Source: Streptomyces taklimakanensis (lineage in GTDB: Bacteria; Actinomycetota; Actinomycetes; Streptomycetales; Streptomycetaceae). Taken from it: a stretch of DNA of 64,000 bases. The stretch is taken from positions 2,358,001 to 2,422,000 of the forward strand of contig NZ_WIXO01000001.1 in the NCBI RefSeq assembly GCF_009709575.1. Reading direction: 5' to 3'. Under the pieces are notes generated by a model, which had not been told where the DNA came from, ran no database searches, and saw only the letters and a list, made by a program, of their open reading frames with translations. The position numbers and the translations under genes were made by a program. Within the stretch, counting starts at the first letter, position 1, and each line of letters opens with the position of its first letter. Positions 1 through 64,000 of this stretch are shown one piece after another.

Positions 1-122
1 TTCCGTTGGTCGTACAACCTTTCGCACCACGCGTGAGTCACACCGCTGTGGTGTCACAGGACGCTCCATTCGGCGACCGCAACACCCGTATCACCCGTCC
101 CCCCATGAGAGGAGCGTCCGTC

Positions 123-2435
123 GTGGCCGCTTCGCAGCCGAAGCGGCGGCGCAAGGTCCGCCGAAGAGCCGACATGTCCCTGATCGGTGGCATACGGCCC
201 CCCATCGCGACTCTCGCCGCCCTGCTGCTCTTCGTGGCCGGCGTCACCGCCTTCACGCTCGGCCGGGTGGACGAGAAGCCGCTCCCCGAGGCGGTGTTGA
301 CCTCCCAGCAGCACTTCGCCGAGGACGGCGCCATCGCACTGCGCGCCTCCCTGGACGAGAGCGTCACCGACCTCAACCGAGCCGCCGCCCTCTTCAACGC
401 CGGTGAGCCCGTCTCGCCCGACGCCGTCCTGGACAAGATCGGCAGCGTCTACCAGAAGTGGCGCGGCACGGCGATCATCGAGATCGAGTCCGGCCGGCTG
501 CTGGCCGCGCGCGGCGAGAACCTGCCGCTCACCACGATCGACCGCGGGAAGCTGGGCGAGGAGAACGGCCTGGCGCCCCGGATGGTGCGGTTGGAGAACG
601 GCGAGACCCGTCTGCTCTCCTTCGCCCTGCTGTCCTGGGAGGGACAGCCGCAGCAGCTGCTGGTGGCCTCCGGCAGCCTCCGCTTCCCCGGCATCAGCCT
701 CGGCAAGTTCCGCGCCATCGCCGTCATCGACTCCTCCGGATCGATCCTCAGCAGCGACGGCATCCCCGAGCCCGAGCAGGTGCTGACCGACCTCCAGCGC
801 AAGGAGGTCGAACAGTCCAACAAGCAGTTGAAGGCCTTCGCCGAGACCGCGGCCGAGAAGGCGCGCGCGCATCCGTTGAAGGCCAAGGACCCCGGCTCCG
901 GAGGCTTCCTGGGGGTCAGCGGGAGCCTGGTCGGCGAGGTCTACCAGGGCGAGCGCTCCGCGGCGGGCTACGCCACCCTCGCCGCGCCCAAGCCCGGCGA
1001 GAGCACCGTCGCCACCAGCCTCGGCCTGACGGTGGTCGCCATGGTCGGCGTCGCCGAGGATCCCACCCGCACCACCGACACCGTCTTCGGATTGGCCGCC
1101 GCCGGCGTCCTGCTCGTCATCGGAGCCCTGGCGGTGACGCTGCTGCTGGGGACCGTGCAGCGCCCCCTGATCCGACTCTTCCTGGAGAGCCGCCGCCTCA
1201 CCCGCGGTGACCTGCGCAGGCCGGTGAGCGTGCCGAGGTTCGGGGAGACGGCCCGGATCGGACACGCGCTGGAGCGGTTGCGGCTCCAGCTCCTGGACGG
1301 AACCGGCGGCCCGGACGGAGCGGGCCACGCGGACGCCGCGCCCGCTCCGGCCCGTGCCTCCCGGCGCCTGGGCACCCGCGCCATGCTGGCCGTCTGCGCC
1401 GCCCTGCTGCTGCTGTGGTCCGCGCCGATGGTCCTGCTGCTCAACCGCGCCGAGGACACCGCCGTCATCCCCCAGCAACTCGTCAACGACCAGCGGGAGC
1501 GCACCGACACCCTGACCGACCGCGTCCGGCGCGCCCTCAACGAGGGCCACGCCGACCTGGTCTCGGTGGCTTCCCTGATCGGCGACCGCACGGCGCCCGA
1601 GGCCATGGCCACCGTCCTGGAGCGCACCGCCTACGAGCACCTGCGCTACCAGTCGCTGTACGTCCTCGACGCCGAGGGGAAGATCCTGGCGCAGGCCGGT
1701 GAGGAGCCCCGGCACCCGGCCGGTCAAGGGCCCGGCGTCGAGCCGATCGCCGTGCTGGGCGAGGGCGGCAAGGAGCCGATCATCGCCGGTTACGCCGAGG
1801 TGCCCGGCCGGGAAGGGGCCGCCGTGGTCGGCGAGTTCCGGATCGACTTCCTCAACTCCCTGCTCAAGCGGCCGGGTCTGGGCGAGGTCCGGGTCGTCGA
1901 CGCCGAACGGCGGGTGATCGGCGGGAACACCGGTTACCGGGCCTTCCAGAAGCTGCCGTCGGACCGGCTCGACGCCCTGGTCGCGGGCAGCAACCAGCAG
2001 GTCGGCATGAGTCCGCGCCCCAGCAGCGTCCTGTACCGGGACGGCGACGGGCCCCAGGTGGCCGCCTCCGCGCCGTTCGTCGGCGGCGGCGCGGCCAAGC
2101 CGCTGGGCTGGACGGTGGTGAGCTGGCAGCCGGCCTCCGGTCTGGAGATCCCCGAGTACACCTTCCGCAACCGCACCATCCTGGCCGGATTGCTCGGCCT
2201 GACCGCGGCCGCGGCCTGCCTGGGCTGGCTCCACATCGTGGTGGTGCGTCCGCTGCGCGAGCTGGCCCGCCAGGCGGAGGCACTCGCCGACGGGGACCGC
2301 CGGACCGTCCTCTATCCGCGCCACCACGACGAGGTCGGCGCCGTCGTACGCAGCCTGGAGCTGATCCGGCAGGCCCTGCTGGAGCAGCGCAGACGGGACG
2401 GCGCGGCCGCGCCGAGCCCGGTGGGAAGGATCTGA
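123..2435 (+). CDS. Double-HAMP membrane receptor without an output domain
   Basis: A 770-residue membrane protein with a basic N-terminus, a first membrane helix at about residues 25-45, an extracellular domain, a second helix followed by a HAMP-like segment near residue 370, a third helix near 420, a second extracellular domain and a fourth helix near 690 followed by a HAMP segment. It is thus two Cache/HAMP-like modules in tandem. I see no kinase, cyclase, methyl-accepting or phosphatase domain after the last HAMP, which ends about 10 residues before the C-terminus. The GTG at 123 is chosen because AGAGGAG lies 8 bases upstream; an upstream in-frame start at 6 has no such site. Six bases separate it from pgsB, so it is probably the first gene of the polyglutamate operon and may sense the envelope. 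Function is inferred from layout only. Confidence 0.7.
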   Translation: MAASQPKRRRKVRRRADMSLIGGIRPPIATLAALLLFVAGVTAFTLGRVDEKPLPEAVLTSQQHFAEDGAIALRASLDESVTDLNRAAALFNAGEPVSPDAVLDKIGSVYQKWRGTAIIEIESGRLLAARGENLPLTTIDRGKLGEENGLAPRMVRLENGETRLLSFALLSWEGQPQQLLVASGSLRFPGISLGKFRAIAVIDSSGSILSSDGIPEPEQVLTDLQRKEVEQSNKQLKAFAETAAEKARAHPLKAKDPGSGGFLGVSGSLVGEVYQGERSAAGYATLAAPKPGESTVATSLGLTVVAMVGVAEDPTRTTDTVFGLAAAGVLLVIGALAVTLLLGTVQRPLIRLFLESRRLTRGDLRRPVSVPRFGETARIGHALERLRLQLLDGTGGPDGAGHADAAPAPARASRRLGTRAMLAVCAALLLLWSAPMVLLLNRAEDTAVIPQQLVNDQRERTDTLTDRVRRALNEGHADLVSVASLIGDRTAPEAMATVLERTAYEHLRYQSLYVLDAEGKILAQAGEEPRHPAGQGPGVEPIAVLGEGGKEPIIAGYAEVPGREGAAVVGEFRIDFLNSLLKRPGLGEVRVVDAERRVIGGNTGYRAFQKLPSDRLDALVAGSNQQVGMSPRPSSVLYRDGDGPQVAASAPFVGGGAAKPLGWTVVSWQPASGLEIPEYTFRNRTILAGLLGLTAAAACLGWLHIVVVRPLRELARQAEALADGDRRTVLYPRHHDEVGAVVRSLELIRQALLEQRRRDGAAAPSPVGRI

Positions 2436-2441
2436 TCGTCC

Positions 2442-4214
2442 GTGCTCTTCCTCTACGCCGTCCTGGTGACGTGCGGTGCCGTCCTGCTGGTCGCGGGCAT
2501 CGTCGAACAGCGGAGGCACTTCGCCAACCTGGAGCACATCCCGACCCGGGTGCTGGTCAACGGCATCCGCGGCAAGAGCTCCATCACCCGGTTGTGTGCG
2601 GGCGCGCTGCGCGGCGGTGACCTCACCACCGTCGCCAAGACCACCGGCACCGCGGCCCGGTTCATCCACCCCGACGCCACCGAGGAGCCGGTCTACCGCA
2701 AGTTCGGCATCGCCAACGTGGTGGAGCAGATCGGCATCGTCCGGCGGGCCGCCGCCTACGATCCGGACGCCCTGGTGATCGAGTGCATGGCCGTCATGCC
2801 GGCCCTCCAGGAGATCAACCAGTCCAAGTTGATCCGCTCCACCATCGGCGTGCTGTGCAACGTGCGCGAGGACCACCTGGCCGAGATGGGCCCGACCCTC
2901 GACGACGTGGCGCGCTCGCTGTCCCGGTCGATGCCCGAGGGCGGCATCTGCGTCACCGCCGAGAAGGAACGTTTCGACATCCTCCAGGAGGAAGCCGACG
3001 CGCGGGACTGCAAGCTGATCTACGCCGATCCCGAGACCGTCACCGACGAGGAGCTGCGCGGCTTCAGTTGGTTCACCTTCAAGGAGAACGTGGCCATCGC
3101 GCTGGCCGTCGCCGAGCTTCTGGGCGTGGACCGGCAGACCGCGCTCCAGGGCATGTACGACGCACCGCCGGACCCGGGCGTGCTCTCCGTCGAGCGGTAC
3201 CTGACCCCCGACGGCAAGCGGCTGCGGTTCGCCAACGTCTTCGCGGCGAACGACCCCGAGTCCACCCTGATGAACATCAACCAGCTGCTCGACCTGGGGG
3301 CGATCCACCGGCCGTTGCACGTGGTCATCAACTGCCGCCCGGACCGGGTGGAGCGCAACGGCCAGATGGGCAACCTGATCCCGGACCTGGCGCCGGAGAA
3401 GGTCTTCCTGATCGGGCACCCCACCAAGAGCGCCCTGGACGCGATCCCCGCCGAGTGGCGGTCCCGCGCCGTCGACCTGGGCGGTGACCGCCGTGACCCC
3501 GAGGAGTTCATGGCCGAACTGCTGGGACGGCTCGGACCGGACTCGTCGTTGGTGGCCATCGGCAACATCCACGGGCAGGGCGAGATACTCCTGGAGCACC
3601 TGGCCGAACTGCCGCCGGACGACACGGACGACGGCGCGGACGGCACGGACGGCACGGACGGCACGGACGGCACGGACACGAACGGCCGCACGGACGGCGG
3701 GGACACCCACACGGTCGAACGGGACGGCACCGTCCCGCCGGACGCACCGGACGCACCGGCACCGGAGCACCACGCGGGACACGACGCCCGACGGCCGGTG
3801 GCCGAGCCGTACGCGCCCCACATCGACCCGTACCTGGCCTACCCGGACGCCTACGAGGAGCGGTACCGGAACACGGAGCAGACGCAGCAGTTGCGGGTGA
3901 TCCGCAGGCCCGAGCCGGCACCCGCCCCGGAGCCGGCCCCGGCACCGGCACCCGCTCCGGCCCCGGAGCCACGGACCGCGCACCCGCCGGAGCCCGCGCC
4001 GGAACGGGTCCACGAGACGGACGCCATCCCGGCACCGGCACCGGCACCGGACACCACCCCGACCACCGACCGGGACACCGGCGGGGACACCGACCGGGAG
4101 CCCGCCCCGCACGACGACGAGTCCCGGCAGGCGAGTTCCTGGTTCCAGCCCCCGCCGTACGCCCGGCGCCCCTCGCACCCCGACGCACCGCAGAACCCAG
4201 GAGAGCCCCGTTGA
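2442..4214 (+). CDS. pgsB: Poly-gamma-glutamate synthase subunit PgsB/CapB with long acidic tail
   Basis: A 590-residue PgsB/CapB ligase. In this family it is the ATP-dependent Mur-ligase-like amide ligase that polymerises glutamate through gamma-carboxyl bonds, working with PgsC in the membrane. It has an N-terminal membrane helix (residues 3-21), then the mononucleotide-binding loop GIRGKSS at 41-47, followed by a catalytic core similar to Bacillus PgsB up to about residue 390. The Bacillus protein is about 393 residues; here another 200 residues follow: an Asp/Gly/Thr repeat, then long Pro-Ala-Glu stretches. The GTG start has GGAAGG upstream. The stop overlaps the TTG start of pgsC, suggesting translational coupling. 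The core assignment is secure; the role of the tail is unknown. Confidence 0.9.
   Translation: MLFLYAVLVTCGAVLLVAGIVEQRRHFANLEHIPTRVLVNGIRGKSSITRLCAGALRGGDLTTVAKTTGTAARFIHPDATEEPVYRKFGIANVVEQIGIVRRAAAYDPDALVIECMAVMPALQEINQSKLIRSTIGVLCNVREDHLAEMGPTLDDVARSLSRSMPEGGICVTAEKERFDILQEEADARDCKLIYADPETVTDEELRGFSWFTFKENVAIALAVAELLGVDRQTALQGMYDAPPDPGVLSVERYLTPDGKRLRFANVFAANDPESTLMNINQLLDLGAIHRPLHVVINCRPDRVERNGQMGNLIPDLAPEKVFLIGHPTKSALDAIPAEWRSRAVDLGGDRRDPEEFMAELLGRLGPDSSLVAIGNIHGQGEILLEHLAELPPDDTDDGADGTDGTDGTDGTDTNGRTDGGDTHTVERDGTVPPDAPDAPAPEHHAGHDARRPVAEPYAPHIDPYLAYPDAYEERYRNTEQTQQLRVIRRPEPAPAPEPAPAPAPAPAPEPRTAHPPEPAPERVHETDAIPAPAPAPDTTPTTDRDTGGDTDREPAPHDDESRQASSWFQPPPYARRPSHPDAPQNPGEPR
3638..3673 (+). 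repeat. Four perfect tandem copies of GGACGGCAC inside pgsB
   Basis: Four uninterrupted 9-base units encode a run of Gly-Thr-Asp in the linker of PgsB, with degenerate copies on both sides. The unit length keeps the frame, so copy number could vary by slippage without breaking the gene. Confidence 0.85.
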
Positions 4215-4693
4215 TCCCCGCCGTCCTCACCCCCGAGATCGCCGCGATCGGCATCGCCCTGGGGCTGCTGTTCTCGCTGGTCTGCTACCTGACGACCAAC
4301 CTCTCCCCGGGCGGCATGATCACCCCCGGGTGGCTCGCCCTGACCCTGGTGGAGGACCTCCAGCGCGCCTCGATGGTCGTCGGCGTCACCGTCCTGACCT
4401 ACGTCTCCACCCTGTTGATGCAGCGCGTGGTGATCCTGTACGGCAAGCGGCTCTTCTCCGCCGTCGTGCTCACCGGCGTGACCTTCCAGGCGACGCTGGT
4501 CATCGTGCTGCAGCAGCAGTTCCCGCTGATGTACTCCAACCAGACGCTCGGCTTCATCGTCCCCGGCCTGATCGCGTACCAGTTGGTCCGCCAGCCGAAG
4601 GGGGCCACCATCCTCGCCACCGGTTCGGTGACGCTGACGACCTACGTCGTCCTCACCGCCGGAATCCTGCTCGGCGTCATGCCGTCCGCCTGA
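4211..4693 (+). CDS. pgsC: Poly-gamma-glutamate biosynthesis membrane protein PgsC/CapC
   Basis: A 160-residue, very hydrophobic protein with four or five membrane helices, matching PgsC/CapC in length (about 149 in Bacillus) and in conserved features such as the NLSPGG segment near residue 35 and the NQTLGFIVPGLIAYQ stretch near 115. In the family it forms the membrane complex with PgsB that synthesises poly-gamma-glutamate. The TTG start at 4211 overlaps the pgsB stop (TTGA) and is preceded by AGGAGAG. The gene is followed closely by the NlpC/P60 gene. No PgsA/CapA, normally the third component, is found in the window. Confidence 0.88.
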   Translation: MIPAVLTPEIAAIGIALGLLFSLVCYLTTNLSPGGMITPGWLALTLVEDLQRASMVVGVTVLTYVSTLLMQRVVILYGKRLFSAVVLTGVTFQATLVIVLQQQFPLMYSNQTLGFIVPGLIAYQLVRQPKGATILATGSVTLTTYVVLTAGILLGVMPSA

Positions 4694-4715
4694 CCAACCG
4701 ACCGGAGTCGATCTG

Positions 4716-5798
4716 ATGAGTTCCAAGAGCAAGCGCGGGACCCGTCCCGCACTCCACGCCGCGACGATCATCGCCCTGCTGGCCGGCAGCACGTACCTGA
4801 CGGTGGAACTCCGCAAGGAGGAGCAGGCCAAGGCCCCCGCCGTGCAGGCGGTCACCGACACGCCGCTGGTGAAGTCCGGCACCGCGCAGCAGGCCGGCGA
4901 GCAGCGGTGGGAGCGGTTGAAGAACCCCGACCGCTCGGTCCTGCGGGCCGAGAGCGGCCAGGTGCTGGCCACCTTCACCGACGGCTCGCGCACCGCCACC
5001 CTCACCGGTCCCAGCCGCACCTTCACCGAGCCCGCCAACACCACTTCCAGGGTCGTCACCGAGAACTGGGTGCGGCTGATGCCGGAACACTGGAAGAAGG
5101 GCGCCGAGAAGGAGAAGTGGTTCAAGGACTGGTTCAAGGAGTACTTCGGCAGCGAGGAGGACGACCTCTTCGCGATGGCCTTCCAGTACGTCGACCAGGC
5201 CCCGGTGAAGAAGGACGACGAGGGCGTCCCGTACGCCGGCGACGCCGACTTCGGCCCGATCAACCCGGAGGGCGCGGAGGGCGCCGACTACCGGCTGGAG
5301 CAGTCCGACTTCTACGACTACCTCGGCATCCCCTACACCTTCCGGGACGGCACCACGCTCCAGCCCGAGTCCCGGCGGTACCGGGCGATGGACTGCTCGG
5401 GCTTCATCCGCACCGTCTTCGGCTACCGGGCCCGCTACCCCCTGCGGGCCAAGGACGGGATCGGCGACGGTCTGCCCCGCACCGCCAACGGCATGGCCCG
5501 CTCCGACCTGGGCACGGACGTCATCCCGCTCTCCGGCGACGCCCCCCGGTACGACCGGCCGTCCTCCATCGACGTCCTCCAACCCGGCGACCTGGTCTTC
5601 TTCTGGCTGGACGAGCGCACCAAGGAGCGCCTGGACCACGTCGGGATCTACCTGGGCCACGACACCGACGGCCACAAGATCTTCATCTCCAGCCGTGAGG
5701 AGGTCAACGGCCCGACCATCGGCGACAAGGGCGGCACCTCCCGTCTCGACGGAAACGGCTACTACGCCAAGGCGCTGCGCAGCGCCAAGCGTCTGTAG
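4716..5798 (+). CDS. NlpC/P60 cysteine hydrolase of the poly-gamma-glutamate operon
   Basis: A 360-residue protein with an N-terminal membrane anchor or uncleaved signal (residues 12-28), an unassigned central region, and a C-terminal NlpC/P60 domain. The family catalytic pair is visible: Cys near 227 in MDCSGF and His near 308 in LDHVGIY. NlpC/P60 enzymes cleave gamma-D-glutamyl bonds in peptidoglycan, and the Bacillus polyglutamate depolymerase PgdS belongs to the same family. Being last in the pgsB-pgsC operon, it may cut or release polyglutamate, or cut wall peptides to let the polymer pass; that is inference. ATG chosen with CGGAG nine bases upstream. A strong hairpin ends the operon. 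Confidence 0.8.
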   Translation: MSSKSKRGTRPALHAATIIALLAGSTYLTVELRKEEQAKAPAVQAVTDTPLVKSGTAQQAGEQRWERLKNPDRSVLRAESGQVLATFTDGSRTATLTGPSRTFTEPANTTSRVVTENWVRLMPEHWKKGAEKEKWFKDWFKEYFGSEEDDLFAMAFQYVDQAPVKKDDEGVPYAGDADFGPINPEGAEGADYRLEQSDFYDYLGIPYTFRDGTTLQPESRRYRAMDCSGFIRTVFGYRARYPLRAKDGIGDGLPRTANGMARSDLGTDVIPLSGDAPRYDRPSSIDVLQPGDLVFFWLDERTKERLDHVGIYLGHDTDGHKIFISSREEVNGPTIGDKGGTSRLDGNGYYAKALRSAKRL

Positions 5799-5804
5799 CC
5801 GCAC

Positions 5805-5854
5805 GGCCCCGGCGGTCCCCGGGCACGGGCATGTCCCGGGGGACCGCCGGGGCC
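5805..5854. terminator. Bidirectional hairpin terminator between pgs operon and tail island
   Basis: Perfect 16-base-pair arms (5805-5820 with 5839-5854) with further pairing inside the loop. It lies between two convergent genes and can serve both. Confidence 0.8.
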
Positions 5855-5857
5855 GGG

Positions 5858-6121
5858 TCAGCCGCCGGTGAGCTGCCAGGCGCCGAGGGCGAGCCCGCCC
5901 ACCGCCGCCAGGGCCGTGACGCTCGCCAGCGGCCACCGCGAACGTTCCAGCGCGTCCAACCGCGCCTCGTGGTCGGCGAGCTGCTTGTCGATCTGGTCGC
6001 TGCGCTGGACCAGCAGCGCCAGCGCTCCGTCCACCCGGGCGAAGCCGGCCTCGACCGTGCCGCGCAACCGTTCCAGTTCCACGGCGACGACGGCGGGGCT
6101 GTTCGGGTCGCCGTCCGTCAT
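5858..6121 (-). CDS. Small membrane protein, holin-like, last gene of the tail island
   Basis: An 87-residue protein with a coiled-coil-like N-terminal two-thirds (ELERLRGT, then VDGALALLVQRSDQIDKQLADHEARLDAL within one long helix) and a single C-terminal membrane helix. The layout resembles phage holins or haemolysin-XhlA-like proteins that sit beside endolysins. The start codon overlaps the stop of the 41-residue gene upstream (ATGA), and the amidase gene is the next one up, so the three form a lysis-type module. Holin function is inferred from position and topology; sequence identity to a named holin family was not established. Confidence 0.6.
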   Translation of the reverse strand: MTDGDPNSPAVVAVELERLRGTVEAGFARVDGALALLVQRSDQIDKQLADHEARLDALERSRWPLASVTALAAVGGLALGAWQLTGG

Positions 6122-6243
6122 GAGCGCTCCCGTCCGCCGCCCGCCGTCGGCCGCGCGAGTCCGCCCGCGGCGGGGAGGACGACGGCCGGTCCCACGGCGG
6201 CCCGCACGACGGTGCGCGGGGCCCACTCGGCCTCTTCGGACAT
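6118..6243 (-). CDS. 41-residue protein between amidase and holin-like gene
   Basis: A short reading frame with a very good ribosome site (AAGGAGGG, six bases before the ATG) and an overlapping ATGA junction with the next gene, which argues for real translation. The product begins MSEEAEWAPRT and continues with a moderately hydrophobic Ala/Val/Pro stretch that could span a membrane but is short for it. I do not recognise it. Its place in the lysis module suggests an accessory of the amidase or of the holin-like protein. Confidence 0.55.
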   Translation of the reverse strand: MSEEAEWAPRTVVRAAVGPAVVLPAAGGLARPTAGGGRERS

Positions 6244-6278
6244 GGTGGTTCCCTCCTTCCCTGGGAGCCGGATCCGAG

Positions 6279-7166
6279 TCAGGAGGCGCGGGGGACCCGC
6301 AGCGCCCGCCACGACACCTCCCCCGGCCAGCCGTCGGCGTCGGCACCGGTGAAGCCGAGCCTGCGCTGCCACGCGGCGTACGAGCGCCGGTCCGCGTCCG
6401 TCCACTGCGGTCCCGGGCCGACCGCGTACCGTGAGCAGCCCTCGGCCACCAGGCGCCGTCCCATCGCGGTGACGATCGGCGAACGGGGCGCACCGCGGAA
6501 CCAGGCGGCCCCCGGGAACGGCTGGAGGGCGGGCCGGCCGGCGGACGGGCCGCCCGCCCCGGAGCCGGCGGCGGGCGAGCCGAGTCGGGCGGCGACGCGC
6601 GAGCGCATGCCGTCCATGGAGAAGCCGCGCGGGTCGATCTTGGTGCGGGTCCATTCCTTGTGGGCGATGACGGAGCGCTCGTTCCAGCCGTGGGCGCGGC
6701 AGATCGCGGCGGCGGACCGGGCGATGGCGTCCAACTGCTCCTCGGGCCACGGGTCCCGTCCGTCGCCGAGGTTGATCGCCTCGAAGCCGTAGAAGCGGGC
6801 GTTGCCGTCGGTGTCGTCCCTGCGCGGCCGCGGAGGGGCGACCTCGGCGATGACCGAGCGCAGGACGTGGCCGTCCCCGAGACCGGCGTGGTTGGCGCGT
6901 CCGCCGCCCACCAGGTGGACGGTGCCGGCCTTGTCGACGACTCCGTGGCACAGCGGGCCGGGCAGGCCGGAGTGGCCGTGGTAGCACAGGTCCACGGAGG
7001 CGTCGGTGCCGCGGGTGACGGTGTGGTGGACCATCACCCCGTTCACCGGCCCCCAGGCGCCCTTGTGGTTGCGGTGGTGCCGGCGCCAGTCGCGGTGCTC
7101 GACGACGCGCAGACCCTCGGCGCGCAGCGCGTCGAGCAGCCGGGCGGGGGTCAGGGGTACGGCCAT
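6279..7166 (-). CDS. N-acetylmuramoyl-L-alanine amidase with C-terminal wall-binding domain
   Basis: A 295-residue PGRP/Amidase_2-type enzyme. Zinc ligands are visible as the His pair in VMVHHTV near residue 46 and the His in AHKEWTR near 170, with HAGLG between. These enzymes cleave the bond between muramic acid and the stem peptide. The C-terminal part (from about residue 215) has the FPGAAWFRG...DADGWPGEVSW pattern of the peptidoglycan-binding repeat common in Streptomyces phage endolysins. There is no signal peptide, as expected for an endolysin released by a holin. GGAAGGAG precedes the ATG. It lies just downstream of the tail fibre gene. It could also be a particle-bound wall-degrading tip. 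Confidence 0.88.
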   Translation of the reverse strand: MAVPLTPARLLDALRAEGLRVVEHRDWRRHHRNHKGAWGPVNGVMVHHTVTRGTDASVDLCYHGHSGLPGPLCHGVVDKAGTVHLVGGGRANHAGLGDGHVLRSVIAEVAPPRPRRDDTDGNARFYGFEAINLGDGRDPWPEEQLDAIARSAAAICRAHGWNERSVIAHKEWTRTKIDPRGFSMDGMRSRVAARLGSPAAGSGAGGPSAGRPALQPFPGAAWFRGAPRSPIVTAMGRRLVAEGCSRYAVGPGPQWTDADRRSYAAWQRRLGFTGADADGWPGEVSWRALRVPRAS

Positions 7167-7188
7167 GGAAGGCTCCTTCCACATGCGG

Positions 7189-7216
7189 GGACCCCGCGCC
7201 GGGCGGCGCGGGGTCC
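7189..7216 (-). terminator. Hairpin between tail fibre and amidase genes
   Basis: 12-base-pair perfect stem (7189-7200 with 7205-7216) with a 4-base loop. It probably reduces readthrough from structural into lysis genes. Confidence 0.6.
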
Positions 7217-7287
7217 GGTTCGGTGTTCGTGTCGGCGCCCGGCTCGGTGTCCGGTCCGGGAGCGGCCCGTGCCCACGGGGCCGCGGG

Positions 7288-8745
7288 TCAGGACAGGGCC
7301 GCCCAGATCGCGTTGGAGTCGGCCACCACGGTGGACGGGTTGAACGAGGCGGGCAGCGAGGTCTGCCCGGTGCTCGACAGTCGCCCGTGCCGGACGAAGG
7401 CGCCGGGCATCCGGGCGCTGCCGGCCGGGGCGTTGCCGATGCCGGCGCCGCGCGCGAAGCCGGGCCCGTCGCCCTTGTCGGACGGGCCGTTGACCAGCAG
7501 CGCGATCCAGTAGCTGCCGGGCTGGGCGGAGTAGGGGGCGTCGAGCGGGATGACGATCGTGCGGCCCCGGTTGGCCGGGATCGCCCCGGAGAGGGATTCG
7601 GTGACGCCCACCCGCTGCCCGGCGCTGGTGTACAGGCCGGCGTAGGAGTTGCTGCTGAGCGTGCCCCCGACGTACCCGGGGGTGTAGAACACCACGTTGG
7701 AGACGGTGTGCGGCGCGTGCAACGGGACGCCGATGAGGTACAGCCAGCCGTTGATGCAGTACTGGGGCGTGGTCGCGCTCGTGGTGGCCGGGTCGAAGGA
7801 CCACCCGGCGAAGCCCAGGGCGGCCGGGGCCCAGGTGCCGGCCGCCGACACGGCGTCCACGTAGGAGCGGCGGGCGAGCTGGTCGCCGGTGGCCGGGTCG
7901 GCGGAGGTCGAGGGCGGGACGGTGAACGTCTTGGCGCCCGTGACCGTCTGGCCACCGGCCAGCAGCACGGCCTCGCCGGCGGGCACGGCCGAGACGTCGC
8001 CCGCGCTCAGCTCCACCGCGCCGGTGCGGCCGTTGACGGAACTCACGGGCACCTCGTCGGCGGTCAGGTAGCGGCCGTCGGCCGTCGCCGGATCCAGGGC
8101 CCCGACGTCGGCGGCCGTCAGCACCACCTCGCCGGTGAGTCCGTTGACGGAGGCGACCGCGCCCCCGGTACCGGCCGGCAGGTGCTCGGCGGGCACCAGG
8201 CCCTGGGCGTCCAGGGAGGCGACACCGCCGGGAGCGCCCACCGAGGCGGCCGGTACGGCGGCCACGTCCGCGGCGTCCAGGACGATGTCGGCGTCGGTGT
8301 GTCCGTTGACCGACCGCACCGCCCCCGGCTCGCCGGGCGGGCCCTGCGGACCGGGCTCGCCGGGCGGGCCCTGCGGGCCGGGAACGGCGACGTAGTCGGG
8401 GGTGGCGGGGTCCACCGGAGCGATGTCGGCCAGGTCCACCCGCGGCCGCGCGGTGGGCAGCACGATCCGGTACGTGCGCTTCCGGGACAGTCCGGAGAGC
8501 TGTTCGGTGACGGTGTAGGCCCACTCGGACGGATTCCAGCCCTCCCCGTCGGTGGCGGGCAGGACGGTGTCGATCCGGCCCTCGTCGTCCAGGGCGACCA
8601 CGGTCGGGCCGCCCAGGATGACGTCGGTGTCGGCGTGGGTGAGCAGCGCGGGCGGCCGGAACTCGACGGTGCCGGTCATCGGCCGTCCGTCGGGGGTCAG
8701 GTACCGCGCGGTGACGGTGACGGTGGGTATGGATTCGGGCAGCAT
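7288..8745 (-). CDS. Tail fibre protein with collagen-like and SVNG repeats
   Basis: A 485-residue fibre. The N-terminal 110 residues form an unassigned beta-type domain. Residues about 118-136 are a collagen-like run of two copies of GPQGPPGEP. Then come three copies of a repeat resembling SVNGxTGxVxLxAADV, common in phage tail fibres and spikes, and a C-terminal domain of about 200 residues that should carry the receptor-binding tip. Collagen-like stalks and these repeats both form trimers. The gene follows the baseplate-like genes in siphophage order; AAGGAGG precedes the ATG. Target specificity cannot be read from sequence. Confidence 0.85.
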   Translation of the reverse strand: MLPESIPTVTVTARYLTPDGRPMTGTVEFRPPALLTHADTDVILGGPTVVALDDEGRIDTVLPATDGEGWNPSEWAYTVTEQLSGLSRKRTYRIVLPTARPRVDLADIAPVDPATPDYVAVPGPQGPPGEPGPQGPPGEPGAVRSVNGHTDADIVLDAADVAAVPAASVGAPGGVASLDAQGLVPAEHLPAGTGGAVASVNGLTGEVVLTAADVGALDPATADGRYLTADEVPVSSVNGRTGAVELSAGDVSAVPAGEAVLLAGGQTVTGAKTFTVPPSTSADPATGDQLARRSYVDAVSAAGTWAPAALGFAGWSFDPATTSATTPQYCINGWLYLIGVPLHAPHTVSNVVFYTPGYVGGTLSSNSYAGLYTSAGQRVGVTESLSGAIPANRGRTIVIPLDAPYSAQPGSYWIALLVNGPSDKGDGPGFARGAGIGNAPAGSARMPGAFVRHGRLSSTGQTSLPASFNPSTVVADSNAIWAALS

Positions 8746-8786
8746 CGAGGTGCCTCCTTGCTCGTCGGTGGGGAAGTGGCGGCGCG

Positions 8787-9497
8787 TCAGGACTGGACGC
8801 CGTACAGGGCCAGCGGGCGGCAGCGCACGGTGCCGCCCGCTGTCGCCACGGCCTGGACCTCGAAGGTGACCGTCGCGCCGTACTCGGCGTTCAGCAGCTC
8901 GGTGAACTCCAGGCCCTCCGGCCCTCCCTCCGGGCCCACCCGCTCGCCGTCGCACACCAGCCGGATCCGGGCGTCCGCGGTGCCCTCCGCCGCGACGTGG
9001 CAGTACAGCCTGGGGTGCTGGACGATGCCGGGGCCGCGGAAGAGCGTCGTCCAGGCGGCGGAGTCGGTGGACTCCCAGCGGCCCACCGCCACCGGCGCGG
9101 GCAGCGGATAGGGCACGTAGGGGCGGGCCAGGCCGCGGTGTCGGGCGTCGTCGGCGACGACCACGTTGCCCTTGCGGTCGAGGATCTGCACCGGCTGGTC
9201 GGGCAGGGTGTCGGGGCTGCCGGTCCACACCGTCAGCGCCAGGGAGCCGTCGTCGCGGCGCACCACCAGGCCCTGCTGCGGTTCGCTGCCGGGCCGGTCC
9301 GGTTGGACGCGCCCCAGGTAGAGCAGGTCCTCGCCGCCGGGGGTGCGCACCCGCAGCCGGCCGCCGTCGCCGATGACGACGTCACCGCCGCTGATCCGGT
9401 TCATCGGCGGGCTGGTGTTGGCGCTGCCCATCAGGTCGCGCACCTGCCGCTCCAGGGTGCGCAGCCGGTCCAGCAGATCGGTGGGGATGATGGCCAC
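8787..9497 (-). CDS. Minor tail protein
   Basis: A 236-residue protein starting with a short coiled coil (LLDRLRTLERQVRDLM), then a beta-rich region with GDVVIGDGGRLRV and a C-terminal domain. The coiled-coil start followed by a region describing an object plus property resembles minor tail or base-fibre proteins of Streptomyces and mycobacterial siphophages. It starts with GTG three bases after the upstream stop; GGAAGGAG lies inside the end of the preceding gene, so translation is probably coupled. No enzyme motif is seen. Assignment rests mostly on position between the tail protein and the fibre. Confidence 0.65.
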   Translation of the reverse strand: MAIIPTDLLDRLRTLERQVRDLMGSANTSPPMNRISGGDVVIGDGGRLRVRTPGGEDLLYLGRVQPDRPGSEPQQGLVVRRDDGSLALTVWTGSPDTLPDQPVQILDRKGNVVVADDARHRGLARPYVPYPLPAPVAVGRWESTDSAAWTTLFRGPGIVQHPRLYCHVAAEGTADARIRLVCDGERVGPEGGPEGLEFTELLNAEYGATVTFEVQAVATAGGTVRCRPLALYGVQS

Positions 9498-9500
9498 GGA

Positions 9501-10601
9501 TCAGGCTCCTTCCAGGTAGAGGGTCGCCGTCTCGGCCTTGGTGCGCTGCGGCGGTGTGACGGCCAGCCCGACGATCCGGTACCGGTCGTCGGCTCCCTCC
9601 TGGTGCCACAGGTCGTGGATGCGCAGCCGCAGCCGGGCGCCCAGCAGGGCCGGGGAGATCCGGCCGTCCATCAACACGGTGACCTGCGGGATGGTCTCCG
9701 GACGGCGGTGCCGGGCCAGTTCGGCGCGGGCGACGGAGTCCAGCACGGCCTCCTCGCGGACGGAGGAGTGGTCGGAGCTGGACTCCAGCCGCGGCCAGCC
9801 GCCCGCGATGTCGGCGGCGGCCACCCGCCGCGCCGTCAGCGGCACCGACTCCTGGGACTGGTCGGAGTTGGCCGACTCGCCCCGGGCGACCCACACGTTG
9901 GCCTGCACGGTGGCGTCCGAGGGCAGGCTGTAGGTGAGGACCGCGCCGGGGTGGTCCAGCACGATGTCGCCGTGTCCGGTGTGGATCCTCGGGTGGCCGA
10001 GCCGGAGCCGCTTGACGCGGCGGCCCCGTGCGTCGCGGTGGCAGTGCACGCGCCACTCGAAGCCGTCGTCGAGCCGGGCCAGCTTGTCGATCAGTTCCCG
10101 CACCCGTGCCAGGCCGGTGTAGGCGTAGGCGAAGTCCCGCCGCACCCCGGACGCCTCCGTCCCGTACGTCAGGCCGATGTCGCCGCCCGGTTGGGCCTGG
10201 ACGTGGTCGACGAGCGCGCGGACGATGTCGAACTGGTCGGTGGCCGTGCCCACCACGTCGCCGGAGAGGATCCGGTGGTCGAGGTAGGAGTCGAAGGTGG
10301 CGGCCTGGAACTCGACCTTCGTCCGGCCCTGTTCGTCCGACTGCGGGGTGCAGGTCCACAGCACGCCGCCCCACCACACGTCCCCGTCGCGCTCCAACCA
10401 GACCGCGGTGCGGCCGGGGCGGAGCGCGGCGCGCGCCCGGCGGGCGAGCGCCGCGTCCGGCAGCGGGACGGTGGCGGTGAGCGAACCGGGCTTGCCGATG
10501 TAGTCGTCGAACTTGGCCTCGGTGAGCGGCAGGACGTCCACCACCCGGTCGGTGCGCAGGTCGCAGAAGACGGCGCGGTAGACGGCGGTCCGCCCGCTCA
10601 T
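9501..10601 (-). CDS. Siphovirus ReqiPepy6 Gp37-like tail protein
   Basis: A 366-residue protein resembling the Gp37-like minor tail family (tail-associated or baseplate hub-like proteins in actinobacterial siphophages). Recognisable features are the N-terminal LPLTEAKFDDYIGKPGSLTA segment, the W-W-G-G-x-L-W-T pattern near residue 80, and QAATFDSYLDHRIL, where family members describe a local frame of a hub barrel. Its start overlaps the stop of the gene upstream (ATGA). It lies between a structural tail protein and a minor tail protein, in the position of a Tal/hub gene. The family call is from memory of the pattern. Confidence 0.75.
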   Translation of the reverse strand: MSGRTAVYRAVFCDLRTDRVVDVLPLTEAKFDDYIGKPGSLTATVPLPDAALARRARAALRPGRTAVWLERDGDVWWGGVLWTCTPQSDEQGRTKVEFQAATFDSYLDHRILSGDVVGTATDQFDIVRALVDHVQAQPGGDIGLTYGTEASGVRRDFAYAYTGLARVRELIDKLARLDDGFEWRVHCHRDARGRRVKRLRLGHPRIHTGHGDIVLDHPGAVLTYSLPSDATVQANVWVARGESANSDQSQESVPLTARRVAAADIAGGWPRLESSSDHSSVREEAVLDSVARAELARHRRPETIPQVTVLMDGRISPALLGARLRLRIHDLWHQEGADDRYRIVGLAVTPPQRTKAETATLYLEGA

Positions 10602-11725
10602 TCGGCCGGCTCCGCGGACTCGTAGGTGAGCGTCGCGGCGATGTGCGTGCCGCTCTCCCAGACCCACGGGGTGACCGCGTCCACCAGACCGCCGTGCCGG
10701 GAGGCGGTGCCGTCGAGGTCGCCGGAGGACACCTCCAGCTCCAGGTGGCCGGGGGTGGTCAGGCGCACCCGGGCGATGCGCCGCTCCCGCAGGCCGAGTT
10801 GGAGTCCGGCGAAGCCGACCGCGTGACTGGTTCCGGACGCCCGGACCGGCAGGGAGAACCGCCAGTTGTCGCCCGAGCCCCCGGAGCCGAACCGGGTGGT
10901 CGAGCCGAAGTAGAGGCCCAGGGAGGCGTGCACCAGGGTGCCGGTGTGGACGTAGCGGCACTGGACCGTGGCGTTGCCGAACGAAGGGGTGGACCGGCCG
11001 GTGCTGGTGGTCCACTCCGGCGTCCACTCCCGCCACCGGGGAGTGGGCGGGTAGGGCTGCCAGGCGGTGCCGTCCCACCGTTGCAGGCCGCCGGCGCCGA
11101 TGTCCCGGTACTGGCCGGGGTAGCTGCCGGGGATGTCCCTGGGCCACTCCTCCGGCACGATGCCGCCGACCGCGACGGTGGCGCGGCGCAGGTCGCCGAC
11201 GGCCGAGGTCCAGTCGATCCCGCCGGTGCCCTCCGAGGCTCCCGCGGGGACCCGCACCGCGGCGAGGGCGAGCGCGGCGCGCGGCGTGGCCGGGATCTTT
11301 GGGGTGGCGGCCGGGGTGCCCTGGACGATCTCCAGGGCCGCCTCGGCGCGGCCGGACTCGGTGTCCTGCGTCTCGTCGTACACCCGCAGCACCACCAGGT
11401 CGATGCGCGGATTGTTCGGGTCGCCGTCGGCGAAGGTGAGCGGGGTGTACTCGGTGACGGCGACCGGGTAGGCGCCGGCGGACTCGTCGCCCTGGACCAC
11501 GGCGCGGCCGGAGGCGACCATGGCGGTCATCCCCGCGGACTGGCCGTAGACGTAGAGCCCGGACAGCGCCCACGCGCCGTCCGGGGAGCCGGGGATCACG
11601 CCGCCGCGCGTGGCGAGCTGTCCGGCGGGGGTCATGGTGCCGGTGGGGGCCAGACGGGTGTCGGCGCGGGACTGTCCGGTGCCGTTCTCGGTGCGGTTGA
11701 GCAGCCATGCGGTGCGCACGGGCAT
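10598..11725 (-). CDS. Phage tail structural protein
   Basis: A 375-residue protein. The N-terminal half (residues 10-160) has a pattern seen in tail proteins that anchor fibres: a start near NRTENGTGQSR, then FADGDPNNPRIDLVVLRVYD and ALAAVRVPAG. The C-terminal half looks like a beta-sandwich with Trp-rich strands (WREWTPEWTTST), possibly a carbohydrate-binding or fibre-tip domain. AGGAGG precedes the ATG. The gene overlaps the Gp37-like gene by four bases. I do not recognise a named family beyond phage tail. Confidence 0.7.
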   Translation of the reverse strand: MPVRTAWLLNRTENGTGQSRADTRLAPTGTMTPAGQLATRGGVIPGSPDGAWALSGLYVYGQSAGMTAMVASGRAVVQGDESAGAYPVAVTEYTPLTFADGDPNNPRIDLVVLRVYDETQDTESGRAEAALEIVQGTPAATPKIPATPRAALALAAVRVPAGASEGTGGIDWTSAVGDLRRATVAVGGIVPEEWPRDIPGSYPGQYRDIGAGGLQRWDGTAWQPYPPTPRWREWTPEWTTSTGRSTPSFGNATVQCRYVHTGTLVHASLGLYFGSTTRFGSGGSGDNWRFSLPVRASGTSHAVGFAGLQLGLRERRIARVRLTTPGHLELEVSSGDLDGTASRHGGLVDAVTPWVWESGTHIAATLTYESAEPAE

Positions 11726-11771
11726 GGGGTCCTCCTGTGGTCGTGGTGGTGGGTGCCGGGGTCGGGACCGG

Positions 11772-12728
11772 TCACCAGTGGGCGTCGCGCCAGCGCACGG
11801 TGACCGTGGCGCCGGGGTCGGGGACGGCGTCCTCGGAGCGGAAGGCCAGCGGGGTCTCGCCGGGTTCCAGCAGGAACAGTTGCTCGGGGGCCGAGCGGGC
11901 GGTGGCGGTGTACAGCCGGGAGGCGGTGCCGTTGAGGACGACCGTCCCGGCCTGGGTGTCCACGGTCAGCACCTCGCCGGCGGCGAGGGTGATGCCGTAG
12001 CTCAGCCGCAGCCCGTCCGTCAGCCGGGTCAGCGACGGGCGGTGCACCGGGCCGCGGAACTCGACGACCGGGTGCGCGGCCGTCTCCCCGGAGTTGCGGG
12101 CGGTCGCGGAGCCGGTGGAGCCGACGGTGCCCCAGTCCAGCGGCCAGGCCAGACCGGCCCCCGGGGTGCCGTCCGGGGCGCCGGGGGCCGTCCAGGCCAG
12201 GCCGCTCTCCGGCTGCGGCAGGCGCAGCACGGTCCGCTGCTCCCGGACGCCGAAGCGGCGCGGGTCGGTGGCCACCCACTGCAGCTCGGCCCTGGCGGCG
12301 CCCTGGACCACGTAGCCGCGCCCCTGGGGGACGACGCGGCGGCTGACGCGGGCGCGGCAGGCCAGCGTCTCGCCGTGCAGCCGCACCGCCAGCCACCGTT
12401 CGCCGCCGTCGGGGACGGTGGCGGTCCGGAAGCCGCGCATCGTGCCGCGCGCCTGTTCGACGGTGTCCGGCAGCAGCCAGACGGTCGCCGAGACGGTGCG
12501 CGGCTTGGCCCAGCGCGCGCCGGGCCAGGCGCCGTGCCGGTCGGGCAGGGCGACGTCGCCGGTCTCCAGGTCCGGCAGGTCGTCCCAGCCGGTGATGCCC
12601 TTGGCGTCGATCTGGTAGGGGGTGCCGGGGCCGAAAAGAGCCCCGGCCCACTGGATCTGCCCGTCGCGGGTGATCAGTGAGCCGGGGGGTGTCTCCTGGC
12701 CGTTGTGGAGTTGTCCGGTGTCGATCAC
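11772..12728 (-). CDS. Distal tail (Dit)-like protein
   Basis: A 318-residue protein. Features match phage distal tail components: an N-terminal half ending in RARVSRRVVPQGRGYVVQG and LQWVATDPRRFG, followed by a galectin-like second half with the ARNSGETAAHPVVEFRGP stretch typical of Dit-type proteins. In the family it forms the ring joining the tail tube and the adsorption apparatus. GTG start with GAGGAC upstream. It directly follows the tape measure genes, the standard place for Dit. The call combines position and pattern. Confidence 0.75.
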   Translation of the reverse strand: MIDTGQLHNGQETPPGSLITRDGQIQWAGALFGPGTPYQIDAKGITGWDDLPDLETGDVALPDRHGAWPGARWAKPRTVSATVWLLPDTVEQARGTMRGFRTATVPDGGERWLAVRLHGETLACRARVSRRVVPQGRGYVVQGAARAELQWVATDPRRFGVREQRTVLRLPQPESGLAWTAPGAPDGTPGAGLAWPLDWGTVGSTGSATARNSGETAAHPVVEFRGPVHRPSLTRLTDGLRLSYGITLAAGEVLTVDTQAGTVVLNGTASRLYTATARSAPEQLFLLEPGETPLAFRSEDAVPDPGATVTVRWRDAHW

Positions 12729-12750
12729 GGTCGGTGTCCTCGCTTCCTGT

Positions 12751-14082
12751 TCACGGTGCCGCTCCCGTCCCCGCCGGCAGCACCTCGGCGCCCGGCTGCG
12801 CGGGGTGGGCGGTGCGGGCGAGGAAGAGCAGGTCGTCGGCGACGCCCAGCGGCCCGCGCTCGGCGGGTTCGGTGTAGTGCTCGATCCGTCCGCCCCGCAT
12901 CCGCGCGGAGGCGGTGTGGCGGGCGGCGCGGTCCATCAGCCGGCGCAGCGCGGGCAGCGGCAGGACGGCCTCGGCCTCGCCCGCCTCGGCGACGACCGCC
13001 GGCACTCCCCCGCTCCGGGGCAGGGCGACACCGCCGGCGGCCAGCTGCGGGATCTTGGGGATGTTCACGCCGAACTTCTTGCCGAGGATGCTGACGCCGA
13101 GGCTGTCGAGGCCGTCGATCAACCAGTTGGCGAAGGCGATCAGCCCGTTGATGGGCGCCTTGAGGACGTGCAGCACCAGCTGCATGCCCGACTCCAGGAA
13201 TCCGGCGATCCCGCCCAGCACGCGGCGCGTCGCTCCGGCGACCCGGTCGAACATCGCGCGGGGCCCGGTCGTGAGCCAGTTCAGCGCCGAGCGGACGGCG
13301 CTCCTGATCCGGCCCATGGTGCGGCCGGCGATCGAGCGCAGCGCGCCGCCCGCGGAGGAGACGGTCCGCCGCAGGGTGCCCATGGGGTCGCGCACCATGT
13401 TCGCCAGCCACTTCACCACCGCGGTGACGACCGTGAGATAGCCCCGGACATAGCCGGTGGCGATCTTCACCACCGTCCGCACGGCGGGCTCGATCACCTT
13501 GGCGACCGTCCGCACGCCCTGCGCCAGGGCCGCGCTGCCCTGCCGGATGATCCGCTGCCCGGCCTCGGACCGCGCGGCGGCGTCGACCAGGTAGAGGACC
13601 AGCGGGGCGACCAGGGAGAGCGCCAACCCCCACGGATTGGCCTTCATCACGGTGTTGACCAGCTTCATCACCCCGGCGCCCAGGCGCAGTCCGACGCCGA
13701 ACACGCCGCCGAGCCGACCGAAGAGGCCGGCGCCCTTGGAGATGCCGCCGGAGAGCGTCGCCGCCTGGGCCGCGCCGCTCCTGATCCGTTTCAGTTCCCG
13801 GTTGGCGGCGGTGGCCTTGGGCCGGGCGGCGGTCAGCCGCGGGTGCGCGGCGCCCGCCCGGCGCCCCAGGCCCGCCAGCCCCTGGCCGGCGGCCCCGGCC
13901 GCGGGGAGCGTGCGCCGCAGTTCGGTCGCGGAGCGCTGGACGGAGCCGCGTACGGCCGCCGCCGCCCGCTGCGCGGCCCGTACGGCCCGGGTGTTGGCGG
14001 CCAGACCGGCGCGGGTCCGGCCCAGCGCTCCACCGAAGCCGGCGAACGCGGGGCTCGCGAGGGCCAGTTGGTTCAGCGGCAC
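12751..14082 (-). CDS. Tape measure protein 2 (paralogue)
   Basis: A 443-residue protein, basic and Ala-rich, with long helices at the N-terminus, hydrophobic segments in the middle and a C-terminal segment with FGV-IP-IP-LA-GGV, PRSGGVPAVVAEAGEAEAV and a closing IEHYTEP. These C-terminal features are shared, nearly word for word, with the upstream tape measure gene, so the two are paralogues. Tape measure proteins set siphophage tail length and leave the tail tip on infection. At 443 residues it is short for the family (often over 1000). GTG start with GAGGAGG upstream. Confidence 0.75.
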   Translation of the reverse strand: MPLNQLALASPAFAGFGGALGRTRAGLAANTRAVRAAQRAAAAVRGSVQRSATELRRTLPAAGAAGQGLAGLGRRAGAAHPRLTAARPKATAANRELKRIRSGAAQAATLSGGISKGAGLFGRLGGVFGVGLRLGAGVMKLVNTVMKANPWGLALSLVAPLVLYLVDAAARSEAGQRIIRQGSAALAQGVRTVAKVIEPAVRTVVKIATGYVRGYLTVVTAVVKWLANMVRDPMGTLRRTVSSAGGALRSIAGRTMGRIRSAVRSALNWLTTGPRAMFDRVAGATRRVLGGIAGFLESGMQLVLHVLKAPINGLIAFANWLIDGLDSLGVSILGKKFGVNIPKIPQLAAGGVALPRSGGVPAVVAEAGEAEAVLPLPALRRLMDRAARHTASARMRGGRIEHYTEPAERGPLGVADDLLFLARTAHPAQPGAEVLPAGTGAAP

Positions 14083-14146
14083 GGTCTGCCACCTCCTCTC
14101 GTTCCCCCCGCACCCTCCGGCCCCGGGCGCGGTGCGCTCGGGGCCC

Positions 14147-15361
14147 TCATCCGCGGGCCTTGGCCAGGAGCATCAGCGCGTCGGCGGTCCGCTGCGGGTC
14201 GCCGGTCTCGGCGGCGTAGTAGTGCTCGATGTGCAGTCCGCCGGCACCGGCCGCGGCGGCGCCCGTGCCGTGGGGGCCGGGCGTCCCCCGGCCCGCCCTG
14301 GCCGCGGTCGGCCCCAGCAGCGAGTCCAGCTTGGACAGCGGCAGGACGGCCTCGGCCTCGCCCGCCTCGGCGAGGATCGCGGGCACGCCGCCGGACCGGG
14401 GGGTGACGACACCGCCCTCGGCGAGCCTGGGGATGGTGGGCAGGCTGACGCCGAAGGTCTTGCCGCCGACCATCGGCACCCAGCCGGGGATCGACACCCT
14501 GATGCCGTTGATGCGCCGGATCGCCCGGTTGATGATGTCGATGACGCCGTTGACCGGCCCCCTGACACCGTTCTTGACCTTGCCGAAGGCCCGTGAGGCG
14601 ATGCCGGCGAGCCGGCCCCAGATCTGGCTCATCCTGTCCCGGACGGCGCGGAACGCGGCCGGGATCGTGGTCCTGATCCAGTTGACGACGGGCTGGACGA
14701 CCTTCTTGATGCCGTTCATCACGGCGCCGATGGTGTTGCGGACGGCCCGGACGGCCGTGGTGATGACGGCCTTCCAGATGGCGAAGTAGGTCCTGACGAC
14801 CTTCACGATGGCCTTGACCACCACGGACACGGCCGTCCTGATGCCGTTGAAGACCGACTTGAAGATCCTGCCCAGGCTGCTCAGCAGCGGCCCGATGACC
14901 TTCATGGCCTTCTTGAGGACCTCGCCGACCACGGTGAAGACCTTCTTCATCACCCGCTGCATGGTCTTCGACTGGGTGGCCATCGCGACGATCTTCTCGA
15001 TGACCGGCGTCAGCAGCGAGAGCAGCGTCCCGAAGATGTTGCCCTTCATCTCCTTGTTGAGCTGCTTGAAGCCGCCGGAGGCCTTCTTGGCCCCCTGCTG
15101 CATCCGCGTCATCCGCGGACCGCTCTTGGCGGCCTCGCGGCCCAGCTTGGAAACGGAGAGGGCGGCCTGGTCGGCCGCCCTCTTCATCGTCGTCAGTTCC
15201 TTGTTGGTGCGTCTCGCGCCGGTGGTGATCCGCGTGACGCTCCGGTCCGCGGCGGCCGCCTGCCGGCCCAGGCCGGTCGCGGCCCGTCCGGCCGTGTCCG
15301 AGGCCGATTTGAACTGCCGCAACGTGCCCGAGGCCCGTTGCAGCGCACTGCTGAGTGACAT
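14147..15361 (-). CDS. Tape measure protein 1
   Basis: A 404-residue, strongly basic protein. Residues 1-110 are helical and polar; then come several amphipathic or hydrophobic helices (VVVKAIVKVV, AVITTAVRAV) and the C-terminal segment FGVSLPTIPRLAEGGVVTPR, SGGVPAILAEAGEAEAVLPL and IEHYYAAE, typical of actinobacterial phage tape measures. The ATG at 15361 has GGGAGGG upstream; a TTG two codons earlier is possible. It lies in the correct place between the coiled-coil gene and the paralogue. If one residue spans about 1.5 angstrom, it would measure a tail of roughly 60 nm. Confidence 0.8.
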   Translation of the reverse strand: MSLSSALQRASGTLRQFKSASDTAGRAATGLGRQAAAADRSVTRITTGARRTNKELTTMKRAADQAALSVSKLGREAAKSGPRMTRMQQGAKKASGGFKQLNKEMKGNIFGTLLSLLTPVIEKIVAMATQSKTMQRVMKKVFTVVGEVLKKAMKVIGPLLSSLGRIFKSVFNGIRTAVSVVVKAIVKVVRTYFAIWKAVITTAVRAVRNTIGAVMNGIKKVVQPVVNWIRTTIPAAFRAVRDRMSQIWGRLAGIASRAFGKVKNGVRGPVNGVIDIINRAIRRINGIRVSIPGWVPMVGGKTFGVSLPTIPRLAEGGVVTPRSGGVPAILAEAGEAEAVLPLSKLDSLLGPTAARAGRGTPGPHGTGAAAAGAGGLHIEHYYAAETGDPQRTADALMLLAKARG

Positions 15362-15391
15362 GGTCAACCCTCCCGGGCCCGCTCGCCGGCC

Positions 15392-15937
15392 CTAGCCCAG
15401 AGCGGCCCTCAACAACTCGATCTCCGCACGCAGGCGCGCGATGTCCCCTCGCGTGCGGCCCAGTCCCATGAATCCCCGACTCGGCTCCTGTCGCGGTGCG
15501 CGCGCCTCGGACACCCGCTGACGCATGTTCCTCAGGTCGCTCGACGTCCGCCGGGCCTCCTCCTGTGCGGAAGCCGCCGTCCGGCGGACCGTCGCGACGC
15601 TCTGCTCGACCTCCGCCCTGGTGACCGGCGGCTCGTTTCCGAGCTGCGGCCACCTCCGGTTCAGCTCGGTCTCGAGATCCTGGATGTAATTCGGCTTCCA
15701 GACCTGCACACCGGCGACCGTCAATCCGCTCTCGTCGAACTTCACCAGGTCATAGGCGAAGGTGCCCAGCGAGATGTCCGTCTTGAACGCCTGAAAACTG
15801 GCGTACAGCCCCTGCACCGAGTCGTTGACGACCTTGAAGTGCTCGGACCACCACTGCTGGACGCTCTCAAGGGCACTGGTCGTCTCCTCGGCGCCCGGCG
15901 CGATGTAAAAAACGTTCTCCCCATCGGCTTCCGACAT
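15392..15937 (-). CDS. Coiled-coil protein of the tail island, unknown function
   Basis: A 181-residue protein. The first 85 residues look globular (VQQWWSEHFKVVNDSVQGLY, then FDESGLTVAGVQVWKPNYI). The rest is mostly helical, from VTRAEVEQSVATVRRTAA to a C-terminal RLRAEIELLRAAL heptad pattern. GAGGAG precedes the ATG. It is 30 bases upstream of tape measure 1 and in the same direction. I do not recognise it; a tape-measure chaperone or tail-lumen cargo would fit the place. Its codon use is slightly richer in A/T than its neighbours, like the DUF3592 gene beside it. Confidence 0.6.
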   Translation of the reverse strand: MSEADGENVFYIAPGAEETTSALESVQQWWSEHFKVVNDSVQGLYASFQAFKTDISLGTFAYDLVKFDESGLTVAGVQVWKPNYIQDLETELNRRWPQLGNEPPVTRAEVEQSVATVRRTAASAQEEARRTSSDLRNMRQRVSEARAPRQEPSRGFMGLGRTRGDIARLRAEIELLRAALG

Positions 15938-16043
15938 TTCTCCTCCTCTTCACTCGAACCGTTTCGAAAGGCCCGCACCGTAAACGCCCCGCCACTCGCG
16001 GGAGCGCGCCGCGGAATCGTGATTTCCCTTTCCCGGGCGGGCG

Positions 16044-16073
16044 TTGACGGAGCACCGGATGGAAAAGTAATCT
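16044..16073 (+). promoter_or_regulatory. Housekeeping-type promoter giving a leaderless transcript
   Basis: TTGACG (16044-16049), an 18-base spacer and TAATCT (16068-16073). The expected start point is about seven bases after the -10, on or next to the ATG at 16080, so the mRNA is probably leaderless; there is no Shine-Dalgarno sequence before that ATG. Confidence 0.7.
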
Positions 16074-16079
16074 GCCGGG

Positions 16080-16487
16080 ATGGAATTTGTGGGCCTGCTC
16101 TTCACGATCCTGAGCATCGCGATCGGCACCCTGGGGGTCAGGCTCCTGCTTCCGCACCTGCGGAACGACAGGTTCGCCCGGGGGGATTCCGGCGTCCGCA
16201 CCACGGGCAAGTGCGTCAACATGCGTTGGACCTCGGGCGGCTGGGTGTCCAGCATCATCGCCTACGAGGACGCCGACGGGGAGCGGCGGTTCGCGTCCAC
16301 CCGCGCCCGTCCGACCATCCCCGTGCACCTGGGGGGGACCGCCGAGGTCTACTACGATCCGCGGGGTCAGGCCCAGGCGGTCGTGAACGGCGAGATGCCG
16401 CCCAAGGGGTTCTACGCCTTCTGCATGGTGCCGATCGGCGTCAGCCTGACCTTCGGCGTCATGGGGCTCTACTACCTGCTGGTCTGA
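16080..16487 (+). CDS. DUF3592-type membrane protein, moron-like gene in the tail island
   Basis: A 135-residue protein with a membrane helix at 4-26, a soluble beta domain of about 70 residues (GKCVNMRW, YEDADGERRFAS, VYYDPRGQAQAVV) and a second helix at 108-133. This is the DUF3592 layout. It is the only plus-strand gene within the minus-strand tail island, has its own promoter and lacks a ribosome site. Independent transcription and opposite orientation are hallmarks of morons, which often alter host surface or immunity to other phages. That role is inference. It could also be a host gene caught in the island. Confidence 0.75.
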   Translation: MEFVGLLFTILSIAIGTLGVRLLLPHLRNDRFARGDSGVRTTGKCVNMRWTSGGWVSSIIAYEDADGERRFASTRARPTIPVHLGGTAEVYYDPRGQAQAVVNGEMPPKGFYAFCMVPIGVSLTFGVMGLYYLLV

Positions 16488-16532
16488 GACCGGGACGGGG
16501 AGGCGGCGCCCCGGCCCGGCCCCGGCACCCCC

Positions 16533-16754
16533 TCACCCGGCCCGATCGCTCCCGGCGGCCTCCATCGCGTCCTGCCAGCCGGCGGCGTAGGCGCGGGCGT
16601 CGCGGGCGTCCAGCTCCACGCGGATCGCGAGGAGCAGTCGCTCGGCGGTGGGCCCGTCGAGGTGCCGGAGTATCCCGCCCAGCAGACGCTGGAGTTCCCC
16701 GGCGGCCTCCGTCCGGGCCGTGTCCTGGTGGTCCTCGTAGCTCTCCGTTGCCAC
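16533..16754 (-). CDS. 73-residue hypothetical protein
   Basis: A short acidic helical protein ending LDARDARAYAAGWQDAMEAAG. The GTG at 16754 is chosen because GGAGAG lies nine bases before it; longer in-frame starts up to 16862 cross an A/T-rich promoter-like stretch. It converges with the DUF3592 gene. In Streptomyces such small proteins with an AAGWQDAM-like ending occur near phage-like or regulatory genes, but I cannot name a function. Confidence 0.5.
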   Translation of the reverse strand: MATESYEDHQDTARTEAAGELQRLLGGILRHLDGPTAERLLLAIRVELDARDARAYAAGWQDAMEAAGSDRAG

Positions 16755-16913
16755 CCCTATCACCCTCTCCGGCACCTGGTGCCATGTGACCTGCTTGGAT
16801 GCGTACACGGGGGTTGTGGGCGCGCAACGGAGTGGGGGATGTTGCGTACCCAGCGTCATCATACGGCCGCACCGAGCAAAAAATCGAACACAGTTTCGTT
16901 TTGGTACGGACCA

Positions 16914-16953
16914 GGGCCGTCCCCGTCCACCGGGAAGCGGGCGGGGACGGCCC
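16914..16953 (-). terminator. Terminator after the tail assembly chaperone genes
   Basis: 12-base-pair perfect stem (16914-16925 with 16942-16953), 15 bases after the stop of the chaperone fusion frame. Confidence 0.65.
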
Positions 16954-16967
16954 GCCGGCGGCCTCCT

Positions 16968-17725
16968 TCAGCCGAAGAAGCGGGCCAGCTCCCGCGCGGA
17001 GGGGCCGGAGACGGGCGCGCGCTCCGGCGCGGCGCCGGGCGTGTCGCCCAACTCCCCTTCATCCGGACCCCGTTCCCGAGGTTCCGGCCCCTCCGACTCC
17101 TCCGGCCCCTCCGGCCGCTGTCCGGGCCGGGGGACCGGCTCCGGGTACTCCGGCGGCTCGTCGTCCTCGTCGCGGTGGAGCGCGGCCGTCATCCAGTTCG
17201 CCGCCGCCAGGTGGTCCACGGCCGCGGCCAGCAGGTGCTCGGCCGCACCCCACTGGGCCGCCTCCCCGTGGTCGGCGAGGTTGACCGCACTGTCGCGCGG
17301 CAGGTGGCGGATCAGGACGGCCAGGCGGCGGGAGGAGAGCCCGCCGCGGTACCAGTCCAGGAGATCGACCCCGTAGTACCGGAGCAGGTCGGCTTCCAGT
17401 GCCTCGGCGTGTTCGTCGACGAACGCGTCGAGGCTCAGCCTTCCCCCAGGCCGAGCCCGGTGGCCTTCCCGTACGCCTCCAGGATCGCGGCGACGTCCTG
17501 CATGGAGACGTCGTGCCGGTCGAAGCGGTCGAACTGCTCCTCGCCCAGCAGCAGGCGCAGCAGGCCGTCGATGTCGTTGTCGTCCAGCTCGCGCAGGGCG
17601 CGGGCGGTGCGGCGGCTGAGCTCGCCGGGCATCTCGAAGGTGTCGCCGTCGATGGTGAAGGTCCAGGCGCGGCCCTGGGCCTCCCTGCGCTGGGCGCGTG
17701 CGGCGTTGACGTCGAACGTGGTCAT
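16968..17725 (-). CDS. Tail assembly chaperone GT fusion made by -1 frameshift
   Basis: Predicted 252-residue product: the first 95 codons are the shorter chaperone, then a -1 slip at 17441-17447 moves ribosomes into a second frame of 157 codons. That frame contains the conserved phage segment LEADLLRYYGVDLLDWYRG and RRLAVLIRHLP, and runs from the slip site to 16968. The first in-frame start codon (GTG at 17219) lies after the conserved segment, so the segment can only be made by frameshifting. The C-terminal half is Pro/Glu/Asp-rich and ends PSARELARFFG. G and GT fusions chaperone tape measure and tube assembly in siphophages. The slip is inferred, not measured. Confidence 0.75.
17435..17725 (-). 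CDS. Tail assembly chaperone G
   Basis: A 96-residue protein beginning MTTFDVNAARAQRREAQGR, with the TFTIDGDTFEMP and LDDNDIDGLLRLLLGEEQFDRF segments typical of the short chaperone encoded between the major tail protein and the tape measure in actinobacterial siphophages. AAGGAG lies nine bases before the ATG. The frame stops at 17435, one codon past the slip site, giving the short product; a fraction of ribosomes make the fusion instead. Confidence 0.8.
   Translation of the reverse strand: MTTFDVNAARAQRREAQGRAWTFTIDGDTFEMPGELSRRTARALRELDDNDIDGLLRLLLGEEQFDRFDRHDVSMQDVAAILEAYGKATGLGLGEG
17441..17447 (-). other. Putative -1 ribosomal slip site G GGG GAA
   Basis: On the minus strand the zero frame reads CTG GGG GAA GGC TGA. 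Slipping back one base lets the glycine tRNA pair again with GGG, and translation continues AGG CTG AGC in the chaperone fusion frame. It sits two codons before the stop, as in known tail chaperone slip sites. Confidence 0.65.
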
Positions 17726-17781
17726 ATCCGGTCGACTCCTTGTCGGGGTGTCGGGGTGTCGGGATCGATACGGAAGCGGAA

Positions 17782-17807
17782 GGCGCCGGGCCCGAGGGCC
17801 CGGCGCC
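17782..17807 (-). terminator. Hairpin downstream of major tail protein gene
   Basis: 11-base-pair perfect stem (17782-17792 with 17797-17807) and a CGAG loop. It probably limits readthrough or protects the 3' end of the abundant tail tube message. Confidence 0.6.
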
Positions 17808-17852
17808 GGTGCTGTGCCGTGTGGTGCGGTGCGGTCCCGCGGGCGGGCCGGA

Positions 17853-18437
17853 TCAGGCCGGGGTGGTGCCGGCGAAGTCGGGGTCCTTGACCAGCCAGGT
17901 GGCCAGCGGGGTGGCGGCGTCGACCGCCATCGCCGTGAAGGTGACGCCGAGCTTCAGCGAACCCTTGCGGTTCATCTCGACCTCGTCGGTGTCGGTGACC
18001 TGGCCACGCGGCAGGACGAAGCGGTAGACGACCTCCTCGCCGTCGGTGAACTCCAGGCCCAGCGACCGCTCGTCCGGGATCGGGTCGGAGAGCACGTCGT
18101 ACTGGTACACGCCCGAGCCGGTCGCGGTCTCCCTGACCTCGCCGCCGCCGAAGTACAGCGGCAGGGTGTCCGGGTTGAACTGGAGCATGCTGAACTTCAC
18201 CGTCATGTCCCGGTCCTCGTAGATGAAGCGGGCCGGGCCGACGGACTGCCAGGTGTCGACCTGGGAGGTCTTCTCCTTGCGGCCGAACTTCACGCCGTCG
18301 GAGCTGGTGTAGCCGACGTCGGTCCAGCCGGTGCCCCACTCGGAGGCGGTGTCGGCCGGCGCGGCGGTGCCCACCGGGGCGACGAGGATGCGGCCGTTGC
18401 CGGCCACGCGGATCTGGTTGGGGTTCATACCTGCCAT
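17853..18437 (-). CDS. Major tail (tube) protein
   Basis: A 194-residue protein with the pattern of actinobacterial siphophage tube proteins: N-terminal NPNQIRVAGNGRILVAPVGT, GWTDVGYTSSDGVKFGRK, a central VDTWQSVGPARF and DMTVKFSMLQFNPDTL. In the family, hexameric rings stack to form the tube. No sheath gene or contractile baseplate gene is present, so the tail should be non-contractile. The gene is flanked by hairpins on both sides. GAGGAG precedes the ATG by about ten bases. Confidence 0.88.
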   Translation of the reverse strand: MAGMNPNQIRVAGNGRILVAPVGTAAPADTASEWGTGWTDVGYTSSDGVKFGRKEKTSQVDTWQSVGPARFIYEDRDMTVKFSMLQFNPDTLPLYFGGGEVRETATGSGVYQYDVLSDPIPDERSLGLEFTDGEEVVYRFVLPRGQVTDTDEVEMNRKGSLKLGVTFTAMAVDAATPLATWLVKDPDFAGTTPA

Positions 18438-18487
18438 GTGAGGCGACTCCTCGGTTCGGGCGCGCGGGCCGTCCCGCGCGCATGCGA

Positions 18488-18512
18488 AGGGCCCCGCCGG
18501 GGGCGGGGCCCT
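18488..18512 (-). terminator. Hairpin upstream of major tail protein gene
   Basis: 11-base-pair perfect stem (18488-18498 with 18502-18512) with a three-base loop, between the tail completion and tube genes. It may be an attenuator or a 5' stabiliser. Confidence 0.5.
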
Positions 18513-18534
18513 GGATGGGGTGGCGCGACCGCCG

Positions 18535-18951
18535 TCAGGCGGGTCGGGCCGGGGTGAGCGACAGCCGCACCGTGGTCAGGTAGCGGTTGGCGTCGAGCCG
18601 GTTGTAGTCGGGCAGCCAGCGGACACCGTCCGCCTCGACCACGTCGGTGACCGTGGCCGTCCCGTGGGTGGTGCCGCGCAGTCGCAGCAGCGCGGCGCGC
18701 ATGCCCAGCGAGTCGGTGTGGGCCGTGGTCTTGTCCGGTCCGTAGACCTCCAACTCCACCAGTGGGTTGTCGAGGTGGAGATCGTCGATCCACGCCCCGC
18801 CGACCCGGGAGACCAGCACCACGCGCTGCGTCCCGTCGAAGTCGGCCGGTGGAACGTTGTCCACCGTCACCCCGACGAGCTCCGGCCGGTCGCTGAGGAA
18901 GTCGACGATCAGGCGCTCGACGTCCGGGAACGTGAGCAGCGGATCGACCAC
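18535..18951 (-). CDS. Tail completion / tail terminator-like protein
   Basis: A 138-residue protein beginning VVDPLLTFPDVERLIVDFL, with RVVLVSRVGGAW, NPLVELEVYGPDKTTAHT, and LPDYNRLDANRYLTTVRLSL. This matches the small tail terminator/completion proteins encoded just before the tube protein in siphophages, where they cap the tail and join it to the head. GTG start with GGAGGAGG upstream. It is the first structural gene of the island: no head, portal or terminase gene precedes it, which would be needed in a complete phage. Confidence 0.8.
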   Translation of the reverse strand: MVDPLLTFPDVERLIVDFLSDRPELVGVTVDNVPPADFDGTQRVVLVSRVGGAWIDDLHLDNPLVELEVYGPDKTTAHTDSLGMRAALLRLRGTTHGTATVTDVVEADGVRWLPDYNRLDANRYLTTVRLSLTPARPA

Positions 18952-19262
18952 ACGCCTCCTCCTTCCTTGAGAGGCGGGCGGGCCGTGCGGCCCGCCCATG
19001 ACGAACGGCGGGCCGTGACCCGGATGTGGGTACAGCTCCGCCGCTGCCTCCAAGTGTGAACCAGATCGTGCGCGCGCGCAACTAGGTGGCGGAAGAAAAT
19101 CTCCCGAAGCGCCCACGGAACGCCACTCCCCCGCTCCCTCCCGGCTTCTCCTCGAGCCACCGGCGGGCCGCGCGGCGCCCGGTGTCCGGTGTCCGGCGCC
19201 CGTGCGGCCGGGCACGACACCCCACGCGCCGACCACATCCGCGTCCCCGGAGTCGGCGGACC
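18952..19262. other. Non-coding leader and probable promoter region of the tail operon
   Basis: No gene is visible. It carries GCGCGCAAC at 19074-19082, which matches 8 of 9 bases of one arm of the operator at 19838-19859; on the minus strand this overlaps TTGCGC, which with a 17-base spacer to CACACT could be a weak promoter. A ribosome-rich GGAAGGAGGAGG precedes the first gene. Confidence 0.4.
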
Positions 19263-19292
19263 CCGGGGGCCGGCCGGACGGCCCGCCCCCGG
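19263..19292 (-). terminator. Terminator directly after the island repressor gene
   Basis: 13-base stem with one mismatch (19263-19275 with 19280-19292) and a 4-base loop, directly after the stop codon. It separates repressor transcription from the tail operon. Confidence 0.65.
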
Positions 19293-19733
19293 TCAGGCGC
19301 GACGGCGCGCGGGCACCTCCGGCCGACCGCCCTCCGGCAGGAACTGACCCGCCACCCGGACGAACATCTCCCGCTGCTCGACCGGGATGCCCAGCAACTC
19401 GGCGGCGCGCCGCAGGGTGAGCGTCCCGTCCGCCCCCTCCCCGGGGGGCTGCGCGGCGGACGCCGGCGGCAACTCTTCCGCGGTGAGTTGCCCGGAACGG
19501 ATCAGCATCTCCCGGACCGGGACCCGCAGGACCCGGGCGAGGCGGCGCATGGTCTCCAGGTCGGGCATGCTGTGCCGCCGCAGCAGCCGGGTGATCGCCG
19601 CACGGTGCACGCCCGCGGCGTCGGCGAGTCGCGACTTGCCGCCGCCCCGCGGGCTGTCGATGTCGTAGCCCCGCTCCCGGATCAGCCCCTCGATCCAGGA
19701 CGCGAAGCCTTCAAGGTCCTGAGCAGCCGCCAT
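19293..19733 (-). CDS. XRE-family repressor-like regulator of the tail island
   Basis: A 146-residue protein. A helix-turn-helix is clear at about residues 32-70: SRLADAAGVHRAAITRLLRR followed by METMRRLARVLRVP-like helices, ending LIRSG. The C-terminal half (EELPPAS to the end) is less ordered and has a second helical patch LRRAAELLGIP. It stands at the head of the tail island, reads in the same direction, and has its own terminator. Its promoter region has tandem 22-bp repeats, suggesting autoregulation. The ATG at 19733 is favoured over longer starts by its GAAGGGGG site. Repressor role is inferred from place. Confidence 0.75.
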   Translation of the reverse strand: MAAAQDLEGFASWIEGLIRERGYDIDSPRGGGKSRLADAAGVHRAAITRLLRRHSMPDLETMRRLARVLRVPVREMLIRSGQLTAEELPPASAAQPPGEGADGTLTLRRAAELLGIPVEQREMFVRVAGQFLPEGGRPEVPARRRA

Positions 19734-19758
19734 GACTCGCCCCCTTCGTGAGCGTTCA

Positions 19759-19802
19759 GCATAACGTGCTTTCGCGCGCGGCATTACGTGCTATCGAGCG
19801 CG
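19759..19802. repeat. Two tandem 22-bp direct repeats, probable operator
   Basis: Two adjacent 22-base units (19759-19780 and 19781-19802) with 19 of 22 bases identical, both containing ACGTGCT. The period is two helical turns. A TATGCT -10-like box for the repressor gene lies inside the first unit, so the site probably mediates autoregulation. Confidence 0.7.
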
Positions 19803-19836
19803 AAATGGATGGCCCGGGCGACGCTCTCGTGAAAAC

Positions 19837-19865
19837 TTGTTGCGTGCTTGCACGCAACATACGAT
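19837..19865 (+). promoter_or_regulatory. Promoter with a perfect inverted repeat filling its spacer
   Basis: TTGTTG (19837-19842), 17-base spacer, TACGAT (19860-19865). A perfect inverted repeat with 10-base arms and a two-base centre (19838-19859) occupies the spacer. A protein bound there would block RNA polymerase. It should drive the two small regulator genes at 20026 and 20604. Confidence 0.7.
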
Positions 19866-19990
19866 CATGGGGCTTCGCCTCGAACACCCGACCAGATCAA
19901 GGGGGTCGCCCCATGGCGTCCGTCGTCCGTGCGTCGGCGAGCACCGACCGACCGTCCCGCCCCGGTCCGAGCCGGCCGCGACGGTCGGAA

Positions 19991-20017
19991 GAAGCGGGAG
20001 AAGCGGGAGAAGCGGGA
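19991..20017 (+). repeat. Three perfect tandem GAAGCGGGA units before a start codon
   Basis: A 9-base unit repeated three times plus a partial fourth, ending at the purine-rich ribosome site for the ATG at 20026. Slippage would alter leader length. Confidence 0.85.
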
Positions 20018-20025
20018 GAAACAGC

Positions 20026-20604
20026 ATGAGCCTCCACACCGAAACGGCCCACTGGCTGGGCGCGCTGCGCCGCCAGTTCCCCGAGCTCCTCGGCGAACTG
20101 GCCCCCGGCGGCCGCAGCCCCGCCGTACCCGCCGCCACCCCCGGGCCCGTCAACCCCAGCCGCGCCACCGCCCCGTTACGCCTGCACGTCTCCGACGCCG
20201 TCCGCGACATCACCGACGGCGTGACCGAACTGGAGGAGGCCGTCCACGACCGGCTCGGTCTCCCCCGCCCGCGACGGGCCCGGGTCCCGCAGCGGATCGG
20301 ACGCGTGCTGAACCTGCTCGACCGCGTCGGGGAGCACCCCGTCCTCGCCGAGCACGTCCGGGACGAGGCCCGGAGGATGGCCCGCCGCTGCGCGCGGGTG
20401 CTGGGGGAGAGCGAGCCGATGACGGCCGTCGCCGGCCGCTGCCCGTGGTGCGACTCCGTCTCCCTGCGGGCCTTCCCCGAACGCCGCGCCGTGCTGTGCA
20501 TCAACCCCGGCTGCCGCTGTGACGACCCCGAGTGCGACTGCCGCACCGACCCCGCCCACCGGCACGCCTGGCAACGGCACGAACTGCCGGGCGGTGAGGT
20601 CTGA
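20026..20604 (+). CDS. Zinc-ribbon-like protein, probable island regulator
   Basis: A 192-residue protein. The first 130 residues are helical (ETAHWLGALRRQFPELLGEL; RIGRVLNLLDRVGEHPVL). The C-terminal part contains CPWC, then CINPGCRCDDPECDC, eight cysteines arranged like a zinc ribbon or paired knuckles. I know similar proteins in Streptomyces phage and prophage regions but no function. It lies divergent from the repressor, behind a promoter with an operator-filled spacer, and its stop overlaps the HTH gene (TGATG), so the two are co-translated. A DNA-binding or transcription-regulating role for the pair is inference. Confidence 0.65.
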   Translation: MSLHTETAHWLGALRRQFPELLGELAPGGRSPAVPAATPGPVNPSRATAPLRLHVSDAVRDITDGVTELEEAVHDRLGLPRPRRARVPQRIGRVLNLLDRVGEHPVLAEHVRDEARRMARRCARVLGESEPMTAVAGRCPWCDSVSLRAFPERRAVLCINPGCRCDDPECDCRTDPAHRHAWQRHELPGGEV

Positions 20605-20855
20605 TGCTGGTCACCGGCGCCATGGCGGCCCGTGAGGTGTCGGTCTCCTCGGCCACCATCCGCAAGTGGGTCCAGCTCGGTCGACTCGCCCCGGCCGGTC
20701 GACAGGGGCGCGCCCTGCTCTACCGCCTGGAGGACGTCTTCGCCGCGGAACGCTCCGTCCACCGGGGCGGAGCGGTCGTCGGCACGGCCGCCGACACGGC
20801 CGCCGGCTCGGAGCACCGCGCCCTCGGACCCGACGAACGGGTGAGTCGTGGTTAG
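20604..20855 (+). CDS. MerR/excisionase-type helix-turn-helix protein
   Basis: An 83-residue protein. Residues 5-55 form a winged helix-turn-helix: AAREVSVSSATIRKWVQLGRL, then GRALLYRLEDVFAAE, as in MerR N-termini, excisionases and phage helix-turn-helix proteins. The rest is a short tail. The ATG overlaps the stop of the upstream gene. No integrase is nearby, so an excisionase role is unlikely; activation or repression of the tail island is a better guess. I cannot say which promoter it binds. Confidence 0.7.
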   Translation: MLVTGAMAAREVSVSSATIRKWVQLGRLAPAGRQGRALLYRLEDVFAAERSVHRGGAVVGTAADTAAGSEHRALGPDERVSRG

Positions 20856-20880
20856 CGGGCGGTGATCGGAGGTACCCGAA

Positions 20881-21333
20881 GTGCCGACCCACGAGGGGAG
20901 CGCAACGACGATGACCACGGCACATCGGACGGACGGGCACCGACGAGGTGACGAACACTCCGTCGGCGAACTGGTGGCGCGCGCCACCACGCAGATGTCG
21001 CAGCTCCTCCACGAGGAGTTGCGACTCGCCAAGATGGAGATGACCGAGAAGGGCAAGCGGGCCGGGTTGGGCGGCGGAATGCTGGGCGCCGCCGCGACCA
21101 TCGCCTTCATCGCGGTGCAGGCCGGAGTGGCGGCCGCGATCGCCGGTCTGGCCGTGGTGTGGCCGGTGTGGCTGTCCGCCCTGGTCGTCATGGTGGTGCT
21201 GTTGCTCGTCGCCGGGGTGCTGGCCGTCCTGGGCCGGCAGGAAGTGCGCAGGGCGACTCCGGCGAAGCCCGAACGGGCGCTGCGCGGCGTGCAGGACGAC
21301 TTTCACGAGATCAGGGGAAGGGTACGGCGATGA
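20881..21333 (+). CDS. Phage-holin-superfamily-III / DUF1469 membrane protein
   Basis: A 150-residue protein with an N-terminal helix (VGELVARATTQMSQLLHEELRLAKMEM) followed by two membrane helices (about 62-90 and 95-118). This matches the actinobacterial DUF1469 family, annotated holin superfamily III though mostly chromosomal. It is followed, with a four-base overlap, by a DUF3618 gene, its usual partner. GTG at 20881 has GGAGG at good spacing; an ATG at 20911 with GAGGGGAG is equally possible. Probably an envelope-stress or membrane-associated host gene, not part of the tail island. Confidence 0.78.
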   Translation: MPTHEGSATTMTTAHRTDGHRRGDEHSVGELVARATTQMSQLLHEELRLAKMEMTEKGKRAGLGGGMLGAAATIAFIAVQAGVAAAIAGLAVVWPVWLSALVVMVVLLLVAGVLAVLGRQEVRRATPAKPERALRGVQDDFHEIRGRVRR

Positions 21334-21725
21334 GCGCCCGCGACACCGTGCCGGCCGGCTCGGACCTCCAGGCCCCGGGCATCCCCTCCGATCCGGAGAC
21401 CCCCGCGGAACTCCGCGAACGGATCGAGCGCACCCGCCGGGAGCTGGGCGACACCCTCGAGGAACTGACGGCCAAGACGGACGTCAGGGCCATGGCCCGC
21501 CGGAAGGCGTCAAAGGCGGCACGGGCCGGCCGGCGCAACGCGCGCACCCTGGCCGTCGTGGGCGGCGCCACCCTGGCCGTGACGGTGGCGGCGCTGGTGG
21601 CTGCGCGGCACCTGCGACACGGTGGCCCGGGTGGCGGCGGAGGGCGACCGTGGCGGCGGATCCCCGTGTACGACCCGCGGCCCTCGGCCTCATTCCGGCG
21701 CCTCACCGCGCGCCTCGCGCGCTGA
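21330..21725 (+). CDS. DUF3618 family protein
   Basis: A 131-residue protein with the DUF3618 signature ELRERIERTRRELGDTLEELTAK, in which the first helix is coiled-coil-like, followed by basic residues and a membrane helix (about 73-92), and a short Gly/Arg tail. The ATG overlaps the upstream stop (ATGA), indicating coupling to the DUF1469 gene. The family is widespread in actinobacteria, often with DUF1469 genes. Function unknown, probably membrane or envelope-related. Its 3' end overlaps the convergent BrkB gene by 36 bases. Confidence 0.8.
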   Translation: MSARDTVPAGSDLQAPGIPSDPETPAELRERIERTRRELGDTLEELTAKTDVRAMARRKASKAARAGRRNARTLAVVGGATLAVTVAALVAARHLRHGGPGGGGGRPWRRIPVYDPRPSASFRRLTARLAR

Positions 21726-22697
21726 GGCGCCGGGAGCGTCCGGCGTCTCGGGCGCCCGTCCGCCCCCGCGGCGCTCCCTTCGGCGGGCCCTGAGTTCCCG
21801 CCGCAGCGAGCGCGGCCACTTGGTGGTGTCGCGCGGCTCCACGTACGGCTCCTCGCCCCGCGGGAGACCACCGGCGTACGCCCGCCGCCGGGCCAGCTCC
21901 GCGTCCAGTTCCAGACCCAGGAGGATCGCCAGGTTCGACAGCCACAGCCAGACCAGGAAGACGACGACGCCCGCGAGGGTGCCGTACGTCTTGTTGTACG
22001 AGCCGAAGTTGGCGGTGTAGAGGGCGAACCCCGCGGAGGTGACCACCCACAGCAACACCGCCAGCACGCTGCCCGGCGCCATGCGCAGCCCCCGCAGCCG
22101 GGCGTTGGGCGCCGACCAGTACAGAATGCTGATCATCGACGCCACCAGCAGCACCAGCACCGGCCACTTCACGATCGACCACACCAGCAGCGCCTGTTCG
22201 CCCATGCCGATGGCCGTCCCCACCTGCTCGGCCACCCCACCCGTGAAGACCACGATCAGCGCGCTCAGCGCGAGCAGCACCATCAGCATCAGCGTGACGC
22301 CGATGCGCAGCGGCGTGAGCTTCCACACCGGGCGCCCCTCGGGGATGTCGTAGATGTGGTTGGCGGTGCGGATGAACGCCGCGACGTAACCGGAAGCGGC
22401 CCACACGGCGGCCAGCAGACTGACGACCGCCAGGAAACCGCCGCCGCCGCGTTGGATCTCGTCCACCGCGTCGCGCAGGATCTCGCGGGCCTGCCCCGGG
22501 GCGAGCTGCTCCAGGTTGTCCAGGATGTGCCTGGTCGCCGTCTCGCCGACCACACCGAGCAGCGAGACGAGCAGCAGCAGGGCCGGGAAGATCGACAGCA
22601 CGCCGTAGTACGTGAGGGCCGCCGCCCGGTCCGCGATCTCGTCGTCGAGGAATTCCTTGACCGTGCCGCGCAGTACGGTCCACCACGTCTTCGCCAT
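21690..22697 (-). CDS. YihY/BrkB family membrane protein
   Basis: A 335-residue protein with six membrane helices and the family markers FLDDEIADRAAALTYYGVLSIFPALLLL near the N-terminus, WAASGYVAAFIRTANHIYDI in the middle and FGSYNKTYGTLAGVVVFLVWLW near the C-terminus. It was once annotated as ribonuclease BN; the family is now considered a membrane protein of unknown activity, possibly lipid or virulence related. A basic C-terminal tail follows. ATG at 22697 (GTAGGGG upstream) is preferred, though one at 22730 is possible. Confidence 0.85.
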   Translation of the reverse strand: MAKTWWTVLRGTVKEFLDDEIADRAAALTYYGVLSIFPALLLLVSLLGVVGETATRHILDNLEQLAPGQAREILRDAVDEIQRGGGGFLAVVSLLAAVWAASGYVAAFIRTANHIYDIPEGRPVWKLTPLRIGVTLMLMVLLALSALIVVFTGGVAEQVGTAIGMGEQALLVWSIVKWPVLVLLVASMISILYWSAPNARLRGLRMAPGSVLAVLLWVVTSAGFALYTANFGSYNKTYGTLAGVVVFLVWLWLSNLAILLGLELDAELARRRAYAGGLPRGEEPYVEPRDTTKWPRSLRRELRARRRERRGGGRAPETPDAPGASAREARGEAPE

Positions 22698-22799
22698 GCC
22701 CCTACGGATTGCCGGAGCGGGCCCGGTCATGTGCGCGGGCGGGGCGGGGCGGGAGGCGGCACGGCCGCCGACCCGCACCCGCCGCGTCCGACACGGGCG

Positions 22800-24941
22800 T
22801 CACAGGACGCGGGTGAGACGCGTCCCCACGTCCGGCTCGGTCATCTCCTCCCGGACGGCCACCGGTACCTTCACCTGGCCCGGTCCGCTGCCGACGGTCA
22901 GGGTGCCGACGGTCTCGCCCGCCTCCGCGGTGCCCGGCACACCCTCGCCGCCGTCGGTGAGGGCCAGTTCCACCTTCAGCCCGGACCAGCCGACGGCCGT
23001 GACGTCCTCGGTGGCGACCACCTGTGTCCGACCGCCGAGGCCGTCGTCCACGTAACCGACCACGTCGCCCTTCGCGACGACCTTCTCCGTCCGCAGGACC
23101 TCCTGCGTGGAGATCAGCAGTTCCCGACTCTCGTGGACGACCGTGTCGATGATCGGGGGCTTGTGCTGGCCGAGCACGGCTCCGACGATCAGCTGCGTGG
23201 TGCCGCCGATCTCCTTCTCCCCCGCGAACAGCAGGTTGCCGCCGGCCGCGGTGGTGGTGCCGGGCTTGATGCCGATGGCGTTGTTGTAGGGGACGAGACC
23301 GTTCCAGTTGCGGTGGCTGTGGCCGTTGCGGTCCTCGTAGGAGGGCTTCTTGACGATCTCCCGGAACACCTCGAAGTCCATCACCTTCTTGCCCAGCTTC
23401 ACCTGGTCGGCGGCGGTGCTGACGGTGTCCTGCCGCAGTCCGCTGGCATCGGTGTAGGTGGTGTTGGTCATTCCGAGCTCCTCGGCGGTGGCGTTCATCT
23501 TCTTGACGAACTCCTCCTCCGAGCCGCCGGTGTCCCACCGGGCCAGCAGCCGTGCCACGTTGTTCGCGGACGCGATCATCACGGCGTGGAGCGCCTCGTT
23601 GAGGGTGATTTCCTCGCCCTCCTCGACCTCGACGGTCGACTCCCCCTGGGCGCTGAGGGCCGCCTCCTCCTCGGCCTGCTTGTCCACGGGTATCAGGGGT
23701 CCCTCCTCACCCGCCTTCATCGGGTGGTCGCGCAGGATGACGTAGGCGGTCATCACCTTCGCCACGCTCGCGATCGGCACCGGCTTCTGCTCCCCGTAGG
23801 TGCCGAGGGAGCCGAGCCCCTCGACCTCCACGACGGCCTGGCCCTCCGGCGGCCAGGCCAGCTCGGGCTTCTCCCCGCCGAAGGAGTACGTGGCGGGGGC
23901 GGTGAGCCTCAGTTCGGGTTCGGGCAACGGGCGCAGGAGCTGGACCACCACGAAGGCGATCACCAGCAGCGCGACCAGCGGCGACCAGATCTTGAGGCGG
24001 CGCAACGCGGTCCGCAGCGGGGTCGGGGGCGGCGCGGGCTTGTTCGTCAGCTCGGCCAGCAGTTCCAGGGGACGGTGCGGCGGCAGCGGCTGCTGCCTCG
24101 TCCGCTCGGCCTCGGGCGGCTCGGATGCCGCCGCGGCCTCGGGAGAGGGGGTGGCACCGGTGGACCCGGCGGCTCCGTCGGACGCGGTGGTGGGCGCGGA
24201 CGGGGCGGAGGGGGTGGGCGTGAGCGGCCGGGGGGCGTCGGGGGACCGCAGCGGCACGAAGCGGCTCGTCCGCTCGACGTCGCTCTCCCCATCGGCGGAA
24301 CCCGTCCGGTCGGGGCGTACCCGGAGCATGGCGGTGGTCTGGTCGACCGGCTTGGCCGTCGACGGCCTCCCGTCGGCCGGACGGTCGTCGGCGGCGGGCT
24401 CCTTCCCGCCCCGGCTCCCGTCCGGGTCCTCGTCGGAGGCGGCCTCACCGGTCTCCTCCACCGTCTCCCCCTGGTCGGCCTCGGCGGGCTCGGTGGGCTC
24501 GGTGGGCTCGGTGGTGGTTCCGGCGGGCTCCTTCCGGGCCTCCGCCTCGGCCTCCTCCGGTCCGTCGGCCTCCTCCCGGCTCTCCTCCGGCCCGGCCGCC
24601 GCGTCGCGGTCGTCCTCCCCGGAGGCGCTCCGGGCCGCGCCGTCCTCCGCGTCCTCCGCGTCCTCCACACCGTCCGCGTCGTCCGCACCGTCCGTGTCGG
24701 CGGGCTTCCCTGCCGCCGCGGATCCGGCGGCCCTCTCGGCCCCCTCGGCCCTCCCGGGCGCCCCGGTCTCCGGCTCCTTGTCGGCCTCCCCGGTCTCCCC
24801 GGTCGACTCCTCCGACTCACGGGGCGCCTCGTACAGCGCCACCCGAGGGTCGCGGGACCGCTCGGGAACCGTTCCGGCCTCCTCCGTCGTCTCCCCCAAC
24901 GAAATCTGCCGGACCGACCTGTCGGGGGACTTGCCCGCCAC
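22800..24941 (-). CDS. D-alanyl-D-alanine carboxypeptidase with long acidic cytoplasmic region
   Basis: A 713-residue S11-family D,D-carboxypeptidase. Residues 1-315 are low-complexity and acidic (many Glu, Asp, Ala, Pro, Thr); a membrane helix lies at about 318-340; the catalytic domain follows outside. Its motifs are SVAK near 390 (catalytic Ser and Lys), SANN near 457 and KPGTT near 560, in which the usual KTG is KPG. The enzyme trims the terminal D-Ala of peptidoglycan stems. The GTG start has GGAGG upstream. A similar protein is present in S. coelicolor near this locus from memory. The cytoplasmic acidic part is far longer than in typical enzymes. Confidence 0.85.
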   Translation of the reverse strand: MAGKSPDRSVRQISLGETTEEAGTVPERSRDPRVALYEAPRESEESTGETGEADKEPETGAPGRAEGAERAAGSAAAGKPADTDGADDADGVEDAEDAEDGAARSASGEDDRDAAAGPEESREEADGPEEAEAEARKEPAGTTTEPTEPTEPAEADQGETVEETGEAASDEDPDGSRGGKEPAADDRPADGRPSTAKPVDQTTAMLRVRPDRTGSADGESDVERTSRFVPLRSPDAPRPLTPTPSAPSAPTTASDGAAGSTGATPSPEAAAASEPPEAERTRQQPLPPHRPLELLAELTNKPAPPPTPLRTALRRLKIWSPLVALLVIAFVVVQLLRPLPEPELRLTAPATYSFGGEKPELAWPPEGQAVVEVEGLGSLGTYGEQKPVPIASVAKVMTAYVILRDHPMKAGEEGPLIPVDKQAEEEAALSAQGESTVEVEEGEEITLNEALHAVMIASANNVARLLARWDTGGSEEEFVKKMNATAEELGMTNTTYTDASGLRQDTVSTAADQVKLGKKVMDFEVFREIVKKPSYEDRNGHSHRNWNGLVPYNNAIGIKPGTTTAAGGNLLFAGEKEIGGTTQLIVGAVLGQHKPPIIDTVVHESRELLISTQEVLRTEKVVAKGDVVGYVDDGLGGRTQVVATEDVTAVGWSGLKVELALTDGGEGVPGTAEAGETVGTLTVGSGPGQVKVPVAVREEMTEPDVGTRLTRVL

Positions 24942-25174
24942 CTATGCCTCCTGCTTGCTCTCGCCGCTCGTCATATCAGTAAACAGTGTCCTGAACGCCG
25001 GCCCTCCCCCGGCTCTCCGGCTCCTCACGGGGCCGCGAAGGGGCCGCGAAGGGGCCGCTAAATTGCCAGACGGTAACGACATACCTACTGGTTCCATGAC
25101 AAAGCACACAGGCACTCTCGACAGATCTCTGTGAGAGGGGTCACCCTGTCATGCATCCACGCGGGGAGGCATGG

Positions 25175-25936
25175 ATGGGCAGGAGCCGCAGAACAATTCC
25201 GGAGGAGCTTCTGTTGCTGGCCCTGGACCCGGCCACGGGTACCACGGCGCAGCCGCAGTCGCTCGACCTCGGCTTGGCCGGGGCCCAGCTCGTCGAGCTG
25301 GCTCTCGCAGGACGGATAGCCCCTGACGGGGACCGAATAGCCGTGGTGCTGCCACGGCCGACCGGAGATCCGACACTGGACTCCGCGCTGGAACTGCTGC
25401 GCAGGCGCGGCAGTCCGGTACGCGCGGTCCACTGGATCGGCGGGCCCAGGCTGGGCCTGCGTCAAACCTATCTCACTCACCTGGAGCGCTGCGGCATGGT
25501 TCACGCCGTATCGAGCCAGATGTGCGGGGTGCTGCCGACGACTCGCTACCAGGCGACGGACACGGCGGTGAGCCGGGAGATCAGGGCCCGGCTGGACAAC
25601 GCGATCCGCACCGGCGTACCGCCGGACCCGCGGACCGCGGCGCTCGCCGCGCTGGCCCACGCGGTCGGCCTCGGCAAGCACCTCTATCCCGGCAACGAGG
25701 GGCGGTCATCCCGCTCCCGGCTGCGGGATCTGATCAGGCACGACCCGATGGGCGGCCTCGTCGCGCACGCCGTGATGGACGTGCAGAACGGCGTCGCGGC
25801 CCAGCAGCCACGGCGTACCGCACAGGGCCGGGGCGGAGGTGGTCGGGCGACGGTCGCGCGGCCGTCCGCGGCCCCGCCGCCGCCACTCGCCGGACAGGCC
25901 CGGCGGGGCGGCATGGCCCGCGCGGGCGCCCGCTGA
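25175..25936 (+). CDS. GPP34 family protein
   Basis: A 253-residue protein with the Golgi phosphoprotein 3-like (GPP34) fold pattern: IPEELLLLALDP at the start, LAGAQLVELALAGRI, then LVPLRLAR-like helices and a C-terminal glycine/proline tail. In yeast and animals this family binds phosphatidylinositol-4-phosphate; in actinobacteria it is abundant and mostly unstudied. GGGGAGG lies six bases before the ATG at 25175; an in-frame ATG at 25151 lacks a site. It is divergent from the carboxypeptidase gene. Confidence 0.85.
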   Translation: MGRSRRTIPEELLLLALDPATGTTAQPQSLDLGLAGAQLVELALAGRIAPDGDRIAVVLPRPTGDPTLDSALELLRRRGSPVRAVHWIGGPRLGLRQTYLTHLERCGMVHAVSSQMCGVLPTTRYQATDTAVSREIRARLDNAIRTGVPPDPRTAALAALAHAVGLGKHLYPGNEGRSSRSRLRDLIRHDPMGGLVAHAVMDVQNGVAAQQPRRTAQGRGGGGRATVARPSAAPPPPLAGQARRGGMARAGAR

Positions 25937-26000
25937 CCCCTCACGCCCCGACACCGGCACACCGGTGCCGGACGAGCCGTGGCCCGGCATCGGGCTTCAA

Positions 26001-26025
26001 CGGGGCCGGCCGACGGCCGGCCCCG
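26001..26025 (+). terminator. Terminator after GPP34 gene
   Basis: Perfect 11-base-pair stem (26001-26011 with 26015-26025) and a GAC loop, 65 bases after the stop. Confidence 0.65.
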
Positions 26026-26195
26026 GAGTCCCGGCGGCGCGGGGTGGTGGTCCACACGTCGAGAACGGCGTCGGACCGCCACCCCGCGCTCGTGCGTGCG
26101 CACCCTCTGTGGCCGTTTCCCGGCGGAGCGGCCGCCGATGGTGGCAACCTGCTGGAAGGACGGTCGTGTTCGGCACAAGCGGAGGTGTGCGCACC

Positions 26196-27056
26196 GTGGC
26201 ATCCAATGTCAATCCCACCGTCAGACGGCGCCGACTGGGCCAGGAGCTGCGCCGGCTCCGCGAACAGAAGGGGATGACGGCCGAGGAGGTGGCCGAGCGG
26301 CTGCTGGTCTCCCAGTCCAAGATCAGCCGTTTGGAGAACGGCCGCCGCAGCATCAGCCAGCGCGACGTCCGCGACCTGTGCGGGGTGTACGAGGTCGAGG
26401 ACCGACGGATAGTCGAGTCCCTGATGCAGATGGCCAAGGAGTCCAGGCAGCAGGGGTGGTGGCACGCGTTCGGCGACATCCCCTACAGCGTCTACATCGG
26501 TCTGGAGACGGACGCGGCGTCCCTGCGGGTGTACGAACCGCAGGTCGTGCCGGGCCTGCTGCAGACCCAGGCGTACGCGGAGGCCGTCGTCGCCGGCGCG
26601 CTGCCCGAGGCGTCCGCGGCGGACGTCGAGAAGCGCGTACGGGTGCGGCTGCGGCGTCAGGACCGGATCCACGACACCAGGAACCCGCTGCGCCTGTGGG
26701 CGGTGATCGACGAGGCCGCGCTGCGCCGCACGGTCGGCGGTCGGCAGATCATGCGGGACCAGTTGGAGCGGTTGTTGGAGCTCTCCCAACTGCCCCACGT
26801 GACGGTGCAGGTGCTGCCCTTCGCCATGGGCGCGCACCCCGGACTCAACGGCCAGTACGCGATCCTGGAGTTCCCGGACGCCGTGGACTCGACGGTGGTC
26901 TACCTGGAGGGCGTCACCAGCGACCTCTACCTGGAGAAGGCCGGTGACGTGCACAGCTACAGCGTGATGTACGAGCACCTGCGGGCGCAGGCCCTCAACG
27001 TGGACCAGACGCGGGAGTTCGTCGAGGGCATCGCCAAGGAGTACACGCGGGGCTGA
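26196..27056 (+). CDS. XRE-family regulator with DUF5753 domain
   Basis: A 286-residue protein: an N-terminal helix-turn-helix (RLGQELRRLREQKGMTAEEVA, then SQSKISRLENGRRSIS) and the C-terminal DUF5753 domain (WWHAF, QVVPGLLQTQAYAEAVV, LPHVTVQVLPFAMGAHPGL, DLYLEKAGDV). This is the common Streptomyces WhiJ/AbaA-type regulator, which pairs with a small DUF397 protein; the partner follows 200 bases downstream. GTG start with GGAGG ten bases upstream. The family controls development and antibiotic production, apparently through the small protein. Confidence 0.92.
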   Translation: MASNVNPTVRRRRLGQELRRLREQKGMTAEEVAERLLVSQSKISRLENGRRSISQRDVRDLCGVYEVEDRRIVESLMQMAKESRQQGWWHAFGDIPYSVYIGLETDAASLRVYEPQVVPGLLQTQAYAEAVVAGALPEASAADVEKRVRVRLRRQDRIHDTRNPLRLWAVIDEAALRRTVGGRQIMRDQLERLLELSQLPHVTVQVLPFAMGAHPGLNGQYAILEFPDAVDSTVVYLEGVTSDLYLEKAGDVHSYSVMYEHLRAQALNVDQTREFVEGIAKEYTRG

Positions 27057-27080
27057 CGGCGGGCGTCGAGACAGCCCGTG

Positions 27081-27102
27081 CCGTGCCGACGGCGCGGCAC
27101 GG
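27081..27102 (+). terminator. Hairpin between XRE and DUF397 genes
   Basis: 8-base-pair stem (27081-27088 with 27095-27102). It suggests that the DUF397 gene has its own promoter. Confidence 0.5.
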
Positions 27103-27255
27103 TACACCTCGCGTCGGGCCGACGTGAAGCCCGTCTTGGAATATGCCATCCGGTCGAGTGAACGGCGGCTTCCAAACCTCCGGTCGGGGGGTACCGTCTG
27201 CCGCACGCCGGGCTCACCCGGCACTCTTCACCTTTCGGAAAGAACCGGAGCAGAC

Positions 27256-27465
27256 ATGGCAATCCGACAGGGCACGACCGAGCGTTGGACCAAGTCCAGC
27301 CACTCCGCCGGGAACGGGGCGTGCGTCGAGGTGCGGTCACCCGAGCCGCGGGAGGTCGCCGTGCGCGACTCCAAGGTGCCGCAGGGACCGTCGCTGGCGT
27401 TCGCGCCGGGTACGTGGACCGCGTTCGTGGGGGCCGTCGGCCACGGGACGCTCACCCTCGACTGA
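27256..27465 (+). CDS. DUF397 family small protein
   Basis: A 69-residue protein with the DUF397 signature WTKSSHSAGNGACVEV, VAVRDSKVPQGPSLAF and the W-x-x-F closing pattern. It accompanies the XRE/DUF5753 regulator upstream. In WhiJ-like systems the small protein is thought to counteract the regulator, somewhat like an antitoxin. GGAG lies nine bases upstream of the ATG. Confidence 0.92.
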   Translation: MAIRQGTTERWTKSSHSAGNGACVEVRSPEPREVAVRDSKVPQGPSLAFAPGTWTAFVGAVGHGTLTLD

Positions 27466-27495
27466 TCGCTCCCCACCCCCCGTACCACGGCGTCC

Positions 27496-27529
27496 GCACC
27501 GCCGTACCGAACCGCTCAGTACGGCGTGC
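27496..27529. terminator. Possible bidirectional terminator
   Basis: Imperfect hairpin, arms 27496-27507 and 27519-27529 with one bulge, between the convergent DUF397 and ADP-ribosylglycohydrolase genes. Confidence 0.35.
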
Positions 27530-27675
27530 GCCGGCCGCGTCGCGGTGCCACCGCACCGGGGCGCGGAAGAACGTACGGGAGTCCCCGCACGACCGACCGA
27601 AGCCCTCTCGTCTGGTTCGCCGTCCCGGCCGAGGGGGCTCGGCGCGTCCGGGGGCGTGTCGGCCCCGCGGCCGGG

Positions 27676-28800
27676 TCAGGCCCGTGGGTAGCGGGTCAGC
27701 CAACCCGGCGAGCCGGCCGGGGTCGCGGGGCCGTGGAGGGCCGGCCCCTGGGTCATCTCCATGGCGAAGTCGTCGGCCAGCTCCAGGATCGTCGCGCGCC
27801 CCTCCAGTTCCGCGACCCACCCCGGCGGCAGGGCCGTCTCCCCGTGGAGGACGCCCAGCAGGTTTCCGCAGACGGAACCGGTGGAGTCGGAGTCCCCGCC
27901 GTGGTTCACGGCCAGCAGCAGCCCGTGCCGCACGTCCTCGGCGACCAGCGCGCAGTACACGCCCATCGCCAGTGCCTCCTCCGCCGTCCAGCCCTCCCCC
28001 AGCGACTCCACGCGCTCCGCGGTCGGCCTCCCCTGACGCACGGCGCCCAACGCCTGTTCGAGGGCGTCGGTGGTCTCCTCGTGGCCGGGGTGCGCCGCCA
28101 GATGGGCCAGGGCGCGCCGCACCGCCCCGTCCAGGCTCTCCCCGCGCGCGACGGCGTGGACGATGACGGCGAAGGCGCCGGCCGCCAGGTAGCCGGTGGG
28201 GTGGCCGTGCGTCTGGACGGCGCACTCGACGGCGAGTTGGAAGACCAACTGCGGTTCCCACCCCACGAGCAGCCCGAAGGGCGCCGAGCGCATGACGGTG
28301 CCGCAGCCCTTGGAATCGGGGTTCTTCGGCGCGTCCAGGGTGCCCATCCGCTCGTCGGCGAGCCCGGTCAGGCAGGCCCGGCCGGGGGCGCGCCGCGCGT
28401 ACAGCCATTCCTGACGGGCCAACCAGCCGTCCTCCGCCCTGCGTTCGTCCGGGCCCCAGTCCCGTTGGGTGGCGGCCCAGCGGCGGTAGGCGGCGTGCAC
28501 GTCGCTCGGGGGGTGCCAGGCACCGGTGTCGCGCCGTACGTGGGCGCGGATGAGCCCGTCGACGGTGAACAGGGTCATCTGGGTGTCGTCGGTGACGGCA
28601 CCGCGCCGTCCGTGGGCGGGGACGTAGTCCACGATCCCCTGGGGGCCGTGCGTCTCGCGGATGGCGTCGAGCGAGTCGAACTCGACGCCCGCGCCCAACG
28701 CGTCGCCGATGGCCCCGCCCAGGAGGCAACCGCGCACGCGGCTGCGGAAGTCCTGCTGCTCGGCGCGGCCCCAGATGCCGCCGCCCGCTGTCGCGGTCAC
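27676..28800 (-). CDS. ADP-ribosylglycohydrolase family protein
   Basis: A 374-residue DraG/ARH-family enzyme that removes ADP-ribose from proteins or metabolites. Metal-binding signatures are VRGCLLGGAIGDALG near residue 20, AVTDDTQMTLFT near 70, and NHGGDSDSTGSVCGNLLG near 300, the last being the typical Asp-rich site for two divalent ions. GTG at 28800 has GGGAGGG upstream. It precedes FbiC in the opposite order with no shared operon signal, but reads in the same direction with a 214-base gap. An orthologue occupies the same region in S. coelicolor from memory. Confidence 0.9.
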   Translation of the reverse strand: MTATAGGGIWGRAEQQDFRSRVRGCLLGGAIGDALGAGVEFDSLDAIRETHGPQGIVDYVPAHGRRGAVTDDTQMTLFTVDGLIRAHVRRDTGAWHPPSDVHAAYRRWAATQRDWGPDERRAEDGWLARQEWLYARRAPGRACLTGLADERMGTLDAPKNPDSKGCGTVMRSAPFGLLVGWEPQLVFQLAVECAVQTHGHPTGYLAAGAFAVIVHAVARGESLDGAVRRALAHLAAHPGHEETTDALEQALGAVRQGRPTAERVESLGEGWTAEEALAMGVYCALVAEDVRHGLLLAVNHGGDSDSTGSVCGNLLGVLHGETALPPGWVAELEGRATILELADDFAMEMTQGPALHGPATPAGSPGWLTRYPRA

Positions 28801-29014
28801 TGCGCCGTCCCTCCCCGTGCGGCCCGTGCGTTCCGTGGTCCTTCGGTGCCGTCGGCCGCCCCGCCCGGTGGGGGAGACCCGTGTCGGTCCGCACTGTAAT
28901 CGACCCTCCGCGGCCGGAAAGGGGACGAAAGCGGACCGGGCCGGAAGCCCTCGGGAGACGTCCGGAAGGCGCCGGGGCGCGCGTTCGGGACACGCGCGCC
29001 CTCCACGGTCGCGC

Positions 29015-31633
29015 TCAGTCCTCCAGCACCGGCAGCAGCTCCGGGAGGTGCCCGTCAAAGGCCCGGGCGGCCCGGACGCGCTCCTCGGGGACCTCCCCGT
29101 AGACCGTCGTACGGGGACGGGCCGGACGTCCGGCCGCATCGGCGATGGCGACCAGGTCCCGCACGGAGCGGTAGGAGCCGTAGGAGGAGCCCGCCATGCG
29201 CGAGATCGTCTCCTCCATCAGCGTGCCGCCCAGGTCGTTGGCGCCCGAGCGCAGCATCTCCGCCGCCCCCTCGGTCCCCAGCTTCACCCAGCTCGTCTGG
29301 ATGTTGGTGATGTGCGGGTGCAGCAGGAGGCGGGCCATGGCGGTCACCGCGCGGTTGTCGCGCGCCGTCGGTCCGGGACGGGCGATGCCCGCGAGGTAGA
29401 CCGGGGCGTTGGTGTGGACGAACGGCAGGGTGACGAACTCGGTGAAGCCGCCGGTGCGCTGCTGGACCTCCGCGAGCAGCCGCAGGTGGCCCAGCCAGTG
29501 CCGGGGCTGGTCCACGTGCCCGTACATCATCGTCGAGGACGACGGCAGACCCAGCTCGTGCGCGGTGGTGACCACCTCGATCCAGGTGGCGGCGGGCAGC
29601 TTGCCCTTGGTGAGGACCCAGCGCACCTCGTCGTCCAGGATCTCGGCCGCCGTACCCGGGATGGAGTCCAGCCCGGCCTCCTTGGCGGCCGTCAACCAGT
29701 CGCGGATCGACATGCCGGTGCGGGTGGCGCCGTTGACGACCTCCATCGGGGAGAAGGCGTGCACGTGCATGCCCGGCACGCGCTCCTTGACCGCCCGCAC
29801 GATGTCGAAGTACGCGGTGCCGGGCAGGTCCGGGTGGATGCCACCCTGCATGCACACCTCGACCGCGCCGACGTCCCACGCCTGCGCCGCGCGGTCGGCG
29901 ACCTGGTCCAGGGAGAGGGTGTAGGCGTCGGCGTCGGTGCGGCGCTGGGCGAAGGCGCAGAAGCGGCAGCCGGTGTAGCAGACGTTGGTGAAGTTGATGT
30001 TGCGCGTGACGATGTAGGTCACGTCGTCGCCGACGGTGTCGCGGCGCACGTCGTCCGCGATCCGGCACAGCGCGTCCAGGGCCGGACCGTCGGCGTGGAA
30101 GAGGACCAGCGCCTGCTCGTCGGTGAGACGGGTGGGGTCGTCGGCGGCGGTGGCGAGGGCGGCGCGCACGTCGGCGTCCATGCTCCCGCCTCGCCCGTCC
30201 CCGGGCCGGAGGGGACCGGGGGCCATGCCGGGCGCGGCCTGCTCGCGGAGCGCCTCCCAGTCGCCGTACACCTCGTCGAAGTCGGTGCGGCGGTCGGCGG
30301 TGCGGCCGTCGGTGTCGATGGTGTGGTGCAGGTCGGTGCGGCCGCCGGCGGTGGTGGTGAAGCCCTCGTCGGGCTCCTGCCAGGGCCGTCCGGTGACGGT
30401 CGCGTCCTCGCGGGCCAGCCCCGTGGCCGGCTCCGCCAGCGCGGTGACGTGCGGCAGCAGCCGGGGGTCGAGCCAGGGCTCGCCGCGCCGGACGAACTCC
30501 GGGTAGATGGTGAGGCGTTCCCGGAGCCGGAAGCCGGCGGCGCGGGTGCGCTCGGCGAGTTCGTCGATCTGCGGCCAGGGGCGTTCGGGGTTGACGTGGT
30601 CGGGGGTGAGCGGCGAGACGCCGCCCCAGTCGTCTATGCCGGCGTCGATCATCAGCGCGTACTCGGAGTCCACGAGGTTGGGCGGCGCCTGGATGCGGGC
30701 GGTGGGTCCGAGCACGTGACGGGCGACGGCGACGGCGGCGGCCAGCTCCTCCAATTCGGCGTCGGGCATCCCGCGCATGGCCGTGTCGGGCTTGGCGCGG
30801 AAGTTCTGCACGATGACTTCCTGCACGCCGTGGTAGGCGCGTTGGACACGGCGGATCGCGAACAGCGACTCGGCGCGCTCGGTGTACGTCTCCCCGATGC
30901 CGATGAGGATGCCGGTGGTGAAGGGGACGGAGGAGCGGCCCGCGTCCTCCAACACCCGCAGCCGGACCGCCGGTTCCTTGTCGGGCGAGCCGTGGTGGGG
31001 GCCACCGGGCTCGGACCACAGCCGGGTGGCGGTGGTCTCCAGCATCATGCCCATCGACGGGGCGACGGGCTTCAGTCGCTGGAGGTCCGTCCAGGACAGC
31101 ACACCGGGGTTGAGGTGCGGCAGCAGGCCCGTCTCCTCCAACACCCGGATCGCCATGGCGCGGACGTAGGCGAGGGTGTCGTCGTAGCCGTGCGCGTCCA
31201 GCCACTCGCGGGCCTCGGGCCAGCGGTCCTCGGGCCGGTCGCCGAGGGTGAACAGCGCTTCCTTGCAGCCCAGCGCGGCGCCCCGGCGGGCGATGTCCAG
31301 CACCTCGTCCGGGGAGAGGAACATGCCGTGGCCCTCCCGGCGCAGTTTGCCGGGCACGGTGACGAAGGTGCAGTAGTGACAGCGGTCCCGGCACAGTCGG
31401 GTGAGCGGGATGAAGACCTTGCGCGAGTAGGTGATCACTCCCGGACGGCCCGCCGCCTCCAGTCCCGCGTCGCGCACCCGGGCCGCGGAGGTCGTCAGGG
31501 CGGCCAGGTCGTCCCCGCGCGCCTGGAGCAGTACGGCCGCCTCGGTGGTGTCCAGCGCGACCCCGTCCCGGGCCCTCCTCAGGGCCCGCCGCATGGCGTT
31601 GACGGTGGGGGCTGCCTGCGCGCTCGAAGTCAT
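29015..31633 (-). CDS. fbiC: FO synthase, bifunctional CofG-CofH type
   Basis: An 872-residue two-domain radical SAM enzyme. The N-terminal half is CofG-like, with CRDRCHYC at residues 81-88; the C-terminal half is CofH-like, with CYTGCRFC near 555-562. Both are CxxxCxxC motifs binding 4Fe-4S clusters. The enzyme joins 5-amino-6-ribitylamino-uracil to tyrosine-derived hydroxybenzyl to give FO, the chromophore precursor of F420. The length is normal for actinobacterial FbiC. ATG at 31633. No FbiA or FbiB is in the window. Confidence 0.95.
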
Positions 31634-32001
31634 GTCCCGAGCATACGAGTGCCCTCCGGGCCGCGGCCGGAGCACCGGGGGAGGAGATTCTCACATCGGG
31701 GCGGCTCCGGCCCCGCCCCGTCGGCCCTGCGCGAACGGTCTCGTGACGGCGGGCGGGACGGTGGAAGGGGACGGAGCGGGGAGCCGCCCGGAGGGCCCCG
31801 GCCCACTCGGTGTGGCGCCGAGTGGGCCGGGTTTTCCACAGCCTTCGCCCGCCCGTCACGTCGGCGTGGAAGGGTGGGACGCACCACGACGGAGGGGTTC
31901 TGGGGCGCCGTCGGGCACCGTCGGGCACGGCCGGAGCACGACCGGGCCGCGTCGGGCGACGGGGCGGCCCCGGCACGACAGGGCGGGAGGCGGGATCCGA
32001 C
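31634..32001. other. Divergent intergenic region between fbiC and PHP gene
   Basis: No gene is visible in 368 bases. It should hold promoters for both genes, but no clear consensus was found. It contains the intrinsic terminator listed at 31797-31835, which points towards the PHP gene. Confidence 0.5.
31797..31835 (+). terminator. Intrinsic terminator in the 5' region of the PHP gene
   Basis: Perfect 14-base-pair stem (31797-31810 with 31818-31831), followed by TTTT. No plus-strand gene lies upstream, so it acts on a leader transcript or a small RNA. Confidence 0.65.
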
Positions 32002-33537
32002 ATGGACCGGCGCGACGTACTCAGGTTGTCCGCCACGGGGGTCGCGGGCGCGCTCACGCTCCGCCCCGTGACCTTCGCCCGCGCGGAGGAGGGCGGCCGG
32101 CGGGAAGGGGACGAGGAGAGCAGGACGGTCCGCGGCCGGCTGCCCACGGGGGCGCCGGACTTCGTGTACCTGCCCGTCGAGGTTCCGCCCGGGGTGCGGG
32201 AGATCGCCGTCTCCTACACCTACGACAGGCCCGAGGTGCCCACCGGCACACCGGGCAACGCCCTGGACATCGGGATCTTCGACGAACGCGGCACCGCCCC
32301 GGGCGGGCGTGGCTTCCGGGGCTGGTCCGGCGGCTTCCGCGACGCGTTCGTCATCGGCGCGCAGAAGGCGACACCGGGGTACCTGGCCGGTCCGGTGCGC
32401 CCCGGCACCTGGCACGTGGTCCTGGGGCCGTACACCGTCGCGCCCCAGGGGATGGAGTACGAGGTCACCGTCACCCTGCGGTACGGCGAGCCCGGCCGCA
32501 CCCCCCGGCCCGGGTACCCGCCGGAGCGGGCGAGGGGGCGGGGGCGCGCCTGGTACCGGGGCGACTGCCACCTGCACACCGTCCACTCCGACGGCCGGCG
32601 CACCCCGGCCGAGGTCGCCGCGGCGGCACGGGAGGCCGGGCTGGACTTCATCGCCACCACCGAGCACAACACCACCTCCGGGCACGGCGCCTGGGAAGGG
32701 CTGTGGGGGGAGGATCTGCTGATCCTGTGCGGTGAGGAGGTGACCACCCGCAACGGCCACTACCTGGCGCTCGGCACCGACCCGGGCACGTTCGTCGACT
32801 GGCGCCACCGGGCGCGTGACGACGCGTACGAGCGGTACGTGCGAACCGTGCACCGGGCGGGCGGCCTGGTGGTCCCCGCCCATCCCAACTGTCCCTTCGT
32901 GGGGTGCCAGTGGAAGTTCGGCTACGCCGGCGCGGACGCGATCGAGGTGTGGAACGGCCCATGGACGGTCGACGACGAACTGGCCCTGGCCGCCTGGGAC
33001 AACATGCTGTCGGCGGCCTGCCGGGGCGGTCGGGCGGGCGGGCGGGGACACCACCGGTGGATCCCCGCGATGGGCAACAGCGACGCCCACCGCGAGCCGC
33101 AGGTGGTGGGGCTGCCGCAGACGGTCGTCCACGCCGAGGACCTGTCGCGCGCGGCCGTGCTGGAGGCGATACGCGCCGGCCGGAGCTGGCTGGCGGAGTC
33201 CTCGGCGGTCGAGTCGGCCCTGTCGGCCGTCGGCCCGCGCGGCGAGCACGCCGGCATCGGTGAGCGGCTGCGCGTCGCGTCGGACGCGGAGGTGACGGTG
33301 CGGCTGAGGGTGTCGGGAGTGCCGGGGGGCACGGTGCGGTTGCTGACGGACCAGGGCGAGATGCGCTCGGAGCGGCTGCCCGCCTCCGGCTCCGGCACGG
33401 TCTCGTGGAGCACCACCGCGTCGTCGGCCGCGTACGTCCGCGCCGAGGTCCGTCGGCCGCGTCCGGACGGCGCGCCGCCGGAGCTGCCGGGCCCGATGGC
33501 CGCGATGACGAACCCGATCTGGCTGGAGGTGCGTTGA
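32002..33537 (+). CDS. Secreted PHP-type phosphoesterase (CehA/McbA-like)
   Basis: A 511-residue protein. It begins with a twin-arginine-like signal (DRRDVLRLSATGVAGALTL), then a beta-sandwich domain, and the PHP metal-hydrolase domain from about residue 185. Metal ligand motifs are GDCHLHTVHSDG, TTEHNT, AHPN and NSDAHRE; these bind two or three metals. CehA/McbA enzymes hydrolyse esters or phosphoesters; the substrate here is not evident. GGGAGG lies 11 bases before the ATG. The Tat signal implies folding with cofactor before export. Confidence 0.85.
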   Translation: MDRRDVLRLSATGVAGALTLRPVTFARAEEGGRREGDEESRTVRGRLPTGAPDFVYLPVEVPPGVREIAVSYTYDRPEVPTGTPGNALDIGIFDERGTAPGGRGFRGWSGGFRDAFVIGAQKATPGYLAGPVRPGTWHVVLGPYTVAPQGMEYEVTVTLRYGEPGRTPRPGYPPERARGRGRAWYRGDCHLHTVHSDGRRTPAEVAAAAREAGLDFIATTEHNTTSGHGAWEGLWGEDLLILCGEEVTTRNGHYLALGTDPGTFVDWRHRARDDAYERYVRTVHRAGGLVVPAHPNCPFVGCQWKFGYAGADAIEVWNGPWTVDDELALAAWDNMLSAACRGGRAGGRGHHRWIPAMGNSDAHREPQVVGLPQTVVHAEDLSRAAVLEAIRAGRSWLAESSAVESALSAVGPRGEHAGIGERLRVASDAEVTVRLRVSGVPGGTVRLLTDQGEMRSERLPASGSGTVSWSTTASSAAYVRAEVRRPRPDGAPPELPGPMAAMTNPIWLEVR

Positions 33538-33744
33538 CGAAGTTCCACCATGCGGCTGCCAACGCCCCGGAACGGGATGCTTCCTGGCGATGAGTCAGGT
33601 ATCGAAGCATCTGTCATGTCATCGACCACCGATTCTGTCGCGGGTTCGCGGCGACTGTGGGGAGAGGGTGGAGCACGGCTGACGGAGCACCCCTCGACAG
33701 GGCAAACTGTGCGCTGCGGGTCGTCACACTTCGCAGGGGGCACC

Positions 33745-36714
33745 ATGGACGGCGAGGGGCACACCGAACGCGAACGACTGCGGCAGCCGGAGAATCGCCA
33801 CCGGCTGTGGTTCGCCGTGCTCGGACCGGTGCGCGCCTGGCGCGACGGCGAGGCCGTCAACGTCGGCTCTCCCCAACAGCGGGCCCTGCTGGCCTGTCTG
33901 TTGCTGCGCGGCGGGCAGACGGCCACCGCGCAGGAGCTGGTCGACGCGCTGTGGGGCGAGGAGCCGCCGCAGCGGGCCCTGGCCGCGCTGCGCACCTACG
34001 CCTCCCGGCTGCGCAAGGTGCTGGGCGCCGATGCGCTGATCAGCGAGTCGGGCGGCTACGCGATTCGGCTGGGCCCCGACACCGGCCTGGACGTGGACAC
34101 CGCCACCGCCCGTGCCGCCGAGGCGGAGAAGGCCGCCGCCTCCGGTGACCGGCCCCGGGCGCGGGAGCTGTACGGCGAGGCGCTGGCCCGCTGGGACGGC
34201 GAGGCCCTCGCCCACGTCCCCGGCCCGTACGCCGAGAACCAGCGCACCCGGCTGGAGGAGTGGCGGCTGTCCCTGCTGGAGCACCGCCTCGACCTCGACC
34301 TCCAACTGGGCTTCCACGCCGACGTGGTCAGCGAACTGACGGCCCTGACCGCCGAGCACCCGCTGCGGGAGCGGCTGCGCGAGCTGCTGATGCTGGCGCT
34401 GTACCGCAGCGGCCGGCAGGCCGAGGCGCTGGCCGTCTACGCCGACACCCGTCGGCTGCTGGCCGAGGAGCTCGGGGTGGACCCCCGCCCGGAGTTGGCG
34501 GAGCTCCAGAGCCGCATCCTGCGGGCCGACGAGGAGCTGGCCCTGCCGGCGCAGGAGACGGCGCAGCGGAACGCGGCCGGCTTCGTGCGCCCCGCCCAGC
34601 TTCCGGCGACGGTGCCGGACTTCACCGGACGGGCCCCCTTCGTGGCCGAGCTGGGCGAGCAGTTGGCCACCGCCGAGAGCCGGATCATGGCCGTCTCGGC
34701 GGTCGCGGGCATCGGCGGGGTGGGCAAGACCACCCTGGCCGTCCACGTCGCCCATGCCGCCCGCGACCACTTCCCCGACGGTCAGCTCTACGTCGACCTG
34801 CAGGGCGCGGGCCCGGCCCCGGCCGAGCCCGAGGCCGTGCTCGGCTCGTTCCTGCGGGCCCTGGGCACCTCGGACTCCACCATCCCCGACGGGGTGGAGG
34901 AACGCGCCGCGCTCTACCGATCGCTGTTGGCCGGCCGCCGCATCCTGACCCTGCTGGACAACGCCCGCGACGCCGCCCAGGTACGTCCGCTGCTGCCGGG
35001 CACCGAGGGCTGCGCCGCGCTGATCACCAGCCGGACGCGGATGGTGGACCTGGCCGGGGCGCACCTGGTGGACCTGGACGTCATGAGCCCGGAGGAGGCC
35101 ATGACGCTCTTCACCAGGATCGTCGGGTCCGAACGGGTGGGCGCGGAGCGCGAGGCCGCCATGGACGTGGTCGCGGCCTGCGGTTTCCTGCCGTTGGCCA
35201 TCCGCATCGCCGCCTCCCGGCTGGCCGCTCGCCGTACCTGGACGGTCTCGGTGCTGGCCCGCAAGCTGGCCGACGAGCGCCGCCGGCTGGACGAGCTCCA
35301 GGCCGGGGACCAGGCGGTCAAGGCCACCTTCGAGCTGGGCTACGGCCAGTTGGAACCCGAGCAGGCCCGTGCCTTCCGCCTGCTGGGCCTGGCCGACGGC
35401 CCCGACATCTCCGTCCACGCCGCGGCCGCCATGCTGGACCGTCCCGTCGAGGACGCCGAGGACCTGCTGGAGTCCCTGGTCGACGCCTCCCTGCTGGAGT
35501 CGGCGGCCCCGGGCCGCTACCGCTACCACGACCTGGTGCGGCTCTACGCGCGCACCTGCGCCGAGCGCGACGAGCCGCCCCCTGGGGCGGCCCGTGCCGA
35601 AGGCCAGGGATGCGAGGCCGCCATGGCCCGGTTGCTGGACTTCTACCTCGCCACCGGGCACGAGGTCTTCGCGCTGTCGCGCCCCGGCGACCGCGCCGTG
35701 GCCCACCTGACGACCGCGAAACACCCCGGGCTCTCCTTCGACGACCGCGCCGCCGCGCTGGACTGGCTCTTCGCCGAGGCCGACTGCCTGCTGGCCTGCG
35801 TGCAGCAGGCGGCCGAGCGCGGCGCCCTGCGGCGCGCGGCCGACCTCCTGATCGCCGCCAAGGACCTGGCCGACTCCGGTATCCACTCGTTGCGTTACGA
35901 GCGGGCCGCCGACGCCGTGTGCCGGGCGGCGCAGGAGGCCGGGGACGCCTGGGCCGAGGGCCGCGCCCGGATCATGCTCACCCACGTGCACAGCGTGACG
36001 GGCCGTTTCGACCGGGCCGACGACAACGCGCGGCGCGCCATGGAGCTGGCCCGCTCCACCGGCGACCCGATGGCGGGGGGCTACGCCCCCAACGACCGCG
36101 GCATCGTCGCCCTCTCCCGCAGCCGCTACGAGGAGGGCGAGGAGTACCTCAAGGAGGCCATCGAGGTGTTCCGGTCCGACGGGAACCGCCCCAGCGAGGC
36201 CAGCGTGCTGTGCAACCTGTCGCGGATCCACGTCGGGCTGGGCCGGACCGACAGCGCGATCCGGCTCGCCGAGCAGGGCGTGGCCATCTACGCCGAACTG
36301 GGCATGTCCATGCGGTTGGCGAACGCCCGCTACGCCCTGGCGATCGCGTTGACGGGAGCCGGACGCGCCGCCGAGGCCCTCGACCACCTCGACCAGGCCC
36401 TCGCCCTCTTCCGCGACAGCCGCCAACCGATGTGGGAGGGCGCCACCCATCTGCGGATGGCCGAGGCCTACATGGTCGCGCGCCGCCCGGCACAGGCGGC
36501 GACCCACGCCGAACAGGCCCTGGCGCTGCGCGTGATCGGCGGGGACTGGCGGCGCGGCAACGTCCTGACGGTGCTGGGCCGCGCCCTGGACGCGCTCGGC
36601 CAGACCGACCGGGCGCGGGCCTGTTGGCAGGAGGCGCTCGCCATCTTCGAGTCCCTGGACTCCCCCGAGGCCGACGAGGTGCGGAAGCTGCTGTCGCCCG
36701 CCGTGGCCGCGTGA
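33745..36714 (+). CDS. afsR: AfsR, SARP-type global regulator
   Basis: A 989-residue protein, very close to the 993 of S. coelicolor AfsR. Domains in order: OmpR-type winged helix (about 20-110, RLWFAVLGPVRAW, QRALLACLLLRGG), bacterial transcriptional activation domain (110-265), NB-ARC ATPase (about 285-600, with GIGGVGKTTLA) and C-terminal TPR repeats. AfsR is phosphorylated by AfsK and other Ser/Thr kinases and activates afsS, controlling antibiotic production. ATG with a GGGGG run upstream. afsS is the next gene, and afsK lies 2 kb further along on the other strand, as in S. coelicolor. Confidence 0.93.
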   Translation: MDGEGHTERERLRQPENRHRLWFAVLGPVRAWRDGEAVNVGSPQQRALLACLLLRGGQTATAQELVDALWGEEPPQRALAALRTYASRLRKVLGADALISESGGYAIRLGPDTGLDVDTATARAAEAEKAAASGDRPRARELYGEALARWDGEALAHVPGPYAENQRTRLEEWRLSLLEHRLDLDLQLGFHADVVSELTALTAEHPLRERLRELLMLALYRSGRQAEALAVYADTRRLLAEELGVDPRPELAELQSRILRADEELALPAQETAQRNAAGFVRPAQLPATVPDFTGRAPFVAELGEQLATAESRIMAVSAVAGIGGVGKTTLAVHVAHAARDHFPDGQLYVDLQGAGPAPAEPEAVLGSFLRALGTSDSTIPDGVEERAALYRSLLAGRRILTLLDNARDAAQVRPLLPGTEGCAALITSRTRMVDLAGAHLVDLDVMSPEEAMTLFTRIVGSERVGAEREAAMDVVAACGFLPLAIRIAASRLAARRTWTVSVLARKLADERRRLDELQAGDQAVKATFELGYGQLEPEQARAFRLLGLADGPDISVHAAAAMLDRPVEDAEDLLESLVDASLLESAAPGRYRYHDLVRLYARTCAERDEPPPGAARAEGQGCEAAMARLLDFYLATGHEVFALSRPGDRAVAHLTTAKHPGLSFDDRAAALDWLFAEADCLLACVQQAAERGALRRAADLLIAAKDLADSGIHSLRYERAADAVCRAAQEAGDAWAEGRARIMLTHVHSVTGRFDRADDNARRAMELARSTGDPMAGGYAPNDRGIVALSRSRYEEGEEYLKEAIEVFRSDGNRPSEASVLCNLSRIHVGLGRTDSAIRLAEQGVAIYAELGMSMRLANARYALAIALTGAGRAAEALDHLDQALALFRDSRQPMWEGATHLRMAEAYMVARRPAQAATHAEQALALRVIGGDWRRGNVLTVLGRALDALGQTDRARACWQEALAIFESLDSPEADEVRKLLSPAVAA

Positions 36715-36741
36715 ACGGCCGTGCCCGCGCCGCCCAGCGGG

Positions 36742-36761
36742 CGTTCATCGATCGTTTATCG
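36742..36761 (+). promoter_or_regulatory. Probable AfsR box upstream of afsS
   Basis: Two 9-base direct repeats, CGTTCATCG (36742-36750) and CGTTTATCG (36753-36761), eight of nine identical, with an 11-base period, the spacing bound by SARP and OmpR-type dimers. A TACATG element follows 17 bases later. AfsR is known to activate afsS in S. coelicolor from this position. Confidence 0.65.
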
Positions 36762-36936
36762 CCATCCGACATGCTCGTACATGTCGATCCGCCGCGTCGG
36801 GGGGCAAGCGGGTCGGCGGGCCCGGCAACCCTGCACCATCAGGATGAGCGGCCCAGAGGGTGCGTCCGGCGGCCCACGGGGGAGCCGCTGGACGCACCCG
36901 GGAACTCCCCGCCACCGACCATAGGAGTTGGCCCGC

Positions 36937-37095
36937 ATGAGCGACATCGCCAAGAAGACCGCGAAGGACGGCCCGCAGCTCGAGAACCACGCTTCGGCCC
37001 CGGGTGAGGGTGGACCGACCACCCAGGAGAACCACGCCTCGGGCAGCGAGCTCTCCACCCAGGAGAACCACGCGTCCGGCGAGGGTGCGCAGTAG
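36937..37095 (+). CDS. afsS: AfsS-type small regulator with ENHAS repeats
   Basis: A 52-residue, polar protein that contains three copies of an ENHAS repeat, two preceded by TQ (residues about 16-20, 30-34, 43-47). S. coelicolor AfsS has 63 residues and three T-x-DNHMP repeats, and is likewise encoded directly after afsR. The repeat core NH is kept, but D becomes E and MP becomes AS. AGGAG lies ten bases before the ATG. AfsS stimulates secondary metabolism by an unknown mechanism and has been called sigma-like. The assignment rests on position, length and repeats. Confidence 0.85.
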   Translation: MSDIAKKTAKDGPQLENHASAPGEGGPTTQENHASGSELSTQENHASGEGAQ

Positions 37096-37118
37096 ACCAC
37101 ACATCACGGGGGATGCAC

Positions 37119-37164
37119 GGGACCGGTCCCGGCGGCATGAGGGGGAGCCGCCGTGGCCGGTCCC
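37119..37164 (+). terminator. Terminator after afsS
   Basis: Long stem with outer 8-bp (37119-37126 with 37157-37164) and inner 7-bp pairing. Confidence 0.6.
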
Positions 37165-37288
37165 TGTCATGTACACAAAAGCGATTATCGGACAATGACA
37201 TGCGGAAAGAAGGTAGACACAGCCGCGAAGAGCGTCTTCGCTTCTGCCAACCGCATGTCTCGTTTTCTGTTATCACCGAGGAGTCGGC

Positions 37289-37417
37289 ATGACCCGCTTG
37301 AAGAAGATCCTGACCGCCCTGACGGTGGCGGTGGCGATGGTCGGTGTGGGTGCGGCACCGGCGCTGGCCGACAACCACGCCTACTCCCCCGCGCCGTCCC
37401 AGCCGGCCGGATTCTGA
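37289..37417 (+). CDS. Small secreted peptide sharing the DNHA motif
   Basis: A 42-residue protein with a textbook signal peptide: basic MTRLKK, hydrophobic core, and cleavage after APALA. The predicted mature peptide is DNHAYSPAPSQPAGF, only 15 residues. Its first residues, DNHA, recall the repeat in AfsS next to it (ENHAS here, DNHMP elsewhere). GAGGAG precedes the ATG at proper spacing. A bidirectional hairpin follows. I know no function; a secreted signal or remnant of a shared family with AfsS are both possible. Confidence 0.65.
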   Translation: MTRLKKILTALTVAVAMVGVGAAPALADNHAYSPAPSQPAGF

Positions 37418-37455
37418 GACACCCGCTCCGTCAGCGGACCGAAACACCCGTCGGA

Positions 37456-37481
37456 GTCGGAACCACTGCCGTGGTTCCGAC
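37456..37481. terminator. Bidirectional terminator
   Basis: 11-base-pair perfect stem (37456-37466 with 37471-37481), TGCC loop, between convergent genes. Confidence 0.7.
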
Positions 37482-37491
37482 CCGACCCGGC

Positions 37492-37986
37492 TCACACCAC
37501 CCTGGTGATCTCGCAGTCGTCGACCCGCGACGCGATGCCCGGGTCGTTCGGGTCGATCTCGACGCGCCTGGTCTCACCGGCGCCCAGTCGCACGCGCTCC
37601 GAACCGGTTCCGATGGCGCCGCCGTCGTCGAGGAAGGAGACGTGGACGGTGTACCACTCGGTACCGCCCCGGGAGACCATCTCCACCACGGTCTTCCCGT
37701 CCGTGGCCAGACAGTCGACGATCTCGACCCTCGGCTCGCGGTCGCGTGAGGAGGAACCGGAGGTGCCGCTCGACGATCCGCCGTCGGTGTCGACGTAACT
37801 CCTGCTCTGGCTCGACCGGCCGGACGACGTGTCCTTGCCGCAGCCGCCACCGCCACTGCTGCTGCCGCCGCCGCGGCTCTTGCCGCTCCCACCCGACGAA
37901 CGCGCCTGGCTGAAGCCCGACAGGGCCAACGTCACCACGGTGACGACGGCGACCAGCTTCAGATGGCGCCTCACACGATGCTGCAT
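37492..37986 (-). CDS. Secreted serine/glycine-rich protein
   Basis: A 164-residue protein: signal peptide (RHLKLVAVVTVVTLALSGFSQA), a Gly/Ser-rich stretch of about 60 residues with one Cys, then a beta-type C-terminal domain of about 80 residues with two Cys (VEIVDCLATDG, VDDCEITRVV) that may form a disulphide. It lies between afsS and afsK on the afsK strand. The C-terminal domain resembles small immunoglobulin-like domains of unknown role. I do not recognise the family. Confidence 0.65.
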   Translation of the reverse strand: MQHRVRRHLKLVAVVTVVTLALSGFSQARSSGGSGKSRGGGSSSGGGGCGKDTSSGRSSQSRSYVDTDGGSSSGTSGSSSRDREPRVEIVDCLATDGKTVVEMVSRGGTEWYTVHVSFLDDGGAIGTGSERVRLGAGETRRVEIDPNDPGIASRVDDCEITRVV

Positions 37987-38198
37987 GTCCGCTTCTCCCC
38001 CGGAGGACGTGACGGTGCGTGCTCGCGCACCCGGCGCGAACTCCCGCGTTTTCCACCATGGTTCACGCGCCGCTCCCCCACCGGGGTTCCACCCGGAGGG
38101 AGTCGGGAGCGGATTCCCCCGGAGGCGCCGGAACCGCGCACGACCGGACGGCGGGGCGCCCGAAGCCCGCTGCCCCGCCCCGCCTCGGCCCCGGACGT

Positions 38199-40746
38199 TC
38201 AGGAGCGCGCCTGTCCCGTCCCCTTGGCCGCGTCCAGCGCGTAGACGCAACGGTCCCGACTGCACGCGAAGACCACTCCGTCCGCCGCCACCGGGGATCC
38301 GGTGATCTCGCCCTCCGTGGCGAGCTTCCAACGCAACTGTCCGCCGACGGCGTCCACCGTGTACAGGCAGTGGTCCGTCGAGCCGAAGTGGACCCGGCCG
38401 TCCGACACCACCGGGGCCCCGGTGATCTCGCCGCCCGTCGCGAAGCGCCAGCGCGGTGTGCCGCTGACGGCGTCCAGGGTGTAGAGCGCGCTGCCGCTGC
38501 CCAGGTGGACCAGCCCGTCGGCCACCACCACCGGTTCGACGGACTGGCGCGCCTCCGTGGCGATCCGCCAGCGGTCGTGCCCGTTGACGGCGTCCAGCGC
38601 GTACACCGTGCCGAGGTAGTCCACCGTGTAGACGCCGCCCCCGGCGATCGCCGCGCCCGGCACGAACGCCGGCGGGCACAGGAACGCGGCGGGCGCGTCG
38701 AAGCGCCACCGCTCCGTGCCGGTCGCCGCGTCCAGGGCGAAGACGCGCGAGCCCGCGCTCACGTACACCACGCCGTCGTCGGCCGGGAGCAGCCGTACCG
38801 CGACGCCGCCGGTGGCCGAGGTGTCGCCGACCGGGTACGACCACTGCTCGGCGCCGGTGCGCGCCTCCAGCGCGTACAGCCGTCCGTCACCCCACACGTA
38901 GACCGAGCCGTTCCGGATCACCGGTCCCGCCTCGGCGGTCTCGAACTCGGTCTGCGCGCCGGACAGCTCCCACAGCCTCTCCCCGGTGGCGGCCTCCCAC
39001 ACCTGGACGCCGCCGCCCCGGGTGGCCGTGACCACCGTGCCGCGGTCGGCGCCCAGCGCGTACACCCAGCCGTCCGCCGCCGCCCGCCAGTGCTCGGAGC
39101 CGTCCCGGGCGTTCAGCGCGTACAGGCCGGGACCGTCGGAGGCATGGACGCGTCCTCCCGCGACGGCCATCGACCAGGCCACCTCGCGGGTCTTGAACTG
39201 GCGGCGACCGGTGGCCACGTCCAGCGCGTGGACCTCGAAGGAGGTGACGTACAGCAGGCCGTCCGCGACGACCGGCGTGCCCCACACGTCGTTCGACATC
39301 CGGAAGCGCCACGGACGCCAGCGCGGCGGGGCGGCGGTGTCGCCCGCGGACGGGCCGTGGGGCACCGTCGCGCCGCCGGTGGCGCCGGTGGTGGCACCGA
39401 CTCCACCGCCGACCCCGCCGCCCGCGCCCCCGGTTCCGCCGCTCCGGTCGTTCGGGCCGTTCGGCGCGCGCAGCACCCATGACGTCGGGGCGCCGACCTC
39501 CGGCTCGCGGCCCAGGACGCGGCGCGGCCCGGGACCGATGGGCACCGGAGCGCCCGACAGCCGTACGGGGCCGTCGTTCGGCGCGTGCGGGGGAGGAGCG
39601 GGAGGCGACGGGGGCGGCGGTGGGATCGGCGCGCCGTGGGGCGGGGCGGCCACGGCCGCGGCGGGCGCTCCCCCGCCGCGCGGGTCGACCGGCGGGGACG
39701 ACGGGGACGCCAGTCGCCGCCGTGCGCCGCGCCGCCGCGGCCGGCTCCGGGGCGGAGGCGTGCCGCGGGGCCCGGTGCCGGGGGCCGGGGTGGGGCTCGG
39801 GGCGGGGCCCGTGTCCCGGTTCCCCGGACGGCGGGCCCACCGGGCGCGACCGGCCGCCCCGGTGCCGCTCGATCAGCGCCACCGCGCCGCCGGGCAGCCA
39901 TGCCGAGGCCGTGCCGCTGTCGTCCCCGCCGGAGGAGAACAGGTGCGGGGCGAGCTGGGCCTGGAGGTCGGCCGGGGTGGGCCGCTGCTCGGGGTCGGGG
40001 CGCATGCAGGACTCGATCAGCGGCCGCAGTTCGTCGGGCAGCCCCTCCAGGTCCGGTCTCTCGCGCAGCAGCATGAAGACGGTCTCGACCGGGTTGGCGC
40101 CGTGGAAGGGCGGGTGCCCGGTGGCGGCGAAGACCAGGGTGGAACCGAGGGAGAAGACATCGCTGGCGCCCGTCACGCTGCGCGAGTCCCGCGCCTGTTC
40201 GGGTGACATGTAGGAAGGGGTGCCGACGGCGACGTTGGTCATCGTCAGTCGGGTGTTGGACACCCCGGAGGCGATACCGAAGTCGATCACTCGCGGGCCG
40301 TCCTCGACCACCAGGACGTTGGAGGGCTTCAGGTCGCGGTGGACCAGCCCCGCCCCGTGGATGGACTGGAGCGCCTCGGCGACCCCGGCGGCCAGCCAGC
40401 GCACGGCCTGCGCGGGAAGCGGTCCGCACTCGTTGACTATCTCCTCCAGGGACGGCGCGGGCACGTACGCGGTGGCCAGCCACGGCACCGCGGCGCGCGG
40501 GTCGGCGTCCACCACGGCGGCCGTGTAGAAGCCGCTGACCGCGCGGGCGGCCTCGACCTCGCGGGTGAAGCGGACGCGGAACAGTTGGTCCTCGGCGAGC
40601 TCGGAGCGCACCGTCTTGATCGCCACGCGCCGCCCCGACGCCGAGCGGGCGAGGTAGACCAGCCCCATGCCTCCGGCGCCGAGTCGGCCGAGCACCTCGA
40701 ACGGGCCGATCCGCCGCGGATCGTGCTGCGTCAGCTGCTCCACCAC
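38199..40746 (-). pseudogene. afsK: afsK Ser/Thr kinase with PQQ propeller, frameshifted in linker
   Basis: The kinase part (GTG at 40746, GGGAGG upstream) has all motifs: GRLGAGGMGLVYLA loop, Lys in VAIKTV, HRDLKPSN and DFGIA. The propeller part, RMSNDVWGTPVVADG to KGTGQARS, lies in another frame and ends at 38199, with seven or so PQQ-like blades. Without correction the kinase frame runs on to 38887 as nonsense. Removing one base from the C5 run at 39670-39674 joins them into one 848-residue protein (S. coelicolor AfsK is 799). It may be a sequencing error, a real mutation or a slippage switch. AfsK phosphorylates AfsR. Confidence 0.85.
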
Positions 40747-40980
40747 TTGCCTGCCACCTCCCCGTAGGGGTCGACGATCGCGCCGCCCCGTGCAGCTTCC
40801 CACCGCCGTACCGGTCCCGCGGTCCGACTGCGATTCTTCCTGGCGGAGCCCGCGGTTGCGAACTCGGGGGCGGTGAGTCGCCCCCTCCTCGCCCCTCTCC
40901 CCGCCCTCTCCGCTCCCGGCGCGGCCCCTCGCGGCGCCCGCGCGCCCGCCGTACGCCCGCCGCGCGCTTCCCGGGAATCC

Positions 40981-41991
40981 TCAGCCGGCCACGGGGGTCT
41001 CCAGGACCCCGAAGCGTGCGCCCTGGTCGTCGACGAGGACGGCGTGGCGTCCGCCGTGGGGCGAGTCCTCGGGCCCCCGGACCGTGCGGCCGCCCAGCCG
41101 CACCGCCGCGCGGACGGACGCCTCGCAGTCGGCGACCGCGAAGTAGACGAGGAAGTGGGCGGGCATCTCCACCGGGTACGTGTCGTCGATCATCGTACGG
41201 GCCCCGACGGCGTGCTCGTCGTCCACCGGATCGCCGGGCAGGGCCCAGAGCATGACGGCGTCGGCGTCGTCCCCGGCGACACCCGTGTCGGTCGGGGCCT
41301 CGCCCTCCCGGACCGCTCCGAACTCCTCCAGGGTCTCGGCCTCGGCGGACTCCGCCACTTCCTCCACCTCTCCGACCCCCTCTCCGACCGCCTCTCCGGC
41401 CGCCTCTCCGGCCTCCCCCGGCCCGCCGGTCCCGTCCGTCGTGTCGGTCCCGCCGAGCCCGCCGGTCGGTGCTCCGCCCGCTCCCGCCGGACGCAGGCCG
41501 TAGCCGAAGACCCGCGCGTAGAAGGTGTCCACCGGCGCCTTCTCCCGGGTGCACACCTCGGTCCACACGTACGCGCCGGGATCGCCCACCACCTCGAAGC
41601 CGGTCAGCGATCCCGGCTGCCAGAGTCCGAAGGCGGCGCCGCCCGGATCGACGGCCGTCGCCATCGTCCCCGCCCCGCCGATCGGAACGGGCTCGGTGAC
41701 GAGCTGTCCGCCCGCGGCACGGATGCGCGCGGCGGTGGCCGCCGCGTCGGGGGTGGCGAAGTAGACGGTCCACGCCGTGGGCAGCCTGCCGTCCGGTTTG
41801 TGCGAGAGCGCGGCGGCCCGTGAGCCCTCCAGGAGGGCGATGGTGTAGGACCCCCGTTCGGGCGGTGCCGGAGGGCCGAAGGTCCAACCGAACAGCCCAC
41901 CGTAGAAGCGTTTGCCCGCCTCCGGGTCGGGGAGCATCACGTCCGCCCAGCAGGGTTCGCCCTCGACGAAGGCGCCTCCGGCAACGGCCAT
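40981..41991 (-). CDS. VOC-family protein with acidic insertion, possible AfsK-binding protein
   Basis: A 336-residue protein with two glyoxalase/VOC modules. The first (residues 8-125) has SYTIALLEGSRAAAL and LPTAWTVYFATPDA; the second starts near 130 and is split by an acidic insertion of roughly 80 residues (Glu, Ala, Gly, Val). Without it the length is about 252, the size I recall for KbpA, the AfsK-binding inhibitor encoded next to afsK in S. coelicolor. It lies directly upstream of afsK on the same strand, 234 bases away. Enzyme activity is not evident. ATG with GGAAGG upstream. Confidence 0.65.
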   Translation of the reverse strand: MAVAGGAFVEGEPCWADVMLPDPEAGKRFYGGLFGWTFGPPAPPERGSYTIALLEGSRAAALSHKPDGRLPTAWTVYFATPDAAATAARIRAAGGQLVTEPVPIGGAGTMATAVDPGGAAFGLWQPGSLTGFEVVGDPGAYVWTEVCTREKAPVDTFYARVFGYGLRPAGAGGAPTGGLGGTDTTDGTGGPGEAGEAAGEAVGEGVGEVEEVAESAEAETLEEFGAVREGEAPTDTGVAGDDADAVMLWALPGDPVDDEHAVGARTMIDDTYPVEMPAHFLVYFAVADCEASVRAAVRLGGRTVRGPEDSPHGGRHAVLVDDQGARFGVLETPVAG

Positions 41992-42119
41992 CTCCGGATC
42001 CTTCCGTACGATCCTGTCCCGTTACGGGAACGCTAGCCGCGTATCACCTCGTATGCAGGAGGACACCCCATTTGGGTCGGCCGAATCGCGAGCCGATCAG
42101 CCCTCGGTAAGCTGACGAC

Positions 42120-42767
42120 ATGACAGGACAAGTACGAACTGTTGACGGTCGGGTGGCCGGGCGGCGCGGCCAGGCGACGCGGCAGAAGCTGCTCGACTGC
42201 CTGGACGAGATGCTCGCCTCCTCCCCTTATCGCGACGTCCGGGTGATCGACGTCGCGCGGCGCGCGGGGACCTCTCCCGCCACCTTCTACCAGTACTTCC
42301 CCGACGTGGAGGGCGCCGTCCTGGAGCTGGCCGACACGATGGCCCGGGAGAGTTCCTCCCTGGCCGAACTCGTCACCGACCGTTCCTGGGCCGGCAAGGC
42401 GGGACGGCGGACGGCGGAGGAGCTGGTCGACGGTTTCCTCTCCTTCTGGCAGCGCAACGACGCGATCCTGCGCGTGGTGGATCTGGGCGCGGCCGAGGGG
42501 GATAAACGTTTCTCCAAGATCCGCACGAAGGTTCTCAGCAACCTCACCGGCCCGCTCTCCGACTCCATCGAGGAGCTCCAGTCCAAGGGCCGGGCGGATC
42601 AGGAGGTCAGTCCGCAGGCCGTCGCCGGATCACTGGTCTCGATGCTCGCCGCGGTGGCCGGGCAGCAGAAGAGCGTCCAGAGCTGGGGCGCCAAGCGAGC
42701 CGATCTCAAACCGACCCTCGCCTTCCTCCTCTACCTGGGCGTCACCGGCCGCAAGCCCACCCGCTAG
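42120..42767 (+). CDS. TetR-family transcriptional regulator
   Basis: A 215-residue TetR protein. The helix-turn-helix is at residues 20-65 (RQKLLDCLDEMLASSPYRDV, VIDVARRAGTSPATFYQYFP, the last being the recognition helix). The C-terminal ligand domain contains LVDGFLSFWQRNDAILRVVDL. It is divergent from the VOC gene with a 128-base gap containing shared promoter sequence, so it may control that gene. A TetR gene holds the same place in S. coelicolor from memory. Confidence 0.9.
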   Translation: MTGQVRTVDGRVAGRRGQATRQKLLDCLDEMLASSPYRDVRVIDVARRAGTSPATFYQYFPDVEGAVLELADTMARESSSLAELVTDRSWAGKAGRRTAEELVDGFLSFWQRNDAILRVVDLGAAEGDKRFSKIRTKVLSNLTGPLSDSIEELQSKGRADQEVSPQAVAGSLVSMLAAVAGQQKSVQSWGAKRADLKPTLAFLLYLGVTGRKPTR

Positions 42768-42850
42768 CCGTCCCGGGCCCACCGCCGACGGATCCGAGCG
42801 CCGGCCCCGTCCGCGCGGCGGCCGACCGTCGCCCGTACTCCCGCCCCGGT

Positions 42851-42890
42851 CGTCCCCGGCCGTTCCCGACCGTTTCCGGTCGTTCCCGGC
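42851..42890. repeat. Four degenerate tandem 10-bp units
   Basis: CGTCCCCGGC, CGTTCCCGAC, CGTTTCCGGT and CGTTCCCGGC in direct succession, in the gap between the TetR and subtilase genes. No gene lies here. Confidence 0.7.
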
Positions 42891-43010
42891 TGCCCTCGGC
42901 TGCGTCCCGCCGTCCCGCCGTCCTCGCCGCCCGCCCCGGACGACCGGCCCCTGTCACCGGTCGTCCGGGACCACCGCGTCGCGGCGGGGCGTCCCCGGCG
43001 CGGGACCCGC

Positions 43011-44285
43011 TCAGAAGTTGGTGAACAGCAGCCTGTTGGGCGAGCCCACGCCCGCGTCCGTCACCCGTCCGATGGTCGCGAGGAGTTTCAGCACGCCCCT
43101 CACCTCCGCCGGAGAGGCCTCCGGCTTCTCCGACAGGTACAGCGCGGCCGCGCCCGTCGCGTGCGGCGCCGCCATCGACGTGCCGCTCATCGTCCTGGTC
43201 GCCGTCTTGGAGTCGATGCCCAGGGAGAGGACGGACGACCCCGGCGCGAAGATGTCGACACAGGAGCCGTGGTTGGACCAGCTCGCCCTGGCGTCCTCCC
43301 AGGTCGTCGCCGCGACGGTGAGCACCGACGGCTCGCGGGCCGGGGACTGGTCGCACGCCAGGGTGGACTTGTTGCCCGCCGAGGCCGTGACGGTGATCCC
43401 GGCCTGGACCATCTTCCGCACCGCCGCGTCCTTGGCGTCACTCGCGGAGCCGCCGATGCTGACGTTGGCGACGGCGGGCCTGACCGCGTTCCTCGCGACC
43501 CAGTCGTACCCGGCCAGCACGCCCTCGGTCGTGCCGGAGTTCCGGCAGTCGAGCACCTTCACCGCCACCAGCCTCACGCCCTTGGCCACCCCGTGCGTCG
43601 CGCTGCCCACGGTGCCCGCCACATGCGTGCCGTGTCCGTGGCAGTCGGACGCCGTCCTGGTGCCGTCCACGAAGTTGTAGCCGTAGGAGGCGCGCCCCTG
43701 GAAGTCCCTGTGGGCGATGTTGATGCCGGAGTCGATGATGTACGCGGTGACGTTCGACGCCTCGGTGTCGTACTCGTACCGCCCGTCGAGCGGCAGGTTG
43801 CGCTGGTCGACGCGGTCCAGCCCCCAGGTCGGGTCGGCCTGCGCGTCCTCGGTGCCCTGGCCGGCCGGCAGGTCGTCGCCGCGTTCGACGCGGTTGGCCT
43901 CCACGTAGGCGACATCGGGGTGCGCGGCCAGGCGTCGCGCCTGCTTCTCGGTGGCCTCGACCGAGAACCCCTTCAGGGCGGTGGCGTACGTGCGTCGCGC
44001 CTCGCCGCCGAGGGACTCGGTCAGCTCCTCGGCCTTCTCCCGCACGTCGTCGGGGGCCCGGAGGGTTCGGGCGGTGGTGCCGGAGTCCTTCAGCACCACG
44101 ATGTACTCGCCGTCCACCGCGTTCGACGCGTCCGCGCCGCGGACGGTGCCCAGGGGGGCCTCGGGGCCGGGGGTGGCGGCCCCGGCCGTGGCGGCGGTGG
44201 TGCCGGTGAGGACGAGCGCCGCCAGCGCGGCACCGAAGGCCGTGCGGGATCTTCCGCGTCTTCCGGGGGTTCTGTCTTTCTGCAC
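43011..44285 (-). CDS. Secreted subtilisin-like serine protease
   Basis: A 424-residue S8 protease with a signal peptide (RTAFGAALAALVLTGTTAATAGA), an inhibitor-I9 propeptide (GEYIVVLKDSG to VEANRVERG, about 55-145) and the catalytic domain. The triad is Asp in IIDSGIN near 184, His in HGHGTHVAGT near 216 and Ser in GTSMAAPHA near 366; the oxyanion Asn is in SAGN near 300. It resembles proteinase-K-type enzymes of Streptomyces. GTG at 44285; the ribosome site AGAGAG is weak. Function: extracellular protein degradation after autocatalytic removal of the propeptide. Confidence 0.92.
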   Translation of the reverse strand: MQKDRTPGRRGRSRTAFGAALAALVLTGTTAATAGAATPGPEAPLGTVRGADASNAVDGEYIVVLKDSGTTARTLRAPDDVREKAEELTESLGGEARRTYATALKGFSVEATEKQARRLAAHPDVAYVEANRVERGDDLPAGQGTEDAQADPTWGLDRVDQRNLPLDGRYEYDTEASNVTAYIIDSGINIAHRDFQGRASYGYNFVDGTRTASDCHGHGTHVAGTVGSATHGVAKGVRLVAVKVLDCRNSGTTEGVLAGYDWVARNAVRPAVANVSIGGSASDAKDAAVRKMVQAGITVTASAGNKSTLACDQSPAREPSVLTVAATTWEDARASWSNHGSCVDIFAPGSSVLSLGIDSKTATRTMSGTSMAAPHATGAAALYLSEKPEASPAEVRGVLKLLATIGRVTDAGVGSPNRLLFTNF

Positions 44286-44533
44286 CGTGTGAGTCTCTCT
44301 GTCGGGAGGTTGTCTTCGAACGGGTGTCCACGGTTGTAGCCGACGGCGCGTCAGGGGGAGACACCGGGGTGCCACGGCACGTCGGTGCCGGGCGCGCTCC
44401 GCCGGCGGACTCCTCGCCCCCGCCGTGCCCGCCGCCCCGGGCGCCTCCTACGACCAGCCTTCCCGTGCGCCGCTTCCTCCCCGGCCCGGGGTACCGGCGC
44501 CCCGGGGAGGAAGCGGGGCATAGACTCATCGCC

Positions 44534-45682
44534 ATGCCCATGTCCGACGACAGCAGACCCGTGCACATCATCGGGGCGGGGCCGGGCGGATTGGCCACCG
44601 CGGCGGCGCTCCGAAGCCGCGGCATACGTTCCGTCGTGTTGGAGAGGTCCGACGCCGTCGGAGCCTCCTGGCGCGGCCACTACGACCGGCTGCGGCTGCA
44701 CACCACGCGCCGTCGTTCCGCGCTCCCCGGCATGGCGATACCCCGCTCGTACGGGCGCTGGGTGCGCCGGGACGACCTGGTGCGCTACCTGGAGGCGTAC
44801 GTCCGCCACCACCGGCTGGAGGTGGCGACGGGGGTGGAGGTCAACCGGATCGACCGCAACGACGACGGGAGTTGGCTGCTGCGCGCCAACGGGGGCCGGG
44901 AGTTGAACTCACCGGTGGTCGTGGTGGCCACCGGCCACAACCACACCCCGCGCGTTCCCGACTGGCCGGGACGGGACTCCTTCACGGGCGAGTTGCTGCA
45001 CGCCCGTTCCTACCGCGACCCCGAGCCGTACGCGGGTCGGGACGTGCTCGTCGTCGGCACCGGCAACACGGGCACCGAGATAGCGCTCGACCTGGCCGAG
45101 GGCGGCGCCGCGCGGGTGCGGCTCGCCGTCCGCACCCCGCCGCACATCGTGCGCCGCTCCACACTGGGCTGGCCCGCGCAGGCCACCGCCATCGCGGTAC
45201 GACGGCTGCCGGTGCGCGTGGTGGACGGCATGGCGCGCGGGTTGGCGAGGGCCTCCCTGCCGAACCTGTCGCGGTACGGTCTGCCCCGCCCGGAGGCCGG
45301 TCTCTACACACGCGTGCGGCAGGGGGCGATCCCCGTGCAGGACACCGGCTTCGTGAAGGCGGTGCGCCGGGGGTCGATAGAGCCGGTCGCCGCCGTGGAG
45401 TCCTTCGAGGGCGGGGAGGTCCGGCTGGCGGACGGCGCCGCGATCACTCCGGACGTCGTCATAGCCGCCACCGGCTACCGGCGCGGCCTGGAGGAGATGG
45501 TGGGCCACCTCGGAGTGCTGGACGAGCGGGGACGGCCGCGCGTCCAGGGCCGCCGTACCCTGCCGACCGCCGCGGGCCTGTACTTCACCGGCTACGGCAA
45601 CCCCATCAGCGGCATGCTCCGCGAACTGGCCATCGACGCGCGGAAGATCGCCCGCGCCGTCGCCCGCACGACGACGGAGTGA
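44534..45682 (+). CDS. FAD-dependent flavin monooxygenase-like oxidoreductase
   Basis: A 382-residue protein with an N-terminal FAD-binding GAGPGGLAT motif (residues 14-22), an NADPH-binding VVGTGNTGTEIA (about 171-182) and VVVVATGHNHTPRVPDWPG, the ATG motif typical of flavin monooxygenases. These enzymes oxidise N or S atoms or do Baeyer-Villiger chemistry. Substrate unknown. ATG at 44534; an ATG two codons later is possible. It is divergent from the protease gene. Confidence 0.9.
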   Translation: MPMSDDSRPVHIIGAGPGGLATAAALRSRGIRSVVLERSDAVGASWRGHYDRLRLHTTRRRSALPGMAIPRSYGRWVRRDDLVRYLEAYVRHHRLEVATGVEVNRIDRNDDGSWLLRANGGRELNSPVVVVATGHNHTPRVPDWPGRDSFTGELLHARSYRDPEPYAGRDVLVVGTGNTGTEIALDLAEGGAARVRLAVRTPPHIVRRSTLGWPAQATAIAVRRLPVRVVDGMARGLARASLPNLSRYGLPRPEAGLYTRVRQGAIPVQDTGFVKAVRRGSIEPVAAVESFEGGEVRLADGAAITPDVVIAATGYRRGLEEMVGHLGVLDERGRPRVQGRRTLPTAAGLYFTGYGNPISGMLRELAIDARKIARAVARTTTE

Positions 45683-45818
45683 CCGGCGGGCGAGGCGGCG
45701 GGTGGCGGTGCGCCGGTGCACACCCCGAGCGCGGCACGGCGGACCGCCACCCGGCTCCGGCGCTCGGGCTCCGCCCCTCCTGTCGGGGCGGCCGGCGCCG
45801 GCCGCGATCCGCACTCGC

Positions 45819-45838
45819 CGAGGCACCGGGGTGCCTCG
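45819..45838. terminator. Hairpin between convergent genes
   Basis: 9-base-pair stem (45819-45827 with 45830-45838) with a two-base loop, between the monooxygenase and the ATP-binding protein genes. Confidence 0.5.
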
Positions 45839-45967
45839 ACGTCCCCTCGCGACGGAATCGCTGCCACAAGGGTGGTCAAATCGTGATGATCCGTCAACAC
45901 CTCACCCATACCCCGTCCGGAGCGGACACATGACCCGAAGTTCCGTGCGGAGATGGGGGAACCGCCG

Positions 45968-46519
45968 TCAGGTGCGGGCCGGTTGGACGGCCGGACGGTC
46001 GCGGGGTGCCTCCACGAACCCCTCGGTGGACGCGGTGGAAGCGGTGGACTCGACCTCCCCGGCGGTGCCCGTTCCGGTGCCCGCTCCCGCTCCCGCCCCG
46101 GCCGACGCGGCGCCACACCCCCGGTCCAGTTCGCACCAGACGCGTTTGCCCGATCCCTCGCACCGCCAGCCCCAGCGGTCGGCGAGCCCTCCGACCAACT
46201 CCAGGCCGCGACCGTGGGTGTCGTCTCCGTCGGCCCTGCACCTGCGCGGTGGGACGGCGCAGGCGTCGACGACCTCGATCCGCACCGTCCCACTGCCCGT
46301 CACCAGGCACCCGGACAGGGCCATGCGCAGCACGGCGGGCCGTCCGGTGTGGACCACGGCGTTGGTGACCAGTTCGGAGACCAGCAGCACCAACGTCTCC
46401 GAGAGCGACTCGTCCGGCTCCATGCCGAGGTCGACGAGTCGGGAGCGAGCCCATCTGCGGGCTCTGCCCACCTCCTTGGGATCGGTTCCGACCTCCAGCT
46501 GAACCTGAAGCATCTGCAC
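45968..46519 (-). CDS. RsbW-like anti-sigma ATP-binding protein
   Basis: A 183-residue HATPase_c_2 protein. Family marks: ARRWARSRLVDLG at residues 20-32, the N-box LVLLVSELVTNAVVHTG, and RGLELVGGLADRWG. The C-terminal 50 residues are Gly/Ala/Thr repeats. Such proteins act as anti-sigma factors or kinases of STAS proteins; the STAS gene beside it (46817) may be the partner. The two are separate genes with a 297-base gap and the same direction. Confidence 0.85.
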   Translation of the reverse strand: MQMLQVQLEVGTDPKEVGRARRWARSRLVDLGMEPDESLSETLVLLVSELVTNAVVHTGRPAVLRMALSGCLVTGSGTVRIEVVDACAVPPRRCRADGDDTHGRGLELVGGLADRWGWRCEGSGKRVWCELDRGCGAASAGAGAGAGTGTGTAGEVESTASTASTEGFVEAPRDRPAVQPART

Positions 46520-46652
46520 CTTTCACACCATCCATGGCCGGGGCACATGGCCGCGCGCCGACGCGAGGCCACCGTCCGTTCCCCCGGTGCAGGACAGACT
46601 GATGGACCGGCCACCGCCACAACAAGCGCTTCAGGCATATTCCGGCGCAAAG

Positions 46653-46671
46653 GAGTATGTCCCCCGCATAC
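46653..46671. promoter_or_regulatory. Inverted repeat upstream of the ATP-binding protein gene
   Basis: AGTATG (46653-46658) and CATACT (46666-46671), perfect 6-base arms with seven bases between. A candidate operator in the 297-base gap between the STAS and ATP-binding genes. Confidence 0.4.
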
Positions 46672-46816
46672 TGTGCGACGCCCCGGGCGGGAAGTCGAAC
46701 ACCCCGGCCCGGTGTCCGTCGCGCTCACCGCGCGCGGGCGGTCCGTCGACGGCGGACGGTCGGCGGCGGACGGTCGGCGGCCGGGAAGGGCGGCGTTCGC
46801 CGGGCGCCGAGATCCC

Positions 46817-47191
46817 TCAGGCGCTGAGGGGGCTCGCGGCCTCGTCCGTGGCCGCGGCCAGGTCCGGGTAGCAGTCGAAGAGCCGCCGAACGCCGAGCGC
46901 GGCGAGCACCCGGTTGACGTGGGATCCCTCCACCGCGCCCCGGGCGGGGAGGATCAGGCGCAGCCGACCGGCGCACGAGCGCATCAGCCGGCGCGAGGCT
47001 ATGAGGACGCCGACACCGCTGGAGTCGCAGAACAACACCTGCGACAGGTCGAGCACGAGACTCCGGCGGCCGTCGGCCACGGCGTCGTGCACGTGCTGGC
47101 GCACGGTCGGCGAGGTGACGAGATCCAGCTCGCCCGACACCCGCAGGACGGCCCACTCCCCACGGTTCTCCTCGATCACCTTCAACGACAC
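46817..47191 (-). CDS. STAS-domain anti-anti-sigma factor
   Basis: A 124-residue single STAS domain. The phosphorylated Ser lies in VLFCDSSGVGVLI near residue 60, matching the SpoIIAA/RsbV/BldG pattern. It opens VIEENRGEWAVLRVSGELD. In its unphosphorylated form it releases a sigma factor from an RsbW-like protein. The likely partner is the HATPase protein encoded next. GTG start with a weak upstream site (GAAGGGA). Confidence 0.9.
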   Translation of the reverse strand: MSLKVIEENRGEWAVLRVSGELDLVTSPTVRQHVHDAVADGRRSLVLDLSQVLFCDSSGVGVLIASRRLMRSCAGRLRLILPARGAVEGSHVNRVLAALGVRRLFDCYPDLAAATDEAASPLSA

Positions 47192-47520
47192 GTGTCCGTA
47201 GTCCCTTCATCCGCCGACACCGACCGGAACGGTTCCTTCCCCGTCCTTTCCTCCGTCGGCCGCCCCTGCCGACCTCCGTCACGACAACTGCAAACCACGA
47301 CCCTATGTCGAATCGGGTCTCCACCTCTCCCCACTTCCGGTCACACCCGCATAACACAGCCGCGAACCCGGACAGGAGAGGTCCGGATCGATCAACGCCA
47401 AGGGGCGCAAACCAGTGCAATCGCCACCATGCGCAACCACCGCCCAGGGCACATCGCCGTAAAGGCAGGCATCCTGTCAGTCACTGCCATTACATTCGAG
47501 ATGAGCAGGAGGGGCTGGGG
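47192..47520. other. Divergent intergenic region
   Basis: 329 bases between the STAS and sigma-like genes hold no gene. A TACATT at 47491-47496 could be the -10 of the sigma gene, but no convincing -35 accompanies it. Confidence 0.4.
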
Positions 47521-48216
47521 GTGGGAATGGCGAACGGAACGTCCGACGAGACACCCGGCACGACGCGACCCGGAACGGGCACCGACACCGGTGCCGACCG
47601 CGAGCACGAGACGCTGCGCCGGCTGGCGCGCGGCGAGGAGGCCGCCCTGGCCGAACTGTACGACACCCACGCCCCGATGGTGTACGGCCTGGCCCTGCGC
47701 TTCCTGGACGACGAGGAGGCCGCCGGCCGGGTCCTGGTCGAGGTCTTCGCCGACCTGTGGGCCGACCCCCCGGCCCACTCCCCGGATCACGGACCACTCC
47801 GCTCCCGACTCACCGAACTCACCCACCGGCGGGCCATGCGCGGCCTGGGGGAGCGGGTAGAGGACGCCCCCGGACCGGACGGGGACTCCCCCGGCCGCCT
47901 GGTGGAACGCGCCCGCGCCGCGTCGGCGGCCGCCCGCGCCGACCGCGTGGTCACCGCCATGCCCGGCCCGCTGCGGACGGCGTTGGAGCTGGTCTACGTA
48001 CGGCACCGGGACTACCGGGAGGCCGCGGCCGAGATGGGCGTGAGCGAGGACGAGGCACGGCGCAGGCTGCGCCTGGGACTCCAGTTGCTCTCCACGGCCA
48101 CGGCACGCCCCGCGCCGGGGACGGCGGGCGCGGCGGACGCGAAGGGCGACGCGGACGCGAAGGGCGACGCGGGACGGACCGACGGCACGGGGACCGGTTC
48201 GGGCAGGGCGTCGTGA
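47521..48216 (+). CDS. ECF-type RNA polymerase sigma factor-like protein
   Basis: A 231-residue protein. Region 2 is at residues 30-75 (LAELYDTHAPMVYGLALRFL, EEAAGRVLVEVFADLW) and region 4 near 140-185 (MPGPLRTALELVYVRHRDY, AAAEMGVSEDEARRRLR). A Lys/Asp/Ala repeat tail follows. Region 2 lacks the common DAEDA-like box, so DNA recognition may differ. GTG at 47521 has AGGAGG at 8 bases. The next gene, which overlaps by four bases, is its anti-sigma factor with a zinc motif. Confidence 0.85.
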   Translation: MGMANGTSDETPGTTRPGTGTDTGADREHETLRRLARGEEAALAELYDTHAPMVYGLALRFLDDEEAAGRVLVEVFADLWADPPAHSPDHGPLRSRLTELTHRRAMRGLGERVEDAPGPDGDSPGRLVERARAASAAARADRVVTAMPGPLRTALELVYVRHRDYREAAAEMGVSEDEARRRLRLGLQLLSTATARPAPGTAGAADAKGDADAKGDAGRTDGTGTGSGRAS

Positions 48217-49442
48217 CCGGCGCCGGAGGCACGGGCGGGGACGTACCGCGCGTACCGCGCATACCACCACCGCGCGCCGCCGCCGACGACCTGCCCGGGA
48301 ACTCGGGTTCCACCGGCGGGCACCCGGCCGGGGGCGCTGCCCACGAACACGGCCACGAACACGACCACGCCACGCTGAAGTCGCTGCTGGGCGCGTGGGC
48401 CATGGCCGCCTGCTCGGTCGAGGAGACCGCGGCCGTCGAGGCCCATCTGCCCCGGTGCCCGGAGTGCGCCGAGGAGGCCGAACGGCTGCGCGAGGCGGTG
48501 GGTCTGATGCGGCGCGACGAGCCCCTCGATCCCGGCCCCGGGCTGCGCTCGCGGGTGGTCGACGCGTGCCTGCGTCGCCGGCCGGCCGACGTGCCGCTGC
48601 CTCGGTGGGCGGCACCGTACGACGCCGAGACCGCCCGGCTCGACGCGCTCCTGCGCGACATGGGCGAGTCCGAGTGGAACGCCCCGGTCACGCTGCGCTG
48701 GGCGACCGGCGAGCGCACGCTGACGCTGTGCGGGGTGCTCGCCCACCTCGGCTCGGTCGACGGCCTGGTGGCCACCACGCTCGGTCTGCCGGACCCGTTG
48801 GGTCCCGGCGCGCCGCGCACCGTCGGCGACCGCACCGAGGCGGCCATCGAACGCTGTCGGCAGCACGGGCCGCCGTTCGTGCGGAACAAGTGGCGCACCC
48901 AGAGCAGGAACATCGTGCGCGTCGCGGCCCTCGGGGCGCCGGACACGGCGGAGGAGACGGTGGACTTCACCGACTTCCGGCGGCCGATGCCCGAGGCGCT
49001 GGCCGGGCGGGCGTTCGCGTGCTGGATCCACGCGGAGGACATCGCGACCGCGGTCGACTACCCCTACGGTCCGCCCGCGCCCGAACACCTCGCCCCCATG
49101 GTCGGCCTCGTCGCCGGACGGCTGCCCACCGCGCTGGCGAACCGTCGGCGCGCCGGACTGGCCGCCCCGCCACGCCGGCTGACGGCGGCGGGCGCCCCGG
49201 GCCGCACCCTCCACCTGGAGGTCGAGGGGCGGGGCGGCGGCGACTGGTACGTCCCGCTGGACTCCCCCGCCGCCCTCGCCGGCCCCGAGCACACGGTGGC
49301 CCACCTGGCGCTGGAGGACACCGAACTCTGCCGGCTGGCGGCCGGGCACGTCTCTCCCGAGGAGGTGGCCGCGGGCCGGGAGGGGGACGAGGAGGCGGTG
49401 CGCGACGCCCTGTGGGCCCTGTTCTCCCTCTCCAGGCTCTGA
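48213..49442 (+). CDS. Zinc anti-sigma factor with maleylpyruvate isomerase-like domain
   Basis: A 409-residue protein. Residues about 48-95 are a ZAS anti-sigma domain with H-x3-C-x2-C in AHLPRCPEC. From about 140 a mycothiol-dependent maleylpyruvate isomerase-type (DinB-like) domain follows, with WNAPVTLRWATGERTL, and further CWIHAEDIATAV. The fused domain could sense thiols or metal, as in RskA- and RsrA-like systems. GTG overlaps the sigma gene stop (GTGA). There is no membrane helix, so it is a cytoplasmic anti-sigma factor. Confidence 0.82.
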   Translation: MTGAGGTGGDVPRVPRIPPPRAAADDLPGNSGSTGGHPAGGAAHEHGHEHDHATLKSLLGAWAMAACSVEETAAVEAHLPRCPECAEEAERLREAVGLMRRDEPLDPGPGLRSRVVDACLRRRPADVPLPRWAAPYDAETARLDALLRDMGESEWNAPVTLRWATGERTLTLCGVLAHLGSVDGLVATTLGLPDPLGPGAPRTVGDRTEAAIERCRQHGPPFVRNKWRTQSRNIVRVAALGAPDTAEETVDFTDFRRPMPEALAGRAFACWIHAEDIATAVDYPYGPPAPEHLAPMVGLVAGRLPTALANRRRAGLAAPPRRLTAAGAPGRTLHLEVEGRGGGDWYVPLDSPAALAGPEHTVAHLALEDTELCRLAAGHVSPEEVAAGREGDEEAVRDALWALFSLSRL

Positions 49443-49557
49443 GAGCGGCTCCGCGCGCCGCCGTCCCGGGCCGCTCCGGGCCGCCCCGGCTTCCGCGGGG
49501 TCGCGGTCCCGCGCGCCCGTCGGAACGACCGGCGAAACGGCCCGGTGGGGTGCGACC

Positions 49558-50451
49558 TCAGGCGAAGACCACCGTGCGGTGCCCGTTGAGCAGGACCCGG
49601 TGCTCGCTGTGCCACTTCACCGCGCGCGCCAGCACCCGGCACTCCACGTCGCGGCCGACGGCCACGAGCTGCTCGGGCGTGACCTCGTGCCCGACCCGCT
49701 CCACCTCCTGCTCGATGATCGGCCCCTCGTCCAGCTCCGCCGTCACGTAGTGGGCCGTGGCGCCGATCAGCTTCACACCGCGCGCGTGGGCCTGGTGGTA
49801 CGGCTTGGCGCCCTTGAAGCTCGGCAGGAACGAGTGGTGGATGTTGATGATCCGGCCGGACAGCTCCTTGCAGAGGTCGTCCGAGATCACCTGCATGTAG
49901 CGGGCCAGGACCACCAGTTCCACGCCCTCGGCGCGCACCAGCTCCAGCAGTCGCGCCTCGGCCTCGGGCTTGGTGTCCCTGGTGACCGGGATGTGGTGGA
50001 AGGGGATGCCGTAGGAGGAGACCAGTTCCTCGAAGTCGGTGTGGTTGGAGACCACGGCCGCGATCTCGATCGGCAGCGCGCCGATGCGGGTGCGGAACAG
50101 CAGGTCGTTCAGGCAGTGTCCGAACTTGCTGACCATCAGGACCACGCGCATCTTCTCGTCGGTGCGGTGGATCTGCCAGTCCATGCCGAAGGAGTCGCCC
50201 ACCGCCGCGAAGCTGGCCCGCAGCTTCTCCACCGTCACGGGCGTCCCGGCGCTGAAGTGCACCCGCATGAAGAACAGCCCGGTGTCGTGGTCCCCGAACT
50301 GCCGGCTGTCCTCGATGTTGCAACCGGTCATGAAGAGATAGCTGGAGACGGCGTGCACGATGCCCTGTTTGTCCGGGCACGAGAGCGTCAGGATGTACTG
50401 CTGGGTCCGTTCCGGTGCTTCCGGGGCGGCGGTGGGCTGCGGCTGGGTCAT
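49558..50451 (-). CDS. purU: Formyltetrahydrofolate deformylase
   Basis: A 297-residue enzyme that hydrolyses 10-formyl-tetrahydrofolate to formate and tetrahydrofolate, supplying formate for PurT and balancing one-carbon pools. The N-terminal ACT domain (YILTLSCPDKQGIVHAVSSYL, about 20-95) is followed by a formyltransferase-type catalytic domain, with IINIHHSFLPSFKGAKPYH and IGATAHYVTAELDEGPII. Catalytic Asn, His and Asp are in place. ATG at 50451. Confidence 0.94.
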   Translation of the reverse strand: MTQPQPTAAPEAPERTQQYILTLSCPDKQGIVHAVSSYLFMTGCNIEDSRQFGDHDTGLFFMRVHFSAGTPVTVEKLRASFAAVGDSFGMDWQIHRTDEKMRVVLMVSKFGHCLNDLLFRTRIGALPIEIAAVVSNHTDFEELVSSYGIPFHHIPVTRDTKPEAEARLLELVRAEGVELVVLARYMQVISDDLCKELSGRIINIHHSFLPSFKGAKPYHQAHARGVKLIGATAHYVTAELDEGPIIEQEVERVGHEVTPEQLVAVGRDVECRVLARAVKWHSEHRVLLNGHRTVVFA

Positions 50452-50566
50452 GTGCACAAGCGTGGCACACCCGGCGGTGCGGCCGATCGCGATGTCCCCG
50501 TTCGCCCCGGCGCCCGTCCCGCCCCCACGAGTCGGCCCCGGGAATCGGGTCGGGCCGGGCGCCGGG

Positions 50567-51013
50567 CTAGGCGGTCCTCAGCGCGGCCACCAGCACATCG
50601 AGGGAGACGGGCGGCAGGTCCGGGTCGTCGCCGTCGTTCGTGGCCAGCAGGACGTGGGCGTCGCGCGCCGCGCGGACGGCCTCCGGCCAGCCCTGGTGCT
50701 CCAGGTAGGCCGTGACCGGGGCGTCCGCCCCGACCTGGTGCATGATGCGCAGGACGCGCAGCACCGCCACGTCGACGAGCGCGGCCTCCTGGGCGTCGCG
50801 GAAGATCGTGCCTATGTACTTGTCGGCGGACCAGTTGTCCAACCAGGTGTCCTCGACCAGTCGGTAGACGGCGTCCGTGACGTCGCCGTACCCTGGGCGC
50901 CCCGTCAGCCAGCACTCCTGCTGGAAGACGGGGTCGGAGAGCATGTGCAGCGCCGAGCGCACGTGGGTGCGCCAGCGCCACCAGGGCATGTCGGTGCGCG
51001 GCATGCCGTCCAT
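50567..51013 (-). CDS. SCO4402-family hypothetical protein
   Basis: A 148-residue protein rich in helices with DMPWWRWRTHVRSALHMLSD and FQQECWLTGRP, typical of a small actinobacterial family I recall as SCO4402. A hydrophilic C-terminus ends SLDVLVAALRTA. It reads in the same direction as purU with a 115-base gap. No motif for a known activity. ATG at 51013 is chosen over upstream starts because the conserved part begins there. Confidence 0.7.
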   Translation of the reverse strand: MDGMPRTDMPWWRWRTHVRSALHMLSDPVFQQECWLTGRPGYGDVTDAVYRLVEDTWLDNWSADKYIGTIFRDAQEAALVDVAVLRVLRIMHQVGADAPVTAYLEHQGWPEAVRAARDAHVLLATNDGDDPDLPPVSLDVLVAALRTA

Positions 51014-51184
51014 GGTGCTCGAACGACCGCCGCGGCGGAAAGTCCTCTCCGTTGCCTGCACGATGGTCGATCGTACGTCCCGTCTCCCGGTGATCTTCAC
51101 GGCCCCCGCTGTTCACCCGGTCGTCCCCCTCCGTTGACCTTTCATCACTCGCCCGTTACAACCGGCGCGGAATCGTTCCCGGAC

Positions 51185-52477
51185 ATGACCGCACGGCGTC
51201 GCATACGTTCCGCCCGGATCCTGACCGCCTTCGCCGCCACCACGGGGGTCTGCGCGTCCCTGCTCACCGGCTGCGGCATGCTGCCCGGTGACGCGAGAGC
51301 CGACGAGGGCACCGTCACCGTGATGACCTGGGCCCCCCAGGACACCGGGGCCACCGACATGCCGGGGATGCCCGCCATGGCGGAGGCGTACGCGCGCTGG
51401 GTGAACGCCACCGGCGGCATCAGCGGCCGCACGCTCCGGGTCCTCACCTGCAACGACCACAACGAGTCGGTGAGCGCCGCCCGGTGCGCCAACCGGGCCC
51501 GCGAGGAGGGGGCGGTGGCGGTGGTCGGCTCCTACAGCCAGCACGGCCGCACCTTCATGCCGGCCCTGGAGTCGGCCGGCATCCCCTACATCGGCGGCTA
51601 CGGCGTCACCGACGAGGAGTTCACCAGCCCGTTCTCCTACCCCGTCAACGGAGGCCAGTCGACCCTGCTCGCCGGGAACGGTCACCAGCTCGCCGAGCAC
51701 TGCGAGCACGTCTCCCTGGTGCGCCCCGACACCGTCGCGGGCGACCGGCTCCCCGATCTGTTGAACGCCGGCCTGGCCGAGGGCGGCCGGAACCCGGCCA
51801 CCGACGTCCGGGCCCCGGAGGACGCCTCCGCCTACGCCGACCAGGCCCGCCGCGCGCTGACCGGAGTGGGCGTCGACGCGGGCTCCGCCGACGCGGACGC
51901 CGACGGTGCCTGCGTCACCGCCGTGCTCGGCGGCCGCACGGACACCTTCTTCGACTCCTTCCGACGGCTGGACGGCGGCACCGAGGTGCGGATCGCCTCG
52001 GTGCTCGGCAGCGTCCGGCAGTCCCTCGTGGACGCCACGGGCGGGCCGGACAGCCGCTGGGAGGGCGCGTACGCCACCGGTTGGTACCCGGTCTCCTCCG
52101 ACCCGCGCTGGGGGGCGATGCGGGAGGTCGTCCGCGAGCACGCCTTCGGCGACAACCGGATCGACCCGAACGACCCGGGCGTCCAGACCACCTGGATCGC
52201 CTACACCGTGCTGCGGGCCGCCCTGGAGAACGTCGAGGGGACCGTCACGGCCAGGTCCGTGCAGCGCGCCCTGGAGAGCATGCCCCCGGTGGACACCGGA
52301 GGGCTGACCCCGAAGCTGAGCTGGCGCTACGAGGACCTGCTCGCCGTGCGCGACCATCCGCGGCTGGTCAACTCGATGGTGACCTTCCAACAGGTCAGGG
52401 AGGGCAGGCTGGCCCAGGTCCGGGACGGGTTCGTGGACGTGCGGAGCACGCTGGAGGCCACCCCGGCCGGCGGCTGA
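51185..52477 (+). CDS. ABC-type substrate-binding lipoprotein (Leu/Ile/Val type)
   Basis: A 430-residue lipoprotein with a lipobox LLTGC at about residue 30 and a periplasmic-binding type I fold: TVMTWAPQDTG, CNDHNESVSAARCANRAREEGAVAVVG, NGGQSTLLAGN. The family binds amino acids or amides for ABC transporters, but no permease or ATPase genes are near, so it is an orphan receptor or works with a remote transporter. It is divergent from the SCO4402-type gene. Confidence 0.85.
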   Translation: MTARRRIRSARILTAFAATTGVCASLLTGCGMLPGDARADEGTVTVMTWAPQDTGATDMPGMPAMAEAYARWVNATGGISGRTLRVLTCNDHNESVSAARCANRAREEGAVAVVGSYSQHGRTFMPALESAGIPYIGGYGVTDEEFTSPFSYPVNGGQSTLLAGNGHQLAEHCEHVSLVRPDTVAGDRLPDLLNAGLAEGGRNPATDVRAPEDASAYADQARRALTGVGVDAGSADADADGACVTAVLGGRTDTFFDSFRRLDGGTEVRIASVLGSVRQSLVDATGGPDSRWEGAYATGWYPVSSDPRWGAMREVVREHAFGDNRIDPNDPGVQTTWIAYTVLRAALENVEGTVTARSVQRALESMPPVDTGGLTPKLSWRYEDLLAVRDHPRLVNSMVTFQQVREGRLAQVRDGFVDVRSTLEATPAGG

Positions 52478-52555
52478 GCCGGGCGCGGCGGCGGCTGCCG
52501 GGGGCTCCCGGAGAGCCGGTCGCGGGGACGGCGCCCGGTCCGGACGGCGGACGCC

Positions 52556-54088
52556 CTACAGCTGCCCGTACCGCCGCTCGGGCAGGCCGTACCGGCGGGC
52601 GGTCGGGTTCCACAACCCGGCCGCCTCCTTCTTCGCCGCCGTGGCCACGCCACTGGCCTTGTTGCCCTCCGCCGTGCTGCTCGTGGTCCTCGCCATGCCC
52701 TTGGGGCAGCCCTTCTTGCCCGCGACCTGGTCGGCCCACGCCGCGTAGTGGTTGTCCGCCGTGGCCGACGCCCGCCACGCCCGGGTGAGGGCGTCGGCCA
52801 GCTTCCGGTGGTCGGGCAGCCGGTCGATCTCCAACTCGTTCAACCTGCTCACCAGGTCGTTGCGTTGGCGGGCGGCGTCCCGCAGGTCGGAGGCGGCCTT
52901 GCCCAGCTTCTCGCACTTCTTGATGTTCTCGACCGCCCGGATGACCGCGCTGCGGCTGTTGTTGCTGTCGGCGAGGAGCTTGTCCAACTCCTTCGCCTGG
53001 ACCTCGGCCAGATCGACGGTGGGCGACGGCGACGGCGACGACTGCGACGGGGACGGCGACTCCTCGCCGCCCGGGGCGGGGGCCGACGCCTTCGCCTGCG
53101 GCAGCGGAGCGGAGCTGTCACCGCCGGTCATCGCCGCCCCGGCGGCCAGTCCCACGACGGCACAGCCCACCACGACGATCCCGGCGACCGCGAGGCGCGG
53201 TATGCCGCGCCGCTCGCCGGAGTCCCGCCCGGGGGACGGGCGGTCGTACCCCCCGCGGTCACCGCCGTGCCCGTGACCGCCGCCACCGTACGGCGGGAAC
53301 GGCGGAGCGCCCGACGGGTCGACGGGGGGAAGCTGCCGGGTGGCGTCGGCGGGCAGGCCCCCCGGGGAGCCGTCCGTCCGCGCGTCGGACCGGAACAGCC
53401 CTTCGAAGTCCGAGTGCGGGGAACCGCCGCCCACCGCGCCGGGACGGGTTCCGTACGGGGCGCCGGGGGACGGCGGGGGAACCGCGCCCGAGGCCGAGGG
53501 CGCGCTCCCGGGGGGCTGCGCGGGCTTCCTCTCCGGCGACAGCGGCCTGCGCAGCACCGTGGTGCTCTCGGTGTCCCGTTCCGGGGGCGGGCCGGCGGAC
53601 ACCGGTCTGATGACCCGGGTCGCGTCGTCACCGCCGTCCGGGACGGGGGCGCCCCCGCCGGACACCAAAGGCGCCGAGGACGTCGGTTCCGCGGGGGGCG
53701 GAGGACCGGCCGGGGATATCGGCGGCAGGACCTGCGTCTCGTCGGCGGCGCCGGGCGTCGCGCCCTGGGCCGGGGCGTGCGACGGCGGCTGCGGGGCCTG
53801 CCGGGGGTGCTGCTGCCCGTACCACTCCGGGTCCTCCGACCGGGCCGGTGGCTGTTGCGGCGGCTGGGAGTACGGCCGAGGAGGCGCCTGCGGGGGCGGC
53901 GGGGGGGCCTGCGGAGGCAGGGGGGCCTGCGCGGGCTGTCCCTGGGGGCCCCAGGGCTGTCCCCAGGGCTGCCCCGAGGGCGGCCCCGTACGTCGGGAGT
54001 CACCGTGGCCGGGAGCCCACGGGTCACCGTTCGACGGCAGGACCACACCCTCGTGTGCCTCGTCGCCCTCTCGGCCGTGCGTCGTCAC
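52556..54088 (-). CDS. Proline-rich membrane protein with extracellular domain
   Basis: A 510-residue protein. The first 310 residues are cytoplasmic, rich in Pro, Gln, Gly and Ala. A membrane helix lies at about 325-348 (LAVAGIVVVGCAVVGLAAGAA). The outer part has a Ser/Pro linker and a helical domain of about 160 residues with two Cys (KKCEKLG, KKGCPKG) that may be bonded. GTG at 54088 with GAGGAG upstream. Unknown function; such proteins are common in Streptomyces near cell-wall and septum genes. Converges with the substrate-binding gene. Confidence 0.65.
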   Translation of the reverse strand: MTTHGREGDEAHEGVVLPSNGDPWAPGHGDSRRTGPPSGQPWGQPWGPQGQPAQAPLPPQAPPPPPQAPPRPYSQPPQQPPARSEDPEWYGQQHPRQAPQPPSHAPAQGATPGAADETQVLPPISPAGPPPPAEPTSSAPLVSGGGAPVPDGGDDATRVIRPVSAGPPPERDTESTTVLRRPLSPERKPAQPPGSAPSASGAVPPPSPGAPYGTRPGAVGGGSPHSDFEGLFRSDARTDGSPGGLPADATRQLPPVDPSGAPPFPPYGGGGHGHGGDRGGYDRPSPGRDSGERRGIPRLAVAGIVVVGCAVVGLAAGAAMTGGDSSAPLPQAKASAPAPGGEESPSPSQSSPSPSPTVDLAEVQAKELDKLLADSNNSRSAVIRAVENIKKCEKLGKAASDLRDAARQRNDLVSRLNELEIDRLPDHRKLADALTRAWRASATADNHYAAWADQVAGKKGCPKGMARTTSSTAEGNKASGVATAAKKEAAGLWNPTARRYGLPERRYGQL

Positions 54089-54257
54089 CGGGACTCCTCG
54101 TTCACCCGACTGCCAGAACCGTCGGCTCACGCTACCGGGTCGTCCACACGGTCCACCACGTCCCCCGGAGGGCTGCGCATTCTCCCCACTTCCAACCGGG
54201 GTGAAACCTCCCGACGTCCCCCGCTTGTCTCCTTTCCTGCCCCCGCCCCGCCCGTCC

Positions 54258-55646
54258 TCAGGCGGCCATCGCCGTCAGCCGCTCGGAGAACTCCCGTACC
54301 ACCGGCTCCCCCTGATGGGGTTCCAGGCGCCCGCGGAAGTCGTCCAGGTACTCCGCGCCACGCTCCGAGCGGAGCCCGGCCAGCAACTCGGCCGCCTGGC
54401 CACCGACGTGGCAGGCGTGCTCCAACTCCCGCTGCTGCAACCGCGCCGTGGCGAGCAGCAGCAGGTCGATCGCGCGCCGCCGCGTCCGCCGCTCGGGGAG
54501 CCCCGCCAGGGCCTCCTCGGCACGGCGCTGGGCCGGGGTGGGCTGGTTCAGGTCCCGGTGGCAGTGGGCGAGTTCGTCGGCCAGGTAGGCGGCGTCGAAG
54601 TGGGCGATCCACTCCGGGTCGTCGCCCGTGTCCGTCGCCGACTCGGCGCGGTCGAACGCCGCCAGCGCCCGTCCCGCGGCGAGTTGGCACGTGCGGGCGT
54701 CGCCCAGCAGGGCGTGGCCGCGCGCCTCGGCCGCGTGGAACATCGCCTGCACCCGCGGGGTCGCCTTCCCCCGCGAGCCCTCCTGGGCGGCACGGGCGAG
54801 TTGGGCTATCTCGCGCGGTGTGCCGAGCGAGGCGGCGAGGTGGCTCATGCCCGCGGCCAGCACGTAGCCGCCGTACGCCCGGTCGTCGGCGGCCTGGGCC
54901 AGCCGCAGCGCCTGGATGTAGTACCGCTGCGCCAGGCCCGGTTGCCCGGTGTCCACGGCCGTGTAGCCGGCGAGTTCGTTGAGCCGGGCCACCGCGCCGA
55001 ACAGCTCGCGCCCCACGGCCTCCGAGTAGGAGCCCGTCAGCAGCCCGGAGACCACGCTGTTGAGGTAGTGGACGACGACCGGCCGGACGTGTCCGCTGCC
55101 GTAGCGGTGGTCCAGTTCGGACAGGGCGGCGGTGGTCTCCCGCACCGCCTGGACGTCCGAGCTCCCCACGCGCGGCCCGGAGGCGCGCGCCACCTGGGGG
55201 TCGGGGGCGGTGATGAGCCAGTCGCGGCTGGGCTCCACCAGCGCCGAGAAGGCCGCCGACTGGGCGGTGAGCAGATCGCGGCGGCCCACGTCGCTGCGCC
55301 ACAGCTCGCACGCCTGCTCCACGGCCCCCGCCACGGAGGTGGCGAACCGCAGGCCGACCCCGGCGGCCATGCTCCGGCCGCCGGCCATGCCTATCTCCTC
55401 CACCGTGACCGTCCGGCCCAGCTTGCGCCCCAGGGCCTCGGCGATCACGGCCGGCGCCCGGCCGCGCGGCTGCTGCCCGCGCAGCCAGCGGGCGACGGAG
55501 GTCTTGTCGTACCTCAGGTCGAGCCCGTGCTCGGCGCCGCACATGTTGACGCGGCGGGCCAGGCCGGCGTTGGAGCAGCCCGCCTCCTGGATGAGCGCCT
55601 GCAGCCGCTCGTTGGGCTGTCGTGCGACCAACGGCCTCGCGGCCAT
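54258..55646 (-). CDS. HTH/TPR transcriptional regulator (NsdA-like)
   Basis: A 462-residue protein. The N-terminal 80 residues contain a helix-turn-helix (LQALIQEAGCSNAGLARRV, RYDKTSVARWLRGQQPRG). The rest is helical and TPR-like (REIAQLARAAQEGSRGK, RRAIDLLLLATARLQQRELEHACHV). Streptomyces NsdA, a negative regulator of development, has a similar plan and length (around 500). Identity with NsdA is not established. GGAGGGGG precedes the ATG. Confidence 0.7.
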   Translation of the reverse strand: MAARPLVARQPNERLQALIQEAGCSNAGLARRVNMCGAEHGLDLRYDKTSVARWLRGQQPRGRAPAVIAEALGRKLGRTVTVEEIGMAGGRSMAAGVGLRFATSVAGAVEQACELWRSDVGRRDLLTAQSAAFSALVEPSRDWLITAPDPQVARASGPRVGSSDVQAVRETTAALSELDHRYGSGHVRPVVVHYLNSVVSGLLTGSYSEAVGRELFGAVARLNELAGYTAVDTGQPGLAQRYYIQALRLAQAADDRAYGGYVLAAGMSHLAASLGTPREIAQLARAAQEGSRGKATPRVQAMFHAAEARGHALLGDARTCQLAAGRALAAFDRAESATDTGDDPEWIAHFDAAYLADELAHCHRDLNQPTPAQRRAEEALAGLPERRTRRRAIDLLLLATARLQQRELEHACHVGGQAAELLAGLRSERGAEYLDDFRGRLEPHQGEPVVREFSERLTAMAA

Positions 55647-55816
55647 ACGGTCCCCCTCCCTGGTGCACGTCCCCGTGCACGTCGTCCGTCCTGCCTGACT
55701 GCGGCGCTGGAGGCATATGCCAAGATTTCCGGCACCGCGCCGCACTGGAACTACCCACCCCGGACGGCCGCTCCCTACACGCGCCCCCGCCCGTGCACCC
55801 GTGCGCCCCATGTGTC

Positions 55817-55844
55817 GGATCGGTACCCCCGTCCACACCGATCC
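55817..55844. promoter_or_regulatory. Inverted repeat between regulator and prim-pol genes
   Basis: GGATCGGT (55817-55824) and ACCGATCC (55837-55844), perfect arms, 12-base spacer. It may be an operator in the divergent region of 251 bases. Confidence 0.4.
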
Positions 55845-55897
55845 CCGGGCCGTAACCCTTCGTCACGGGATAAGTTGTGATCGTCGTGGAGGAGGCC

Positions 55898-56596
55898 ATG
55901 AACATCACATCATCGACCACATCCGTCACCATCAATCAGGACATTCCACGCCCAGTCGGCAGAGATCCGGTGGTACCGACGGGCAGGACGATCGACCACG
56001 CGGTGCGGTACGCGGAGGAGCGGCACTGGGACGTCGTCCCCGGCGCCTGGATGGAGGTCACGAGGGGCACGCCGCGCTGCTCCTGCGGTACGTCCGACTG
56101 CCCGACGCCCGGCGCCCACCCCATACGCCCGGACTGGACGGCACAGGCGACCGGCAGCGCGACGGCCGTGCGACGCATGTGGGAGGACACCCCGTACGCG
56201 TCGGTGCTGCTGCCCACCGGACGGACCTTCGACGCCATCGAGGTGTCGGAGACCACGGGCTGTCTGGCGCTGGCCCGGATGGAGCGCATGGAACTGCAGA
56301 TCGGTCCGGTGACCGGCACACCGGACGGGCGGATGTTCTTCTTCGTCCTGCCGGGCGGCGCCGCCAAGGTGCCCGACCTGGTCCGGAAGCTGGGCTGGTC
56401 GCCGAGCCGCGTCGACATGGCGGCACGGGGCGACGGCGACTGGGTGGCGGCTCCGCCGAGCCGGGTGGGGACGCGCGGTTCGGTGCTGTGGGTCCGGGAG
56501 CCGACGGCCGCCAACCGCTGGCTCCCGGACGCCGAGGAGATCATCCAGCCGCTGGCGTACGCCTGCGGGCGCGACGCCGCCACGCGCGAGGGCTGA
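55898..56596 (+). CDS. Prim-pol-like (bifunctional DNA primase/polymerase N-terminal domain) protein
   Basis: A 232-residue protein matching the small Streptomyces proteins annotated as bifunctional DNA primase/polymerase. A Cys cluster is in CSCGTSDCPTPGAHP near 60, followed by WEDTPYASVLLPTGRTFDAIEV. In active prim-pols the last segment carries a D-x-D; here it reads DAIEV, so catalysis is doubtful. It stands alone without a helicase. GGAGGAGG precedes the ATG at 55898. A phage or plasmid origin is possible but it is in conserved core order. Confidence 0.75.
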   Translation: MNITSSTTSVTINQDIPRPVGRDPVVPTGRTIDHAVRYAEERHWDVVPGAWMEVTRGTPRCSCGTSDCPTPGAHPIRPDWTAQATGSATAVRRMWEDTPYASVLLPTGRTFDAIEVSETTGCLALARMERMELQIGPVTGTPDGRMFFFVLPGGAAKVPDLVRKLGWSPSRVDMAARGDGDWVAAPPSRVGTRGSVLWVREPTAANRWLPDAEEIIQPLAYACGRDAATREG

Positions 56597-56658
56597 CCGG
56601 GAAACCGAGACCCGGGGCCGTGGCGGCGGGCCTCGGGACGTTCGGGAACCCGAGGGGG

Positions 56659-56684
56659 GACGGCCGGTCACCGGACCGGCCGTC
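56659..56684. terminator. Bidirectional terminator
   Basis: 11-base-pair perfect stem (56659-56669 with 56674-56684), 4-base loop, between convergent genes. Confidence 0.7.
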
Positions 56685-56728
56685 GAACCTTCCGACCACC
56701 GGCCGCCCCCGGCGCCGGTCCGGACGGC

Positions 56729-57601
56729 TCAGGCGGGCAGCGCTCCCTGGAGGAAGGGTTCGACGACCTGCCGCCACTGCTCGGGCCGGTCGTAGTGGAC
56801 GAGGTGCCCGGCACCGTCCACCTCGGCGTAGGAGCCCCGCGGCAACACGCGGACCATCTCCTGCGCCTCGGCCCGTCCCAGCTTCCCGTCGAGGCCCCGG
56901 ACGACCAGCGCGGGACACCGGACCTGCGTCAGGTCGTCCCAGTACGCCTCGTGCACCCACGTCTGGCGGATCATCAGCATCTGTCGGCGGGAGAACACCG
57001 GGCGCCAGCCGTCCATGCGCTCGGCCATCACCTCGGCGAAGAAGTCGCCGCGCGCCGGGTTCGGGCGCTCCAGCGTCGGATCCTCCTCGCCGAACCAGCG
57101 GCGGACGTCCGCGAGCGTGGCGAAGGGGACCGGCCAGGTGGCGAACCACTGCTCCCACTCCCGTTGGGAGCGCTTGCCCAGCGCCGAGGCCCGCATGTCG
57201 CAGATCACCACCGCGCGGACCAGGTCGGGGCGCTTGGCCGCGAGCTGCCAGGCCGTCAGCGCGCCCATCGCGTGACCGACGACCGCCACGGGGGCGAGGC
57301 CGAGCTGTTCGATCACGGCCTCGGCGTCCGCGACGAACGCCTCACGGTCGAACGGGCCGTCGGTGGGCTTGTCACTGCGGCCGTGGCCGCGCTGGTCGAG
57401 ACAGACGGCACGGTAGCTGCCGGAGAGCCAGCGGGCGGTGGCCGCCCAGTGGGAACCGCGGCCCATCAGGCCGTGCAGCAGCAGCACGCTCGGCGCCTGT
57501 CCGTCCTCCCCTCCTGGCTGCGCGCCCTTGGGCGGGTCGGCGAACTCCCAGGCCGCGAGCCGCAGACCGCCCGCCCCCCTGACGTTGATGCGTCGAACCA
57601 T
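56729..57601 (-). CDS. Alpha/beta hydrolase-fold protein with Ala at the nucleophile position
   Basis: A 290-residue alpha/beta hydrolase. The oxyanion motif HGLMGRGSHW is near residue 38; the nucleophile elbow reads VVGHAMGALTA near 106, that is GHAMG where active members have GHSMG. The acid segment and the final His (DGAGHLVHYDRPEQW) are kept. So the Ser nucleophile is missing; it may be non-hydrolytic or use another residue. Many such hydrolases act on lipids or haloalkanes, where Asp is the nucleophile; Ala fits neither. A palindrome 168 bases upstream may control it. ATG at 57601. Confidence 0.85.
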   Translation of the reverse strand: MVRRINVRGAGGLRLAAWEFADPPKGAQPGGEDGQAPSVLLLHGLMGRGSHWAATARWLSGSYRAVCLDQRGHGRSDKPTDGPFDREAFVADAEAVIEQLGLAPVAVVGHAMGALTAWQLAAKRPDLVRAVVICDMRASALGKRSQREWEQWFATWPVPFATLADVRRWFGEEDPTLERPNPARGDFFAEVMAERMDGWRPVFSRRQMLMIRQTWVHEAYWDDLTQVRCPALVVRGLDGKLGRAEAQEMVRVLPRGSYAEVDGAGHLVHYDRPEQWRQVVEPFLQGALPA

Positions 57602-57768
57602 GCGTCCTGGCACCCCCACCCCTCCCGTCCGCTCGTCCGCCTGCCGTGCCGTTCGCCACGCCATCCGTCACGCCGATCGCCGCGTCTTCCGTCACGTCGT
57701 CCACCGACGTCACGCTATCGAACCTTTATTCGAACAAGCTCATCCGACGTGCAACACCCCACTTTTGA

Positions 57769-57789
57769 GTGACACTCAGCGAGTGTCAC
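57769..57789. promoter_or_regulatory. 21-bp perfect palindrome upstream of the hydrolase gene
   Basis: GTGACACTC, AGC, GAGTGTCAC: 9-base arms with a three-base centre, typical of a dimeric regulator site. It lies just upstream of a TTGCAC-like box for the minus-strand hydrolase gene. Confidence 0.6.
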
Positions 57790-57920
57790 CCCCGGGGGCC
57801 GGGGGGAGACAGCTACCGGGAGGCGGGCCACTCGGGGACAAGGGCCCGCGGGGAGCGACCCTGGGAGGTCGGGGCCCAGAGTCGCATCGGGGGGCAGCGG
57901 GAAGGGGGGACACGGGGAGG

Positions 57921-57957
57921 CGGGGTCCCGGCCGCCGGTGACGGCGCCGGGACCCCG
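57921..57957 (-). terminator. Probable terminator downstream of the DmdR-type gene
   Basis: 12-base-pair perfect stem (57921-57932 with 57946-57957) about 150 bases after the stop. Confidence 0.5.
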
Positions 57958-58106
57958 GTGGTCCGACAGACCCATGGACGGCTCCCCTTCCGTCTCCACA
58001 CGCGCGTCACGGAAAGCGTGTCACGACACGACCGCCGGCGCCCCCCGTTACGCACAACTCCACCGCTTTCGGACCCGGACGCGAACGGGACGGCCGCGGC
58101 GGGCGC

Positions 58107-58802
58107 TCAGCGCCTGGCGACGAAGACGTGCGTGGCGATCTCGGGCGTCAGCTCCGCGGCCTCCCCGCTGCTGCCGACCTGCACACCCCCGCCCGCGCCC
58201 GCCGTCACGCTGACCACCGCGCCCGGCTGCACACCGGCACGGCGGAGCGTGTACATCAACTGGGCGTCCGTCTGGATCGGCTCGCCGATCCGGCGCACCA
58301 CGACCGTCTTGCCGTCGGCGTCGGTGTCCAGATCCGACAGGCTCACCATGTCGTCGCTCAGGAACGGACCGGCCTCCGAGGGCTCGCCCAGCTCCTCCAG
58401 CCCCGGGATCGGGTTGCCGTACGGGGACTCGGTCGGGTGCCGCAGCAGCTCCAGCACGCGGCGCTCGACCGCCTCGCTCATCACGTGCTCCCAGCGGCAC
58501 GCCTCCGCGTGCACCTGCTCCCACTCCAGGCCGATCACGTCCACCAGCAGGCACTCCGCCAGGCGGTGCTTGCGCATCACCCGCGTCGCCAGCCGGCGGC
58601 CCTCCTCGGTCAGCTCCAGGTGCCGGTCGCCGGCGACCGTGAGCAGACCGTCGCGTTCCATGCGGGCGACCGTCTGGCTCACCGTCGGCCCGCTCTGGTC
58701 GAGCCGCTCGGCGATCCGGGCACGCATGGGGACCACGCCCTCCTCCTCCAGCTCCAGGATCGTGCGGAGATACATCTCCGTGGTGTCGATGAGTCCGGAC
58801 AT
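58107..58802 (-). CDS. dmdR1: Iron-dependent repressor, DmdR/IdeR type
   Basis: A 231-residue DtxR-family regulator. N-terminal winged helix (TTEMYLRTILELEEEGVVPMRARIAERLDQSGPTVSQTVARME), metal-binding and dimer domain (HRLAECLLVDVIGLEWEQVHAEACRWEHVMSEAVERR with Cys/His/Glu ligands) and a C-terminal SH3-like domain. It represses siderophore and iron-uptake genes when bound to Fe2+. The length equals that of Streptomyces DmdR1. In S. coelicolor an antisense gene adm overlaps dmdR1; here an open antisense frame exists (58128-58940). Confidence 0.9.
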   Translation of the reverse strand: MSGLIDTTEMYLRTILELEEEGVVPMRARIAERLDQSGPTVSQTVARMERDGLLTVAGDRHLELTEEGRRLATRVMRKHRLAECLLVDVIGLEWEQVHAEACRWEHVMSEAVERRVLELLRHPTESPYGNPIPGLEELGEPSEAGPFLSDDMVSLSDLDTDADGKTVVVRRIGEPIQTDAQLMYTLRRAGVQPGAVVSVTAGAGGGVQVGSSGEAAELTPEIATHVFVARR

Positions 58803-59038
58803 GCGTGCCCCTCGTCGGTTCGTGCGGTGGCCCTGGAATCCAATTCTGACGCATGCGGACGACAACCGGTCCCGATCCGTCGGACACCGTTCGCACCGTC
58901 GCGCCGTATTGACGGCGCACTGGTCCGGACCTCATCGTGATCGCTGCGCCACGGGGTGTCTCCGGGGCGCGCGCCGGGGTGTGGGGCCTGCCGCCCCGTG
59001 CGTCCCGCGGCGCCCCGACGACGGAAGGCCGTACGGAC

Positions 59039-59794
59039 ATGGACGGGAACGGACCGGCCGAGCGGTTCATCGACGCGGCCGTGGAACTGCTGGAGCGGGT
59101 TCGGAAGGAGGAGGCCGCCGGCATCGCGGCGGCCGGAGAACTGATCGCCGACGCCTTCGCGACCGGCGGACGGATCTTCGCCTTCGGCGCCGGCCACTCG
59201 TCCCTGCCCGCCCAGGACGTGGTCTACCGGGCCGGCGGCCTGGCCGTGGTGAACCTCCTGTCCGTGCCCGGCACGGTCGGCGTCGACGTCCGGCCCGCCA
59301 CCCTGGGCAGCGCGCTGGAGCGGGTGACGGGCCTGGCCTCGGCGGCGCTGGAGACGTCCCCGGCTCGCTCCGGGGACGTCCTGGTGGTGATCTCCCTGTC
59401 GGGCCGCAACGCGCTGCCCGTGGAGATGGCGGCCCGCGCCCGGGAGCTCGGTCTGCGGGTGGTCGGCGTGACGTCGGTGGCGTACGCCGAGGCCACCACG
59501 CCGCGCAACCCCTTGGGCACCTTCCTGAAGGACCACTGCGACATCGTCGTCGACAGCAAGATCGCCGTCGGCGACGCGGAGCTGACCGCCCAGGGCATCG
59601 ACGCCCCCTTCGCCCCCGCCTCCACGGTGGTGACCAGCGCGATCGTGCAGGCGATCGTCGCCTGCGCGGCCCAGGCACTGGTCGCCCGCGGCATCACCCC
59701 GCCCCTGCTGCGCTCGGGGAACGTCGACGGCGGCCACGCGTGGAACGAGCGGGTGCTGACCGAGCACGCGGACCGCGTCTTCCACCGCCGCTGA
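59039..59794 (+). CDS. SIS-domain phosphosugar-binding protein
   Basis: A 251-residue SIS protein with the characteristic Ser/Gly loops FAFGAGHSSLPAQDV near 44 and VVISLSGRNALPVEMA near 120. The family binds phosphorylated sugars as isomerases, synthases or regulators, often of N-acetyl-sugar metabolism; the final segment VDGGHAWNERV is shared with its Streptomyces relatives. Divergent from the repressor. GGAAGG precedes the ATG. Confidence 0.88.
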   Translation: MDGNGPAERFIDAAVELLERVRKEEAAGIAAAGELIADAFATGGRIFAFGAGHSSLPAQDVVYRAGGLAVVNLLSVPGTVGVDVRPATLGSALERVTGLASAALETSPARSGDVLVVISLSGRNALPVEMAARARELGLRVVGVTSVAYAEATTPRNPLGTFLKDHCDIVVDSKIAVGDAELTAQGIDAPFAPASTVVTSAIVQAIVACAAQALVARGITPPLLRSGNVDGGHAWNERVLTEHADRVFHRR

Positions 59795-59870
59795 GGCCCG
59801 GTCCCACCGCCGCCGGAGCCCGGCCGCAGTGGGACCGACCGCGGCGGACCGGGCCGGGAACCGGACCGGC

Positions 59871-61277
59871 TCACGGGGCCAGGGCACGGGCCAGGTCGAC
59901 CGCGGCGGCGACCCGGTCCGCCACCCCCTCCGCGTGGACGGCGTCCGCGCGGTCGAAGGCGCGGCGGCTCGATCCCCGCAGGAACGTCAACACGCCCAGC
60001 GAACGGCCCCGGCTGCGCAGCACCACGCACAGGCCGTGCACCATGCCGTCCGGCCACCTGCGGGCCTTGGCCCACCCCTCGGCCGCCGCGCCGCCCACGC
60101 TCGTGCGGACCGGGCCGCAGCGGTCGTACGCCTGGAACGCCGGGTGGTCACGCGGGTAGCACGCCGGGACGCCCGTCGACACCGTGCCCTGCGACGGCGC
60201 CTCGACGGTGCGGACCAGCCGGACCGGGGAGTCGTCGGCCCCGCCGACCGCCAGGTCCAGCAGCGCGTGGTCGGCGAAGCCGGCCAGGGAGTAGTCCAGG
60301 TGGACGGCCACGGCCTCCATCGGGTCCTCGCACTCGGCCGCGGCCCGCGTGGCCCGGTGCAACTGGTTGCCGCGGAACCGGAACCGCGCCGCCTCCTGTT
60401 CGGTCCGCCGGGCCTCGGTGACGTCCAGGAAGAACCACGCCACGCCCAGCGGCACCGGGGTCTCCTCGGCCATCGGCGAGACCAGCCGCAGGAAACCGCT
60501 GCGCCAACAGCGGCGGGCGTCCCCGGCGCCGGGCCCGGCGCCGCCGCCCTCGCCCGCCCGGCCGCCTGTGTCCGTGCGCAGCGTCACCCACAGCTCCGCC
60601 GGGTCGGGCGGCGGTCCGGCGGCCAATACGTGTTGCAGGGCGCTCTCCAACTCCTCCACGCCCTCGCCCACCAGCTCGCCCAGCGGCCGTCCCAGCATCT
60701 CCGCGCGGCCGGTGCGCAGCGCGCGGGCGGCGTGCTCGTTGGCGACGGCCGGGCGCAGGTCGGCGTCGACCAGCACCACTCCCCAGGAGGCGCCGTCGAA
60801 CAGCGCCTCGCTCAGGGCGATCGACCGCTCCAGGTCGATCTGGGTGCGCACCTCGCTGAACGCGCAGTACACACCGGACGGCCGGCCGTCCGCGCCGCGC
60901 ACCCCGGAGGACTGGACCCGCACCAGCACCCGTCCGCCGTCCTTGCGCAGCAGCGCGAACTCGTGGACCCGGCGGCCGGGGGCGTTCATCGCGTCGAGCA
61001 GCCGGGCCTCGACGTGCTCGGCGTCCGCGCTGCGGACCGCCCACCCGGCCAGGCCCCGGCGGCCGACGGCCTCCTCCTTCGTCCACCCCAGGATGCGCTC
61101 GGCCTCACGGTTCCAGTGGGTGACGACGCCGTCGGCGTCGAAGGCGCACAGCCCCGCGTCCATCCCGTCCAGCAGCGCGGTGAGCAACGGATCGCCCCCG
61201 GAGCCGGCGGAGCCGCCCCGTAGGTCGTCTCCCTCACCGGCACCGTGTTCGAAGTGGGTCTCGGACTGAGCGGTCAC
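59871..61277 (-). CDS. PAS-domain and GAF-like sensor protein
   Basis: A 468-residue soluble protein with three PAS-like domains (LLDGMDAGLCAFDADGVVTHWN at about 30; WGVVLVDADLRPAVANEHAA near 160; the third covers FLRLVSPMAEETPVPLGVAWFFLDVTEA) and a GAF-like C-terminus from about 310. Other members combine such domains with SpoIIE phosphatases, but none follows here. It may regulate a partner by binding. GTG at 61277. Ligands are not identifiable. Confidence 0.8.
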   Translation of the reverse strand: MTAQSETHFEHGAGEGDDLRGGSAGSGGDPLLTALLDGMDAGLCAFDADGVVTHWNREAERILGWTKEEAVGRRGLAGWAVRSADAEHVEARLLDAMNAPGRRVHEFALLRKDGGRVLVRVQSSGVRGADGRPSGVYCAFSEVRTQIDLERSIALSEALFDGASWGVVLVDADLRPAVANEHAARALRTGRAEMLGRPLGELVGEGVEELESALQHVLAAGPPPDPAELWVTLRTDTGGRAGEGGGAGPGAGDARRCWRSGFLRLVSPMAEETPVPLGVAWFFLDVTEARRTEQEAARFRFRGNQLHRATRAAAECEDPMEAVAVHLDYSLAGFADHALLDLAVGGADDSPVRLVRTVEAPSQGTVSTGVPACYPRDHPAFQAYDRCGPVRTSVGGAAAEGWAKARRWPDGMVHGLCVVLRSRGRSLGVLTFLRGSSRRAFDRADAVHAEGVADRVAAAVDLARALAP

Positions 61278-61393
61278 CTGGCACCCCCGGCTGGACCTGG
61301 ACGCTGCGCGCAACTGCACTCCCGATCATTAGAACGCGGGCGTGACCCAGCCCACACGCGATTGCGGAAAATCGTTGTACCCCCGAAATTCGC

Positions 61394-61422
61394 TTGCCCT
61401 TGTCCCTTGTGCCACATAGCGT
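61394..61422 (+). promoter_or_regulatory. Housekeeping-type promoter
   Basis: TTGCCC (61394-61399), 17-base spacer, TAGCGT (61417-61422). It points away from the PAS gene towards the short frame at 61455. Confidence 0.6.
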
Positions 61423-61454
61423 CGAAGTACACGAGAAGGGAGGTGGTTCGGCAG

Positions 61455-61493
61455 ATGATGTGCAACCGGACGCGTGAGGTGGCTGCGGCCTAG
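61455..61493 (+). CDS. 12-residue leader-like peptide MMCNRTREVAAA
   Basis: GGGAGG 11 bases before ATG ATG, then Cys-Asn-Arg-Thr-Arg-Glu-Val-Ala-Ala-Ala and TAG. A hairpin (CGGCCT with AGGCCG) covers the stop. A promoter lies 33 bases upstream. It looks like a leader peptide, but no plus-strand gene clearly follows. Low certainty. Confidence 0.4.
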   Translation: MMCNRTREVAAA

Positions 61494-61678
61494 GAGGCCG
61501 ACGTCACGACGTGATGCCGGCGCCGCCGGCCAATTCCCAGCAGTCACCCGACCCGCGGGCTGTCGGTACGTCCGACCGACCTCCTGCCGCGCCACGGCGC
61601 GACAGGGGCCAGGCCCGCGGGTCGTCTGCGTCCTCGGCCCGGCTCCCCGGGCAGGACCGGACGGGCGGGGCACCCGGC

Positions 61679-62404
61679 TCAGGGCGCCAGACGCTCCACC
61701 GTCCAGACCGCGCCCTCCCCCGGACCGGCACCGGCGCGGACGTAGCGCAGCCGGTCGTGGAGGCGGTTCTCCCGGCCCTGCCAGAACTCCACGGTCCGCG
61801 CCACCACGCGGTAGCCGCCCCAGTGCGGCGGCACCGGGACCCGTTCCGTCTCCGGATAGCGGGCCGCCAGCTCCCGGTAGGCACGGTCCAGCTCCGCCCT
61901 GGACTCCAACGGCGCGGACTGGTCGCTGGCCCACGCCCCGAGCTGTGAACCGTGCGGACGGGTGCGGAAGTAGGCGGCCGTCTCGTCCCGGCCGACGCGC
62001 TCGGCCCGCCCCGAGACGATCACCTGGCGGGCGATCGCGTGCCAGGGGAAGAGCAGCGAGACGTACGGGTTGACCTCGATCTCGCGGCCCTTGCGGGAGA
62101 GATGGTTGGTGAAGAAGACGAAGCCGCTCTCGTCGAACCGCTTGAGCAGCACCGTGCGGGAGCTGGGCCGGCCCCGCTCGTCCGCCGTGGAGACGACCAT
62201 CGCGTTCGGTTCGTACAGTCCCGCGGCCACGGCCTCCTCGAACCAGCGCAGGAACTGCCCGTACGGGGTCGGGGCGAGGTCCTCCTCCAACAGCCCCTCG
62301 GCACGGTAGTGGGCCCGCATCGCGGCGGGATCCAGGTGCGGTTGGTGGGCGCGGGCTTCTCTGGCTGCGTCGTCGGCATGGGGCACGCGTTCATCTTGCA
62401 GCAT
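61679..62404 (-). CDS. pdxH: Pyridoxamine 5'-phosphate oxidase
   Basis: A 241-residue FMN enzyme that makes pyridoxal 5'-phosphate from pyridoxine or pyridoxamine 5'-phosphate. Family markers: [64 protein letters not shown], and RLHDRLRY at the end. FMN and PLP-binding residues are in place. Start uncertain: ATG at 62404 or GTG at 62386; neither has a strong site. It is divergent from citrate synthase. Confidence 0.94.
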
Positions 62405-62758
62405 CCCCGGCGCGCGGCGGTCACACGGGGTGGCGGACGAGTCTGCCCGCTCACCGCGCTCCGTACACCTGGACGCGGGGAAACCACGAGTGTGCCGCAT
62501 CTCACCTTTCCCCGCTTCCACTGAACCGGAAAGAATCGCAGGCCGGACGGCTGTGGCCGCCGCACACGCGGGTTATCGTGGCCGACCGGTCACCGCCCGG
62601 CCGCCGCCGGCAGCCCACCGGCGGCGGGGGCGTGCCGGGCACCGACCCGAACGCGGGCCCCGCGGCGGCCGTCCGGGCCGGTGCGGAACCGACGGGGCCG
62701 ACCGCCCCCTCGGGCCGGCCGCCGCCCATCCGCCGAACCACACACGAGGAGCCGCCTG
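62405..62758. other. Divergent region between pdxH and citrate synthase
   Basis: 354 bases without a gene. TATCGT near 62575 could be a -10 for citrate synthase but has no matching -35. Nothing else notable. Confidence 0.4.
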
Positions 62759-63859
62759 ATGTCCGACTTCGTACCCGGGCTCGAGGGAGTCGTCGCGTTC
62801 GAGACGGAGATCGCCGAGCCCGACAAGGAGGGCGGTGCCCTCCGCTACCGGGGCGTGGACATCGAGGAACTGGTGGGCCACGTTCCCTTCGAGAAGGTCT
62901 GGGGCCTGCTGGTGGACGGCAGCTTCGACCCCGGTCTCCCCCCGGCCGAGCCCTTCCCCATCCCGGTGCACTCCGGCGACATCCGGGTGGACGTGCAGTC
63001 CGCGCTGGCGATGCTCGCACCGGTGTGGGGCCTGAAGCCGCTGCTGGACATCGACGCGGAGCAGGCCCGCGAGGACCTGGCCCGGGCCGCGGTGATGGCG
63101 CTGTCCTACGTGGCGCAGTCGGCGCGCGGCCAGGGCCTGCCGATGGTGCCGCAGAAGGAGATCGACAAGGCCGAGACCGTGGTGGAGCGCTTCATGCGCC
63201 GCTGGCGGGGCGAGCCCGACCCCAAGCACGTCGCGGCCGTGGACGCCTACTGGTCGTCGGCCGCCGAGCACGGCATGAACGCCTCCACCTTCACCGCCCG
63301 CGTCATCGCCTCCACCGGCGCGGACGTGGCGGCGGCGCTGTCGGGCGCGGTCGGCGCGATGTCCGGCCCGCTGCACGGCGGCGCGCCCTCCCGGGTGCTG
63401 GGCATGGTCGAGGAGATCGAGCGGACCGGCGACGCCCGGGCGTACGTGACGGGCGCCCTGGACCGCGGCGAACGGCTGATGGGGTTCGGCCACCGCGTCT
63501 ACCGCGCCGAGGACCCCCGCGCCCGGGTGCTGCGCCGCACCGCCAAGGAGCTGGGCGCACCGCGCTTCGAGGTGGCCGAGGCGCTGGAGAAGGCGGCACT
63601 GGAGGAGCTGCACAACCGCCGCCCGGACCGGGTGCTGGCCACCAACGTGGAGTTCTGGGCGGCGATCGTGCTGGACTTCGCCGAGGTGCCGGCGCACATG
63701 TTCACCTCGATGTTCACCTGCGCCCGTACCGCCGGCTGGTCGGCGCACATCCTGGAGCAGAAGCGCACCGGACGGTTGGTGCGTCCTTCCGCGCGCTACG
63801 TCGGCCCCGGGCCGCGCGGTCCGCGCGAGATCGAGGGGTACGGCGCGGCCGCCGGCTGA
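62759..63859 (+). CDS. Citrate synthase 2 type
   Basis: A 366-residue citrate synthase that joins acetyl-CoA and oxaloacetate. Active-site motifs: GPLHGGAP (His) near 222 and GFGHRVYR near 265, with a later Asp in VLDFAEVP. The opening FVPGLEGVVAFETEIAEPDKEGGALRYRG is that of the second, type-II-short citrate synthase paralogue of Streptomyces (others are methylcitrate synthases). GAGGAG lies 6 bases before the ATG. A very strong hairpin follows. Confidence 0.93.
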   Translation: MSDFVPGLEGVVAFETEIAEPDKEGGALRYRGVDIEELVGHVPFEKVWGLLVDGSFDPGLPPAEPFPIPVHSGDIRVDVQSALAMLAPVWGLKPLLDIDAEQAREDLARAAVMALSYVAQSARGQGLPMVPQKEIDKAETVVERFMRRWRGEPDPKHVAAVDAYWSSAAEHGMNASTFTARVIASTGADVAAALSGAVGAMSGPLHGGAPSRVLGMVEEIERTGDARAYVTGALDRGERLMGFGHRVYRAEDPRARVLRRTAKELGAPRFEVAEALEKAALEELHNRRPDRVLATNVEFWAAIVLDFAEVPAHMFTSMFTCARTAGWSAHILEQKRTGRLVRPSARYVGPGPRGPREIEGYGAAAG

Positions 63860-63876
63860 CCCTCCCCGCTTCCGTA

Positions 63877-63926
63877 CGGGCCGGCCCCGGCCAGGCGCAC
63901 CGGTGCGCCTGGCCGGGGCCGGCCCG
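63877..63926. terminator. Perfect 50-bp palindrome terminator
   Basis: 25-base perfect arms (63877-63901 with 63902-63926), practically no loop, between two convergent genes. One of the longest hairpins in the window. Confidence 0.85.
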
Positions 63927-63934
63927 GCGGTCCG

Positions 63935-64000
63935 TCAGCGACGGGCGGTCGAGTCGCGCACGGGGACCTCGACGTGGGAGGGGCTGCCGGCGGGCGAGGA
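63935..64000 (-). CDS. C-terminal end of a probable LacI-family regulator (partial)
   Basis: Only the last 21 codons are inside the window. The end, HVEVPVRDSTARR, resembles the VRDSTA-type C-terminus typical of Streptomyces LacI regulators. Reads to the left and converges on citrate synthase. The rest lies outside the window. Confidence 0.55.
   Translation of the reverse strand, partial: SSPAGSPSHVEVPVRDSTARR

Follow-up and report, generated by a model that had tools for sequence, protein, structure and literature searches.

A conserved operator-like palindrome at the three promoters of a headless siphophage-type tail cluster in Streptomyces, with a phage-type XRE repressor as its likely binder

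In this study, we analysed a window of 64 kb (positions 2358001-2422000 of a 6.14-Mb Streptomyces genome) and found one type of operator-like palindrome, with the 18-bp consensus core TTGCGNGC-NN-GCNCGCAA, at three promoters around a small phage-type repressor gene (Table 1). We read this locus as the one controlling a domesticated, headless tail cluster of siphophage type, where the XRE-family repressor would hold sites at all three promoters, and give this reading a probability of about 0.73. The sites, their positions and conservation, and the genes around them are observed directly. A preliminary description of the same DNA had proposed operators at two divergent promoters beside a phage-type repressor, and our comparisons support that proposal.

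Table 1. Features of the tail cluster and its control region, in window coordinates
Feature	Position	Strand	Basis or remark
Headless siphophage-type tail and lysis cluster	5858..18957	-	PHROGs/Pfam hits
LexA-box-like TCGAACACAGTTTCGT	16884..16899	.	Inside tail cluster; two letters off consensus
Tail operon 5' leader, with conserved GCAGCGGCRGAGCTGYNCCC at 19028-19047	18998..19047	-	Can pair with downstream arm (hairpin)
Tail-gene promoter, TTGCGC (19076-19081), 17 bases, CACACT (19053-19058)	19053..19081	-	Inferred from conservation
Fourth operator-like site, TTGCGCGCGCGCACGATC	19064..19081	-	Over -35 and spacer of tail-gene promoter
XRE repressor gene, 146 aa, HTH_3	19293..19733	-	Domain and homology matches
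Possible -10 of repressor promoter, TATGCT	19758..19763	-	Read from sequence; overlapped by repeat 1
22-bp repeat 1, GCATAACGTGCTTTCGCGCGCG	19759..19780	.	Over repressor promoter; 18-bp register 19766-19783
22-bp repeat 2, GCATTACGTGCTATCGAGCGCG	19781..19802	.	Proximal operator-like site; 18-bp register 19788-19805
Divergent-gene promoter, TTGTTG (19837-19842), N17, TACGAT (19860-19865)	19837..19865	+	Predicted
Distal operator-like site, perfect 10+2+10 inverted repeat	19838..19859	.	Conserved 18-bp core at 19840-19857
192-aa gene, phrog_1467 (function unknown)	20026..20604	+	PHROGs, alignment
83-aa MerR-like/HTH_17 regulator gene, phrog_2474	20604..20855	+	PHROGs/Pfam

By PHROGs and Pfam matches, the cluster encodes a tail terminator, a tail tube (PF25681, E=3e-68), an assembly chaperone, two tape-measure-like proteins, a Dit-type protein, minor tail proteins, a tail fibre, an Amidase_2 endolysin (E=1e-21) as lysis gene and a phrog_5225 protein. 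Among the 19 cluster genes scanned in this way, none was recognised as a capsid, portal, terminase or integrase gene. The best match of the tail-tip gene (10598-11725), phrog_3398 of the category 'head and packaging, virion structural protein', speaks against headlessness, as do the weak terminase small-subunit matches of the divergently encoded MerR-like protein, which also weakly matches excisionase profiles. With siphophage tail genes, a lysis gene and no recognised head genes, the cluster has the gene make-up of an F-type tailocin. Two small cluster genes (15392-15937 and 16533-16862) gave no informative match in the PHROGs/Pfam scan, and the two consecutive tape-measure profile matches (14147-15367 and 12751-14082) are unexpected for a single tail. 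Elsewhere in the window, positions 61429-61630 match the actinobacterial sRNA Ms_IGR-5 of Rfam (82 bits), and positions 63877-63926 form a perfect 25+25 palindrome with no loop and a G+C of 0.92.

The repressor is related in sequence to the immunity repressor of the Streptomyces phages SV1, Picard and Tubberson. Its 146 residues contain only an HTH, an S24 self-cleavage peptidase domain being absent, and the two S24 places of the genome lie away from the locus, at 4.03 and 4.50 Mb. Searched against PDB sequences, the XRE profile gave three weak matches, two named 'Repressor' and one an XRE regulator. The product of the first divergent gene has a helical N-terminal part followed by a conserved CPxC...CxNPxC zinc-ribbon-like part; its AlphaFold model (mean pLDDT 81) found no PDB fold match at E<=0.001, the best having E 1.9. 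Phage TaylorSipht has a relative of this gene in its early region, and near an HNH gene at its genome end a MerR-like gene. The MerR-like protein of the window is a candidate activator of the tail genes.

Over the repressor promoter lie two adjacent 22-bp repeats, head to tail and 19/22 alike, just as had been described. They are the sole adjacent 22-mer pair with at least 19/22 identity in the 64 kb, and six first-order random sequences of equal length contained none. The inverted repeat on the divergent side is, as reported, a perfect 10+2+10 palindrome, but it does not exactly fill the promoter spacer, since it also overlaps 5 of the 6 bases of TTGTTG. Inverted repeats of such size are not rare in themselves, because the window holds 16 perfect ones (arms of at least 10, loops of at most 8) against 2-9 in the six random sequences; this one has the lowest G+C of the 16 (0.55), and the window has no second copy of it at up to 3 mismatches (0.00 expected from shuffles). 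The whole genome holds a single match to the 18-bp core (16 fixed letters) when as many as 2 mismatches are allowed. A looser consensus (14 fixed letters, at most 2 mismatches) matches 19 places in the genome against 25 for its reversed control, so that loose matches alone mean nothing; the only perfect genome match to the looser family consensus is the window site.

The palindrome recurs at the same place in related loci. In a sample of 150 Streptomyces genomes, own included, XRE matches at E<=0.001 were present in 85, and a close relative (at least 57% identity) in our genome and 28 others; one of these, L057 in G083, has its repressor frame broken by an internal stop. A further scan, partly overlapping the 150-genome set, gave at least 50 loci and, after exclusion of L120 (39%, a Phycisphaerales MAG), 49 listed loci, namely 48 from Streptomyces and one from Microtetraspora glauca (L107); the same contig was met twice at least for L045/L087, L052/L107 and L058/L111. 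Counted up to 350 bases before the repressor, the window palindrome is present within 3 of its 16 letters at 42 of 49 loci among the matches listed (0.3 expected from dinucleotide shuffles) and within 2 mismatches at 36 of these 49 listed loci (0.03 expected), while L074, L083, L094, L109, L111, L117 and L119 (7/49 listed) have no site within 3 mismatches. With the sites conserved, the lack of conservation in related islands that the preliminary description had set down as refuting its proposal is excluded. In an alignment of 55 non-redundant loci, window included, chosen for a palindrome with at most one mismatch within 260 bp, the core TTGCG.GC..GC.CGCAA is followed on the divergent strand by a shared c.TGt.A...TG, and these loci appear to share a common promoter phase. 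The distal palindrome lies about 119-223 bp from the estimated repressor start in 54 of the 55 (search up to 260 bp) and 101 bp from it in L053, where it may be a proximal site.

A symmetrised weight matrix was built from the distal sites of 53 other loci, with the window left out, and run over the whole window. The highest score in the 64 kb fell at 19840-19857 (26.4) and the next at 19064-19081 (7.9), followed by an unrelated place at 2592 (5.1) and by 19788-19805 (4.8); three of the top four fall on the three switch promoters. At 19766-19783, the remaining proximal site, the score was weak (-3.4); the low proximal scores in the window and the three mismatches of its tail site count against our main reading. 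Some relatives have a clearer proximal pair, as in L038, with scores of 17.1 and 12.6 at a distance of 22 bp. The best-scoring pair is spaced by 26 bp in 26 of 54 loci and by 22 bp in 10 of the 54. We dropped a universal 22-bp proximal spacing, 26 bp being commoner and the register ambiguous by 4 bp; on these alignments a tandem pair over the repressor promoter seems to be frequent, its exact 22-bp period not general. One consensus fits all the sites. The idea of separate operators for the 146- and the 83-residue protein was rejected on this ground, the repeats and the inverted repeat fitting one operator type instead.

The loci come from related species, so these counts are not independent events; their kinship is addressed by a footprint among the nearest relatives and by loci of other genera. 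S. barkulensis (L071) and S. verrucosisporus (L072) are the nearest relatives, and each matches the window at 43/44 positions of the 44-bp repeat block (39/44 in L073) and at 19/22 of the inverted repeat. The spacer between block and inverted repeat is identical at 19/34 (L071) and 17/34 (L072) positions, i.e. 50-56%, and the stretch 19870-20025 at 84/156 and 80/156, respectively. Judged from these alignments, the repeat block is far better conserved than the adjoining sequence and has the appearance of a footprint. Outside the genus, an alignment search with the MerR-like protein in 121 family genomes gave matches in 27, spanning 7 of 17 genera, and the best 10 of these 27 supplied 8 out-of-genus loci. 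Six of the 8 have a matrix score of at least 17.6, and no matrix site was present in the other two (L198, L199). L190 has three sites between the repressor and the 192-aa gene, like the window, and in L193, L196 and L197 a strong site lies shortly before the tail terminator gene.

At the divergent promoter, TTGTTG and TACGAT are indeed separated by 17 bases, as earlier stated. This phase is retained by the nearest relatives (TTGTTG-N17-TAGGAT), but the wider family suggests TTGCGN-N17-NANNNT, 3 bp further, which in the window would read TTGCGT (19840-19845), N17 and GATCAT (19863-19868). A stringent sigma-70 scan called no promoter at the TTGTTG/TACGAT region. On the repressor side, several homologues have TAAACT or TAGAGT at the position corresponding to the possible -10.

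The site at the tail promoter, missed in the preliminary description, has a perfect left half and three mismatches in its right half. Relatives share AGTTGC-N-TCACANT and then GCAGCGGCRGAGCTGYGCCC upstream of the tail terminator gene, and the conserved element TCACANT..GCAGCGGCRGAGCTG at this promoter is a candidate activator box. Our alignment of tail promoters comprised 41 rows, of which 9 have tail genes and repressor on one strand and 32 have them on opposite strands, and left out L074, L076 and L079 (no leader-pattern match, L076 being a near variant) as well as L090, L103, L107 and L111 (short or duplicate). The palindrome was found within 3 mismatches in 34 of the 41 aligned loci, window included, and within 2 in 22 of them: 0 mismatches in 5 rows, 1 in 3, 2 in 14, 3 in 12 (the window among them) and at least 5 in 7. 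Its right half is lost in L044, L053-L055, L058, L083 and L084 (7/41), and L078, a three-mismatch row, has a poor matrix score (-5.4). The tail operon shares the strand of the repressor in the window and the loci nearest to it, and most other loci have it on the opposite strand, behind the MerR-like gene. Module and tail operon are thus flipped relative to each other among genomes (the window as against L035-L058), each retaining its own promoter. As the tail genes keep their own promoter in either orientation, control must reach the tail promoter in trans.

Behind this promoter lies the conserved leader, whose motif has one exact occurrence in its own genome, that of Table 1. Among 295 genomes of the genus it occurs with at most one mismatch in 78 and exactly in 45, one copy each; the one-mismatch matches carry little weight, because a reversed-pattern control also matches in many genomes. 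Thirty leader-match loci were examined, 15 of them with the exact motif, and 13 of these 15 also have the tail terminator gene; of the two without it, L125 has other cluster genes and in L147 none was detected. The leader has no Rfam match at the gathering threshold. A hairpin with the downstream arm can be folded in most of the 41 rows, with pairing in 95.1% of cells against 92.7 in shuffles and 14 two-sided changes against 4.9, a value reached in 0 of 500 shuffles; the hairpin pairs with a two-sided change (2 vs 1.9) and the further pair types (9 vs 9.6) are not above shuffles. L035, L038 and L040 keep the 5' arm with no matching 3' arm, so part of the leader conservation may be at the DNA level. 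Positions 18998-19047 are a possible new regulatory RNA or an element of the initial transcribed region. We put forward only as a speculative suggestion, with a low probability, that the leader hairpin and the non-standard TTGCGN-N17-CACANT promoter form a dedicated late-gene control element worked by the 192-aa and MerR-like proteins, for instance an antitermination or activator site. If true, the control of late genes here would differ from that by Q, PrtN or sigma-type phage activators, and several genera would have retained it to serve a headless tail.

For the sites themselves, XRE appears to be the likelier binder. Two of them overlie its own promoter, the family shows hardly any change in either the HTH region of XRE or the operator, and the SV1-type relatives have different HTH residues and lack the operator. 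Seven loci (L049, L085, L086, L088, L105, L112 and L115, mostly of one branch) have an intact repressor and the sites with no 192-aa or MerR-like gene detected, which points to XRE as the binder. This argument is weakened by five loci with a repressor and neither sites nor detected 192-aa/MerR-like genes (L046, L074, L109, L117 and L119), since sites and gene pair then partly go together; L080, L081 and L094 (contig ends within 1 kb upstream), L048 (a fragment of the 192-aa gene) and L057 (the broken repressor frame) were set aside here. The same five loci would suit a different assignment, in which the MerR-like or the 192-aa protein binds the sites and activates or represses the promoters while XRE binds elsewhere. 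It could also draw on the MerR-like HTH, nearly invariant in alignments and about as much so as that of XRE, and on the MerR-like gene accompanying the repressor in 19 of 24 regions. The seven loci that keep sites and repressor with no gene pair detected, and the overlap of two sites with the repressor promoter itself, argue against this assignment, which we consider unlikely.

The seven loci without the gene pair have a phrog_5225 gene nearby (L049 also an endolysin) and no tail genes detected in the stretch, and are possible lysis-only derivatives. In G012, the repressor (L048, 1.67 Mb) is megabases away from the 192-aa and MerR-like genes, which have the leader and an operator-like site with them (L153, 8.97 Mb); no tail terminator, tube or chaperone gene was detected, and a transposase-like gene was seen nearby by eye. 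In L042, the regulator module (3182-5405) stands, by eye, beside rpoC with no tail genes detected in the stretch, and a second palindrome (4448-4465, 1 mismatch) lies just behind the repressor, preceding other small genes.

Lambda-like switches have a Cro-type gene sharing operators with the repressor, and a repressor that cleaves itself. The layout had been called lambda-like in the preliminary description, and the divergent promoters with repressor-type operators bear this out, but an adjoining Cro-type gene, an integrase and an S24 domain are missing from the locus by our PHROGs/Pfam scan, and the variable distance from the distal palindrome to the repressor start also counts against the term. 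A full bistable switch of that kind, with the repressor activating itself through the tandem sites and contending with a Cro-like antagonist for the operators, would fit tandem sites at a repressor promoter lacking a good -35 and a divergent operon that encodes a DNA-binding protein. That protein, however, is MerR-like and so of another family, no Cro-type gene adjoins the repressor where SV1-type phages have such a gene, and the spacing varies as just stated; we regard this switch as quite improbable. The SV1, Picard and Tubberson immunity regions resemble the window in their homologous repressor (29-38% identity over the matched parts; 37% for SV1, E=5e-8) and in a divergent arrangement at an early promoter. 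They differ from it in that the neighbour of the repressor is annotated as Cro in Picard and Tubberson and as 'transcriptional repressor' in SV1, an integrase follows the repressor, and the TTGCGNGC palindrome has no match within 2 mismatches in the three phage regions. By descent the repressor goes with the SV1-type immunity repressors, while operators, neighbours and HTH residues differ. That the switch was merely inherited in a decaying prophage remnant and is no longer used might be argued from the broken repressor frame of L057 and from L042, with its module and no tail genes detected. We hold this to be very unlikely, as the sites are far better conserved than their surroundings in many species and other genera, and mitomycin induces what is presumably the same cluster family in S. 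venezuelae, by the accessible text of PMC9380542. Chance repeats in G+C-rich sequence, for which one could cite the 16 inverted repeats and the control-level frequency of the loose consensus genome-wide, have a negligible probability, being already refuted by position-specific conservation.

DNA damage probably enters the circuit through LexA boxes in or beside the cluster, to judge from motif matches. In its accessible part, PMC9380542 gives the LexA box consensus as tCGAAC-N4-GNNCGa and reports a 'predicted prophage cluster' in S. venezuelae whose genes are induced by mitomycin C, vnz_21525 526-fold and vnz_21545/vnz_21550 190-fold. The tail cluster of G015 (L186) has both LexA boxes given there, exact and 3.9 kb apart, together with the palindromes and leader of the family; from this part of the paper we infer that the tail cluster family is that 'predicted prophage cluster' and, likewise, that G015 is S. 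venezuelae. The LexA-like boxes of the window are only imperfect. The one at 16884-16899 lies in the part of the cluster where the S. venezuelae-like genome carries the published box TCGAACACAAGGCC; the other, at 19880-19895, was not kept, none being present at that place in L071 and L072. Taken alone, TCGAACACAAGGCC is non-specific: 62 of 392 genomes contain it, often some 100 kb away from the tail cluster or with no such cluster present, and a conserved copy of this LexA-box-like 14-mer lies at about that distance in many Streptomyces genomes, for example G004:C2:3710952 and G015:C1:4826404. A box with at most one mismatch to CGAACNNNNGTTCG stands between the divergent genes in 18 of 76 loci, all of one group; two more loci have another one-mismatch match in this interval, and two row pairs are the same contig met twice. 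In the 420 bp before the repressor, the consensus of that paper occurs with at most 2 mismatches in 39 of 74 loci against 12.5 expected, and in 10 of 74 rows, which represent 8 distinct contigs and belong to one branch, a box stands at a fixed distance of 29-30 bp from the palindrome. A one-mismatch box lies about 200-300 bp before the tail gene in L037, L039, L043 and L075-L078. Adjoining the internal LexA-like box of the window are two widely spaced inverted half-operators (16820-16849, GCGCGCAAC ... GTTGCGTAC), which may represent one more regulatory site within the cluster.

Returning to XRE as repressor, we infer from the sequence how the circuit would run. The repressor would bind, probably as a dimer, a single 18-bp palindromic operator type. 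Its strong site would be the one that covers -35 and spacer of the promoter for the 192-aa and MerR-like genes; a weaker tandem pair at the repressor promoter would let it regulate itself, and a further site would cover the promoter of the tail operon. Once repression is lifted, the divergent pair would be made and transcription of the tail genes would start at the promoter that precedes the conserved leader. The likely activator driving them would be the MerR-like protein, possibly aided by the 192-aa protein, and LexA boxes would be the probable input here.

By analogy, such a switch would work in the way that PrtR/PrtN control pyocins, and LexA would probably add a second layer. In the accessible text of PMC8609362, the R/F pyocins of P. 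aeruginosa combine a phage-type repressor and a headless tail cluster including lysis genes, as our locus does, and are linked to DNA damage, as our locus probably is. Their repressor has an operator at an activator gene's promoter, to which the conserved, predicted operator-like site at the promoter of the divergent regulator gene would correspond in the window. PrtR, by the same text, is self-cleaved with RecA, whereas the XRE repressor has no such domain, and, unlike in the PrtR/PrtN system, a repressor-type site also lies directly on the tail promoter and the MerR-like protein is only a candidate activator. We therefore do not assign the switch to the PrtR/PrtN type, the repressor lacking a cleavage domain and the tail promoter carrying a site. 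Rhizoviticin, an F-type tailocin of Allorhizobium vitis, likewise joins a headless siphophage tail and lysis genes with a phage-type repressor, but, according to the accessible text of PMC10811719, that repressor is of the LexA family and replication-related genes are retained, in a different phylum and with different genes. For the S. venezuelae prophage cluster, the accessible text of PMC9380542 deals with LexA only, in contrast to the predicted XRE operators described here.

Our literature search, which covered few subscription papers, did not find this XRE switch reported, nor any non-contractile tail particle described for Streptomyces; for S. coelicolor and S. lividans, contractile systems are already in the literature. 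No such non-contractile particle was found described, yet the exact leader motif of the cluster is present in 45 of the 295 genomes of the genus that we sampled. The repressor locus looks like the off-switch of a tail-shaped particle kept in reserve by some soil bacteria. If the cluster family is rightly identified among the most mitomycin-induced genes of S. venezuelae in the accessible text of PMC9380542, the switch would add a phage-derived second layer to its control. The operator code also offers a defined handle, as deleting the small repressor gene or an operator should switch the cluster on, and this would let the role of the particle be asked.
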